This document shows positions 1 through 64,000 of a DNA stretch of 64,000 bases, piece by piece (the stretch's first letter is position 1; every line of letters starts with the position of its first letter). The stretch lies in assembly GCF_031877795.1 (NCBI RefSeq), contig NC_133955.1, forward strand, positions 2,852,001 through 2,916,000, written 5' to 3'. Origin of the DNA: Strix aluco (lineage: Eukaryota > Chordata > Aves > Strigiformes > Strigidae). The position numbers and the translations under genes were made by a program. The notes under the pieces were generated by a model. The model saw only the letters and a program-made list of their open reading frames with translations, ran no database searches and was not told the DNA's origin.

Positions 1-597
1 ACCTCCAGAAAACTGGGGAAGTCATACATAAAACACCCAGCAGCCGACCACAAATGCCAGCAGGGCTGAGGTTGAGGCAGCTTAGTGCCCTGCCTGCCAC
101 GTCACGTCTCCCCGGCTCCCAGCAGCATTTCCAGCCTCCGTGTCACTGTGATATTCGCAGCGCACTGAGTCAAGCAGCCAGGGCAGGCGGCAGGTGGGCT
201 GGGATGTAGGCAAGCTTTCCATTTTGTGTGTCGCACGCAAGCAGACACTTACTTCACCCCAAAGCAATGACTGCAGGCAGGGGCTCCCAGGGCCAAGCTA
301 GGACATGGGCTCGACCCCTGTCCCAAAGCCCCCTGGGGTAGTGCCTGTTGCGGTGCCACCCTGCAGCAGGAGTTTTAAGCAAGTATTGCTTTAAAATGTC
401 CTTGTCTGGTCTAGAAAACACAACCAGGCAATAGACACCATCAGCAGTGTCTCTGAGGTCCTGTCGGGCGTCCCTTGCCAGGCACAGAAGTAGGGTTCAT
501 GCAGCCCAGCCTCACGCTCCAGAGTTATCCCTGTTGCATGGTTGCACATCAGCTCACTCCACCAGCGCTCAGTATCACCACAGTTGGATTCGTCAAA
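1..597. other. Intergenic, nothing recognised
   Basis: No coding or repeat signal that I can name. Confidence 0.6.
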
Positions 598-811
598 TCA
601 TTGATAACCCTTTCTTCACCAAAACGGTTGTCAAGCATTGGAACAGGCTGCCCAGGGAAGTGGTTGAGCCACCATGCTTGGTGGTATTTAAAAGACATGT
701 AGATGCGACGTTTAGGGACATGGTTTAGTGGTGGACTTGGCTGTGTGAGGTTAACGGTTGGCCTTGATGATCTTAAAGGTCTTTTCCAACCTAAATGAAT
801 CTCTGATTCTA
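598..811 (+). mobile_element. CR1 LINE 3' fragment
   Basis: Encodes remains of the CR1 ORF2 C-terminus ([25 protein letters not shown]) followed by the 3' UTR ('gtggtggacttggctgtgtg', 'cttaaaggtcttttccaacc') and a tgattctac tail. 5' limit approximate. Confidence 0.93.
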
Positions 812-3800
812 CCATCAGTCGGGACAAACAAGAGGTTCACCCACCACCAGGTCCCCCCGGCATCAGCTCACAGAGCAGCACAGTGAGTGCCTAAACCTGC
901 AACCTGTCTGTGAGGATCAGGAGCTGCTGGATGTGGGCAGGACTCATCGGTGCAGACACCCAGAACTGATGGCCTCTTTGGGGTGTTATTTTGGGGTTAT
1001 GATGGGATAATTCTCCTCTGAGCTGGAAGAGAGAGAAAGAGAAATCTATGCAGGGATACCCTGATTTTGCCCAGTGCCTCACTGGGAGCTGAGCCAGGGA
1101 GCTCAGTGCCAGCTCCGTGTCCCCTCCAGTCTGGGGACAGCACTGCAGGGGGAAAACCATCATGGAGCAGTATCACCCACTGCCCCCAGGCAAAGCACTA
1201 TTCATGGGGCCTTTGCACATCGCAGCGAAGGCGTGAGGTGGGCAGCACCCTCTGAATCAGCAGCCGCGCAGGGCAGGAGTGGTGACCTCCAGCAGCTGCA
1301 CCTGGGGCCGGCTGGGACAGGACCCAGTGGGCCGGCAGAAGCCTTCACACACCTTGGCACTGCATCAGTCACCTCCCGTTTCTCCAGCGCCCCAAAGCAA
1401 TGCCAAACCCGGGGCATTGCTCTGACTTTGGTGGGGTTTTTTCCCAATCCTGCCTTACCTCTGGGGCTGCCAGCAGGAGCTTACCTAGGATGGGCAGGCA
1501 GAGAGCCTGCAGGGGCTGAGCCCGTGCCAGCCCTGTTGTGCTCAGCCTGCCAGGGGTCACCTCTACCAAGGGTTGGGGACAGCAGCTGGGGATGCCAATA
1601 AGGCTCTGTCATCACCTGCCCTGCCTGGTCCCACTCTGGGGCAGGGAAAGGCTGCAAACAGCAGCTTGAGTTTCCCCTTCTGCATTCTGAGCCCAGAAAA
1701 GCTCAGAAAGACCAAAAATGTTGCAAGCCACCTTTGCTATTTTATTCAGGACATTTACACATGGGGGTGGCAGCCGCACACCTGACTGCTTCTGTCACTG
1801 AGCTGTGGCAACCCTTGGGCCAGCAAGTGGGGATCTGGGGGGCTCTGCAAGAGAAGGGGAAGGAAGTAGCTCAGCCCTGGGCTCCACCAACACCGAGAGC
1901 AAATTTATTTACCATTTAGTATCAATAGAGAGCTCAGGTGTTTGCTCTTCACTACACAGGGGCAAACACTACTACCCAGGGCCCCACCTTACTGCCATGC
2001 CTACAGCCCCAGGCAGCACCCACTGTCCCAGTTGGCCCAGTAACCACTGGTGCCCAGGAAGGTGTCTGGCCCCGATGTAAAGACTTCAAGGCACCGAAAC
2101 CCCTGCCAGGGTGCACCGTGCCATTGTCTGGTTACGCCACAAGCACACGCTTCTGGTCTCACTTGACTTTCAGCATCCCCTTGGGTCCCCTTACCTGGAT
2201 CAAGGTCTAAGGCCACCTTAGCTGTCCTCAAGGCCACTGCTCCTCTCCAGCCTCCAGTCCTTCCTGCAGGATCAGCACCAGGGACTTGTGTCTCCACTTC
2301 CCCTCCCAGCTCCTCCCTAATTTTCTCACACCTGCTTTGCCTTAAACGCTTGCACCCCACCTGCCTCCTTTCCCTCTGCTCCCCCCATCCCCTGCTCCCA
2401 TCTGCACCCTCCAACCTCCTCCCCACCTCATGCAGCATCCTTGCAGGACGCTGCAGCCAGAGCAGCCCACAGCTTGTCTGGCTGAAAGCATCTCAGCAGA
2501 TGGGGACCAGCATGATGTCCTGTCTCAGCCCTGGTGGCACTGGGACCAGCTGCGTTTCGGATGGGGCAGTTGGTATCCTAAGGAGGTCCCCAAGGCCGGC
2601 GTGGTGGTGGCTGGCACCCCAAGGGCTGCCTGTACCCTGCCATGTCCAAGGTGCTTGCAGAGGGCTGTGACTTCCCAGGATGCTCTGAAGCAAATGAGAT
2701 CTGCTCCCTGAATGGGGCAGCACATCCCAGACCCACCCCATGTCCCTCTCTAACCCAGGCACCTTTGTTTGGGAGCCTCCCTGCTGTGCCCCGCTCCCTG
2801 GAGAGTTTGCAGCACTGGAGGGGCTATGAGAGGGGTTGGACCATCCCCAAATCTCATTGACTCCCTCCAGGCCCCACTAAACTGGGAAGACAAACCAGTT
2901 TGGTGTTGTCAAACCGTCCCCAGCTGCACCCTTTCCTGCTGCCACCAGGGAGCATCATGGGGACATTTAATCAGGCTGTCCTCACCCTGGGCCCATCTGA
3001 AACCCTCCAGAGATTGCGCCAGGCTTTGGGAAGATGCTGTTCCCTTTATGCCTGGTCCTTAGTGTCCCTGGTGTCCCCACAGCCAGATTTGACCCAGCCC
3101 TGCTTTGGATGCACGGGCTCGACCTGCTGCAGGGTGCCTGCTGCTATGGTTGGGGCACCCAGGTGCTTGTCCCTGCCCTGCCCCATGGCTGCTGTCCCCA
3201 TGCAGCACAGTGGGTCAGCCCTGTGCCTTCCCTGGAGGAAACATCACCCCAAAGCACCTCCAGAACAGCTGGACCAGCTTTCAGAGAGCAAATGGGATTT
3301 GATCTGTTGACCCAATAACCTGCAAGGGAACAGCCATAGAAGAGGATGCTCCATCCTCCTCCTCCTTGTCCATGTCCATGTCAACGCAGGAAGGACACTC
3401 ATATTTTTGCAGGGGAAGGCCACCACCTCCAGCCTGCCATGATCAAGGGCCAATGAGGGCCAGGGCTGAGGCTGGTGGTGGCTTTTGCCATGAGCGCATG
3501 TGATGGGCTCGTTCCCATCTCCTGGGGGTTAGGAAGTGGCAGAGATCCCAAGGGATCTGCGGACAAGGGCGAGAGATGGGAGGGTCCCATACCTCCCAAG
3601 TGCTGGCCCTTGGGAAGGAGGAGGAATTCCCCGGCAAACAGTGAGCTGGATGGAGGGCCCCACCGCCTGCTCCACAACGCAGCCAAAACGTGGAGAGAGT
3701 CCAAACTTCCCACAGGCTGGAAATGCCCTGGGATCCTACTGGGTGACAGTGACCAGAGGCATCATTCCTGCCCGGCACCTGTAAAGCCCTCAGGGATCCC

Positions 3801-6800
3801 ATGGGGTGCTAAAACACTGCAGGAACGCAAAGTGACATGCAGGGCTCTTGCCCAGCCCTGGGTGCCACTGAAGCTGAGAAGCTGATTTAATTTTACAACC
3901 TGCAAAGCCCTTGGGGAGGTGGACACAGCCAGGCTGGGCACCAGGGATGGTTATTTTCTGTCCCTGGCAATGTGACTTGCAAAGCAAAGTGTCGAGGCTC
4001 TCCATGAGTTCACATCTTCCTGCAAGCCAGGCCACAACTCACATCCCACCCCACCACCTGGATGAGGAAAAATGCCCTTGGTCCCTTTTTTCTGCTGCTC
4101 ATGACCATGGCCACCTCTTCCTTGTGGGGCGCAGGAGAAGCTGATGTCCTTCTGCACCCCAGCATGGCAACTAGGAGGGATGGGGGGAGGATGGAGGGAG
4201 CAGCCAGCAACTGGTTATCTGATCCCGTCAGCTCTGGTGTAAACTTAGCATGGCCTTTCGGAAAGTACTTGCTGTGGCAAAACATGCAGTAAATCACTGT
4301 TCTGAATGCCAAAAATATTTCGAGATTAGCAAATCTTACAGAGCTCCTTGGGTTCAAGCTCAGTTTAGGGTCATGGTTTGCAGCCCTGACAGTGTAACTG
4401 GGGGGCTCTTGCCACCCCAGTATCCCCCAGCCCCCAGAGATTGTACTGAGCTTCAAATGCTTCTTGTTCTTTGGAGGAGATAGAGCAAGGTCTGGGGTCA
4501 GCACTAGCTGTGGGACCCCCACACTCACATGGGTGCCCACGCCATGCTCCCAAGGAGCAGGACCAACCCTCTGATTTCTCTGCTGTCTCCTTCCCAGCCT
4601 GCTCAGCCCAGCTTGGAAAATCCCCAGTTTCCTCCTTTTTTTTAATCAAGTAGCAAAACCAGCTCCCCACCAGTTGCCCCAGCACTCTCCAGCATCATCC
4701 TGTGCTCCCTGGGACAAGCCACCATGACCCCCAGCACCATCACTCCAGCCCCGAGTCCCCAGTGGCCCCAACACCCCTGGCACTGGCAGTTCAGTTCACT
4801 GAACCACATTGCTTCAGGGTGGGGATGCCCAGGACTTTGCAAAAGCCACCCAGGAGGTTGGACCCAGGTGCCACCACCTGCCTCCAAACATGTCACAAGT
4901 TTTCCAAGCCCAGCTGAGGGCTAATTCTGCACCAGGGCCCTGCCTGTGGGACAAAGAGGAGGGAGAAGCCCTTTGAATTGAGCAGGAAAAGGGGCAGCAA
5001 GTACCTGGGAGCCAAGGCCAGGTGCATCCCAATGGAAAATCAGCCATAGGCTTTGCACGCTGCAGGAGATTAACCCCTGAAACACACTCCCAAGGCCAAA
5101 ATGGCCCAGAGCTGGTATTTTAACCCAGAACAAGTCACTGGTTCAGTATGGGAGGCACTGGGGAAGATCCCGTGCTACACCTGAGGCCGGGCTCTGCACT
5201 CAACCCTTTCCATCTATGGATGACAGCTTACAAACAGCGATGCCAGCCCAGCTGGGAGCCTGTAAACTGAGACATCTTGGTACCTCCTGACCATTAAACA
5301 GCCTCAGAAAGGAGCGGTTTCCCTGCACGATATGTGCAAGGGGTCTGCAGCCCAGCACCAATCCTGCCTGCCCACCCAGCGCTGCCCAAGCCCATCTGCC
5401 GAACACCACTGCCAAAAAATCCTAAAGGTGGGTTGAAAATCTTGGGATTAAAACCATTAGGCGGAAGGAAAAGTGACCAGATTAGCTTTGTTCTGTAATC
5501 TGTAGGAGTTTTGCAGCCCCCTCTGCAACCACCATGCAAGAAATGGTCCCTAAAGCTTTTTTCATGCAAAAATGTGCAAGCTTTGAGGTCTGTGACTTGG
5601 ATTTGGGCTCTCTGCATGCCAGCAATAGGAGCAGGGAGGGCTTTGGGGGACAGGGGATACACCTTGCTAAGAAGCCATGATTTTGGTGTCTTGTGAGGGT
5701 TGACATCACTTCTCCTTGCTCAGTTTGGAACCGCTTTCCTCCTGGTCATGGGCTAGAGTGTCCCAGCTGGCTTTCAGCCCCCCCGTCCCATCAGGTTCCC
5801 CTGCACCCACAAGCATCAGGGGGAAGAGGAGCAGTCAGAGGATGTTACATGGCACCCTGTTTTGGGGAGCTGGGAGTGATCACCAAGCACCAAACAGGGC
5901 AGTGAGCAAAGCATCAGTGGCAGGAATGGTGCAAACACAAGTGAGCTGAACCTGCACGTCCTCAGCCCAAGCGCAAACCCCCCCAGAGAGGGATAACCAG
6001 AGAGAAAAGTCTCTCGGGAGGAAGGTCCCCTCTCCCACAAGGTCTCCCAGAGATGTTTCTTTGCTCTAATGCTGCCATCCAGTGGGAGAAACTCCCTGAC
6101 ATGGGAAAGGCTGGAAACGAGGGCCTTGGGGTCCCCAGCCCTGGCAGGGGGAGCACCCACCACCACCACCACCAGCCTTGGGCTGCCCTCGGGGACCCCC
6201 CTGCCAGGGACACTGCAGGCAAACCAGAGCCCCCATCGCCAAGCCCCAACCCCAGCCTGGCTGCGATGGGCAAAATAAAAACTGTTCCCACGCCGCACAC
6301 TCGAGCTCCTCCAGCATCCTAACGCCCTCCCAAAACCCAGCGAGGGGATGCACCTGGATGAGGCAAGGGGCAGCAAGCTGAGCCTTCCTCAAGAGGAGGA
6401 GGAGGCTGAGGAGCTGCAGTGCAAGCAGGGTCCCAGCAGTGAGGACACCCCAGTCCCAGTGCGATGCGGCCCCACGGGATGCTTCCAATAGTGTCCCCAG
6501 CCGCGGGATATTTGCAGTCTGAACACACCACTCCTGCCGAAAGCCAAATTCCAGCGTGTATTCATCAGCACTGGGGCTGCAAGGAGGGGAAAAACCAAAC
6601 AAAACTCCCCAGGATTTGCTCAGGGAAGCAAAACAACTTTGGCAGCGGCGACAGAGCAGAGCGACGGCAAGTGTTGCATCCGCGGTGGCCAGCAGCCCCG
6701 AGGATCCCACAATGTGCCCGTTTGTTGTCCCGGTGGGCGGCTGGCTTCCCGCAGAAAGGAGCTTTCAGTAGGAATATTCAAAAGTTCAACCTCTTTCAGC

Positions 6801-8329
6801 AGCGCAAGGTTTGCTGGATTGTGTGACGGGCACAAAGGGACAGTGTTTCCTCGGGAGCGGAGAGGTTTTTTTCTTTTCTTGCCCGCACAGAAGCCATCTG
6901 AGTGGAGGCAAGGCGTTATCGAGGCAGGATCACAGCAGAGTCTTGCCTTAAAGGGAGAAAGCAGGAAAGATTTGTGTATATGGGAAAAAAATCAAAGAAT
7001 TTGGGGATTTCTTTTGGCTGAAGGCAGAAGCTGTTTTCCCAAGGTTGCTCCGGTTTCCAGGAAGGCAGGGATTTTCCTCCAAATCAAGGGGGAAAACCCC
7101 TAATTTATTTTCCTTTTGTGCCAAGAGGAAATTTCTCCTGGGAACAAGCCCTGTGTGCAAACAAACACGCTGCCCTCTCCTCCAGGAAACAGAAGTGCTC
7201 TTCCACCCACTCACAATCAGCCAGAAACAATCTCCAGGACCAGTAATTCCCTGATAACCCCAACGAGTCAGCAGCATCCCGGCCGGGTCAGAGGCACACA
7301 CCTCATCGGGGATGTGTTTCGAAAGCATCCACCACCTCTGCAAGCTGGCAAAGGCCGTTTCTCCCGGCTGCAAAACCCACCCTCGAGCCCCAGCCCATGC
7401 TCGGGGAAGGGAAGGGGATGGGAGGTGTTGCAAAATATGGAAGGAGGATATTTGGTGTAGGAAATCTGGTCTACATCTGCAAACAGCCATGCTCTGGCAT
7501 TAGGGCTGAGAACTGGGCACAGCTCATCACACCTGAAGTCCTCATAACCCATAGCTGTGTCCAAAGCTCCTTCTGTGTGTTTAATTGCTGCATAAGCACT
7601 GCCTTAAAATGGCAGAGGAAATACTGGGGGTGGACAGGCTAAGGATGGGAAAAAGGGATTTTTCTTTTTTTAAAGATATCACTGGTTTTAAAGAGACTTT
7701 CCTCGCTGGTGGGGCTGGAGACGTAAAACCACCCAGCAAAGCCGAGCAGCTCCAAGGCTGCGCGCGCTGACGAACTGCTCTCCCTTCCTGTAACGAAGAC
7801 GGATGGCAGCGGGCCTCGAGACCAAGAGTTGGCCGAGGTGCCTCTGAGTTAGTCTGAGAGGGGGATAAATCTCTGCCCGATGGAGAAACGCCAGCTGGGG
7901 GAAAGCACAACCCGGCCGGCGCTTCCAAGCGGAGCCAGGACAAGCTCACGACGGATGGTTGTGGAAATGAAAACATGGTGTCACTGTCAGGGCGGCTCAG
8001 CTGACTCCCCATCACGAGTGGGAGACCCCAAAACCTCCGTACACTGGAGGGGACAGTTCAGCATCACCCCCCCGCCCCACAGCAGGCTCCATCCCTGGCA
8101 CCAGCGGGTTCCCGCGGAGAAAAGGGTTTGGGGGAGGCAGGGAGGCCAGAGCAGGGTGCTGGAGGTTTGGGGCAGGGCGCTTTGTTCCCTGTGGTGTAGG
8201 GCAAAGCCACCCCTTGTCCCCGGGGTCCCTGCCCTGATTCCCATGGGCCCTGTGCCCAGCCGTGCCCTGTGCCCCTACCCGCGCTGTGCCCGGCTCCCCA
8301 CCAGGATGCCCAGCCCCGTGTGCAGGGTG
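812..8329. other. GC-rich intergenic region upstream of DENND2D
   Basis: Contains several open frames of 100-215 codons on both strands, but they overlap each other, have repetitive Pro/Ser/Gly-rich translations and resemble no family I know. A short CAC microsatellite sits at 6158-6175. The chitinase-family genes that flank DENND2D in mammals are not visible here. Confidence 0.6.
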
Positions 8330-8348
8330 CTCAGCTCCCCCAGCGCCC

Positions 8349-8565
8349 GGTACCCCCGGGACCCCCGTATCCAGGTACCCCCAGGATCCCCCGTGCCCGG
8401 TGCCCCAGGGACCCCCCGTATCCAGGTCCTTCCCGGATCCCCGTGCCCGGTACCCCCAGGACCCCCGTATCCAGGTACCCCCAGGATCCCCCGTGCCCGG
8501 TGCCCCCGGGACCCCCGTATCCAGGTCCTTCCCGGATCCCCGTGCCCGGTTTTCCCGGATCCCCA
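8349..8565. repeat. GC-rich minisatellite, 50-bp unit in a 100-bp higher-order repeat
   Basis: Units begin with ccaggt at 8371, 8422, 8471 and 8521 (spacings 51, 49, 50). Units 1 and 3 share a tacccccaggat variant and units 2 and 4 share a ccttcccggat variant, so a two-unit block of about 100 bp was duplicated. A half unit follows near 8550. In the forward frames it reads as Pro/Gly/Arg-rich peptide, but nothing supports translation. Confidence 0.85.
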
Positions 8566-8943
8566 GTGCCCGGTTCCTCCCGGCATCCTCATACCCAGGG
8601 GTGCTCCCGACTCCCCTATTCCCGGTGTCCCGGGACCGCCGTGCCCGAGTGCTCTCGGTGCCCGGCGCTCCCGGCTCTTCTGCAGCCCGGTGCTCCCGGT
8701 TCCCCCCTTCCCGATGCTCCCGGGACCCCCACACCCGGTTCTCCCCTGGAGCCGCTCCGGGGGGGGCTCCCCGTGCCCCGGCCGGTTCCAGGTGCGGCCC
8801 GGCCCCCGCCCCGGGCCGCTCCTCCTCTCCTCTCCTCTCCGCCCCGTCCCGTCCCTCCTCCCCCGGGAAAGCCGAAGCGGGGCGGGCGGAAGCCGAACCC
8901 TCCCCGCCGGGCTGCGCCGCACCGGGGCCGCGCCGGGGCCACC

Positions 8944-8998
8944 ATGGCTTCCATCGGCAACTTCTTCCGACGGAGCCTGCGGCGCTCCGGCCGCAGAG
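8944..8998 (+). CDS. DENND2D: DENND2D coding exon 1
   Basis: Encodes residues 1-18 plus one base of codon 19. Donor agag|gtgagg. The reading frame stays open upstream but contains no further ATG, so this ATG decides the start. It is the only coding exon inside the CpG island. Confidence 0.85.
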
Positions 8999-11900
8999 GT
9001 GAGGGGCGGGAGGGGACACCGGGGGGGTGGGGGGGACACAGCCCCGCGCCGGGCTCCGGGGGAGGTGCCGGTGCCGGTGTTGGTACCGGTACCGCTGCCG
9101 GGACCGGAGCCGGTGCCAGCCCTGGGGCCGCGGCTGCCGGCGGAGCGGGGACTTTCCCGGGCAGCGCAGCGCGGCCGCGCCGGGTGGGACCCGGGGACCG
9201 GCACCGGCACCGGCTCGGTGTCCTCCAGCCCTGCCCCGGGGCGCTCCCCCTGCGGAGCCCAGCCCCCGGGGCTGAGCGCATCTCCCGGGGCTTGCTCCAT
9301 CCTCAGGGGCTTACCCCCGCCCCCGGGAGCGCACCCCCATCCCGTGGGGGTTCAGCCCATCCCGGGAGCTGCACCCCATCCCCGGGAGCATACCCCGTCC
9401 TAAATGAGCCTACCCCATGCCCCGGGGGTTCACCCCATCCCGGGGGCAGCCCCACAAGCTCCCTCTTACCACATCCCCAAAGGCTTTCCCAGCCGGCCGG
9501 GCGGCCGGAGCGTGGCATCGAGGGCATCCGCGGGGGACGGTGCCCCCGGGGCAGGTCAGTGTTGCGGAGCCTTTAGAGGAACGGTGCAGAAATGGGTCCT
9601 TTGGGATTTGTGAGCTTTTCCAAGACACAGGATGGATCGTTGGGGTTTTCTGGCCTGCCATATCTCAAGCCACAGCAGAACAAGTTGGGGCAACCTGTGG
9701 ATTTAGGGGATCACTGCAACCCACCCCCACCCCCCCCACCCCCGGGTCTGTTTTGTGCTGCCTGGCTCTTGTTCCGGGTGCGATATATGATTTTCTGAGC
9801 TCGGCAGAAAAGGTGAAATAAAACAAAAGCCATTTCCTCTCTGCTGGGGCAGGTGGGTGGCTGCACGGGGCGGGAGGCAGAGCTCCCCCACAAACCATCC
9901 TGCCGGGATGGGAGATTTTGACACGCTGCAGCCCAGGAGTTTTCCAGGAGGGGAGAAACAGGTCGTGCTGCATCACGACGCAGGTCTGAGCGCAGCCCTT
10001 GGCTGATAAGTAAACCCCACTCTGGATGGGGAAGCTGGTTGTGCAGCAAAACGTCTTTTTCTTTTAACACCAGCAGCCTCGGTGCCGTTTCCGTGTGGGC
10101 TGGGGCACACGCTGGCAGCCTTTGCCCTCTCGGTGCCCAGCGGAGGGAGGGGTGAAAATCCACAACACCAGCAGCCGCTTTCCATCCAGGAGCTGCCTGA
10201 GCCCCCCTGGCCGCCTGGCTCATTCCCCTCCTCGCAGGGGATGCTCCTGCTGCTGGGGGGGGGCTGGGGGTAGTCCAAGAAATGGGATGTAGTCTCAGGG
10301 AATTGCTTTGCTTGGGAGCCGTGGTTTAGGGAAAACCCTCAAGTACCTCATTTGCAATCAGCAGTTCCCAGGACTGAGGACATCTGGCAGGGAGAGGTTG
10401 GGATTCATCTTGGAGCCTTTGAAGGTGCTCAAACAAGATCTGTGCTGTTTGTTTGCTGTTTTTTTCCCCTAAGGGAATAAACTTAACTGCTATAAAAGCA
10501 TCCCCCAGTCTTCCCCACTTGGACTACGGGAGAGTTGTTGGCCAAAGCTCTTGTGATGGTGGCTTGTGTCCCTGGGACACTCGAGGACTGCAAATCCTGA
10601 CAATTTTGGGGAGTGCTGGGGCCTCTGGTGCCACATTAAACCCATCCAACGCTGCACGATGGTGCATGGCCCTGTACGTCCCCAGAGCTCATCTTCCAGC
10701 CCAGGGATGGGCTATCACAGTCTCGGAGGGATTTGGGCTCTGCCAGCGAGGGCTTTGCAGGCAGACCCGGCGCTGCCGGGTGACACCACGCTTTCGGCAG
10801 GGCTCGCCGTGCCGGGTCACGCTTTGGGCAGGCGCGTGGGTCAGTTTGCGGGAGGCAGCCCCGCAGCCCACCGTGACCAGCCTCCGTGGAGCAGCGGGTT
10901 TTACTCAGCTGTTAGAAAACCCCATGGACAAGAGGCAAATCCAGCCCTTGCTTGAGAGCACGTCTTGTATTCTCTGAAATGCAGGACGGGCCTGGATAGG
11001 CAGGATTTAACTGGACTTGCACCTTAGCCTGACAATCTGTGATGGGGAAACAACCATCACCAGCATCCAGCGAGGACGGGGGATGCCAGCAGCCCTTCCC
11101 GCTGCACAGCCTGGTCCTCTGGGATCCCCTCAGCAACAACCTCCCGCCCCAGCCCCGTAGGTTAGTTTGGACCACTGAAGCCGTTGCTGGAGCATCCCAA
11201 GGAGGAGCAGGAGAAGCAAAGACCATCCTGTTGACTGTTTTTCCCTGGCCCGGAGCACCTTGCTGGGCTGCCACACAGGTGATCCCCACTGAGGACAAAC
11301 CAGATGTGTTTGCAGCCAGGTCTCATCCTCGGGATACTCCTGGGCTTCCCCCTGCTGTGAAGGAACCTCTTTGGGATGAATTTCACCTTGCCAAGAGGAA
11401 GGACTTCGCATGCGGAGGTGGAGCAGCCTCAGGGTGTATGTGGGGGTGGCTTCATGCATCTCCCCACCCCGAGCTGGGAAGGGCATTTCTGGTCCCTGGG
11501 AAGGGACATCCCATGATGGGACTGTGAGTGTCACCTTCTCAGATGAGCTTTCTGCTCCTGTCAGCTCCCGATGACCTGGAGTGAAGGCTGGAAAGGTGTT
11601 TCCACACTAAAGAAGGCGGCTTCAGAGCTGGAGGGTTACATGGGATGGGGTGTCCACCAGCCCTGGTTTCGAAGGAGGATGTCGTGCACAGGGGAGAAGC
11701 AGCCAGCCACAGCCACGCGCTGCCCTGCCGAGCTGCGGCACAACCAAAAGAGCCCAGGGCCAAACTCCAGGATGTCGGAACAAATTGCAAGAGTCAGTTA
11801 TTTCATCCAGCCACACTTTTATTTTCCTGCCTGTTATTCCTAGGAGCTCCCCACCATAATCAGAGCCAAGACCAAGCCCAGGACAGTTTCGGTGCCAAGA

Positions 11901-14900
11901 ACCAGGGAATTAGTCACAAGCGGCTGCTGGGAGAGGGAAGAGCTGTGGCATGGCCTGGCTGCAGCCTCCAGCCAGCATTTACCTCCACTCCTTCCCAGCC
12001 CTCAGATCTCACTGCCCCACCATGATCATCCCAGGGCCATTGGAGATGTCGGCTTCGGCTCTCTTCACTCTTAGTTCTAGTTTTTTGGGTTGTGACAGCC
12101 GACACTCCCCAGCTGTCCTCCCCAACCGGCCGAACAAGAAATGGGATGTAGTCTCAGGGAATTGCTTTGCTTGGGAGCTGTGGTTTAGGGAAAACCCTCG
12201 AGTATCTCATTTGCAATCAGCAGTTCCCAGGACTGAGGACATCTGGCAGGGAGAGGTTGGGATTCATCTTGGAGCCTTTGAAGGTGCTCAAACAAGATCT
12301 GTGCTGTTTGTTTGCTGTTTTTTCCCCTAAGGCAATAAACTTAACTGCTATAAAAGCATTCCCACACCTTCTCATGGATGCTTTCTGCAGAGACCATCTG
12401 TTCACCACCATCCCATGTGCTGGTTTTGCTCTGGGCATCCCTGGGATGGGGCAAAGAGGGGCTGGGGGTGTCTGATGGCACTTTGATTATATCCAAAAGA
12501 CTCATCAAAGCCATTTCTCTTTCCTTTCTGTGCCCACATGTCCCCAGCTGTTCGCTGTCAGGGGCCAAAACACCCTGTGCACCAGGTCCTGGTTCCCTCC
12601 AGCCACTTTGGCCGGTCCATGTGTAGCTCTGCATCTCCTCTCCCGCCATCAGGACGCCTCCTGACCTTTCATTTCACTCTGCTCTGTTTTCTGGGGGGAT
12701 TTTTTGGCTACAGGAGGAAAAGAGGAGGCCTCTGCTGCAGAAAACAACCCCTCGCGGGTGCCGCAGGGGAAGCCTGGAGAGCGGAGCTCCATCCTCTATT
12801 CTGCTGGACAGTTTTTCTTTGAGTACCTGGTGGTGGTGTCGCTGAAGAAGATGTCGGATGGACGTTACGAACCCAAGATAACCTACCAGTTCCCAAAGGT
12901 ATTTAGTCCTGTGTTCCTGGGAAGAATTTTCAAAATTTAGAGGAAAAGGGGATGTTGCTCCTTCCCCTTCACTAGAGCTGGGAGAGGAGAACAGAAAGAT
13001 GCCCTGTGCCCTGGAGTCACAGACCCAAACCCCGGGGCTTTGCCTGTCATGGGTTGGGGTTGCTGGGCCCATCTGTCCCTCCCTGTGGACCGAGCTCTGG
13101 GCCACAAACTCCAGGTGGAAAATCCCAGGGTGGTCCCTGGTCTCCTGTCCCAGAAGGGGAGACCACAGCAGCGAAATCACACCATGGGGAGGTGGCACAG
13201 GAGAAGACCCCCTGTTTGCAGAGGGGCCCCTGGGTGCCTCTGCTTTGCCCCATTATCTGTGGGGTAAAAGAGTCAAAAATTGGATTTTTGGGAGATGATT
13301 GTCCAGGGATGTGCAGGCACCCTCTGCTTCGGTCCGAGCTGGGGGGTGCTTTGGGACACACCCCATTCTACCCCATCCCCTGCGGCTATGGGCCCCCTCA
13401 TCACTCTTAACTCTTGTCATCGCTTCGTTCCAGCGCGAGAACTTGCTGAAGGGCCAGAAGGAGGAGGAGGAACGTCTCCTGCAAGCCATCCCCCTCTTCT
13501 GCTTCCCTGATGGCAACAACTGGGCCCCGGTCACTGAGTTTACCAGGTACCTGCCCCGCTGTGGGGTCTCGGCTGTGGTTTCCCACCCTGTGCTGTTGTA
13601 CCTGAGGGCTGCGGGCTGGAAGAGCCGTCCCATCCCCATGCGTTGTCTTTCCTTGCAGCGAAACCTTCTCTTTCGTCCTGACCAACGTGGATGGCAGCAG
13701 GAAGATCGGCTACTGCAGGCGGCTGCTGGTGAGCGCCCCACGGCCTGTACACCCCTCGCTGGGTCGGCGATGGCCGTGCCACCCCATCCCCGTGGTGGGA
13801 CATGGTGCCTTCTGCCATGCCCGAAGCACAGCTCCTGGGGATGTGCCTTAGAAAGCCACCTGCCTTGACATGATAATGACAAGCAGCAATGGGGCTCCCA
13901 AAGGGATTTCTTTGGAGCTTTCTTCTGCTGGGGCATCACTTGGGTACTGGGTGGGGGAAAGCAGCATTTGCTGTAGCCCAGGGCTGGCCTGAAACACAAC
14001 CAGGAGATGCGACGGTTGGGCGGTGCCGTTCCCTGTACCTGTGGTCGCTGCCTCCCCACCCATCTGCAGCTTCCCTGGCTCCTTTCCCTGGGCCGCAGCA
14101 GTCAGGATGGCTGCAAATCCCACTCGGGATCAGGATGCGGATGCACACGTGCCCATCCAGATGTCAAGGAGCCAGGTGCCCTCAGCCCCGTTCCCCAAAA
14201 ACTGCATTCGAGCAGTGGCTGCCTTTCTCAGCTCATGGATTTGGCCAGCTTGGGGGCTGCGAGGCGCGGTGGAGGTCTTCCTTGGCTGCTGATTTACACA
14301 CAGCCTGCTTAAATGGGGACATAAAGCCACGGGGCCATACGCCACGGCTCGATGACTTGCTGGATCCCACCACCCTTTCATTCTCTGGCAAACCTGCCCA
14401 CTTCTGCGTCTAGGGCTGAGCTCTGGCTGTTTGAACTGCATGTCTGGAGGGCTGAAAGCGCAGAGAGCAAACAGACCCAGGATAATCCAGTCGGGAAGGG
14501 AAAACCAGCCTAGGCACTCATCCCTCCAGTCCCTGTTTCAGTGGGAGGCAGGATTAGCCCTGAGGGTGGTGGGGCAGGAGGTCTCAGAGGACACATGTCT
14601 GGAAATGAGGAAAATTTGGGAATATGCCAAAAGGATTTGCACCAAAACAATTAACAACTTTGGCATCTGAATTGCCCTCGCCTGGTCCTGGGCAGCCTCT
14701 GCTTTTACAGCACCAACTGCGTCCTTGGCCTGAGCCCCAGCTCTGAAAATCCCCCAGTGGGTGATTTGGCATCTTGGGCAGGGGGGTGAGTGGGGCCGGG
14801 GGGGATCTCTGGGGAGAGCACGGAGCTGGTGCGGTGGGGCTGGGAGATGCTCAAACCCTTTTCCCATCCTCTTCCAGCCATCCGGCCGTGGTGTCCGCCT

Positions 14901-17900
14901 CCCTGAGGTCTTCTGCATCATCAGCTGCCTGGGCTGCTTCGGGCTCTTCTCCAAGGTAGGGATGTGGTGGCTCTGTCTGGCTCGGTGGTGGCCCAGGCAG
15001 CCGCTCCGTTGCCTGCCAGATTTTCACAGCTCCCTTTTTTTCTCCCTCAGATCCTGGACGAGGTGGAGAAGAGACGCCAGATCTCCATGGCGGTGATTTA
15101 CCCGTTCATGCAGGGCCTTCGGGAATCACCCTTCCCAGCGCCAGGGAAAACCGTCACCATTAAAAGCTTCATCCCTGAGTCAGGCACAGAGGTTAGTGGG
15201 GGTCTCAGGGGCTCAGCAGCAGTTCCTGGACTGCTCCAACATGGGGAGCCTGGGCCATCTCTGGGAGCGTCCTCCACACCTGCAGCACCCATGGGTGCTC
15301 ACTGGAGCAGTGGATGGTGGGTTGGGCTGCTGGGGGCCTCATGCCCTGGGGAAATGGGTGCCACCTCCCTCCTGGTCCAGGAGGAGAGCAGCAAGCAGTG
15401 AGGATGAGGATGGAGCCCATCCACAGGCAATGCTGCCCCATCTTTGCATCCTTGCAAAGCAGCATCTTTGCAGCTCCATCAGCCTTGAGCTGGAGGCACC
15501 AGCACAAAACCACCAGCACAAAACCTCCCCGGTTGCCATTTCTTAACACGTCGGTGCTTGCACAGCCTTTACACCAGGGCGGTGCGTCACGTCAGGGGCC
15601 GTGGAGCGGGGCTGGCTGCACCCCGCTTGTGAGCCGGCGTTCACACCCCTGGGTGCAGTGTGCAGGGCTGTCGGGGTGCACAGCGGTGCTGGGGCTGTCG
15701 CGGGGTGTTGCAGGCTGCAGCCTCCCCTCTGCACCGCAGCGCTCAGCGCTCAGCCTCGACACCCGCCCTGGTTTAGCATCACGGGCAGGCAGCCACCGCG
15801 GCGCAGGCATGCGGCAAAGCCCAGCCTTTACCTGTGGAAAGAAGATCTGATACAGGCACGGTGCCCGTGGGGCTCATCTCGCCCACGCACAGCCCAGGCT
15901 CGCACAGGCAGAGCCTTTTCTTTTGCGTTTTCTTTCTCTTGTGGCAAAGCTGGGTTGGAAAAAGGCAATCTGCCTCGGTACCGGGCAAAATAACCTCAGT
16001 GCTGAGCATCCCAGGGACACGTCCTGCCAGGGTGGGTCTGAGAGCAAGATCCCTTCTCTCTAGTGCAAGTTAGCAGCTGGCTATTAAATTGCAAGAGATT
16101 TCTTCATCCAGGAAGGCTTGTGCAAGGGCTGTGCAGGTTGCTCAATGCTCTGGCCGCGGGCCAGGCTGCAGGGAGCGCGGCTGGGGTGACGGGGAAGGAG
16201 GATGTATGAAGATGTTCTTCGAAAGAGCTGTGCTTTGGGGCTCCAGGCAGGGGCTGGAGCAAGTTGAAGAGATCAGTGAGAGAACAGGGAAAGGGGTGAA
16301 AATAAATCCTGGGTACCACATGAGCTGGGGATCGTGCAGGATTTGTGCTGGAAAAGGGCTGTGGAGCCCAGCCAAGCCCTGCGCTGCTGGCTGGGAAGAT
16401 GGTGCTTTGCTGGAAAGGCGGCCTGGCACAGGGAGGAGGGGGATTTTCTCCCCTGTAAAGCTGGGGAGAGGGGCCAGGACTGTGTCATGAGCTGCACGGT
16501 CTTGTTAACCCTTCAGTGGTCACTGCCTCGGGGCTGCCTGCAGCGGGGCAGAGGATTCAACTGGCTTTGGGAGACTCTTGTCTGGGGCAAAGCCAGAAGA
16601 ATAGACAGAACACCTGCAAATATCCATTAGATAATTCACTTTTGGGCCGTCCTAGCAAGGACGAGGCAAGCTGGCCCTCCCGGAGAGGCTTTTGAGGAAG
16701 TTTTTTGTGTTTTTTATAGCAGAAGTCATGACCTCCTCCCTCTCCTGGGCAACATTTGCCATCGCTGCTCACAGATGGGCTGTCAGCTGCTGAGATGGGG
16801 GCACGTCCTCCTTGTGAGTGCTGCAGAAAACAGGCATTTTGGTTAAAAACCCAGTGCCCCAGTAAATAAATCCCACAGTGCACATTGCCACTGGCTTCCC
16901 CTTCATCCTCAGCGTGGCACAGCCCACATCTAGAGGCAGGACAAGATGAGCTTTGTCCCTTGCAGAGGGATGCGATCAAGATGCTGCAAACTCTGGGTCA
17001 TTAAATGCTCCCAAATCACCTTGTCAGGGGCCAGGGTGGCACGGGGGGGAGTGTTGCACCTCCTGAGCCAGGATTTAGTGGCTCTCCCTCTGCAGATCAT
17101 CGAGCTCACACGGCCCGTGGATGCCCACCTGGAACACGTGGAGTTTCAGGCTCTGCTCCAGCGGCTCAGCCCCCACCTCATCCTGCACATCTTCGCCTCT
17201 GCCGTGTTGGAGCGACGGCTCATTTTCCTGGCAGAGGAGCTGAGGTGAGTCCTGATCTGTTTATTTTAACGTAAAACAAAAAAAAAAACACCCCTGAAGG
17301 AGCACAGGATGTAGCTGAGCTCGGGGTGTGCTGTTGCCTCTGAGTTCCCTTTCCTCATGCAATGCCACCACGATGGCTCCCTGTCCTGCAGCGTCCTGTC
17401 GCAGTGCATCCACGCAGTGGCTGCTCTCCTCTACCCCTTCACCTGGGCTCACACCTACATCCCCGTGGTCCCTGAGTGTCTGCTCGACACCGTCTGCTGC
17501 CCCACGCCCTTCATGGTCGGCATCCAGATGCGGCACTTGGAGCGGGTCCTGGACCAGCCAATGGAGGAGGTATTTCATCTGGGTGGGGGAAAGCATCTGC
17601 ATGGAGCCATTGGTTAGTTTGTGACCCTGGGTTTGGGTTGGCTCTGGGGCTGGAGGATCTGGTTGTGCCATTTTCCAATCCAAGGAGGCTGCAGATTGGG
17701 GCTTCTTGCGCATCCCCTGCTGTTGGCACCTGAGGCAACACCTTTACACCCCCCTGGGTGCTGCCGGCCACCCCAGAACCTGCAGCCCTGACCCTGGGGG
17801 CTCAGGGAGCTGCTGTTGGCCAGGCTGGTGGTTGGCATCATCTCCACCTTGCAGAAGCAGAGTAGAGCTGCGTGGAGCCAAGACCAAGCCTGCAGCAATC

Positions 17901-20489
17901 ATAGTCCCTGGGGGGATGCTCTGGTCCCCTTGCCCAGGTCCCTCCAGCACAGAGGGACTGATCCCTCTCCTGCCACCCTCGCGTGGACACACGGGTCTGA
18001 TCCCAAAACAGGTGGGAGGAAGCCTGGATGCCTTGGTAGGGCTAAACCTGGTCGCTCTCTGCTCTCTTTCAGGCTCTGATAGTTGACCTCTGCGAAGGAA
18101 AGATCCTCCGGGCGGTAGGTCCCCCCGTGCAGGGCGTGGGACTGGGAGGGGGGGGTCACCTGGCCTGGGTAGCCCCGGGAAGGGCCCCTTTCCCCTTGGT
18201 GCTGGCTACCTGTCAGCTTTCACATTTTGGGGGCAGAGACATCTCAGTGTCAGCCATCCAGGGGCAACGTCCCATGAAGGGCCACTGCATCCGTCCTGTC
18301 ATGAGCCAGAGCAGCAGAGTGCACATGTTGATCATCCCACTCCCATAATCACTGCAGCATCCTGCAATGATAATTAATTAATGAGCTCTGCAGAAAGCCC
18401 CCCACCGATGGGCTCCATTAACTGCTACCCGCAGCCATCTGAGGTGGGTTCCCACCGGTGCCGGGTGCTTCACGGCCCTGTTGCCTTCCAGGTCGGTGAT
18501 GAGGAGGAGATCTTGCCCATCAAGCTGCAGAACGAGATGCTGACGTCTCTGAACAGGCACAACAACAACAACAATGTACACAGTAAGGGCTCTTTACATA
18601 CGGTAAAACACGCGTGAGCTGCCCTCCACAGATGGCCAGAGTCCTCAGTGAAACGACTTTCCTAAAGGGTCCTGGCCTGGGATGTTTCTGCCCCAATTTG
18701 CAACAAAATGCAGCCACAGGAGGGAAATCCCTTGGCCTTTCCCCTGTCCTGCGAAACACGAGAACGGGAACAACTAATTCTGCTGAAAAAAATCAGCTTT
18801 TGCCAATATTTGGCGCACAAAGATGCTGCCACCCTGGAAGCCAACACATCCAGTGCTCCCTCAGCAAAACTAGTCTGATCTTTGTTTACTGGTGGAGGGA
18901 GGTTTTAAGCAAATAATTTCTGGGGAGGCAAACACAGACTGCAAAGCGGCCAGGTTAAAATAAGACCGTCCTTTCTATGTTCAGAGGTCCCATCCCCACC
19001 TCTTGTGTTCTGTGTCCTCTTCCAGCATCCGAGCAGGTGAACACGCTCGTCTCTGAAACCTTCGTGCAATTCTTCGTCCGAATGGTTGGCCACTACGCCT
19101 CGCACATCAAATGGAGTAAAAACGGCTCAGGCACCTTCCAGGAGCGAGCCTTCTGCAAAGCCATCGCCTCCAAGACCAACCGCAAATTTGTGAAAAAGTT
19201 TGTGAAGACGAACATGTTTTCCCTATTTATTGAGGAAGCAGAAAAGAGCAGGATCCCACAGGAAGGTAAACGGCCCCATCTCTCCTTCCCTCTCCGGTCG
19301 GGGGAGCTCTGCAAAGTCCTGGGCTATTCAGTTAAGGGAAAGAGATGCTCCGTGCCCAGGGAGGGATGCAGCTCGAGGCTGAGGATGCTCAGGGCAGCGA
19401 GTAGCACCCGTTTGCTCTCAACAGCTGCATTTCTCTGTTCCTGTCAAGCAATCAAAAAAAATCCCTGGGCTCATTTTAGATCTTGTCGCTTGACTGGGGC
19501 CAGGGCAGGCTTACTGAGAGCCCAGTGTCTAGGCAAACATGCCACTAGCAGCACAAATATTTGGCTCGGATGCAGGCAGAGCTGGGAGCTGGCTCCTGGC
19601 TGCGCTGCCTGCAAGCCCTGACTCATCTCTGCCGCCAGCCCCGGTGCGGATCCGTGTCGGCTGGGTTGGTCCTTCCCCCTTCCCAGGAATTTACAGGGCA
19701 TTAGGCAGAACTGAGCCTCCCCCCACCCCAGGACGAGGACAAACAGGGGCAATGGAGGTTGAGGAAGCCTGCTGGTGGCCAGGGTCATCCTGGCCCGGGA
19801 GCTGCCGCCCTCAAGGTCTTGCTGCACTCGGAGAGAGTGCAAGAGGCTGCGGTCATCGTGCTCTATCAGCGACTGCCGTGTCAGAGCAAGGCAAACACCC
19901 CCTTGGACGGCCCCACGCGGCAGCGAGTGGCAGATGGTGCCCACGGTGGGTCCCTCTTTGGCCCCTCTGCAGCCTGCCCAGGGAATTGGGGCCTGGTGCT
20001 GCCTTGGCTTTCTCTGCCCTTTTAAGTCAGACTTGATAGAGCAGGCATGGACCTGGGTCTGCCTGGGGTTGGGAGAGAGGGATGGCACAATCCCAGCTTT
20101 CTCATTACATTCCCAGTCTACGTCACCTTTTTGGCTATTGGCATTCCCAGGGTCTCCCACTTTCTCCCTTCCTTGCTGGTTGCAGAGGAAACACCAAAAC
20201 CAAACAGGAGTGAACACGTGGGTTAAAAACTTACAGTAACCCAGCACAATGAAGCCCGTTTTGGGTGGGTGAGAGGGATGGGTGGAATTGCAACAACCCC
20301 AACTTCACCTGGGTCCTCACTTGGGTGCAGCTGGCTGTAACCCAGCGCGATTTGGCTCCTGGGGCAGCCCTGTATCCTCCCCAGCTCAAACCCTTCCATT
20401 GCACTAACAACCTTTCCTCATCCACAGCGTATTTCCAGCAGAAAATAACAGAGTACCACGAACAGAAGAAGCACCGAAGGGACTCCTGA
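8944..20489 (+). CDS. DENND2D: DENND2D, DENN domain-containing protein 2D (12 coding exons, complete)
   Basis: Joined exons 8944-8998, 12714-12898, 13434-13546, 13659-13728, 14878-14955, 15051-15191, 17096-17244, 17392-17569, 18073-18114, 18492-18582, 19026-19265 and 20428-20489 give 1404 nt, or 467 residues plus TGA. All introns are GT-AG and all phases join without a break. Human DENND2D is about 471 aa and aligns throughout (landmarks FFEYLVVVSLKK, RENLLKGQ, ETFSFVLTNVDGSRKIGYCRRLL split over exons 3-4, CPTPFMVG, YFQQKI near the C-terminus). Approximate domains: uDENN residues 55-190, cDENN 200-340, dDENN 345-450. It lacks the long N-terminal region of DENND2A and DENND2C, which identifies the D paralogue. 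From family knowledge it is a cytosolic/endosomal guanine-nucleotide exchange factor for Rab9-type GTPases. The start is the ATG in a strong gccaccATGG context inside a CpG island; the first 18 residues are basic (RRSLRRSGRR) and differ from the mammalian N-terminus, the least conserved part. Confidence 0.96.
9002..9036 (+). other. G-run cluster with G-quadruplex potential after DENND2D exon 1
   Basis: Five G-runs of 3-7 bases in about 35 bases, on the non-template strand and starting four bases after the exon-1 boundary. Confidence 0.6.
9064..9213. repeat. Degenerate ggtgcc hexamer array with inverted copy
   Basis: 9064-9117 is a run of ggtgcc / ggtacc-like hexamers. The 14 bases at 9064-9077 are exactly reverse-complementary to 9198-9211, so the intron-1 RNA could form a long GC hairpin. 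It lies just after a G-run cluster (9002-9035). Confidence 0.7.
9270..9460. repeat. Degenerate C/G-rich tandem repeat in DENND2D intron 1
   Basis: Units of roughly 18-28 bases built from 'gggag...ccccatccc' recur from about 9322 to 9455 with a weaker start near 9270. Unit length is irregular, so this is an old or decaying minisatellite. Confidence 0.55.
10276..10501. repeat. Direct repeat copy A (226 bp) in DENND2D intron 1
   Basis: Nearly identical to 12135-12359: I count four substitutions and one base of T-tract length. Sequence outside these limits does not match. Contains tataaaag at 10491-10498 and aataaa just before it. I do not recognise it as a known element, and no clear target-site duplication flanks it. 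Confidence 0.9.
12135..12359. repeat. Direct repeat copy B (225 bp) in DENND2D intron 1
   Basis: Partner of 10276-10501, same orientation, 1.86 kb apart. Contains tataaaag at 12349-12356. It ends about 355 bases before exon 2. Either a recent local duplication or two insertions of one short element. Confidence 0.9.
12714..12898 (+). CDS. DENND2D: DENND2D coding exon 2
   Basis: Residues 19-80. Acceptor ctacag|gagg, donor cccaaag|gtattt. Carries a poorly conserved linker and then the start of the uDENN domain (FFFEYLVVVSLKKM, ITYQFPK). Its first two bases complete codon 19 left by exon 1. Confidence 0.95.
13434..13546 (+). CDS. DENND2D: DENND2D coding exon 3
   Basis: Residues 81-117 plus two bases of codon 118. 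Begins RENLLKGQKEEEERLL and includes IPLFCFPDGNNW, a strongly conserved uDENN stretch. Donor accag|gtacct. Confidence 0.96.
13659..13728 (+). CDS. DENND2D: DENND2D coding exon 4
   Basis: Residues 118-141, SETFSFVLTNVDGSRKIGYC then RRLL. Essentially identical to the mammalian uDENN sequence. Acceptor ttgcag|cgaa, donor ctgctg|gtgagc. Confidence 0.97.
14878..14955 (+). CDS. DENND2D: DENND2D coding exon 5
   Basis: Residues 142-167, 26 codons, phase 0 on both sides. Encodes the hydrophobic uDENN strand around EVFCIISCLGCFGLFSK. Acceptor cttccag|ccat, donor tccaag|gtaggg. Confidence 0.96.
15051..15191 (+). CDS. DENND2D: DENND2D coding exon 6
   Basis: Residues 168-214, 47 codons, phase 0 on both sides. 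Encodes ILDEVEKRRQISMAVIYPF and a PFPAPGKTVTIKSF segment linking uDENN to cDENN. Donor acagag|gttagt. Confidence 0.97.
17096..17244 (+). CDS. DENND2D: DENND2D coding exon 7
   Basis: Residues 215-263 plus two bases of codon 264. Start of the cDENN core: LTRPVDAHLEHV, then FASAVLERRLIFLAEEL. Acceptor ctgcag|atca, donor ctgag|gtgagt. Confidence 0.97.
17392..17569 (+). CDS. DENND2D: DENND2D coding exon 8
   Basis: Residues 264-323. Central cDENN: CIHAVAALLYPFTWAHTYIP and CCPTPFMVGIQM, the most conserved part of the family. Acceptor ctgcag|cgtc, donor gaggag|gtattt. Confidence 0.97.
18073..18114 (+). CDS. DENND2D: DENND2D coding exon 9 (42-nt small exon)
   Basis: Residues 324-337, ALIVDLCEGKILRA, matching the end of cDENN (human counterpart VLLVNLCEGTFLMS). 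Too short to find by ORF length; placed by splice sites (tttcag|gctc, gggcg|gtaggt), phase 0 on both sides and homology. Confidence 0.93.
18492..18582 (+). CDS. DENND2D: DENND2D coding exon 10, with polyasparagine run
   Basis: Residues 338-367 plus one base of codon 368. Encodes VGDEEEILPIKLQNEML and then a HNNNNNVH stretch made by an AAC microsatellite. Human has a loop about two residues shorter here and no Asn run. Donor gtacaca|gtaagg. Confidence 0.93.
19026..19265 (+). CDS. DENND2D: DENND2D coding exon 11 (dDENN)
   Basis: Residues 368-447 plus one base of codon 448. Carries the dDENN helices: FVQFFVRMVGHYASHIK, then TNRKFVKKFVKTNMFSLFI. Acceptor cttccag|catc, donor gaag|gtaaac. Confidence 0.97.
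20428..20489 (+). CDS. DENND2D: DENND2D coding exon 12 with stop
   Basis: Residues 448-467 and TGA. Encodes AYFQQKITEYHEQKKHRRDS, aligning with the mammalian C-terminus, which is a little longer. Acceptor tccacag|cgta. Confidence 0.96.
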
Positions 20490-20967
20490 AGTCCAGCCTG
20501 GGAGCACAGGAGCAGGGCTGGGACCGAGCAGGTCCCCCCCCAGCACCACGTAGCACAGACTCGACGCGTGCCCTAAGTCCAAGGGCAGAGCACACCGGAC
20601 TCTGCTGGATCTGTCCGCCGGTTCCTACCCATCTGTGACTCATGAGATGTGTGGGCAGCACCGAACGCCAGTTTCTACCCTTTCTTTTTTCCTCAGGGCA
20701 TCACTGCACTGGAAAATTCTTTTGCACAGAGCTAGCAAAGCAGGCTGTGATTTCTTTTCCGATCTTGCTAGCAGTCCGGACGAACTGCGGCTCACAGTGC
20801 CCTGCACAGAGTCTTTGGCTCCACCAGGATCTCACACAGCAAGGGAGGGAAGTCAGGGAGCTGGCTGCAGGACAACAAAGGTTGTAGAGTAATTGTTAGA
20901 GAGAAAAAAGGAAAAAAAAAAAAAAACACCAACAAAAAAAGATGAGTAGGAAATAGTGTTATTTCTA

Positions 20968-20973
20968 ATTAAA
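20968..20973 (+). terminator. DENND2D: Candidate poly(A) signal (attaaa) for DENND2D
   Basis: First variant hexamer after the stop codon, 479 bases downstream, in AT-rich sequence. Confidence 0.35.
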
Positions 20974-21472
20974 ACAAACCTAGGTTTTGCAAATAAGTAA
21001 CATCCTATTGAGTAAGTTTCCAAGGTTGCTATTATTAACAAATGTTTCAGTTTGGTTTTTATCAAGATATGCTCATTGTTAAATACCAGCAGGAAGAGTC
21101 GTGCTGGATTTTAGTGGTTTCCTCTGTAGCAGCTGTCTGCCTCATTGGTACCACTCAGAGCCCAGTTTAGCTCTTTAAAGAAACAAAAATATTCTTTTCC
21201 AACAGGTTATTTATTTGTGCTGTAAGCAAACTGTGAAGGCCACAGGGCTGTGTTTTGAGGTAGAGGGAAATGGCTGATCAACTGCTTTGGGTAGGAAGTA
21301 TTTGTTAAATACAGTAGTAAAACATGTCGACATCCTCCTCGTTTCTGGTTCTGATGCCAACTTCTTTTAAAACCCTGCAGTTCCTTGAAGCCCTGTCTCT
21401 GTAATGTGATGCCTGCAGCAGAGTTAAAGCAAAATTATGGTTCTCCCCCTTTCCTAATGCACTCAGCCAGGG

Positions 21473-21478
21473 AATAAA
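21473..21478 (+). terminator. DENND2D: Candidate poly(A) signal (aataaa) for DENND2D
   Basis: First canonical aataaa after the stop codon, about 1 kb downstream. Would give a 3' UTR of about 1 kb. Confidence 0.4.
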
Positions 21479-21499
21479 TATTGCAGCAGGGGAAGCTGG

Positions 21500-24400
21500 T
21501 GCTGGCTGCAGGTCTGCCTGGTTCCTTCCCAGACAAACCAGGGCAGATGCTTCTCCCAGCAAGGGCTGGGGCCGAAGGCAGAGCTTCTTCATCCTCTCTG
21601 GGATGTTATAGCCAAGCTGCCACATCACTGGGTACCCACTAGACATGTGCACACACGCAAGTGTTACCAAAAATATAGTTTAATACAACTTTTGCAGTGG
21701 TATTGAATGCCAGGGTAAGAGATTTTACATAAACGCTAAAAAATAAGCAGGCTGACTGCCCGCTTTTGCTTTCAGAGCTGTTGAACATCTAATGAAAACA
21801 AGACAGATGTAAAGGGCGTTTATTTTATAAGTAACTATTTGTGCAGTCACACACAAATTTAAGTGACAAACTCAGCTGGACAGAGGGTCCAAACTGAACA
21901 GCAATGAAACTCTCTAACCCCGCTGAAAGAAAATTGTTGATTTTTGTTCAGCCTCCATGTGTGTTCAGAGAGGAGAACAAGAATTATTTGTTAGGAAAAA
22001 AGGGGATTTTTGGCATTGTGGGTATCTTCTCTGGCTCCACAAGTTACCCCTCATGGGTAGAGAGAGTGTGACAGGTTTAACTACAGGAAATTAAAGGTTA
22101 GTGGTCTTTTTCTGTGGGTTTTTTATTTTAAAAAGTTCACCTGCCAACAGAAAATTGTGTGTGTGGAAAATCAAGGGCACGTATCAAGAATTATCTCGTT
22201 TGAAAAGACCACTTGCCTCCCCTTCCTCCTGCTTGTTCATTACCATTTTGAGAAGATGCCAACCTTTTTGGTTGTGAAGCATTATACCGTCTCATTGAGA
22301 AAAATGGGAAGTGGTCCTTGCTTTGGCAGTAGCTCTTTAGAAAAGAAGAATTAGAAATCACATAAGGGACTGGATTGTGTGGCTGCTCAATTCCTGCCAG
22401 AGAAGAATATAATAGGAGGTTATTCCATAGCTGCTGAAATGAAAACAGAGATACACAAAAACTGATCCTTAAATTTAAAAAAAAAAATGTTGCTCAAGTG
22501 TAGCTACCCCAGGACCCCCAAATCTCCTCCCCCAACCTCCTCTCACATCTTTTCCCTTTCAGTATGCTGTTGCTCTTCCTGACTCTCTCCTTGTTTTCTA
22601 AGCCTGTGTGACTGATGTTGGTCTTGCTCAGCAAGTTCTAAGGGTTTCTTGAGCAGGATTGGCCTGAACCTTGAAAAGCAGCTTGATATCATCACACTTG
22701 CCTACTCACCCAACCGGTGCAATCTGGCAAGAGCTTTAACACCCTCCCTTTAACGCCCAGAGGGTGGGCAGGCTGCATATTGCAAGAAGTACGCACATCC
22801 CTATGATCCATCAAGATCAGTGAAGGAAGAAGACACCATGCTGAAAGGGTAGGTCATGAATAAAATACCCTATTTATTGCTTTGAACTCAGCCTGCTTCT
22901 CTTAAACTACCTGCTTGTAGGTGGGGGCACTGCGTTTGCTGCTGGAGACACTGGGGTAAACTCAGCTGCTGTTTGCTAGGAGCACAGACAGCCCCTTGGG
23001 CTCAGGTCACGTTGCAGCAGATCAGCAAAAATTGCAGCATATTTTAAAACCCTTCTTCCTGCTCAAGATTTCTCTAACACTTGATCTAAGACTACAACAG
23101 TAAATAAAACAGTGCCAAGAAATGTTTCCTTGAACTGGAAAGGGCTCATTTATTCTCCTAAATTGTTAACATAGTTCCCAGCATAGTATTAGCCAACTCA
23201 CACTCATACAAACAACTCCCAGGCATGGTTTGGGAGGCAGCTCAGGCATCGCTCCTGATTTGAGGTTCAAGTCCTGCTACGCAGCTGCCCTGCTTGGAAG
23301 AGAAGTTTCATGTTATGGCATGTGTCACCCTCTGCCAGCTGACCTTGGTGCCAGCAAATAGTCCTGGGCATATTTAACCTACCAGAGTCAACACAGTCAT
23401 TATGGCTAAGTGCTTTCAGATTGCTCCAGTACAGCGATAGACACAGCTCCCTCCTCAGATCACTTCCCACCTGGCTATAAGCTCTGAAAACTGCCGCAGT
23501 CCTCACCTCCTGCTCTCTGGAAATGATTAAACTTCTCTGCAACTCCATTCCAAACTCAAAGATGGGACATAGCGGCGCTGGATGCACCTGGTGCATGCAG
23601 GGTAGGAAGGAAAGAAGAGAAAAATACTAGTAGGAAACGAAACTGGCACACAGATGAAACAGAAACAGGGCCTGAGGTATCTTGACCTGTCTCCTTCCTG
23701 TGTTAACCTCCTTGCCAAAGCAAGGGAACTCCTTTACCAGTTCTCAGAAGAGGAGGCAACATTCCAAGTGGAAATTTTCAGCTTGCCTTTACAGTTTTAG
23801 GAGAAAACTTGCTTAACAGAGAACAGGTTGTATTCGTTTTGAAAGAAGTATACTCAGACACAGGTGTTGGAAGCTCAACAGGCTGCTGTTGCAAAAGCTC
23901 TTCCTTCTGAGCGTGTTCTCAGTGCAACAGAAAGTGAAAAAGCATGTCACAACATTAGGCTGGGCCCCCAAGATTGTGTTCCCCTTCTCAACTCCTTCAG
24001 CAGCCCTGAGGTAACCTGTGATCACAAGACAGTGCTGTAATGTACAAGTGCCAGGGGTAAAGTTAATTTGTGCCATTATTTATTACAGGCACTTATACAC
24101 TACCTATATGCACAGCAACACTTTATATCACTTGCATTACCAGCAGTAACTATTCCCTGATAACACTGAAACTTTATCAGGATAGAAATGGGGATTTTTT
24201 CCTGAACACACAGGGCATTCAAAGTTCCAGGTAGTGAAAAGCTGAGGAAAAGGTGCCCTATTGCATTTCCTCAACAACAGGCTTTAGCTTAGACGTGTTT
24301 TGTAAATGAAAGTTTGGTCCTAGACAACCCTTTAAAGACCAGTTCTTCACCAGTCTCAAGTATCAGTGACAAATTATTTGGAGCAGCTTAAATCTTAAAA

Positions 24401-25080
24401 CCCTGAAGACTGAGAGCATGATTTGCCTTGTTTGCATCTGGAGAAAACCACTCACACTCCAGGGAGGGACTTTCCAAGCAACTGAGTTTAGCACCCACTT
24501 CATGCCGATGAAAAGAAACACGTGGTTTGTGAAATGCGAGACAGGCCCTCAGCACCTTAAAACCCCTCCAGTCTTCTGCCTTCGTCTGGCTCATCACTTG
24601 CAGGGCAGCAGCAGAGGCTGCACCACCTAGATCAAACCTTCACCCAGCTGAATACAGTTAAAACTAAATGAACTAGTTATCTAAATTCCAGTTGTATCTA
24701 AAACTGTGATACTAAAGAGACAGCTGCCACCTTACCCACTGGAGATGCTCCCAGTATCAAGGCACTGGGACTGTAACATTTCCAGGACCCCTACGAGCTG
24801 TGCCCCAGGTATGTGGTCACAATGGGGGAACTCAACTCCCCCTCAGGCTTCAGCCTGGCAGGGACCCTTTGGGAACCCCGATACAACCCCACAGGGCCAG
24901 GGCTCCCCCAGAGCCCTCAGCTGCGCTTGCCATAAAATAGCTGCTCACCAGCGGGCAAATGCCTGGGAGTTCAAGGATGAAGTGGGGTAGCCTACATAAA
25001 TTTCTCCTCATCCTGAAGACATTCCTCCTTTCCCCAGTGCCCCAATCCCGAGGTGTGACCTCCAACCCACTTGGAATGTT
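21500..25080. other. Convergent intergenic region between DENND2D and CEPT1
   Basis: Moderately AT-rich sequence without convincing coding potential, RNA gene or repeat I can name. Longer DENND2D 3' UTR forms could extend into its left part. Confidence 0.6.
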
Positions 25081-25084
25081 ATCA

Positions 25085-25578
25085 CCCCACAGGAAGGAAC
25101 CAAAGGCCATTGAACGACTCGAGCGTGTCCAGAGAAGGGCAACGGAGCTGGTGCAGGGTCTGGAGCACAGGTCTGATGGGGAGCGGCTGAGGGAACTGGG
25201 GGGGTTTAGTCTGGAGAAGAGGAGGCTGAGGGGAGACCTCATGGCCCCCTCCAAGTCCCTGAAAGGAGGGTGCAGAGAGGGGGGAGGAGTCTCTTGAGCC
25301 AAGGACCCAGCGCCAGGCCAAGAGGGAATGGCCTCAAGCTGTGCCAGGGCAGGGTCAGACTGGCTCTTAGGAAGGATTTCTTTGCAGAAGGGGCTGTTGG
25401 GCGTTGGAATGGGCTGCCCAGGGCAGGGGGGGAGTCCCCATCCCTGGAGGGGTTGAAGAGTCGGGTTGAGCCAGCGCTGAGGGATCTGGTGGAGTTGGGA
25501 ACGGTCAGGGTGAGGTTCATGGTGGGGCTGGAGGAGCTTCAAGGGCTTTTCCAACCTGGATGATTCTGGGATTCTGTG
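25085..25578 (+). mobile_element. CR1 LINE 3' fragment
   Basis: 5'-truncated CR1: matches the end of the reverse-transcriptase ORF ('gtccagagaagggcaac', 'gagcggctgagggaactgg', 'gaatgggctgcccaggg') and ends in the avian CR1 tail tgattctgggattctgtga. The ORF is broken and not functional. It shares a subfamily-specific tail with the copy at 38.8 kb. Confidence 0.93.
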
Positions 25579-26113
25579 AAAACTCTTCCAACCCGAGACG
25601 ACACAAGACAGAGCACACGCGCACACTAAGCGCTTGCCTGGAGAAGTCAGCGTCACAGCTCCACTTCCTGTGCCACCTCAAGCACGGGCCAGCCCCAGTT
25701 CTCTCCTCAGCCACAAACACTTCAACAGCTAAACCAGAGCCATGCTCCTGCATCCCCTCTCTAGCCCAAGCAGTCCTGTGTCTCTGCAAGGCACAGCTGA
25801 GGAAGACTGGCCTCTCTGTCTGTGACAGCCTGACCTGGGTCCTGTCCCAGGGAGCTGCAAGAAGGGCTTTAAAGCGCTCGTCACTGAAGGAACTGAATTT
25901 TCTCTCTGCTTCCTGAGCACGTTTTCTAATCACTAGGGTATCACAGGAAATACATGTCACCACTTCCCGTGGCCAAGTGGGGTTTTGATTTATTGGTGGT
26001 ATTTTTTTGGGGTTTTTTTAATTTTTTTTTTCAAGTGAGCTGTACTTAATTCCTTCAAAAGGAGAGACACATGCAGTTGCTTTCAGGTACCGCTGTGGCT
26101 CTGGGTTCCCAGT

Positions 26114-26654
26114 TGTGGTGGTTTTGGCTGGGGTAGAGTTAATTTAATATCTAGATTAATATCTTAATAGCTAGTATGGGGCTGTGTTTTAGATAATACA
26201 GGGATGTTTCTGCTATTGTTGAGCAGGGCTTACACAGAGCCAAGGCCTCTTCTGCCTCTCACCTCGCCCCACCAGCAAGGGGGCTGGGGGTGCACAAGGA
26301 GCTGGGGGGGACAGACACAACCAGGACAGCTGACCCAAGGGATATCCCATCCCACATGACGTCATGCTCAGCATATAAAGCTGGGGAAGAAGGAGGGACA
26401 GTGTTTGTCTTCCCAAGTCACTGTTATGCATGATGGAGCCCTGGTGTCCTGGAGATGGCCGAGCCCCTGTCTGCTGATGGGAATGAATTCCTTGGTTTGC
26501 TTTGCTTGCGCTTGCAGACCTATTAAACTGCATTTATCTCAACCCATGAGTTTTCTCACTTTTACTCTTCCAATTCTCTCCCCCATCCAACCATGGGGGA
26601 GTGAGTGAGCGGCTCCTTTGGGGCTTAGTTGCCAACTGGAATTAAATCACACCA
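26114..26654 (+). mobile_element. Solo LTR of an avian ERVL-type endogenous retrovirus
   Basis: A 541-bp element that starts TG and ends CA and is flanked on both sides by the 5-bp duplication ccagt (26109-26113 and 26655-26659), the length typical of ERVL integration. It resembles the widespread avian ERVL LTR family. It contains a TGACGTCA palindrome (26357-26364, a CRE-type site), a TATA box (26374-26379) and an attaaa poly(A) signal (26522-26527). No gag, pol or env sequence adjoins it, so it is a recombined solo LTR. Confidence 0.92.
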
Positions 26655-26659
26655 CCAGT

Positions 26660-27140
26660 AAGCAGAGGCATTTTCTTACCGAGGGAGGTGCTCCATGGTC
26701 AGAGGGCTAGGATTTCAGGCTCCCAGCACTCCCCACCAACTGTCTCCCAAGCAGCTCCCCGACAGCCATGGCAGATCCTGCTCTGGAGTTGCTCTCTCTG
26801 CTCTATACAGCAAGTCCAGGCACTTTGTCCAGGGTCTGAAGTGCCCCTCAGTGCCAGGGCCTGTGGCACACACCGCAGCACTTCACTACCACGCGACTAA
26901 ACGCTCCATTAAATCCAGCTTAGCCTCCCTGATGCAGTTCACATTTAAAATGGTATTAAAACAACAACAAAAAAACCCCACCCCAAACTTACTGCACTAT
27001 GTAGCAGAGAAAGCTCTTGGAGATCCTGGATTGACAACACTGTGCACATAAAAGCATTACAAAACTGCTTTCTAAATAGCTGGCAGGAGTGTACTACTTA
27101 GGTCTAAGTAGGACAGAGCAACACACACATCTGAAGACAA
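26660..27140. other. Intergenic stretch between the solo LTR and the CEPT1 3' end
   Basis: No gene or recognisable repeat seen; a short A-rich tract lies near 26955-26980. Confidence 0.6.
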
Positions 27141-27954
27141 CTGTTGCTCTCAGAATTCTTATTTATTAAGAGCAGAAAGGAAATTTTGCTTGAGTTTTAT
27201 ACATAAAAAAGTAAACAGTAAAATTTTTTTATAGTCTTTCCACTGAAGAAAATTGAGAAATAAGTTGTCTTTTTAGATAATGTTTATTTAAAAAAATAAA
27301 ATTAATTGACAAAGATACCACACTATTTTGCATGCCGGTCACCCCTTCTGCTTGCAGAACCCTGTTCAACACATTATTCTTTAGCAAGAAACCGCTTTAT
27401 CACCAATGCATAAGCAAAAGAACCACATCAGTCTGGACTCAAACCTCGACAGCTGCTTCAGCTACACAAGCTAGTGCGATATCTCTGTTTTTACCAGCTC
27501 AGGTCTTTAGTAAATAAATTTCAAGTGGACACTAAACAAGTATTTCACTAAGAGATGATGAAATATTAAAATTAAAAGCAAGTCGTATTGCAGCTGTAAT
27601 TATACTACATTAGAAACTTCAGTTGTTGGGGATCCATTCACCATATATAGATTATTTTGTAATCAAGGTAATTACAAAGACAGAGCATTACTCCCTGCAT
27701 GCTTTCCCGGGCTTTGAACCAACAGAGTTGACTACATGTAGAGTTGACTAGGGTGTACTTGGAACTCACTCTCTCAGGCAGGAGACTAGTTAAGGAGTGT
27801 TACTGATAACAAAGAATAAAAGTTATACAACATTGATTATTATAAATTACTTTGTTCTTATCTGCTTTTTGCCTTAGTCTCCCACGTATCTTCACATCCG
27901 TTCATGTAGAAAACCAACTCTTTCTTATTTCTCCTTATGGTGGCTCCCCATTTC
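27140..27954 (-). other. CEPT1: CEPT1 3' UTR (end inferred)
   Basis: AT-rich sequence after the stop. The first canonical signals on this strand are aataaa at 27288-27283 and 27167-27162. A 3' UTR of about 0.7-0.8 kb is inferred. Confidence 0.55.
27283..27288 (-). terminator. CEPT1: Candidate poly(A) signal (aataaa) for CEPT1
   Basis: First aataaa on the minus strand downstream of the stop codon, in A/T-rich DNA. A second lies at 27167-27162. Confidence 0.45.
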
Positions 27955-28074
27955 CTAATGGTGATTAGAATGCGTGGAGGAGGACTTGATTCGGAATACA
28001 TGGATGTGCAGATGGGCAGCAATCTGATTGCAGACACTGACACAGTATCGAAGCAAATCAAAGAGAGAAAAGAT
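27955..28074 (-). CDS. CEPT1: CEPT1 coding exon 8 with stop
   Basis: Residues 378-416 and TAG. Encodes [20 protein letters not shown] and a cytosolic His-rich tail ending THSNHH, as in human. Acceptor ggcag|atct. Confidence 0.96.
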
Positions 28075-31000
28075 CTGCCAAAGGAAAAGAATTACACACA
28101 TGTAGATTAGAGACTATTTATAGACATTATAGGCTATAAAGCAAGAGTATAACACCACCTGCATAATTCGGAATAAAAGCAGTGGGGTCTTCTTTTCATA
28201 AACTAAATCTCTAACTCTGTAGGAATAATCACTCGGTGAAGAAAGAGTTTCTAGGCAGGGGGCTTTCTTCCAGCTTTGTAAGAATACAGACTCTTAATTC
28301 TAGAGTCAGAGAGGGGAAAACAGTTACAGCAACTACACTGACAGTGTGAAATGCCCCATTAACTCTGAATGGTAATAACCATACATAAAATATAAATTTT
28401 ATTAAAAGGTTAACATTGCGTTTTGGTAGATAACACTTGAGTGCTTGATAAGCACATATAACAAGATATTTTTCCCTAATGGGTGTTGCTAGTAATGACA
28501 GAAGAGCTCAAGTCACAGCCATACTACACTTGCACTGCGCATAATATATTCCCTTGCTAACAACACATCAACACAAATCTTCAAAAAGTTTCTATTCTAA
28601 GCTTTGAATATTTGCTACATTGCTTTAAAACGATTCAAACTATGCACCAAGCAAACCCTATTCACCTCTTTGCATTCGCTTTATTTAAAATCAACTCAGT
28701 AAAGAAGGTTCCCAGTCCCATCACCCTGTGGGTGAGTCAGCTGGGCTCAACCAACACAAATGATATTTGGGAAAGAGCACACACATGTTTGCAGTGATTA
28801 CCGACAAGCAAACGAGCCCATACTTACCAGGGCAATCCAGAGTACAATATACTCATCAATAAAGCTGTTAAAATACTGGTCCAGAAACAACAGTGCTGGG
28901 CCTATGAATGCTGTGTCGTGCAGGTGCATTTCGCTTTTGGTCATGTGTGCGACCTACATTTAAAAAAAAAAGGGAAGTTTAAGAAATAAACATGTGCCAG
29001 CCAAGGCAGAGTGATTTCAGAGTACACAAAGACAAAAAAGTTACAGCTCAAGCCACAGTACTGTGAGATATATCAAGTACTTAAGTAGCAGCAGCAATAC
29101 TGTTTTAACCATGAAAGACGACAGCTACACAAGATGCAAGGTTTGCTGAGAAGTATCTTTTAGTAGAACAAAGACTGTAGCTACAGGAAAAAAAACCTTA
29201 ACACATTTTCCAGCCCACAAACTCTTCCTCCTGCCAGAAACAACACAGTAAAATGGAAGTAGACTGGTAAATTTTAAGGTTTAGTTGAGCCTGGAAACAA
29301 AAACTCACAGCTGCTAGATCTTCAAAAACCAGACACTTGGTGTTCCTCTCACCCCACCTATTTGTTCCCATCCCATAAGGATCACCAGCTCCCTCTGGTT
29401 ACAGTTTGATGATCATGTCTTTGTCCCAGGGTGACCTTCCCACCCTCCCCCACATGCACAGAGCTGTCCTACACCACATCCTCACTTTTACCAGCAGAAC
29501 TGTTGTGACTGTGTAGTAAGAAATAAACTTTTCTTCCAGTGAGAGTTACACCCAACACTGATCCAGTTCATGGGGCAACCCACCATCTGCCTGCAGAACT
29601 GGGAGGGCTGGGGCAGCAGTTGTTTAATCCCTCATTCACTCTGTTCAACAGGGGCTCCTCTCCCGACAGCACTGCATCTGTTCCCTGGTTCAAACCTGTT
29701 AATAACCTTAACCATGACTTCTCTCCAAGTGTTTAAGGTAAACCCCAAGCAACTGTTTCAAACCTCAGCAGCTCTGCCACCTTCTCTCCTTTTCCTAAAC
29801 TTTCCTCCCTGCATCTGAGGGGGGTTTCAGCCAACTCTGTGCCAGCCCAGCTCATCACACATGTGCATAAATGCTCTGCAAAAGTGTGAATAAACAGCAG
29901 GGAAAGGGGGAGAAACAGTACTTGGGCAACTGTAAGCCGTACTGGCACTGACTGTGTAACCATGGCACCAGCTTGAGGTTTACTACCCCTCTCTCAAACA
30001 GAAGAAAGGCTCCCCTGCACCTGCAAGCTACTGAAAGTAAAGCACGAGTATCACTTCAGTACACACACAGATGCAAGTCAGTCAATGGAATAAGCAGAGA
30101 ACTTGAAAATCTACAGAAAGTTTTACCGCAACAAGAAACTCCAAGGTTTTGGTGCACTTACCACTAGTTTATTTGTTATCTTAGCAGATACAAAACCAAA
30201 AGTAAGTATATATAAGCAGGGATGCCGTTCAAAGAGCTGCACAGCAGATTTCTTGTAGATCATTGCAGCTAATGCAATCACTGACCCAATATGAAGAAAA
30301 GGTGAAAGGACACTCGTTCCCTACAGCAGGATAAAGTTAAACCATTAGGTTAACAAAAGGTGAACGTTGCAAAGAAAGCTCAATAAGCCGAATGCTCACA
30401 TGGCATGCAGCGGGTGGTTTCTAACCAAAATCACATTAAAAACATGTCTTTTTGAACACTGGTACTGACAGGAACAAAGTGTGATGTAACCTGAGTATCA
30501 GCTGAGAATGTGGTTGAACCTTTCTTGTGCTGGGGGAGAAAGTAAGGTTTTAGGCAGCAAGAAGTGCACAGTTCTGACACATGTCACACGGTCAGTGGCT
30601 GACGCTGTTAGCAAGTGACAGGAGACAATACTTCTATTCCATTGTCTGTGCCAGCTAGAAAGCAACTAAAACAGCCTTCTAGGTAGCAAATAATTATTAG
30701 ACTGGCATAGAATTGCTTTTTGGAAAACTCCTGGGGCTCCAGAATCAATCTCCACGTTCACTGAAACAGAAGGCACTCGTGCAGATACCTCCACCTGTAC
30801 TTTTTCACTGGTAATATGAATAGTACAGATCTTTTAGAAAGATCAAAACCATAACCAATCTTCTTGATGAACTTCCTTCTGAATAGATTTTTGCATTGGA
30901 CTTTTCTATGAACTCTCTGGGAGGGTGTGTATTTGTATAACCTGTTTTATATGATTAGTTCAAAAGCAAATATCAAAGTACCACAAGCACTTTTAATCAC

Positions 31001-34000
31001 GCAAAAATTTTAAAACTCTTGATTCCTAAAGCTACTATCCTCATGCAGAGAATATCAACTTGTTTTTCCCAAGCCAGCAAGGAACTGAAAGGAAAATATT
31101 TCACACGTAGGAGGTATTATGGTAAATAAAAGCTAAAGACATGGCTGAAAAGCCACAGAGTGCTGAAGCGTAACTAGCAGAATGAAGTACTTACTGCTAT
31201 AGTGGATCCATTTTTGCCAACTCCACCTGTGAAGATTACACCAAAGTAGTTTGTACAGGAGAATATGGTTCCTGCAACAGTACAGAGCGCCGGGAATATT
31301 TTCACCTGAATATTCAGTATTGGAATCTTAATGGAAGAGAGACAAGAAGTTAAAATATGCACAAGCAAACTAAAGTTGGGCTTAGTACTTCTGGTGCACT
31401 CAAACACTCCACTTTCCAACACGTTTGCTTTTCTTTCTCTGCTATACAGAGATTTAAATTTCTACAAGGCACAGAGAAAAATGTATTTTTCCAATAATCC
31501 TTCCATCAAGCTTCCCATAAAGCCGGACTCATCTTCAGTTACCTGTAAAGAGCCATCAAAAGCAGAGAAGCGGACAGAAACCAAGAACCTGCTAGCTAAA
31601 GCACCCAGGTATCACATGGAGGAGAAATGCGTCAGTCATCTTTTCTGAAGCTTGTTGTAAAACTCACAGCTGCAGCCCAAGATCAAACTGGGCAAAGCAA
31701 AAGCCACTGGAGATGATTAAACAAGGCCCCTTAAGAAACTGGATACTACCTTACGGGCAAGACAAGGGAAGCAAACAGATCAGACAAGTCATCTCAGTCA
31801 GTGAGTCCAGGAGGGCAAGTGATAAGGTCGCTAAAGGAGTGAAAAATGAGCACAGGCAGCTTTGAAAGAAAGGCAGTAGTTTTCTTCATTTTTTAACAGT
31901 AGTGTTTCAAGCAGAACAGGAGAAACTAGAAGTGAAGAAGAAAGAGTTCAAAATACACCACAGTAAATATGTTACAGAAGCAAGTGTTTAGAGAATGCTA
32001 CCCAAAACTTCCCAACTTTATCTATACAACTACTAAAAACCCTCACGGGCTCTTAATTCAGGAACTCAACTGAATAAACACACTTGGCTCCCCAACAGCA
32101 AGGGGTCCAACTACATACAGAAGCCCAAATGAGGTCAAGTTGTTTCTATTTTTCTTCAATTATAGTGTAGCTTTCAGCAGGTAAAAGTCATTAGTTTTCT
32201 ATCACATTCAATAACTGAATCTCTCGATCTTTTCAGGGCACAACTAAGAGGCAGAGCCAGCTTTAACTCTTCCTGCCTTGCTCCTAGGCAGCCTACAGAT
32301 GAGCACCCAGACCACCTCTCCAAATCACTGCCCTGCAGGCTTCTGGCTGGCTGGCATGGTTTCGTAACACTTAAACACATTTCGCCTTCACTCAGGCTGC
32401 AATTAAGTCAAAAAACATTTTCTGAAAGATAGTAAAGAAAGAATAATGACAAGTAAACAAAAGGCATACACTGCCACAGACTGGAGTGCTAACTGTAATC
32501 ATTCGTTAATGCTACCGGGCACAGGAATTCTGAAGGTCTCTCCTTAGTCTTATGAAGGAAGGTACCTGTGCTGCCCTCTGCTTCAGCAATGATAGTTTGG
32601 TATTTAAAGAATGGGGTGAACTTGCTCTTCTACAGGAAGAAGAAAACAATGGCAAGCTTCATGCAGGAGTCAAAAGACATTAAGCTTGACATTTCCCAAA
32701 GACAAGGGGAGTTTGCTGGGAAAAACACCCCATGAATTCCATCCAAACTACTAACAACACACCTGAGAGGGACGCTCAGGAAAGGCAGAAGGGTAAGACC
32801 ATGCTGTTATAACATCCAGTTTGACTAGTTATGCTTTATTATCACTCCTTTTTGCTTCCACTGATAGCTACATCAGTGACAGGTATTAGACTGCACTTAT
32901 CTGGCAGAAATAATTAGTGGGAAGCAAAGCTACATACTGAACTTTGGCAGAGGAAATTCAAAGGAGAAGTATAAAAAGGCAGCGCCTGCTAAATTGCTTT
33001 GCATAGAAAGTGGAAGCAAAGCAGCAAGGCCAAAAGTTGGGAGCAGCAAAGGCAGGCAAATAGCACAGAGAAAAAAGAAAAAACCAAAAAGCTGAGTAAA
33101 GGGAGAGAGGGAGTTGTACTCAGAAATCTTCCCAAAAAAATGCGTTGCAGCCCCTGACTTTTTAAGTAAGGGGAGACCGCAATGCAAGCCATAGGACTTC
33201 CCTGTCTGGTATTCCATGTACCACTACAGTCCATGCAGTTATTCTGACCTTACTGGTAATTGCACAGGTTTCATCAGAAGTCAGATGCAGGCAGAACTTC
33301 ACAAGAAAACGTCAAATAATGCAGAAAAGTATCACAGGTCAAATCTTTTGCAGGTAACTTATGTTCTCTGTTAAACCCTTTGAAGTTGATTACTAGAGAA
33401 AAGCTACACTGCACAGCAAGCTTCTGAATACAGGTACGTCCTGGTAAAGGGAGCATTCCAAATTTTGTCTGGGGGAAAAAAACCATGCATGTTAATTAAA
33501 AAAAAAGTGGCAGCAGGCAAAGAATGGATTAACGAGTGCTTGCCAGAGTCTGGATTAAAGCAAGTCCAGAATCATTTGCCTGAAAACTAATGTCAGGCCT
33601 CCAGACTAGATGCCATCAGAGTTTTGTGCAGCATGAACTGGGATTTAAAAAGAATAATAATATTAATTAGGAAACAGGCAAAGAGCACAGCTAAGGGCTC
33701 AGGGAAGTGGCAGTGAAGAGTGTGTAAGAGACTACACATCTGTAAGTGGTCAGAGGCTCTTCCTCCAGGAACTCTCCTCAGCTACCTCCTAGTCAAACAC
33801 CACAACCAGCTGGGCAGCTCAGTCCTTCTCACGAGGCTGGATCCCAGCGGCAGTTCAGAGCTGGAGGTACATACACTTCAGTCACATTTGCAAGAGGAAT
33901 AACAACTCATAGTGGGCCAAAACCAAGCTTGCTTTATATTCATGAAGTGTTTATGCTTTTAACGATTACGTTGTGGAATAAAACTCAAGCAATTGCAGCA

Positions 34001-37000
34001 CTTTTCTCACTTCAAACCGACAAAGCCCTCTATAGAATGCATCAAACAAGTTGCACCTAAGCTTGCTCACTTTACTCACATTTTCCAAATGAGGATTGCG
34101 GCTGCAGTCGTACTCACCATCCACCAGAAATTACCGAGCCCCAGGAGCCTTGCAGAACAGCATTTTAACACGCTTTAAAGAGAATCTACACTGACAGAAA
34201 GAAGGAAGCCAGTACAGGTACACACCATTTCAGGGAAAAAAAAGAAAGCTAATGAAAGCAACAATTGACAAAATACACAATTCTGCATTTAGCCTATTCA
34301 GATTGTTTTTCCTTTTCACATGTTAGCATAAGAAAGTGGAATGTTTGAGTATACAACCACATTTTATTCCATTATTCCCCCCACCCCCCCGATAGAAACA
34401 AACTAAAAATACCAAATCACCAATTTTGCTGTCGCATAAAATATTAAAGGACTGAGGAGAGAGATGGGGTAAGGACAGGTTGTGTGATATATTTTGCTCT
34501 GCAAATAGTAAATAACATTTGTCTCTAAATCAAACACAAAATTTAACAAGTTGAATGAAAAATTCCTAATTGTCATTGGAAACCTGATCAAGTTTGTTCT
34601 CTGGAGAAATGACTTCATTAATCCACCACCAGACTTCAAAATAGTTTAATCTTTTGGGAGCTGACTTAGCCAAGTGCTGCCACAACCCAGAACAGATTTC
34701 AAGATTTCACCAAAACAGGTTATTTAAGGTATTTAATAACACAAGAGAACAATTTCTAAGCTCACATAAACATCAGCTTGCACTGAGTTGTGCCAGAAGT
34801 TGCTGTGGCAGCATTTTTTTCCCCCCTTTTTTTAAAAAGGGAGAAAGGAAACTGGGAACATGAATTGGGAAATCCTGATTTGTAATGCAGCATAGCAGCT
34901 GCATGGGGATTTGGCCACAATAGTCTCTGGAAAAGTTTGGCACCAATAAAATGACTTGCAGCCTCATTTTTTGTTTTTTTTTAGAATTAGCTCTATCCAC
35001 ACTCAATCTCTTTAGATTGTATTTACTCCCAAATTTACATAATTAATTGGGGGGGTGGGTTTTGTAAGCCTGAAAGCACATGTAGCAAAATTGGGGTAGC
35101 CAAGGTTAGCTCCTTCGTCTAGATATTCTCTACAATGTTAGAGGGTTTGTTTCTCTAGTTATATGAAGCAGATTAGATCAATTTGGGGTGACATGTTCCA
35201 GTAATTTTTGACCATCTCTTGGTTTTAACGCAAATCAAGATTTCTTTATGCACCTTAAGAACTGCATTTAACATCTGCACAAACAAGATCAATACTCAGC
35301 AAGGAAGTCAATGCCTTAGATGTTATTTCCAGAAATTTATTTTTTTTAATTTATATATGCAAATATATGCTTTTCTTTGGACAACGCCATTTTGATAGCT
35401 GAACATGGCTTCAGAAATGCAAATATAAAGTCAATTTATGACAGCCCATAAACTGCCAGCTGACGTGGCACGGCCAGCCTGCGTAACGTCTGCAGGATCT
35501 ATATGCAGCCAGCCCATGATAGCCAGCTTGCTTAATCAAGATGATCTTCATTTTAAAAAAAGAAGTGACAATTTTTCCCTCCCATACAGATAAGAGTTGC
35601 CAGCCACATTCAGGCTAAATTATCTACTGATGGTTACCGACTGCTCTCCAAAAGCTTTCCCAATATCAATCCAATTTGGTACTCCTCCATCACTGATCTA
35701 GCTTATCGCATGAAATTCATTCCAGTTTTGGCCAGCTCTCTCAAAGGAAGCTGGACTTCACTGAAGGTACATTTAATCTCATGAAATGTTTGATAGCTTT
35801 CTACCTGCAAATAGAATATACAAAATAATAGCTTGTTTCGGTAACTGGTAAAACCAGAATGCACAGTTATTGCCATGTGACCTGTACTCAAGAATATATA
35901 TTTCCATTTATGAGGAAAAGGGAGACCTTCCCCTCGCAAATTAAACTGTGCTGCTATAGGCAGATAGTTCTGCCAGGTGTCTATGAGATTGTTAAAAAGG
36001 ATAAAATAAGAACATGAACAAAATTACCAGAGATTGCCAAAAAGGTGGTCCTCCAATCACTGCCAGTAAATGCATGATTATTATGAAGATTTGTACTTCA
36101 GTCACATCAATTCTGATTAGGTACAAAAAGCCAAAAAAAAAAAGCAAAATTATTCAAAGCAATTTCAAGTCAGTTATTTGCAAGCTCTGCAGCTCTCCTC
36201 TATCATGCACAGTATAAAAACTCCAAAATACTGAGGAAAACGAGAGGCAAAATTTATAAATAATTTAGAAAGCAAAAAACATATTTTAGTTTTACTGTTA
36301 AAATTAAGAGCCATGCTGGGCTATAGTTTTTGTTTCATTTCACAGTGCAATAAAAATCCATTTTGTCAAAAGGAACAGTTGGAACTCTTCTTTTAACTGA
36401 CCACTGCCGGTTGCAGAAATAAATATTCAGTTTCAACCTTGCCCACCAAAAAAAAAAAATTTATTTCAGATTATAAAATTCAGAAGATATCTTTTTAATG
36501 CCTATTTTATCCCTTATCCTATTTTTTAATATGAATATTCTCTCTGAATAGCACCCAACTTTAAACAGAAACATGAATCCCTGAAGAGTTTACACAAATG
36601 TAAACGCCAGGCAGCTGCACTGCTCAAGATTACATGAGTCGGTCTCTAGCGTGCAGCCAGAAGAGAAACCACTTGTGGTCCTAGCATAGCTAGTATGTTT
36701 TATAAAAGTGCAAGAAGGAACAGCTTATAGAAAAGATTGAGTTTAAGACTGTTTAAAAGAGCATGCAAAAGTCTGGGGGCTAGCAAGAGGGAAAAATGGC
36801 TATACAAGTCGATTCCAGAAATAGAAGTAAAGAAAAATACAAGTATAAAGAGGATGGACTTGCTGGTGTATCACACTATCTCATACGGAAGTACTGTATC
36901 AAAAATAATCCTTTGAGACAGTTTGAAATATTTATGGCATATCCCTTATTTCTATCAATACAGTTCTACCGGAAAGACTCAAAATTGCTTCTTGCAAATA

Positions 37001-40000
37001 CATGCTTTGCTGTTACAAAAATACTGTTGAAATTATCAACTGCATAAGCATCGGGGAATAATGGTTCAGGGTTGGGTTTTTTTTTTTTTGCCTGTGTGCC
37101 TTAAATGAGCTCCAAGACCATATAATTAAGTTTAGTATCAGATCAGTGTGCCACCAAGTTTTCTGAACAGCCTTTGTTCCAGTTTTGGAGCGGATTCTCT
37201 CATTTGAGTATCTCCAGTCTGGCCAAAATACAATTTTTGTTTCAGCAGCAGATCAATATGCACAAGGGATAATTATAACACTGCGTCCAATTCCCACGTA
37301 GAACATCCCCCACAGCATAAGAAAGCAGAAGGGCAACACTGTGTGGCATTCAATGCAATCTCTTATCTTACTATGGATTCTCTAAATGCTGCTTGCTGCT
37401 TTCAGTGTAAAAACACTGCATCCGACTTCACCTTTCCATCAGCCCAGAGACTTTCTGAACAACTCCCTAAGGGCAGGACACACACCTGGGGAACAAGCAG
37501 CAGAATCAGCGCGTGGCAGCACTGTTGACATCAGGCCAACAGGGTACGAGGCACCCAACCCCTGACTATTGCTGTCGCAAACTCCCACTGCTCCCTCCCT
37601 TCTCAAGTAAATAAGCAGTGAAGCAGCAGAGGGGAGCGTCAAAGATAAAAAAAAAATGGGAGAGCAGCAATACCCACAAACTAGCCAGACTCTTAACGTG
37701 TAATGGGAAAGTTTAACCAAAGTTGTTGGAGGAAATCTAGAGAAGATTCCAGTAAGTTTGCTTTAGCTGTCTTTGCTTTGTAAATTTTCTTTCCACCACA
37801 CCAAGCATGGAGATACGAGATACACAGGAAATAACCTCAGAGGTCTTCCTATATTCTGATTAATAATAACAATCCTGTAAGGCAATCAGAACCGGCTTGG
37901 GGGGGGGAAAAAAAAAAAAAAAAAAAAATCAACTTCCACAAAAAGGAAAGAATGTTCTAAAAATCCTTCTACTTCAGTCCTCATACAAACAAATTGAGCC
38001 ATTGAGCTACCTTGCAAGAAAAAGTAAAAATGCTCAGCAATGCAACAAAAGACTTACACAAAACATCTGATTAAATGCAAATTGCTTCCTCCTAGCTTTT
38101 GTAGTCAGCAGGGAAATGTGCTTTCAGTGTGTCCAACTGAGGAAGGGCTGAAGGAGCTCAGTGAACCTGCACAGGTTAAGTGGGAATGCATTTTAGCCTA
38201 ATTTACTACTTCTGTGAATGACCTAAAAGAATATAAAGCAACTGAGAAAGCTCACAGAAACAATGACTAATAACTAATGTAGGTAACTCAAGTTTATAGC
38301 TTTCCTTGGACAGTAAAACAGGTTTCTTTTGGCAGCAGTGATCTTAATGCAAAATAAAGTAAGGTCATACACTTCAAAAAAGAAATTCACATCATAAAAG
38401 ACAAAGCATTCTGAAAGACAAACTTTTACACCAAACTGGGAGACCAACCAAATCCATGGAAACTGTGCCTGGATTCGGGTTAGGGAGACAGCATTATCTT
38501 CTTTACACAGACTTGGTACAACCTTTGCTCCATTGCCCAGAGTTCTGCCCTCCCCAACTCAAATAAAAATGGCATCAGGCAGCTGGAAAGGGTTCAGCAA
38601 TGAACTGCAAGTATATTTGGTTAAAAACTCCTCCCTGACTTATAAGAATCTCATACTGCAGAACAAATACGAGTTAACTTCAATTCTACAGAAAGAGAAG
38701 ACTTTTTTTTTTTGACACCAAAGAGCTCCTTAAGACAGAAGACTTAAGACCAAGTGAGAAGCTAAACACCTAAACAAAGCATAAGTTCTTAATATCAAGG
38801 ATGGTTTTAAAACCATCTGGTTTTAAACACCTGGCAAAGATGCCAGGGAAGGTTTAGACTAGATATTAGGAAGGATTTCTTTGCAGAAGGGGTTGTTGGG
38901 CGTTGGAATGGGCTGCCCAGGGCAGGGGGGGAGTCCCCGTCCCTGGAGGGGTTGAAGAGTCGGGTTGACCCAGCGCTGAGGGATCTGGTGGAGTTGGGAA
39001 TGGTCAGGGTGAGGTTCATGGTTGGACTGGAGGATCTTCAAGGTCCTTTCCAACCGAGGTGATTCTGGGATTCTGTGAAAAAGGACTGGGGACATCCTAT
39101 GCTCATTAAAACCACTGGGAGATGACTTTAAAAGATATGCTCGACACCAGCAGAGTACATGCCTGATGCAGTGAATTTTCTTCGCAGGATGTCAAATGGC
39201 CACTACTAAGAAATCCAAGAACACAGGAATCCAAACAGGCAGTTCCTTGAAGCTAGACCACAAAAGGGAACAACATTTGGAAACAGAAGCTGGGTGAAAG
39301 GGAAAAGAGGCCCACTGTTCTTCTATTCAACTTGAATTTAAAATGACTGGGCAACTACAGCATAAACTGGACTAAATCCATGCTGCTGCTAAAAGGAGCA
39401 GTCATCCCGGCTTCTATAAAGACCAACCACGTTCTCCCCCCCAAAACCACCTGCTCAGTCTCACTTTCTCCCTTGTGCCAGCACTACAGTCACATGCCAT
39501 CAACTGGAGCAGGAAACTGCCTTCACTAAAATGACCCAAAAAAGAAGAAGAAAGGTTCCTGTCCTCATTTCTAGCGTATCAGCTTTCCCTGTCCATTATG
39601 TGTGGCCTCATGAATGATGCAAGCACAAAGGAGAGGGCAGTGGAAGGTCTGCACTGACTCTTTTGGCAGCTGAACAAAAGCGTGCTGAGTCAAAGTGACT
39701 GTGCAACTACAGACTTAAACTGGGGAGTAAAAGGAAAACTAAATGGAACGAGTTAAGGCTTCCAAATGCAACACAAGTGGACCGCTGCCAGCGATCATAA
39801 AAGTCCTAAACAGCCCTTAAAATGTAACACAGTAAAAAAAAAAGTGAAAGAATGCCATTAGAAAACAAAGCAACAATGGTTTTGTCAAGATACTGAGCAA
39901 AGGTAACGTACGACACTACCTGGAAAATTTTAACACATCAGGTGATCTAGAGGACGTTCATTCCTACACTTTTAATGATTAACTTGTATTTATGAATTGC

Positions 40001-43000
40001 TTCAAGATAAAATGTGCTAGTAATAAAAAAACCCATAAATTGCCTCAGTCACTGTATTGTTTTTAAACTCTGGTAGAACTGGGAAGGTACCTCATAAAAT
40101 GACAAGACAAGAGCAGGGCTGCATGGAAAGCTGCTTGGTTGTAGACTGACTAAAGCCCTTCTGTACTACCCACACTGGCCTTTTGAGGAAAAATATATTT
40201 AGCTTGCTTTAGTGGCTAAGGAAATTATTTGCAAAGCAGGGTCATAACACTCCTGCTTAAATATTACATAATTAGTATTTTTTTCCACATAAAGTTCCAC
40301 CGCGCATTGGAGTGCCTCTTCCTATGATAAGGACTACAGAAAACACAAACTGGAGCAGTGGATCATTTATCAACTAATAGCAGAAAAATATTTTCACTTC
40401 AGTGCAAAAAGTAAGTACCACGAGGAGAAAAAAGCCACAGCATTGGGAGATCAAAAGTGAGGTGCTGCAGACCCCCACCCTGCCATTTAATTACTGCACA
40501 CAACCAGTCGCCTGGTACCACCAGCAGAATGCAGGAAAGCAAAAATATTTCAAAACAAGAAGGGAATCAGCCAGTTCAAAGTCTATTTCTCCTGATGTTT
40601 GTATTTATTTACTCATTTAAATGCTATAGTGGACATCCTAAGAAAAAACAAATGGAAAGAGCTAGCAGCATGAATTCTGCAGCTCAAGCAGGGGGGTTTC
40701 TTAAAGCCTCTTGACTGGGATATTTTCAGCAATCACTTGAGCCACACTTCCCCTAACCTGACAGTTTTTTTGCCTGATGTTTCCTGACAAATCGAGTCAC
40801 GTCAGCATTGCCCAAACAGTTTATGTTGCTAGGATGCTACAGAGACATAGTGCACAATATGTGGCGGATTCTTAATACCTATGAAATGAAGAAAATGAAA
40901 CAAACCGTTTCCCCCAAGACATGCCCACGCTACAACAGATGGATGTAAAGTTATTGTAAGAGTTCCTCAATAGACACAAAGCAGTCTAGTTTCAAAGATC
41001 ACTTCTTCAGATAAACCAGGGACTTTTTCACCTTCTAGAAAATAAACAGAAGACCCTGAATCAAGTTTTTAAGATCATCAGGAACAGAGATCAGACACTG
41101 AAGACAAAGCAACAAAGAACCAAGACTCAATACTTTAACAAGCTAAAAATGCCAAGACATCTAATTGCAAGGCTGGGAAAACCACTGAAAATGACCCTGA
41201 AAAATACTGATTCTACAGCAAACTGACATTAGGGAAAAAATAACAAACAGCAGCTCTGCAGAACTGAGGACAGCAAACAGGGACTAGGTCAAACAATGTC
41301 AACGCTGCACCAGCTCCCTTCGTGAACTAAAGGCTGTAAACAAGAATACCGACGTGTTTTAATTCAGAAGTAGTCAGGGAAGCATAAAAGTTGTGCTTTT
41401 AAATGCACATTTCATCCCTCGCTCCGTTTACCTAAATTCATAAGACAGCAGAATGCCCACAGAGCTTCCAAAGGCCTGCTCCAGCTCTTGCAGCAAGGCT
41501 GCCGCGGATTTTACTGCACGCACCGCAACACCGTTGACTCTTCATCTGTCCTTCCTTGTCATGCCAAATTACTTGCTAGTTTTCAAACTTGTTTCCTGAC
41601 ATAACAGAATATTATTAGAAACAGTATTATTTTAACATTTCGTTTCCTGTAAAAGGCAGTATTTTCCAGATTCAATCATCTTAAGCACCTTCATTTGCAA
41701 TTCCTCTATACGGTTGTGCTAAACTGTATTAAAACTGCCCAATTCTGATCTTTGAAAAAACACCCAAATGTGAGGTAAAACATTACAAAAGTCACATTCC
41801 AGCAGTACAAGTACTGAAGGGTGACACTGCAGAGCTGCAAGAGGGAGGCAGGGCCGCAGCTCTTTAGAATTCTGCACCTCAAGTTAGAGTAAACCTGTTT
41901 TAACTCGATTCCCAAAGTCTTTTTCTTTTCCACCATCTAAAGCCTTCGTGTTCTTTTCAATAATTTCTCCACAGGCTAAAAGCGTAAGTAAACTTCAGTA
42001 ACAATTTAAGAATTTTTTTCTTCTCGATGACTAAAGGAGTCTCACTGCCCAGCACATGTGAGTACAAGCTTTATCTGTGTTGAGAGAATCATCAGCTATT
42101 CCCTTTGTATTTTGCCAGAGCATGCAGTATTTTCAAGGCAGGGCTATATTATTATACTTTCTCGCTACAAACGCTTGTCACATGAAACAGCTATCAGATA
42201 AAAAAGAATAGCGTGAATACATATTTCCTGTAGCTTAACCATTTCAGACATGGTGCAATACTGAAATAAGAATCTCTACCACCTGACCTCAAACCATGTA
42301 AAAGAAGCGTGATGCTTTGCATGTTCTGGGTGAGTGACTCGGAAGCAGCAGCATCTTTACGTGTTAGTTAAGATTAAAAATAAAGACGCCAGAAGGCATC
42401 TGAAACTACATATGCAAGTATTTAAGATAATTAGGTCTATTCTGCGATTCAGTATGCTTAAAACCTGGTTAAAATTAGCGTGCATGAGGGGACTTGTCAC
42501 AAGCAAACATTTGGCATTCTGTTACTGGAGCAAAAGTAACCAAATGCTCTGCCTGGCTCATCCACTACACACACCACTCCTACCAACCGCTGCATTTATT
42601 TGTGAAACAAATTTCTTCTGGAATGGCAAAGGCATCATTTCCAAGGGTGGAGACCATAGGTGGGTCTACAGAGGACACCTCCATCACCTGTGCAGAGAAT
42701 CACAACTCCTCCCTCTCCCCCATTAGACGGCAATTTGTCCTCATCCATTTTAAACAAATCACTTTCATTACAGAATTTGAGTTGCTTCCTCTCACATAAC
42801 TATCATACCAACGGGTGACTTCGGAAATCTCTGAATGTTTCAGTACTAAGGGATTTTTTTTTATTTATTTCTCCCTAAATGACTTCTCAGAGTCATAATG
42901 CTATTATCACAACAGGCTAAAATCTTGATTAAGCTCTTCCTTCCTTCAAGTTACTGCTTGCTACATTACCATTTCCTGACACTAAGTATTTCCAGCCTTT

Positions 43001-46000
43001 CATAGACTGTCAACAAAGTATTTAAAAATTATGTCATCTGACTACCTTCAGAGAACGCCTAACTGGCATTTGGCTCAAACTGTCAGATGCAGCCAGTGGA
43101 TATGACATACACCATGATTCACCAGATTGCTGATATTGTTGGATCTAAAGTAGAGCTGGTAATTAAGGACTCTTTCTAATAGCTTCATGAAAGCAGAGAT
43201 TGTGCTGAACCATTACAGGAAAAAAAACAAAGCCACAGCGTAATTTGCACCCATGCAAGTTTAATAAAGGGTATGTAAACAAACATCAAAAAATCTCTTA
43301 AAATCTGACTCAGTTCCACAGAGGCTATCAAAAAGCCATTCTTATATTCTCAACTATTTCAAGGGAAACTCCTGGCTAATAATCCAGCAACTATGAGAAA
43401 TTTCAAGGAATGCAACTTACTCACTTTTAATGACATCATTTTATTGAGGGGGAAAAAAATCCCACCTATATACACTGTATTTAAAAAAAAGCTGAAAGAA
43501 GGAAGAGAAAGTCCTTTCTAAAGAGTGGTAAACCAGAGTGGAGAAGGATATATTTAGCCCAGACATAAGGAAAAGTATTTTGAAAATAAAGACAACCAGG
43601 AAATGAAGTTACTTAATGATGAAGCTACAAGCACAGCTAAGCAACTAGACTACACAGATGAAGTGGCACAGCTCAAAAGAGGCATTTTTAACCACTCACT
43701 GGTGACTTTTTAATCTATTGCACAGCATACAGTTCCCTGAACTAGCCAAGCAATTATTTTTTCTGGTGGAAAGGTATTTAAACAGCAACAACAACAACGT
43801 TTCTACGACTTTAAAAAGTAGTTCCAACAAAATTATTCCACACCTGCACTTACAGAGCTGTATAACCACAACCCTGGCTATCTTTTAGGTGAAGCCAGAA
43901 CTGTGACAAAACAAAAATAAATGTTTAAAGCAAGGTTTTCTGTTTAACAGGCAGGTTTTTGCTTTGTTTTCAAGTAAAGCATGCTTTCAAAAAAATATTT
44001 ATTTCCAGTCAGATCTGATTTTTTTTACTGCTCATTCATACTTTGCAAACATTTTTTCCCCTCATATTAAAGCACTTGTGAAATACCCTTAAAAAGGTGC
44101 TTTTCACAGACCAATTACTATGTGCATGACAAAGGTGCTGTCTCTGCTTAGTCCATGCCATTGCTTGCCAGGGAGCATTAACGTTCACTTTACCGTATAG
44201 TTCCAGAACCAGGGCCCCAGAGTTCCTGTGAGAAGCTGGATTGCTATTGTACAGAGCATAGACTCCGTAACATCAAATCTATGTGCGAGGGAAAGAAACA
44301 TTTCAAAACATTTTCCTGAGTACTTTAGTTAAGTGGAGCCATTAGAACAGATCTTCAGTCACAGGGTAAAGAACAAAACCCAGACAGCTACTGTGCAACA
44401 TTGAGACAATTTAAAGGTCAGAGGAAGGGAATTAATGACCACAAAAAATGAGAGTATTAATGAATTAACAAAAATATTGTAACCCACACAGTATTTTACA
44501 TATTTAAAACTCCATTCAGAGCTTCCACAATTTAGTTTTACAGTACCACTCCAACGCATGGACAAACACAAGCATCAGTGTGTCCATAAAGAAATAAAAT
44601 TAAATTCCTTGCTCCAAGTCACAGCAAATAAAGCTCATAATCAAACATAATCCAGGACCTCTCATCTCCCTATCCCATGCTCATATCTCCAAATGACACC
44701 GAATGTCGAAATTCTTCATCTAAAGATGCTACTGCGTATTTTTTGTAGAGCAGAAGCACAGGCTGCATCTTCTGTTTCTCACCTCCCTGCTCACACAACC
44801 CCCTGGCTTCTTGATAAATAACACTAACAGAAGTCAAGTGAGCTCTGGACCCTACGCAGTGGTAACCGAACTCCGTTCTGTATACATTTATTTTTCACCC
44901 CTGACAGAAGGGATGAAAAAATATGCTGTGGCCAGAGCCACAACTACCACACATACTCCTTATGGTAAAATGCCAATTTATAGCATTTTATAACTAAAAT
45001 ATTTTGAAGTTGATCAAATTAAAATTTCATCAAACCATCTAGATTTAAAAAAAATTCCACAGTAACAGATTCACCATAACAGATCCTGTTTACTGCAGTG
45101 CTTATCAAAGTATGCGTGGAACAGAAGCATGCAGACTGCCACCCAGTAACATGCCAGTCGATTAAAAAGGTACATCAAAGAAACAAAGTTCATCGTGATC
45201 ACACTGACAGAGCCTAAAAAGTGCAGTAACGATGTGCAAGTGCCATGCCTGATGGAAGGGGGTACACTGAATTTCAGTCCCATTAAGCATTTGCAGTTTA
45301 ATATTCATAGCACAGTATGTAGTTAGAAAAGGCAACATTTGGTATTTTAGGGAATACAGAAAGTCACATATACAAACAACTCAACTAACTTTGGTGCTTT
45401 TGAACAGCTGCAGTTTCTTTTCCTTTTTTCCCTTTGTTACTCTACGTGCTATTTGTAATTCAGACATGGATCCATTTTTTTAAATTTATCTGGGAAAGCT
45501 TAAGAGGGGGCCATCGACCTCGGCATGTGCTTAACTCTACTTAGATGTTGGCAGTGACAAGTCTTATTTTGTATGCTGTCTGCTCTGCTGGGTTCTCTTG
45601 TCAAGCTGGTGAGAGTCTTGAGCCAATTAACACGCAATTGATTAGTCATGCATCCAGAATATACTGTTGTCAGTGCTAATTTATTGAGCATATTCCACGT
45701 GCAATTCTCAAAAGGTCCTATTTGATTAAACAAGCCATTAGATTTTACAAGGGCCACCACTGAATCAAGTTTCAGAGCTTAGAGACAGCTGCAGTCAATT
45801 CTTTCCTTGCCCAGAATGGTGAAGCAAAAGGATTTAATTCAAAGTTGAGAGATTTCTCCAGAAAGTGAACCAAGAACAACAGGAAACAGATACTTACACG
45901 GGAGATCGCTCTGAAATCAAGTCAATCACCACCAACAACAGCTGATCTAACACAGCTTCTTTTTAATATGGTGTGAAACTAAAGGGGGCGTTTATGTACC

Positions 46001-49000
46001 ATCCTCCTCCCCAACATACAGAATTCCTTGCAACAGTCCTGTGTAGCAAAACACAGCAGACAAAACCACTCTTGCCTCAGCAGAATACAGAAGTTGTGAG
46101 GCTGGGAAACTCACCGGGGATCTGTCTACTATTTAATACTCTGCGTAGCAGCACTCTGGTCTGAGAAATGATGATTCTTCCATCTGTCTTATCCATATCT
46201 ACTAAGCATGCAAGTGGGATTACTCAGACTGGGCAATGAACTATGAATCTGAGCATGAGACAAAGGATTGTTTTCTTAAGGGAACCACTGCAGCAAGAAA
46301 AGAATGTTCATCATCACAAGAGAAAAAAAAAGGCTAAAAGTCACATGCTAGAACTCCAAATGCTTAGTTTTAAACATTATTGCAGCGTTTACTCTTAACT
46401 CATTCCAATCCATTTTCACTTGAACGTAATGAAATACAAATAGCCTGAACAAAACAAACTGTACAGAGAAAGAAATGATTACATGAATTAGAACTATTTC
46501 CAGCTACAAGAGATTCAGGTCAAGGTAAAAATAACATTAAAAATGAGCCATGAGCTTTTTCCCTTTCCTTGTTGTAATACACTTAAAATGATACGTAAAT
46601 TTTTCCTTTTGCTGCTCACTAACAGATTAAAAGTTGTACAGGTCAGACAGTAGCCACGTGTTTTACTCCATTATGCTGAAGCTCACTATTTCACAGAGCA
46701 GCAATAACATCTTCCAATGATAAAGGCAGAAAAATCAGCTGCAGCATCTCTGCACATGACCGCTTGGTTCCTGCTTAAAACACTGTTAAGGGACTTGGGA
46801 GAGGGAAAGGAAGAGGAGGAGGATCATGATGTGGAAAACCCCCTTCATCCTTTACGTCAGCCGTCAGCAATTGCAGCTGTATGTATTAATGCTGTAACAA
46901 GGCACTTGTATGTATTTATATGGCACACACCGAGCACTACAGAAATGCTGGCAGGTGGCAAGAAGTCACTGAAGTAAGCAGAAGGCAGCAGGTTGCAAGC
47001 AGCAAACTTAACACCTACTACATCGATACTTCAGCACGTACTTCTTGCAAGTGTAGAGAAACCAATTCCCCCCTGACATCAAGAGAGACTCTACTGAGCT
47101 TCAAACTTTCCTCTGCAAATAACCAAGGTGTTAAAGTTCTTGAAGTGTTGGACAAACTCGTAAAATGGAAAGTTTTAAGCCCTATAATCATGCAGATTAC
47201 TGCCTTATCTCCTACCATAATCCTGAGATCCTGAAGCCGTTCCCAAGAACAAGAACTCAATGTGCTAAATTTGACTTGGAAAGATTCCATCTCTGTATTT
47301 TGATATTTGGTGTGAATTGTCTATCCAAGACAACACACTAACTGCTTTTCTGCTGACTGCTAAAGAGGAAGGCTTCATTTCAGCAGCTTTCTGAAATACA
47401 GACTCCTTTGCTAATCTCTCCTTTATACCTCAGTGGTATTACTGACAAGAGCGCTCCGAAGGTTAACCAAATTAACCTTCTTCCCTTCCTAAACCACCCC
47501 ATTGTCAAGTGGGCTCTTGCTCATGCACAACTGCTACAGTGTCACTGAACAAGAATGTTCCCCAAATTCTCCAACATTCCTCAATAACGGCTGTTTTGTT
47601 AGACAGCCTGAATTCTTTTGCTTTCTCTAGGGACTATTATTCCAACAGCGAAATACCATTGTTAACTTTTCAGTTATATGAAAGCTGGTAAGACCCAGTC
47701 CTTCCTCTCAGTATTTACTGATATGCCTTTACGAAGCATCCTTAGAAACTAATTTCAATCTCATTGTGTGTGTATATATTTACACATCTATATACACACC
47801 ACACCACACCACCCCACCCCCCCCCCCCATAGTTTCTACTATCACCAGCGTTCCATATTTCAACTAAGAAAGGCTGGGATAAACCAAATAATGCAATAAC
47901 TTATAGAGGAAATGCTGGAGACCATGGTGCAGCAACACCTTCATGTCACTGGGTTTCTAAAATAGGATTTAGCACTTCCCCCCACGTCCAAAGGTACCTG
48001 TGCAGTGCTGTGTTTCCTGTTTCTTAAGAAGGCTGCAGTGCAGAACCCGCTCAGATCTGACACAGACTAATAGCTCTAGCTTCACTTCTCACTATCCTGG
48101 ATTTGAGACAGCTCCTGCAGAGTCAGACTGTCTGTGCACTGACCTTGTAAGGCTGAATACAGCACTGAACCTGCATAAACACACACATCTCCTAATCCTG
48201 AAGCCAGAACAGCAAGCAGGTGCAGTACTGAATCCAAATGGAGTCAGTTTGGGTCTGGGAGAACCAGAGCTAGTAATCACAACTGGGCTCCAGCTAACAG
48301 CAGGCAAATTCCTTTCAGGGTTTGTGCACCATATTCCCTAACGCTTCTGGTTTCCGCAGCATGTTTCTGCTTCCACACGGATGCATGGAAGTCCATTGGG
48401 GCTTGCCAGTTTGATTTTTGTGATATGCAGAAGAAAAAGGCACTTTTTCCAAACCAGAGATGCCCAGTTATGGCACAGCTGCACTCATACGAGATCAAGC
48501 CTGAAACAAAGCTCATTCTGTACCGCAGCACAGCAAGTCCACAATCCAGAGAAACCAGTAACTGTGCTGACAAACAGAACAGGAGAGCAAAGTATTTGAA
48601 TTAGTTTAATATTAAATGTTCTCCCGCAATTCAGAATCACCTTTTAGTTTCTTCAAATGTGCAATATATTCCTGCTCTTTCAGGAGCCCACTCCCAGGCT
48701 GGGTGTTTGTTCTTAACCAAAACTTCTGCACACAACTATCTATGCTGTTCCCTGCTGCCTCTGCGCTGCTGATGTTACTATAGTGACTTTTACTGTCGCC
48801 AGCCCAACTTGCTTTGAGACACTTCCTGCTTCCTCACGGGGAATTTTTAAGCAATACTGACCTCTAGCTATTTTTGTGAGCTATTTAACCAACTCGAGTT
48901 GCTTTTTCAACAGTCTGCATCAGCTGCCAAGATCTAATAAAATTATATGATCATTTAAAGATGGAGCTTACCGCCTCAACTGATTATTCTACAGTCTTGG

Positions 49001-52000
49001 AGTAGTGCAGCACAGCTCCCTGCAGTTGGCAGTAGGAAGAAAAAGAGCCAGCACAGCTGATGTATTCAGTAACCAAGCACAACGAAACTAATACTTCTCC
49101 TACTCCACCTGCAATATTCCATAGGAATTCAGTAGAAGCAATCCCATTTCTTCCTCCCTCAGGGTGAACACTCCTGCTCAGAGAGTCTGACACAAAGGGC
49201 ACTCTGCACAGCTCCAAGGCTGGTACAGTGACAGCACATACGAATCAGACAGTCTGTTCCACAAGCATACACTCAATTGGACACACTAATTTTTTTTTTT
49301 TTTTTTTTAAGACAATGGACTTTTTCAGCAAGCCAAGTTGATTATACATTTACCTGTTCAAGTTTGAGCTGTGTGGAACGAGTAAAATATTAATCTCGCT
49401 TTAGCAGTCTGCTGCTCTTCTCTGAGCTGTTTCCAATTTGCTTATCGAGTTGATCTCTAATGAAATACAATTTCTTGGACAATCTCCTCACACAATAAGT
49501 GATAACCAACTGTGTGCTCCTTTCTGCTTCATTGGAATGGAAGGCAAGTTAGAAACGCTGTCACATCTCCTAAAACATCACTACTGTTCACAGCCCCCTC
49601 AGTGTGTTTTTGACATAAAGTTACTACTCAGGATACACAGACAGGAAAAGGCTACTGTGCACTAAGGCCTTTTCGGCTCCTTTCAACAGCTGTCTCCGAT
49701 TCCACTTATTCAGGAGTTAGAATACCTAACCTGTGCGCTCCAGTGAATCTGAAAGGGTAGATAAAATATAGACTTTTTTTCAGTTTTATGATTGGAGAAA
49801 TGAAAGCTTTAGAAAAAACTAGTATCAGACAGTGAGAATCAGTTAACCGGATCCATAATCTCAGAGTTTTTGCCAAAGAAATGAACGTCAGCTTATGGCA
49901 CTCTATTAACCTTAGGACATGGGGCAAGTGAAGAAACAAATGTGTTTACTACACAGTGCTGTCCATTATCTAAAATAATGATACACATACATTTGTGTGC
50001 TTATTGCCTCCTCTAAATTATATATTGATGGATCAATTCTCATAAGGCCACGCAGAACAACAGTATCCGCTACAAAATGCCATCTCCAAAATATAAAGAC
50101 TCATCACAAAAGCAAAAATTACAGTGAATACCAAGAGTAATGTACACATTTGTCTGAGGCACAAAGGCAAATTAGGTGGGTTTGATACTTGCATCTGTAA
50201 AGTCAAGCACATGCCAAGGCTGGGGTTTTTTGGGTTATTTGACCGGTAACAGGACAACTTTAATTATCAGGGCCCTGTAAAGTTCAAAGGGAGCTAAAAA
50301 CATTCAGTATTGAGACTTTCAGTACGGGATGAAAGTAGGAAGCCTAAAACAGTACAAGATTTGAGCCAGATGCCCTACTTTAATGATTTAAGTAGCAGAG
50401 AATTGACTGAAACTATTCTACCTGGTTTGGTGTAGTCAGGATTAGAACAGGCATCTAGATTTTTTTCTTTTCTTCCTCCAATAGACATTGAAAACTGCTC
50501 TGTCATCTTACATTTTTGAGCAGAAACACAGAAGTTTCTCAAGAGAATCTGCATTAGTATTCTGTCAATAAGAGCTGTTACAGACAAGAGGTTCACAATT
50601 GTACTGTTTTAGCGCAGAATCTGGGTATCTATAGATCAATAACAATAGACTGTAAATAAATGGTACATGTTGTAGCACTGTTTCAAAATCCCATGCAAAC
50701 TAAGGACAAATTGCAGAGGTTTCCAGGTGCAAAATCATTCTGCAGTACATTTACTTGAAATATATTGGTTAGATTGCAAGACCTATGAATGGAAAAACAG
50801 AACAAACATACATTTCCACGTTAAGGCTAGTGAATCCCACAGCTCACCAATTCCTTCTGTTCTGTTTCCATGCTTACCCTCACCCAACAGTAAACAGGAT
50901 TTACGCTGTTGACTTTCTTGGCATTGCAATTTTGGTTCCATTATTGATAGAATCATGGTCTACACTAACTAAAAGGGATTCAGAACTTTAAATTGTAGGC
51001 ACAACGTCAATTAATACATTGTATTTTAAGAGTTATGGTTAATAGTGAAGATTAACTATACACCATCACAAGTCAAGCAAAATCAAGAGGTAGGTAGTTA
51101 ACTGAATACTAAAGCCAGACTGCCACCATCTGACAAAAGCATTCTATTCTTGGGGATGAAACATCAGGTACTGCCCCTTATTTATTTAGGTTTAAATCAC
51201 ATCAGAAGCTCCTAATTAACTAATATGACAAAAGGATATTTTACTGCTTCTAAAACAAGCTAAGTAACTCTCAGTATTAATTGCGGATCCAACAGGTAAT
51301 AGCTGCCACAAGCTCTAAGTGTGTATATATGAATATAAATAATTTACTACTGCTTTAAGGATCTGAACTACAATCACATAAAGTGCAACTAGACAGAAAA
51401 GCAGCCTAACTTTCAGTTTTATTTTCAGCCAAGGTACTTACATGCCAAAGCGCAACGTTCCAGAGACGTACGTCTGCCAATGTGCGCAGTAAAACATGAA
51501 TGTTCCAGCAAAACAACAAAAGAACATCCAGTCAGGGTTCGTTCCCAGCTGCACAGCAATACAAGTTCCCAAAACCACAAATACTGCAGAAGAAAATCAG
51601 TCACATAGTAAAAAGATAAAGTGTGTATGTACGTAAAGATCCTTACCAGAAACAAATCTAACAAAAGGACCCAGAGATGGAGAGACAGCATGAAGGTATC
51701 CTGATGTGTTTTATTTCAGACATAAGAGATTAACACTTCCATTTTAAAAAAGTACAGACCGTAAAATGTACATTTAAACTTAGTTATCATAAGTCCTCAG
51801 TATCGTTTCTTAGTCTCCTACACTGGACATTGGACTTAATGGGATTAGACATCAAGAGATTTGAGTGATTTATGCAGTTGCAGCCTGTGGCCAGAGTTTT
51901 GGCGTTTTCTCAAGTATCCAAGACGTGCTGGACATACTTTTCCCCATTTTCTGAACTTTTATTATGTCATTAAGAAAATCCAAGGTGTCATTCAAGATTC

Positions 52001-55000
52001 ATAAGGTATCTATGCTTTCCCCTCCACCCTTTAATACATGACTTTGATAAAGCATTCATAAAAAATTAAAGCATAAGAGCTTTAGAATTTAAGTAACCAA
52101 AAGCATCAGACCCTTCTTTCGCAATGGGGTTAAACTTCAGACTGGCTCAATGAACTCTTACTTATCTAGGAACTGGTCTTGCGGATTCTAATCTTAAAAC
52201 TCTGACTTCTACCTTGCCAGTTTTTAGGCTTCATAACCTGTCTTGAAATCACTATATAGATTCAATCTAAAATATAATAGAGCATTTTGTCAACTTCTTA
52301 CAGAAAATTTTTTAGAACGAAGCCTCTGATAAAGCACACACAGAAGACTGCTGACTCAGATTGAATTACTCACATGCTTCATTTTTTCCAGTATAATACA
52401 GGAGAAGACATTCAGTTGATCAAGGATACTGTCTATGGAAAGAAGGTTGACTGAAAAGCTATACATTCAGCAATATCAGTTGTCCTCTTCTTCAGTAAAG
52501 AAACATTTTTCTGAATTCCAGATTTGATCCCTGAAATAGAGTCATTTAATCCTCATACTTCAATTAAAAATGACAATACCTGTGGAAAGTGAATCACAGC
52601 CATGATCAAAAAGTTCTCCTAACGGAGTACTGCTATTTGTCCTTCTTGCTTGTTTTCCATCTATTGCATCCAGAGACTGGTAGATGAAAAGGCCACATGC
52701 ACAAGCAATGTATGCCCAGGGAGGTGCCTAAGAAAGAAAGTCAATGAGAGTAAAAGATTTTTTTTTTTTTAAACCTTAAAAAAAAAAAAGCCTGAAGTTG
52801 ATCTATCTTACACTCTCATAGAGTAGTTTTTCATTTGCACATACTTCTGCATCACACGCACGGACCTTTCAGCAGCTGGTCCTTGCAAGGACAGGCAGAG
52901 GGGGTTATGACATGTGAAACGTAAATAAAACAGTGAGAAGAATTACGAGTTTAGGTTAATAGGTACAGCACATTTTCTAAAGCAGGAAGCTGCCTTGTAC
53001 ATCTGAAAAAAAAAAAGTTACAGTACTACCTTTGCAAAGTGGTGTGCAATTAAGTTCCTGTCTTGCTTCTATTTCCAGCGGGGGTCTGTACCAGTCGTCC
53101 AAGTGATTTAGAAGCTCAAAAACTTTTTTTAGCCCCCAAAACGTTCAGCTGTGTCACAAACACTGAGCTCATCTTCACAAGGCCTCAGGGAGGTGTCACG
53201 TACTACGACACTGCCAAGTACAGGGTATTACCAGGCTGCAGTGGCATTTGAGAACCATGTCACTGCAAGTGCTCAAACTTTTAGAGTTCAAGTTTAGCTA
53301 TTACATTTTCCAAGATAGGTAGAGCTCCAGTGCTCTGCAGTGCAGCACCTCCACCACCAACTGTTTTTTCCTATTACTAGGTAACAGCAGCTTTGCCAAC
53401 TCTATGTTAATAACCCTTAATATCCACATCCTGCACAGCAGTTTCTGTTTCTACAAAAATACAAACAGTACCTAATCCCTCCTAGACCAAAGACTACAAT
53501 TCAAGCTTTTTGCAGTATCTGAAGCATAAACCATTATGACCACAAAAGCCAGAAGGTTGCCATCAGTCTGTCTCAATTTACACATCCATAAAACAGATAT
53601 TATTGGGTATCTTGTGACCTTCACATTTGACCCACTTTATAAAAGTGTGAGCATTTATGAGCAGCTCTATTTTACAGACCACGCCAATAAAGTTCAAATA
53701 CAGCTAAGTAGCTTAATCGAGCTGACTTGCCTCTCATAAAGCTCTAGAGTCCAGCTTCCTGTGGTCTCCACAACCATGACTCATTTCACAGAATCACAGA
53801 ATTGTCTAGGTTGGAAAAGACCTTGAAGATCATCCAGTCCAACCATTAACCTAACATTGACAGTTCCCAACTACACCATATCCCTGAGTGCTCTGTCAAC
53901 CCAACTCTTAAACACCTCCAGGGATGGGGACTCCACCACCTCCCTGGGCAGCTCATTCCAACACCCAACAACCAGTTCTGTAAAGAAATATTTCCTAAGA
54001 GCCAGTCTAAACCTTCCCTGGAGCAACTTGAGGCCATTCCCTCTTGGCCTGGCGCTGGTTCCTTGGCTCAAGAGACTCCTCCCCCCTCTCTGCACCCTCC
54101 TGTCAGGGAGTTGGAGAGGGCCATGAGGTCTCCCCTCAGCCTCCTCTTCTCCAGACTAAACAACACTAGTTCCCTCAGCCGTAGCACATCAGCTTAAATA
54201 TATTTCTTTCTACAATTTGCATTGTTCCTGCTACTGCATTTTAGTAAAACAGTTCATTCTGCCTCAAAAGCTGGCACCACGCTCTGCTTTTAGCAGTGTA
54301 TCTATACAAACCACCACAAGAAGAGAGAGGTAAGGGGAAAAAGTGTGTCACCCAGAAGCAGATGACCACATTCAGACAAGGTTTTGATGCCACAGAATCC
54401 CATCCCATTGTACCCTTTCTATTGCTCAAGCATAGATTTTTTTTTTAGGCAATGTTTAAGTTACCCTCAGGGTCATGCAATTTTTCTCTATAAACTTTAA
54501 AAAAAAAAAAAATATCAGACTGCTGACTCTTCTTTCTTAAATGCTACTTTCATTACCAGTGTAGTTTCCACTTAGATGTTATTTGTAGCTATATGACATT
54601 TCACAGCTCCCTCTCTTATCCAAATATTTTTTCCTTTTTTTTTTTTAAAAAAAAAATCAGGTACCATTCCAATGCTCAGCACTTTGCTAGGTGGGGTCCC
54701 CACAACTAAGCAGGCAGTAGAATTATTTGTATCTCACTTTCTTTTTGGCTACCAGTGAGGCTGTAAGTGATCGCTACATCCCTTGGCTACACCTTTCATC
54801 AACAGGAAGAGACAAGTCACTTTTGAAAAAAGCGGAACTAAGACTGAGCTACAAGGAAAAGACAATTTACATCTGAAAGCAATAGTGCTTTCAGGAAAAA
54901 AAAAAAAAAAATCTGTTTCTGGAATTTCAAAGCCCCATTTTCTTCCCCAGACAGCTACTTGACACTTAAAAAGCACAAGCTCACAGCTCCACCACCGAGA

Positions 55001-57242
55001 TGGCATCCTCCCTGTCGAGCCAGCATGCAGGGCTGCAGTGCCATATGGCAAATCAGATCAGGCTGAAAGCTACCTCAGCAGAAAGTTATTTTTCTGCTAA
55101 AGCGAAAAGACAATCTCATTCACTTAGCACAAAGTAACTCTTAAACTGTTAAACACTAAACAGCGTTTTAATACAACAGGCTGCAGCCAACACTGACTTT
55201 CCGATGCTCTGAGTGTAGCTTAGCGCATAATTCTGAAGTTTAATCACCAAAATACAACTGTACTCTACATTTTAAATTATGCTCTGGTTCAGTGGCCTAT
55301 ACTAGCTGGCAAGTTGCTGAAATAAAGACAGGTTGAAGTCTCTCTCTCAAACTGGCTTTCAAGCCTCAGCCCCCACATAATACTGCTATGGGAGTAAGCA
55401 GCAAGTTAAAACCAAGCCACACAATGCCATAGTCTGAAAAAGGAAGGAGCAGCTCTAAGTAGTCCCTGCTCAAACTTAATACTAACTTTTTATCTTACAC
55501 CTGCCAAATCCCACATGTTATTGTGAAAGTATGTACTTCAGCAGATTTCTAGAAGAGGCAAACATCCCTTTGCTATGTCATATGTGGAACAGGGACGCAG
55601 AGTGTTGGATGTGCCAACCTAAGTGGGTTTTTTTTAGACCCTGGCTGGAAACAAACTGCATGTCGCTTGACTACGAAGCGTTTTCCCAACCTCTGCTGCG
55701 AAACTTGGTTACGAAGGAATTCAGATATTTTAAAAGCCAGAACTCATGAGAGATTCTCCAGCTCTTTGATATGTAATACATTTTCTGTACCAAATAATTC
55801 ATTTTTTCAGTGCATACAGATATGAGCAGCTTGTAAGATTCAATATTCAAATGACAAAAATTTTCCAGTGCACAAAAATGAAAGTCTTCAAGTGGCTTAT
55901 GAGGTAACTAGTGAGGGAAAAAAGTCTTTGAACCTAGTAACCTGAAATGCCTCCTAAAGACTTTTGTACCTCTGAAACCAGGAATCACAGGAAGACAGTT
56001 CTCCTGAGGACAGGTCAGAAGCTTTTAGTGCATTCAGAACAAATAAAACTACTGACTTTTATCCAGCCTTCTCACAGCACGGACTAATCAGGCTGCATGC
56101 TGCTCAAGAGGACAACTGTGTGTTCCCACAGCTCATCACACACTGTACCCGAGGTCCTGATCAGAGCTGCCTGGTAATATGAACTGCCAGGGCCCACACG
56201 GGATGAAGAAAGGTGCTCCTTTATTCTGGTAAGCTGGGTTTAGTCACTCCAGCCACAGAGGAAGCAGCCGGCCTTGATCTCCCAAACTGCACCACTTTGA
56301 AGCTCAGTCCCTTGTCTGAGCTCGAGTTCCTCGCTGTGTTGCAACTCTAGCTGGGCTCGCAGGCAGATTCCGCTCGCTGCCAATCGAGTCACCTTGCACT
56401 TCTTGTTGTGTGGTAACTCTAGATCAGAAAGCTGAAGGTGACTAACCCAGTCACAAGCAGAAAAAGTAAACAGGCAAAAAAACTCCGCGTGCCATGCAAG
56501 CAAGGAAGCCAGCTGCAAATCCATTTCTTAATTGTCTGTACACACACTCAAGCCTTGTGGGGCTGCAGCTTTCACTCAGCAGGTCCTCACAGCTGCAACC
56601 AGAACAGCTATTTTGGTACTAGACCCCCTTTCATACGGTGCACGTTGGCCAGAGGAACCGCTGTTTTACTCAGCAAGCGGCCTGCTAACCACAAAATCCG
56701 TATGTGCTCTTTTTTGCACGCAAGCACTCACACAGAGACACACACATTACAAATGTTTCTAAGGAATAGCTTAAATGTATGAAAACTGCAGGCTGGACAA
56801 CGAGAAACAGTTCTCCAAAGATGAGCACCCACCAGAAAGCAGTGCCAACTGCTGCTAGATGACAGTAACTACGAACAAAGACTGTCAGAGGTCCATAACT
56901 TACCTGTTCTGTAGCTGTTGGGCAGTAATATACTAATAGCAGAGTTGTAAATATATTTATTAACAGTCCAATGATGGTGATCAGATTCGGGGCAATCCAG
57001 GCTGGAACTCTTCCAACTAACCATTCCCAGTAACCTTGCATTAGGGGTTCAAGCAGGGATCGTCCAGCACTCTGATATTTATGTTCTTCTAACCGTTTCA
57101 GCTGGTGCTTTGACAAAGGAGGTGTAGGCAACTGAACTAGTTTGCTTAACACGCATCCAGCGGCGGGACCGTGACCGCAGCCCGCAGGGGATTCGAGGTG
57201 CGACTCCCCACATCTCCTCTTTATGTTTCGATGCCCGCTCAT
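27955..57242 (-). CDS. CEPT1: CEPT1, choline/ethanolamine phosphotransferase 1 (complete; alternative exon 4)
   Basis: Minus-strand exons 57242-56904, 52727-52580, 51583-51442, 36112-36028 (canonical exon 4), 31326-31195, 30320-30162, 28953-28828 and 28074-27955 join to 1251 nt, or 416 residues plus TAG, the same length as human CEPT1. All introns are GT-AG and in phase. Residues 136-158 carry the CDP-alcohol phosphotransferase signature D-G-x2-A-R-x8-G-x3-D-x3-D (D136, G137, A140, R141, G150, D154, D158), whose Asp residues bind the metal and CDP. The rest is mostly hydrophobic membrane helices. The enzyme transfers phosphocholine or phosphoethanolamine from CDP to diacylglycerol, the last Kennedy-pathway step, in ER and nuclear membranes. 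A second version of exon 4 lies at 44278-44194. Tail-to-tail with DENND2D and head-to-head with DRAM2, as in human. Confidence 0.97.
28828..28953 (-). CDS. CEPT1: CEPT1 coding exon 7
   Basis: Residues 336-377, 42 codons. Encodes [20 protein letters not shown] and [18 protein letters not shown]. Acceptor tgtag|gtcg, donor gccctg|gtaagt. Confidence 0.96.
30162..30320 (-). CDS. CEPT1: CEPT1 coding exon 6
   Basis: Residues 283-335, 53 codons, phase 0 on both sides. Encodes [39 protein letters not shown] and the helix after it. Donor ctagtg|gtaagt. Confidence 0.96.
31195..31326 (-). CDS. CEPT1: CEPT1 coding exon 5
   Basis: Residues 239-282, 44 codons, phase 0 on both sides. Encodes [19 protein letters not shown] and [13 protein letters not shown]. 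Acceptor ttaag|attc, donor atagca|gtaagt. Confidence 0.96.
36028..36112 (-). CDS. CEPT1: CEPT1 canonical coding exon 4 (4b)
   Basis: 85 nt encoding residues 210-238, [20 protein letters not shown] then GGPPFWQSL, nearly identical to human CEPT1. The acceptor is preceded by a long T tract and ends aatcag|aatt; the donor is tctctg|gtaatt, somewhat weaker than that of 4a. Confidence 0.95.
37899..37928. repeat. G9/A21 homopolymer tract
   Basis: Nine G followed by 21 A. Could be the tail of an old retrotransposed sequence or a simple repeat; no source element is visible to its left. Confidence 0.8.
38841..39078 (+). mobile_element. CR1 LINE 3' fragment
   Basis: Short 5'-truncated CR1 with 'aggaaggatttctttgcag', 'gaatgggctgcccaggg' and the tail tgattctgggattctgtga. 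Antisense to CEPT1. Very similar to the copy at 25.4 kb. Confidence 0.93.
44194..44278 (-). CDS. CEPT1: CEPT1 alternative exon 4a (mutually exclusive candidate)
   Basis: 85 nt, open, same entry and exit phases as canonical exon 4. Encodes I-F-D-V-T-E followed by [20 protein letters not shown] and N-Y-T for residues 210-238. It has a pyrimidine-rich acceptor ending cacatag|attt and a donor atacg|gtaaag. It matches exon 4b at 12 of 29 residues, including DVTE, LL, GP and FW, so it is an ancient duplicate kept in frame. Its -YT end recalls the paralogue CHPT1. Splicing to exon 5 gives a 416-aa protein; joining it to 4b would shift the frame. Expression is not provable from sequence. Confidence 0.8.
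44279..51441 (-). other. CEPT1: CEPT1 intron 3 up to exon 4a (7.2 kb)
   Basis: AT-rich intron with a (TG)/(CACCAC)/poly-C simple repeat at 47765-47828 and a T19 run at 49290-49308. No further exon or known repeat recognised. Confidence 0.7.
47765..47828. repeat. Compound simple repeat (TG/TA, CACAC, poly-C)
   Basis: tgtgtgtgtatatat followed by acacaccacacc units and a C-rich run. A polymorphic microsatellite in a CEPT1 intron. Confidence 0.85.
51442..51583 (-). CDS. CEPT1: CEPT1 coding exon 3
   Basis: Residues 163-209 plus two bases of codon 210. Encodes a membrane helix ([14 protein letters not shown]), [11 protein letters not shown] and [13 protein letters not shown]. Ends in phase 2, so codon 210 needs one base from exon 4; both versions of exon 4 supply the same base (A). 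Donor ggcat|gtaagt. Confidence 0.96.
52580..52727 (-). CDS. CEPT1: CEPT1 coding exon 2 (catalytic motif)
   Basis: Residues 114-162 plus one base of codon 163. Carries the complete CDP-alcohol phosphotransferase motif, from [10 protein letters not shown] to LFDHGCDSL, with all conserved Asp, Gly, Ala and Arg residues present. Acceptor cttag|gcac, donor cacag|gtattg. Confidence 0.97.
53787..54185 (-). mobile_element. CR1 LINE 3' fragment, minus strand
   Basis: Begins with the reverse complement of the CR1 tail (cacagaatcacagaattgt, then ggttggaaaagacc), and on the minus strand encodes remains of the CR1 ORF2 end ([24 protein letters not shown]). 5'-truncated and not functional. Same sense as CEPT1. 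Confidence 0.93.
56904..57242 (-). CDS. CEPT1: CEPT1 coding exon 1
   Basis: Residues 1-113, from [12 protein letters not shown] to YYCPTATEQ. Contains [13 protein letters not shown] and the first membrane helix ([20 protein letters not shown]). Donor acag|gtaagt. The whole exon is 57305-56904; 57305-57243 is 5' UTR or, if an upstream in-frame ATG is used, coding. Confidence 0.96.
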
Positions 57243-57305
57243 GGATTGGTTGGCCTCAGAATTTTTATTTGGCAGGTAGCAGCTGTTACGGAGAATCATA
57301 AGATC
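57243..57305 (-). other. CEPT1: CEPT1 5' UTR part of exon 2, with in-frame upstream ATG
   Basis: Acceptor ttgcag|gatc at 57306-57307. An ATG at 57299-57297 is in frame with the canonical ATG and would add 19 residues ([19 protein letters not shown]). Both ATGs have weak contexts. Human CEPT1 is annotated from the downstream ATG. Confidence 0.75.
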
Positions 57306-59036
57306 CTGCAACAAAAAGGGTTGAGACATACTGAAGGTGAAGAGCACAAATGAGATTTGAAGATATCAGAAGTTTTTAGGTGCTGCTCTAAGGAGCGTTT
57401 CATTTGCCAGCAGCAAACCAAGGAGATTTTATATGAGTTCTCCCTTAGAGAAGATATTTGGAGAATTGCTGAGGGAAAGACAGGAACGTTCTCAGTGAAG
57501 TTATAAAATGGTAAGTTGCACTCGTTTACTTTCCTTGCTGCTTATTGAAGCAAATATCCTGCAGCCACCAGCCTAAATTTCATCAGCAGTAGAAACTTAC
57601 ACCACACCACTGACTTACGTTACAGACTAAGGCACAGTCTGTCCCCTCGCATCTCTCTCACGGGACAGCTAGCTGTACGCAACAGACACACACCACTTTA
57701 GCTTATCAACTGATGGCACTAAAGATTTCTTTGTATTTGTAGTGGGTTTAGTTTAACTGGTTTGGAGAAGCTTTGCCTCTCTGGTGATGCTGAGCAACCA
57801 CCTGAAGGCAGTTATAAGCATTTTTTTCAGATCACTCTTTCCTTATTTCAGTTTTGCTGTGGCCTTCTTCTCCAAATTTAACCCAGTTCAGGTGAAAGCT
57901 TATTGTCTATTCAACTTTTAAGATATGCAAGAAGCATGCAGGAGTTAGAGAGCTTTAGCTAGTCAAAGACAGCCTACAGACACCTGCATGCAGCAGCTGT
58001 GAAAAGAAAACACAGGGTCAGGAACAGCATTTCCAGCACAAACAAGGACCCTCACAATGTTCCGTCCCCCTTGGAGGCCGGTAACCAGAAACACATAACT
58101 CCCCATACAAACTAGAGGAGAAGCAGTAAAGGAGACTATAAAGAAAAAATTGCTATTTATCTACAAGAGCCAAACAGAAAAAAACCCCAAACACTTAGCT
58201 GTGAAGTCTAGCAGAACGAAGCTAGAGAGGGGAAGACGACAGCTATCTCTAAAGCCACCAGCAACGCACATACCAGGTAGGGAAAATAAACTATGTAAAT
58301 CAAAGATCAATACTGGTATAAGAAGAAGCACTCATTTCCACTCTCCACAGCTTAATGAAGGCAATTTCCGACAGTGAAAAGCCAGGCTCAGAAAGCCCTG
58401 TCAGTGGGAGGAGAGGAGAAAGTAAGCAAACAGGGCCTGGCTTATGCAGTAACTTGGTAAGTTTGGGAGCAGGCAGACTTGCACCCATTCATTTATCAGG
58501 AAATCAGACTTAGTCACCTAGGAGGTTCCCCCTGTGAGTGCTGTCCTGGATGACCAGGAAAATTAGTGCCAATGTAGAAAATTATACACTTTTCCTCTCT
58601 GCCTGAACGGTTACTGCCCCCGAGGAGAGAAAACAACCAAAGAACACCCCGTCCTCCAAAACAAACAAGCCCACACTGCCCGGCTTCCACAGGACTTTCA
58701 CCCAGGCCTGGCTGCTCGCCGGCAAACACCCAGAGGAGGGGAAGGGAGGCCAAGGGCACCTCTCGACCCAGCCAACCGCTTCGCCCCCAGCCCGAAGGAG
58801 GCAGCCCCCGGGGCGGCCAGGACCCACCCGCCCCCAGGCCGGGCGGAGGCACCCCAGTCCCCGGGCCAGCCCGTAGCACAGGCCCGCGCCTGACCTCAAG
58901 GACCTCCCCCCCTCACCCACACGGCGCCTCCCCTCCCTCAGAGACCCCGTCCCACGCGGGGGGAACGCGCAGAACCAGGAGGACGGACCCCATCTCCTCA
59001 CCTCCCGCCCGCCACCCAGAGAAACCCAACATTTAC
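57306..59036 (-). other. CEPT1: CEPT1 5' UTR intron
   Basis: Runs from the donor after the non-coding first exon to the acceptor before 57305. GC content rises sharply beyond 58,600 as it enters the CpG island. No other feature seen. Confidence 0.65.
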
Positions 59037-59100
59037 CTCAATCTCCCCGCACAGGGCGACGCTTTTACGCCACTTTTGCGACGGCCGGAAAGGAGGTGGG
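59037..59100 (-). other. CEPT1: CEPT1 non-coding first exon (5' end approximate)
   Basis: A good minus-strand donor (attgag|gtaaatg, GT at 59036-59035) follows CpG-rich sequence. The transcription start is a guess from the position of the promoter core. An alternative donor exists near 59001. Confidence 0.5.
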
Positions 59101-59129
59101 CGGTGGCGGCGGCGCGCGCCGGGGGCGGG

Positions 59130-59191
59130 GCAGGGCGGAGAGGGGCGGGGCGGCGCGAGGCCGCCGCGGGGACGGCGCGGGAGCGGCTGAG
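59130..59191 (+). other. DRAM2: Probable DRAM2 non-coding first exon
   Basis: Plus-strand exon end at gctgag|gtaaat, mirroring the CEPT1 first-exon donor. The gene assignment rests on synteny: DRAM2 lies head-to-head with CEPT1 in mammals. No DRAM2 coding exon was found in the window, so the coding part should lie beyond 64000. Start approximate. Confidence 0.45.
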
Positions 59192-62100
59192 GTAAATGGG
59201 GGGGGACGGGGACACACACACCGAGCGCGGCCTCCCCGGTGCTCCCCTCAGCGACCCTTCGGCCTCCCTTCGGCCTCCCTTCGGCTCCCCGTCACTCCTC
59301 CCGCTGTCCCGGGGACTCCTCGCTGTCACCCCCGGCCTCCTCCTTCCTGACCCCCTCACAGCCCCGGCCGCCCTCACCGCTGTCGCTCGCCGCGCATAAC
59401 GACCCGCCGGCCGCCCTGGAGCCCCCGACGCCCCTACAGACCCCCAGTTACTTCAGGTGTCCCCCCTCCCTCCCCTAGCAAATCCCCTGCCATCCCGGTC
59501 CCCCTGCCTCGTGCCCCCCTGTCAGCCCTAGTGACCCCCCAGCACTCTCCCTGCTGCCCCAGTGACCCTCGACCACCATCCCCCGTGGCCCCCCATCGCT
59601 TCCAGTGACCCTCGTAGCCCTGGGGACCCCATCGAGCCCCTCTGCCCTTTCACCTCCCAGCCCTCTGGCCTCCCCTTTCCCCCCTCCATCTCCCTTCCTG
59701 CCCAATACTCTCCTAAACCTTCCCTCCAAACCCTTCTCCCTCTCTCTTACCACCCAGAGCTGCCCTCCACACACCCGACACCTCCAGTCCTTCTCCGTGA
59801 CCTTGTGATATCTTCGATTCCCCAGGCGTAACGTAGGAAAGTGTCTCCCGTGCTCTGCTTCGAGTACTCACGTATTTTTAGCTGCTTTTCTCTGGTTAGA
59901 CAGGTTGGACTGACAGGTAGCATGCGTTCATCCTGGACGCTGAGCTCCTCAGTCAGCTGTAGCGACAGGCCAGTATCGTGGCATGCCAGGTTTCTAAAAC
60001 AGGCATTGGTACATCCTTATGTCACGGTATCTTGTGCCTGGCTCTGTTTGGTTTGGCGCTGTGCCATTCTGCTGCTTCCCCAGCTGGGTGACAGGGGCTT
60101 AGCGAGGGCATGAAGATCCTCGCCTCAACCCTCTGGAAGCTGACCCCCATATCCAAAAGATTTAATAGCAACTTTTTTTTGGTGTCTGTACTGAGAAAAC
60201 ACTCAAAATGAGTCATCTGTCATTACCCTGCAGCGGGAACAACAAAGGTGACACATTTCCTACTTTCTTACTTCTAGTCCTTTGAGGATTAGCAACCTTT
60301 GACTGCTGTTATCAGTTTGACCCTGTCAATAAGTTGCGCCAATGAACATGTTTCTGACTCATCCCCATCCAACCTTTGTGTTTACTTAGGAACGCACCAG
60401 GCAAATTGCTTTGTCTCTCTTTCTTCCTTCAGCACTGTGTCTGTTGGAGTATTTAGCTAGAGAGAAAAAGGAGTATCCCTTAGTCAGGCTTTATCTCTGC
60501 CTGTCTTGCTGAGAGAGCAGGGAAAGGGCAGTTGATAATCTCGGTATCAGATTAATTTAGAAATTTCCCTTTTCCCCACATACTTTGACCATCTTTTCAG
60601 CATTATCATTCTACATAAACTTTCCGCTGTTAATGGTCTTGGCCACCTTTCATTTTCACTTGTAGTTTCTATTCCACATGTTCAAGCATGTGCAGAATGC
60701 TGCTGCACACTTCCTGAATTGAAAGAAAAACCTCAGAGATGATTAAAATCTCTGCTTTTGAAACGCTTCCTTGACAATTGATGATAATTAGCTAATGTCT
60801 GTTGCAGAAGAGATCTGTGATACTCAATCTGGGGCTTTAAAATCCCCTTAGGACACAGAAGTGCCTACAGATCAGGATAAATGTTTAAGAAAAGCATAGT
60901 TATGTTGAAAAGAGAGGCTAACCATTGCCCTTACATAATCAGTTGGCAAAGGACCTTGTGGAAAACACAAGGAGGTTGAGTGTGTTTTCTTTCTCACTGC
61001 TGAAAACAATAGGACAGGATGAGGTGTTAATTTATTTCAGGACCTTCCAGCTGGCAAATTGCAAGGCAACTCCATCCTGCCTCCCAGTGATTTGAGCTGC
61101 CTGGTTCCGCTTCTGCGTGCAGATAGATCCCTGTGGGTTGGCAGAGACACGGTGGATCTGCAGCAGTGCGAAGTTCAGACGGCCTTGAGCAGACGGTGCC
61201 ATAAATGTGCACAAGACTTTGCACCGGGCAAAGCCTGGGGTTGGTATATACAGTCTGCCCACGTAAGAGCGTGAAAAAAGTCTTGCTGTCACTGAAAAGA
61301 ATTAAACAGGGAAGGGAGATGATAAGAATTCAGGAAAGATCTTGACAGGGCTAAGAAAGAGAATTTAGTGGGGAAAAATTTACAAACCAGTTTTAAGCGT
61401 AAGGAGAGTTCATCAGGGGTTTGTGTCTGTGAAAGTAAGAGCTGCAGTTTTCTGACAGAGCCAAATCAGCTCTAATCCCTGTGCCGTTGGGCTGTACCAG
61501 CCTGCAGTTATATTCACAGTAAGAAATTGTGCCTCACCAGAGCTCTCAGGTTGCAGCGGAAGCTACCACACTGCTCTTCATGCCTGACCACATAAAAACG
61601 ACCCTAATTTGTGTCCAGGCCTTAGCTCTGGGCTAAGTGACAGCACAGGTTGCAGAGATGCCCAAGCTCGACTGACTGAGGGCTTCTCTGCGGCAGGGCT
61701 TGCTCAGGGCTTGCTCATTTATTATGTACTAAGAGCAATATGCAGGGGGGGAATGGGGAATAGCTGTTCTGCTTTACTAAGCTCGCCTTAGTCCAGGTAA
61801 ATCAATCTGCACAGGCATGTAAATACTCCCAACAGGTGGAAAATCTGCATTGCCTGAGCCTCACCCCCACATAGCTTCAGTCCCGCTGCATCCTCGTGTA
61901 CCCCAGAACTGCATCTGAGCAGCACCCAAACGCTGCAGACGTCTGTGCGAGCTTATGAGTATCACCAGCTGACAGGAACGCAGCACAGTATCCCCTCTCT
62001 GACCCCGTCTCCAGGGTGGGAAAATGGCAGCTGCTCATGTGAAGACGGGAGTTGTGGGGTGTCTGGTTAAATTCAGGTATCCTGCCACGTATTTAGTGTG

Positions 62101-63845
62101 TCAGCAGCATCACACTGGGATGCCCATCCACAGTGGAACGGGAAGACTCCGTGTTCTGTCCTCTTCCTTAGGTGAAAGCCGTGATCCTAGGCACTGGATT
62201 TAATTGCATTAAAACAGTTGCATTCATTGGTTTTCTTGAAGGCTTCTCACTTCAAGTTAAATCTTTGTGTAGACAAGTCCTATACATCAAAAAGTCTTAA
62301 ACACCTGTTTTTTCTGCATTTCTATCATCCCACCATACACAAGCTTCGCTCCTTAAACCACTTGGAACATAGGAAAAACATTGTGTCAGGCCAACAATCC
62401 ATCTAATCCAATGTCCAGTCAGCAGCAGTGACTAATAGAAGATGCTAAGGAGAATAAAAACTATAGAGTAAGAGGTATAGAAGTACCTCACATCTTGATT
62501 ATTTTCCTTTATATTTCAAAGATTTAGGAAAAAAAAATGAAGGAAATGTGGAACTTCAGAAAAATGACTTTGGATTCCCCTTGAGGTGACATTTCTTTTG
62601 ATGCCCTTGTTCTCAGGTACGTGGCATATTGTTTTGGTGTTTTGTTTTCAGGCAAAAACCTATTAGCTCAAAAATAAAGCTAAGGCACTGTTAACATTTA
62701 AATGCTAAAGGAAAAGTAAAGTCTAAGCATCAGGCTGCCTAAAGTTTGGAATGACACGCCCAGGCACGTAACATCTATAACAGAGAATGCCATGCAAAAT
62801 ACAGATTTCTCTTTCAAACTCCCAATTTACTCATACAAGAGACAGGATTGTGAAGTTATATTCATTACTATTTTTAGTCTTAAAGTTGTCTTAAGTTTAC
62901 AGACTTAAAATGGAAGCCAACATTAGAGAGTAAACGTTGTACTTAGCTTAAAAATGAAAGCTTAAGGGTAAGAAAGCAAGCAACTTTAATTCTATCACTT
63001 TACTCACTACATCCCCTGTTAGACACCTTTATCTGCTACCTAACATCTTCCTTACAAGCAGCTGAACCTTTAATTTTATGAGGATGTAACTGTACATTCT
63101 TTTCAAGGATTATCAGTTAGAGCTGGCTTTGGTTACCTCCCAGGAGCATGCCAGAGCTCATTTGTTCTTGCCTGAACCACTAATATTCTAGCCTTAAAAG
63201 CAGCACAAACACAAGTCACCAGTTTCTGGCAAATGAACAATTCTCATTATGCGTTGTTATGCATCATGTGATGCATCTATCCATCTACCTATCAGCCTGG
63301 ATTTCCACAAGCTCTCCTAGACATGTGTGCTGGCCTGGTCAGCCAAAAGATACAGCCCAGGTCTGCTGGGACCAAATACCTGCCGTGTGCAGTAAGTCCA
63401 TGTCAGAAGAGTGCTGAGCGCTCTTAAGTGAGATGCAAAAGAGCTGATCAGCTCTGATCTGTTGCAAGATTCACCCACTTTTGTTTCAACTTCTTTTTCC
63501 CTCCCATGAGACTTTCTAGTCTTAGTGCCTTCTATCCCTTTCTTCCTTTCCTCTTTCTCCTTTCTTTCAGTCTCTCAATGCCCACCTCCTAAAACCTCTC
63601 AGTGCTGCACTCCTTCCTGTTTTGTCTGAACATTATTTTGTTTTTCTCACGTACTGTTTGATCTTTGCCTGGATGCCCTTGGATCTGTACTCTTTATTAT
63701 TTGCTCTTCACCGTTGTCCTACTTCATATTCCATTTACAGTCTCCAGTTTCAACTATGCTAAAACACTTCCTGTACTCTTCTCACCAGTGTAAATGTAAG
63801 GGAATACCAACAGTAAAATGGCATAAAACACAGGGGTGAGTATAG
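59192..63845 (+). other. DRAM2: Probable DRAM2 intron 1
   Basis: Starts with a C-rich low-complexity stretch (about 59220-59820) of irregular 'ccagtgaccctc'-like units, then ordinary AT-rich DNA. A possible old repeat lies near 62365-62460. No coding exon recognised on either strand. Confidence 0.5.
62365..62460 (+). repeat. Possible ancient CR1/LINE-derived relic
   Basis: The phrase 'ccaacaatccatctaatcc' and nearby text resembles an old amniote CR1-type repeat ('ccatctagcccagtatcctg...cagtggccagtaccagatgct'). Very diverged; a library search would decide. Confidence 0.35.
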
Positions 63846-64000
63846 CCTAGAGAAGAGAAGGCTCAGGTGGGATCTCACCTCCCTGCCTGGAGGGAGGGTG
63901 CAAAGAGGAGGGAGCCAGGCTCTTTTCAGCGGTGCCCAGTGCCAGGCCCAGAGGCTGTGGGCACAAACTGCAACATGGGAGGTTCTGTGGGAACATCAGG
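63846..64000 (+). mobile_element. CR1 LINE fragment, running off the window
   Basis: Matches the CR1 region just upstream of the 3' tail: 'gagaagagaaggctcagg', 'ggagccaggctcttttcag', 'ggttctgtgggaacatcagg'. Truncated at its 5' end and by the window edge. Confidence 0.9.

Follow-up and report, generated by a model that had tools for sequence, protein, structure and literature searches.

A putatively mutually exclusive exon pair encodes alternative versions of transmembrane helix 5 in CEPT1 of Strix aluco and other bony vertebrates

CEPT1 is an enzyme that makes major membrane lipids, PC and PE. In Strix aluco, the CEPT1 gene contains two exons, 4a and 4b, which could each supply transmembrane helix 5 (TM5). 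This poses the question whether both are genuine versions of the same exon, whether a message uses only one of them, and what the exchange would mean for the enzyme. A conserved alternative TM5 would mean a second, uncharacterised form of CEPT1. It would also provide a direct test of the role of TM5 in choosing the fatty-acyl species for PC and PE.

The gene lies on the minus strand of the 64,000 nt stretch of DNA analysed here, which we call the window. Coding exon 1 (56904..57242; donor CAG/GTAAGT) runs from the ATG of MSGHR to TATEQ; its reading frame is open slightly further upstream of this ATG. The D..DG..AR...G...D...D motif of CDP-alcohol phosphotransferases is located in exon 2 (52580..52727), and exon 3 (51442..51583), which matches human CEPT1, ends in a split codon (AT). 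This is followed by exon 4a (44194..44278), an intron of 8,081 nt with GT-AG ends (36113..44193) and exon 4b (36028..36112). Exon 5 (31195..31326), which ends in STIA, is common to both forms, and the remaining coding exons are 6 (30162..30320), 7 (28828..28953) and 8 (27955..28074, including the stop codon). Exon 4b encodes the canonical TM5. It differs by one residue from the human CEPT1 exon (8gyw), and the solved chain of this same gene in human (8gyw/8gyx; PMC10156783) is the 4b form, in line with the original prediction that 4b is the human version. The Pfam domain PF01066 was found in all three 4a proteins scanned (P0005, P0006 and P0019).

Exons 4a and 4b lie next to each other, are homologous and agree in both length and intron phases. 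The positions proposed for them, their lengths of 85 nt each, entry in phase 2, exit in phase 0 and GT-AG sites were all reproduced. So was their likeness of 12/29 residues, which is made up of 11 of 28 full residues and an isoleucine from the split codon in both; at the DNA level, 45 of 85 positions are identical. At the exon 3/4 junction, 4a and 4b each begin with the base that completes the split codon (AT/A), and both exons end at a codon boundary, so that each encodes this isoleucine plus 28 residues. With either exon, the coding sequence from MSGHR comprises 1251 nt and 416 amino acids. Translation of the spliced coding sequence also bore out the predicted consequence of any other combination: including both exons or neither shifts the frame and leads to early stops. 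If both are joined, the stop is the second codon past 4a (WNYTN, then stop).

The resemblance between 4a and 4b is not due to chance. Both strands of the window contain 523 stretches of 85 nt flanked by AG and GT, 172 of which, 4a and 4b included, are open in the right phase. Scored against 4b with BLOSUM62, 4b itself reaches 144 and 4a 44, while the next-best stretch scores -1. Among 43,751 stop-free stretches of 28 residues in six frames, the runner-up to 4a scores 19.

The original prediction would have been refuted if 4a lacked conservation in other birds or were found only as a decayed relic. Neither is the case, as its sequence, frame and junctions are conserved far beyond birds, in fishes, amphibians, squamates and mammals. 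Protein database searches yielded 70 distinct proteins, 37 of which contain a 4a-type sequence; these come from teleosts, sturgeons, coelacanth, amphibians, squamates, birds and mammals. The 4a of the window is identical to that of Calonectris borealis isoform X4 (P0001). In 29 of the 37, most of them isoform models, exon 3, 4a and exon 5 are joined cleanly and with identical length, and proteins in which 4a replaces 4b occur in birds, mammals, squamates, amphibians and fishes. Two of the 29 (P0007 and P0034) come from 4a reading frames that no intron interrupts, on contigs 2,442 and 2,053 nt long, as spliced RNA would give, but retrocopies could also account for them. In three further proteins (P0002, P0009 and P0013), 4a is accompanied by inserted or read-through sequence. 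Four of the 70 contain both 4a and 4b, bridged by extra in-frame residues (P0004 from Bos, P0014 from Sceloporus, P0016 from Pangasianodon and P0023 from Menidia). They speak against strict exclusivity, but we read them as putative gene-prediction products. At the protein level, 4a and 4b are thus each spread over many bony vertebrates, which suggests that selection has maintained both. Taking the frame-shift logic together with these protein models, which support a mutually exclusive pair, we infer that exclusivity also holds in RNA.

Comparison of the segments indicates that 4a evolves faster than 4b. Among unique segments, the mean identity is 15.1 of 28 residues within 4a, 19.9 within 4b and 10.0 between them, and the window shares 21/28 residues with a mammal in 4a and 27/28 in 4b. 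In an unrooted tree of only 28 sites, the edge that separates 31 4a segments from 24 4b and two CHPT1 segments has a UFBoot value of 100, and an edge within 4a has 46; P0067, which has an odd frame, repeated segments and the 4b of the window were excluded. Phe219 is present in 37/38 4b and 0/38 4a rows, and Val216 in 37/38 and 2/38, in classes assigned after viewing the segments, residue 219 included, and with 7 of the 38 4a rows repeating others. P0067, which was kept in these counts, is the sole 4b row without Phe219. Most non-teleost 4a segments have Ser or Thr at 216. Asp212 and Glu215 are retained in all 38 4a rows and Gln217 in 25; in birds, residue 217 of 4a is Met or Val. An N-X-T sequon occurs in 27/38 4a compared with 0/38 4b rows, so that most non-teleost 4a forms could be N-glycosylated at the end of TM5 that is probably lumenal. 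In the window, the best 15-residue mean hydrophobicity of TM5, sampled every second position, is 1.6 for 4a and 2.3 for 4b. A structure prediction of the 4a protein P0005 (20 rows; mean pLDDT 35.8) was uninformative.

How might the use of only one exon be enforced? The donors of 4a (ACG/GTAAAG) and 4b (CTG/GTAATT) both lack a G at +5, which is present in the donors of exons 1, 3, 5, 6 and 7 and absent from that of exon 2. Weak donors are nevertheless not established as the basis of alternative use, because 4a and 4b are calculated to pair with U1 (-5.5 and -5.1 kcal/mol) no less strongly, to within a few tenths, than the constitutive exons 3 (-5.2) and 5 (-5.3). The intron of 8 kb appears too long for steric hindrance between 4a and 4b, and together with the ordinary GT-AG sites it speaks against both steric hindrance and a U2/U12 mismatch as the mechanism. 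GCATG begins 36 and 210 nt past the end of 4a, in the intron, and TGCATG lies 97 nt upstream of 4b. With 55 occurrences on both strands of the window against 51 expected, however, TGCATG shows no enrichment, and control by RBFOX is a weak lead only. Among 25 of 39 inverted repeats listed between exons 3 and 5, many of which are A/T runs, one imperfect, AT-rich pair (36416-36442 with 43979-44005, 74% complementary) links both ends of the 4a-4b intron and could be a candidate for an RNA structure that enforces exclusion.

We propose that 4a and 4b probably stem from an old tandem duplication of the TM5 exon, are used singly, and that 4a retunes the preference for, or the rate of use of, diacylglycerol. 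Messages with both exons or neither would be lost to nonsense-mediated decay, so that the enzyme would be made from single-exon messages only. In the 4b form of human CEPT1, Val213, Val216, Phe219 and Ile220 of TM5 are described as contacting the bound lipid tails (available text of PMC10156783), and a slit between TM5 and TM6 has been proposed as the diacylglycerol entry (available text of PMC10182977). V216A is cited in PMC10156783 (primary source: Henneberry, Wright and McMaster 2002) as having less activity and altered diacylglycerol use, and V216L and Q217L are likewise less active. TM5 would hence form one wall of the acyl-tail chamber and one side of this slit. Exon 4a would swap part of that wall, removing Phe219 and mostly Val216, and leave the catalytic motif in exon 2 untouched, which would result in the same chemistry with a different diacylglycerol preference or rate. 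A more specific version is possible but tentative: bony vertebrates may own two CEPT1 enzymes that differ by a TM5 swap, with the chamber re-cut in 4a (Phe219 gone; Ser/Thr216 in most non-teleosts) to give a differently selective ER route to PC and PE, for example from ether-linked or polyunsaturated diacylglycerol, and possibly with N-glycosylation at Asn236. If true, splicing, besides the choice of gene, would set the membrane lipid species.

Alternatively, 4a could turn the enzyme down, as a low-activity or dominant-negative CEPT1, rather than change its substrate taste. We consider this rather unlikely, though it has points in its favour. According to the accessible part of PMC10156783, V216L lowers the activity of human CEPT1 by 40% and Q217L by 60%. 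4a departs from the 4b residue at 216 in 36/38 rows and at 217 in 13/38, and the window 4a is the less hydrophobic helix. Since Leu at 217 is so costly, bird 4a, with its Met or Val, may by analogy be a weak enzyme. On the other hand, Asp212 and Glu215 are invariant, Gln217 is mostly kept, and the long conservation of 4a, with substitutions particular to each clade, is compatible with a functional protein. A dominant-negative effect is made less likely by the dimer interface, which is reported to lie at TM7/TM9 and whose mutations left activity unchanged (same part of PMC10156783). It is very unlikely that the chief role of 4a is to divert messages into an unproductive form, its inclusion with 4b lowering CEPT1 output: the early stop past 4a would suit such a role, but a poison exon requires no conserved protein sequence, and the 29 clean junctions contain 4a alone. 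Its modest identity to 4b and faster evolution might suggest that 4a arose by chance or has decayed into a pseudo-exon. In our reading this is refuted by its conserved length, phase and sequence and by the chance scan, and has a practically negligible probability.

The alternative TM5 appears to be new to the literature but not to the databases. The original prediction knew of no description of 4a, and none was found in the literature searched; in this respect it stands, whereas 27 of the 37 4a-type proteins already carry "isoform" in their names. 4a forms are thus already present in what, judging by the naming style of the models, we take to be automatic annotation, and mutually exclusive exons are known as a kind. 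The 4a form is not mentioned in the available portion of PMC10156783, and words starting with "splic" are absent from the texts of PMC8387743 and PMC10166788. Sheep genes with exon-skipping differences include CEPT1, with the exon not named in the text available (PMC10825154), which is a lead and not evidence. In what was accessible of the respective sources, CEPT1 is a table row predicting intron retention only (PMC7066660), a qPCR gene only (PMC4600267) or confined to the reference list (PMC9100777), and it is not named in the main text of PMC5740500.

CHPT1 (9uet, 8ero/8erp) offers a first comparison. Its TM5 is homologous and has a small residue at 219 (Ala/Ser), as does 4a, and the end of the segment in 9uet (WDYTIPIL) resembles that of 4a (WNYTIPIL). 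We take 8ero to be the Xenopus enzyme of PMC10182977. The PC species that CHPT1 prefers are reported to be similar to those of CEPT1 (abstract of PMC8387743), and position 219 alone may thus matter little. Over the exon, the two CHPT1 chains share 11 and 12/28 residues with 4b versus 9 and 10/28 with 4a. As both are slightly nearer 4b, 4a is not a CHPT1 exon, and an origin from CHPT1 is ruled out.

Mutually exclusive exons that arose by tandem duplication are well known from FGFR2 (IIIb/IIIc), PKM (exons 9/10) and CACNA1C (exons 8a/8). Like these, 4a and 4b are neighbouring homologous exons of equal or similar length that would exchange a single stretch of a protein that is unchanged elsewhere. 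The CEPT1 pair differs in that its one-per-message use is here deduced from frames and protein models, and in that what is exchanged is a membrane-spanning helix in an enzyme of phospholipid synthesis.

On the minus strand of the window, the CEPT1 coding exons lie at 57242-56904 (exon 1), 52727-52580 (exon 2), 51583-51442 (exon 3), 31326-31195 (exon 5), 30320-30162 (exon 6), 28953-28828 (exon 7) and 28074-27955 (exon 8). Exon 4 exists in two 85-nt versions, 4a at 44278-44194 and 4b at 36112-36028. The original prediction described these as mutually exclusive exons, and its coordinates, frame and 12/29 identity were confirmed in detail. With either exon, the coding sequence from MSGHR comprises 1251 nt and 416 amino acids, and the two proteins differ at 17 of 416 residues. 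The predicted frame shift is borne out, as stops are met in the CEPT1 frame when both exons are included or both are skipped. 4a and 4b agree at 11/28 full residues (12/29 once the split-codon Ile is counted) and at 45/85 bases. The two strands contain 523 AG-85nt-GT windows, of which 172 are open in the right phase; 4a is the only one that resembles 4b (score 44, next -1), and among 43,751 open 28-residue stretches the next score is 19. The original prediction took 4b as the version in the human protein. In agreement with this, human CEPT1 (8gyw/8gyx) scores 256 bits with the 4b form and 212 bits with the 4a form over 120 residues, and a single residue separates the 4b exon of the window from its human counterpart.

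4a is almost certainly genuine as an alternative exon for TM5 of CEPT1, and it is widespread in bony vertebrates. A set of 5.77 billion sequences was queried by region-limited protein searches with the 4a proteins of the window, a newt and a sturgeon (13/13, 24/24 and 63/66 candidates passing, respectively), which together returned 70 distinct proteins. A 4a-type segment is present in 37 of these, four of which contain 4b as well, and 33 have 4b only; the classes were assigned after the segments had been inspected, and a maximum-likelihood tree agrees with them. Carriers of 4a include birds (Calonectris, Nyctibius, Neopelma, Pipra, Cuculus), mammals (Bos, Muntiacus, Pipistrellus, Myotis, Camelus), squamates (Sceloporus, Heteronotia), amphibians (Lissotriton, Bombina, Rhinophrynus, Geotrypetes), the coelacanth, sturgeon and paddlefish, a bowfin, and teleosts (Conger, Alosa, Oncorhynchus, Hypomesus, five catfish genera, Anabas, Menidia). 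This count is a lower bound, because database entries are clustered at 90% identity and the two forms, which in the window differ at 17 of 416 residues, can share a cluster within one species; for the same reason, it carries little weight that human, mouse, turtle, shark and lamprey are missing from the named 4a rows. Exons 3, 4a and 5 are joined at equal length in 29/37 4a-type proteins, the exceptions being database proteins P0002, P0004, P0009, P0013, P0014, P0016, P0023 and P0035. Two of the 4a proteins, P0007 and P0034 (source label lgn), are encoded by frames without introns on contigs of 2,442 and 2,053 nt, as expected of spliced RNA, although they may also be retrocopies. The original prediction knew of no description of 4a, and none was found among the papers listed by searches of an open-licence PMC library, which does not prove it unpublished; in databases 4a is already annotated, with 27 of the 37 proteins named by their source as isoforms (isoform models).

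The maximum-likelihood tree (57 segments) separates the 31 4a segments from 24 4b and two CHPT1 segments (ultrafast bootstrap 100 on the edge between the two sides); with 28 sites and no outgroup, it shows that 4a and 4b are separate but does not date the steps relative to each other. The duplication probably goes back at least to the ancestor shared by ray-finned fishes and tetrapods. Mean identity among unique segments is 15.1/28 within 4a (n=31), 19.9/28 within 4b (n=26) and 10.0/28 between them. 4a changes faster than 4b: the window matches a mammal at 21/28 positions in 4a vs 27/28 in 4b, and a sturgeon at 19/28 vs 23/28. P0037 (Geotrypetes) and P0034 carry a divergent 4a (VDVTEA..., no GP, without NXT at 236-238), which suggests relaxed or shifted selection there.

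How might the use of one exon at a time be enforced? Crowding and a U2/U12 mismatch are unlikely, since 8,081 nt of intron separate 4a from 4b and the splice sites are GT-AG and lack the U12-type consensus. The frame shift alone would restrict enzyme-coding messages to those with a single exon 4. Computed U1 pairing of both donors is about equal to that of exons 3 and 5, and motif and RNA-pairing searches gave no more than weak leads. In our judgement, 4a and 4b are very probably used one at a time.

Some 4a proteins are longer. Between exons 4b and 5, an intronic AG-48nt-GT stretch on the minus strand (33249-33296) encodes 16 residues matching the insert FCIHLTSGETCSVTSK, also of 16 residues, between 4a and exon 5 in the Nyctibius isoform P0002; it could be an additional small exon or an artefact of the gene model. 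Directly upstream of 4a (44278-44319, minus strand), 14 residues match the end of an upstream 4a extension in P0009, an isoform from Cuculus, which suggests an alternative acceptor at this place; in the window, a stop follows slightly further upstream. P0004 (Bos) and P0013 (Camelus) read through the end of 4a into similar residues (VTARI.MLS.EQWRELNKD...SQTNR), in P0004 in frame into 4b, so that these mammals may have a 4a that extends to a later donor. The window also contains four copies of one interspersed repeat (25184-25582, 38841-39081, 53784-54181, 647-810; pairwise identity 76-93%), two of them within CEPT1 introns, a 230-nt direct duplication (10276-10505 and 12135-12363; 97% identity, ~1.9 kb apart) and a G+C-rich tandem repeat (8336-8550; units of 25, 50 and 100 nt).

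An N-X-T motif at 236-238 ends 27/38 4a segments (21/31 unique) and 0/38 4b segments; it is missing from the coelacanth, bowfin, caecilian and several teleost 4a forms. PMC10182977 places both termini and the TM4-5 loop on the cytosolic side, so the TM5-6 loop would be lumenal. A usable glycan at this putative sequon is improbable and would require enough distance between the site and the membrane.

According to PMC10156783, Val213, Val216, Phe219 and Ile220 of TM5 touch the acyl tails of the bound lipid; V216L costs 40% and Q217L 60% of activity, and V216A is cited as reducing activity and changing how diacylglycerol is used. These TM5 residues are encoded by exon 4. The slit between TM5 and TM6 is proposed in PMC10182977 as the diacylglycerol entry. 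Human numbering is transferable to the window because the chains align without gaps in the exon 4 stretch. Residue 216 is Val in 37/38 4b segments, and Ser (18), Leu (11), Thr (4), Ala (3) or Val (2) in the 38 4a segments. Residue 219 is Phe in 37/38 4b segments, and Cys (21), Ser (10), Ile (6) or Thr (1) in 4a (38 segments, 31 unique). Gln217 is found in 38/38 4b and 25/38 4a segments, the others having Glu (6), Met (3), Val (3) or Gly (1). Asp212 and Glu215 are invariant across both classes; therefore, the 4a segments compared here reshape the wall around the tails and leave the polar beginning of TM5 intact. Bird 4a has Met or Val at 217 and thus loses the residue near the sn-1 carbonyl. 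As ether lipids lack this carbonyl, our guess is that bird 4a would work relatively better with alkyl-acylglycerol.

Taken together, we consider it likely that duplicated TM5 exons are used singly, with a predicted effect of 4a on diacylglycerol use. The functional step by itself, changed diacylglycerol handling, is a tentative proposal from residue patterns, with slightly less than an even chance. That the TM5 swap yields a second, differently selective CEPT1 enzyme is a bolder and rather doubtful reading, and that 4a gives a low-activity CEPT1 is less probable still. A comparison with CHPT1, which like 4a has a small residue at 219, bears on these readings. According to the abstract of PMC8387743, CHPT1 and CEPT1 have a similar preference among PC species, which makes a large role for residue 219 alone less likely, slightly lowers the chances of the functional step and of the bolder reading, and slightly raises those of low activity. 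The same abstract reports a stronger preference of CHPT1 than of CEPT1 for alkyl-acyl PC with polyunsaturated chains.
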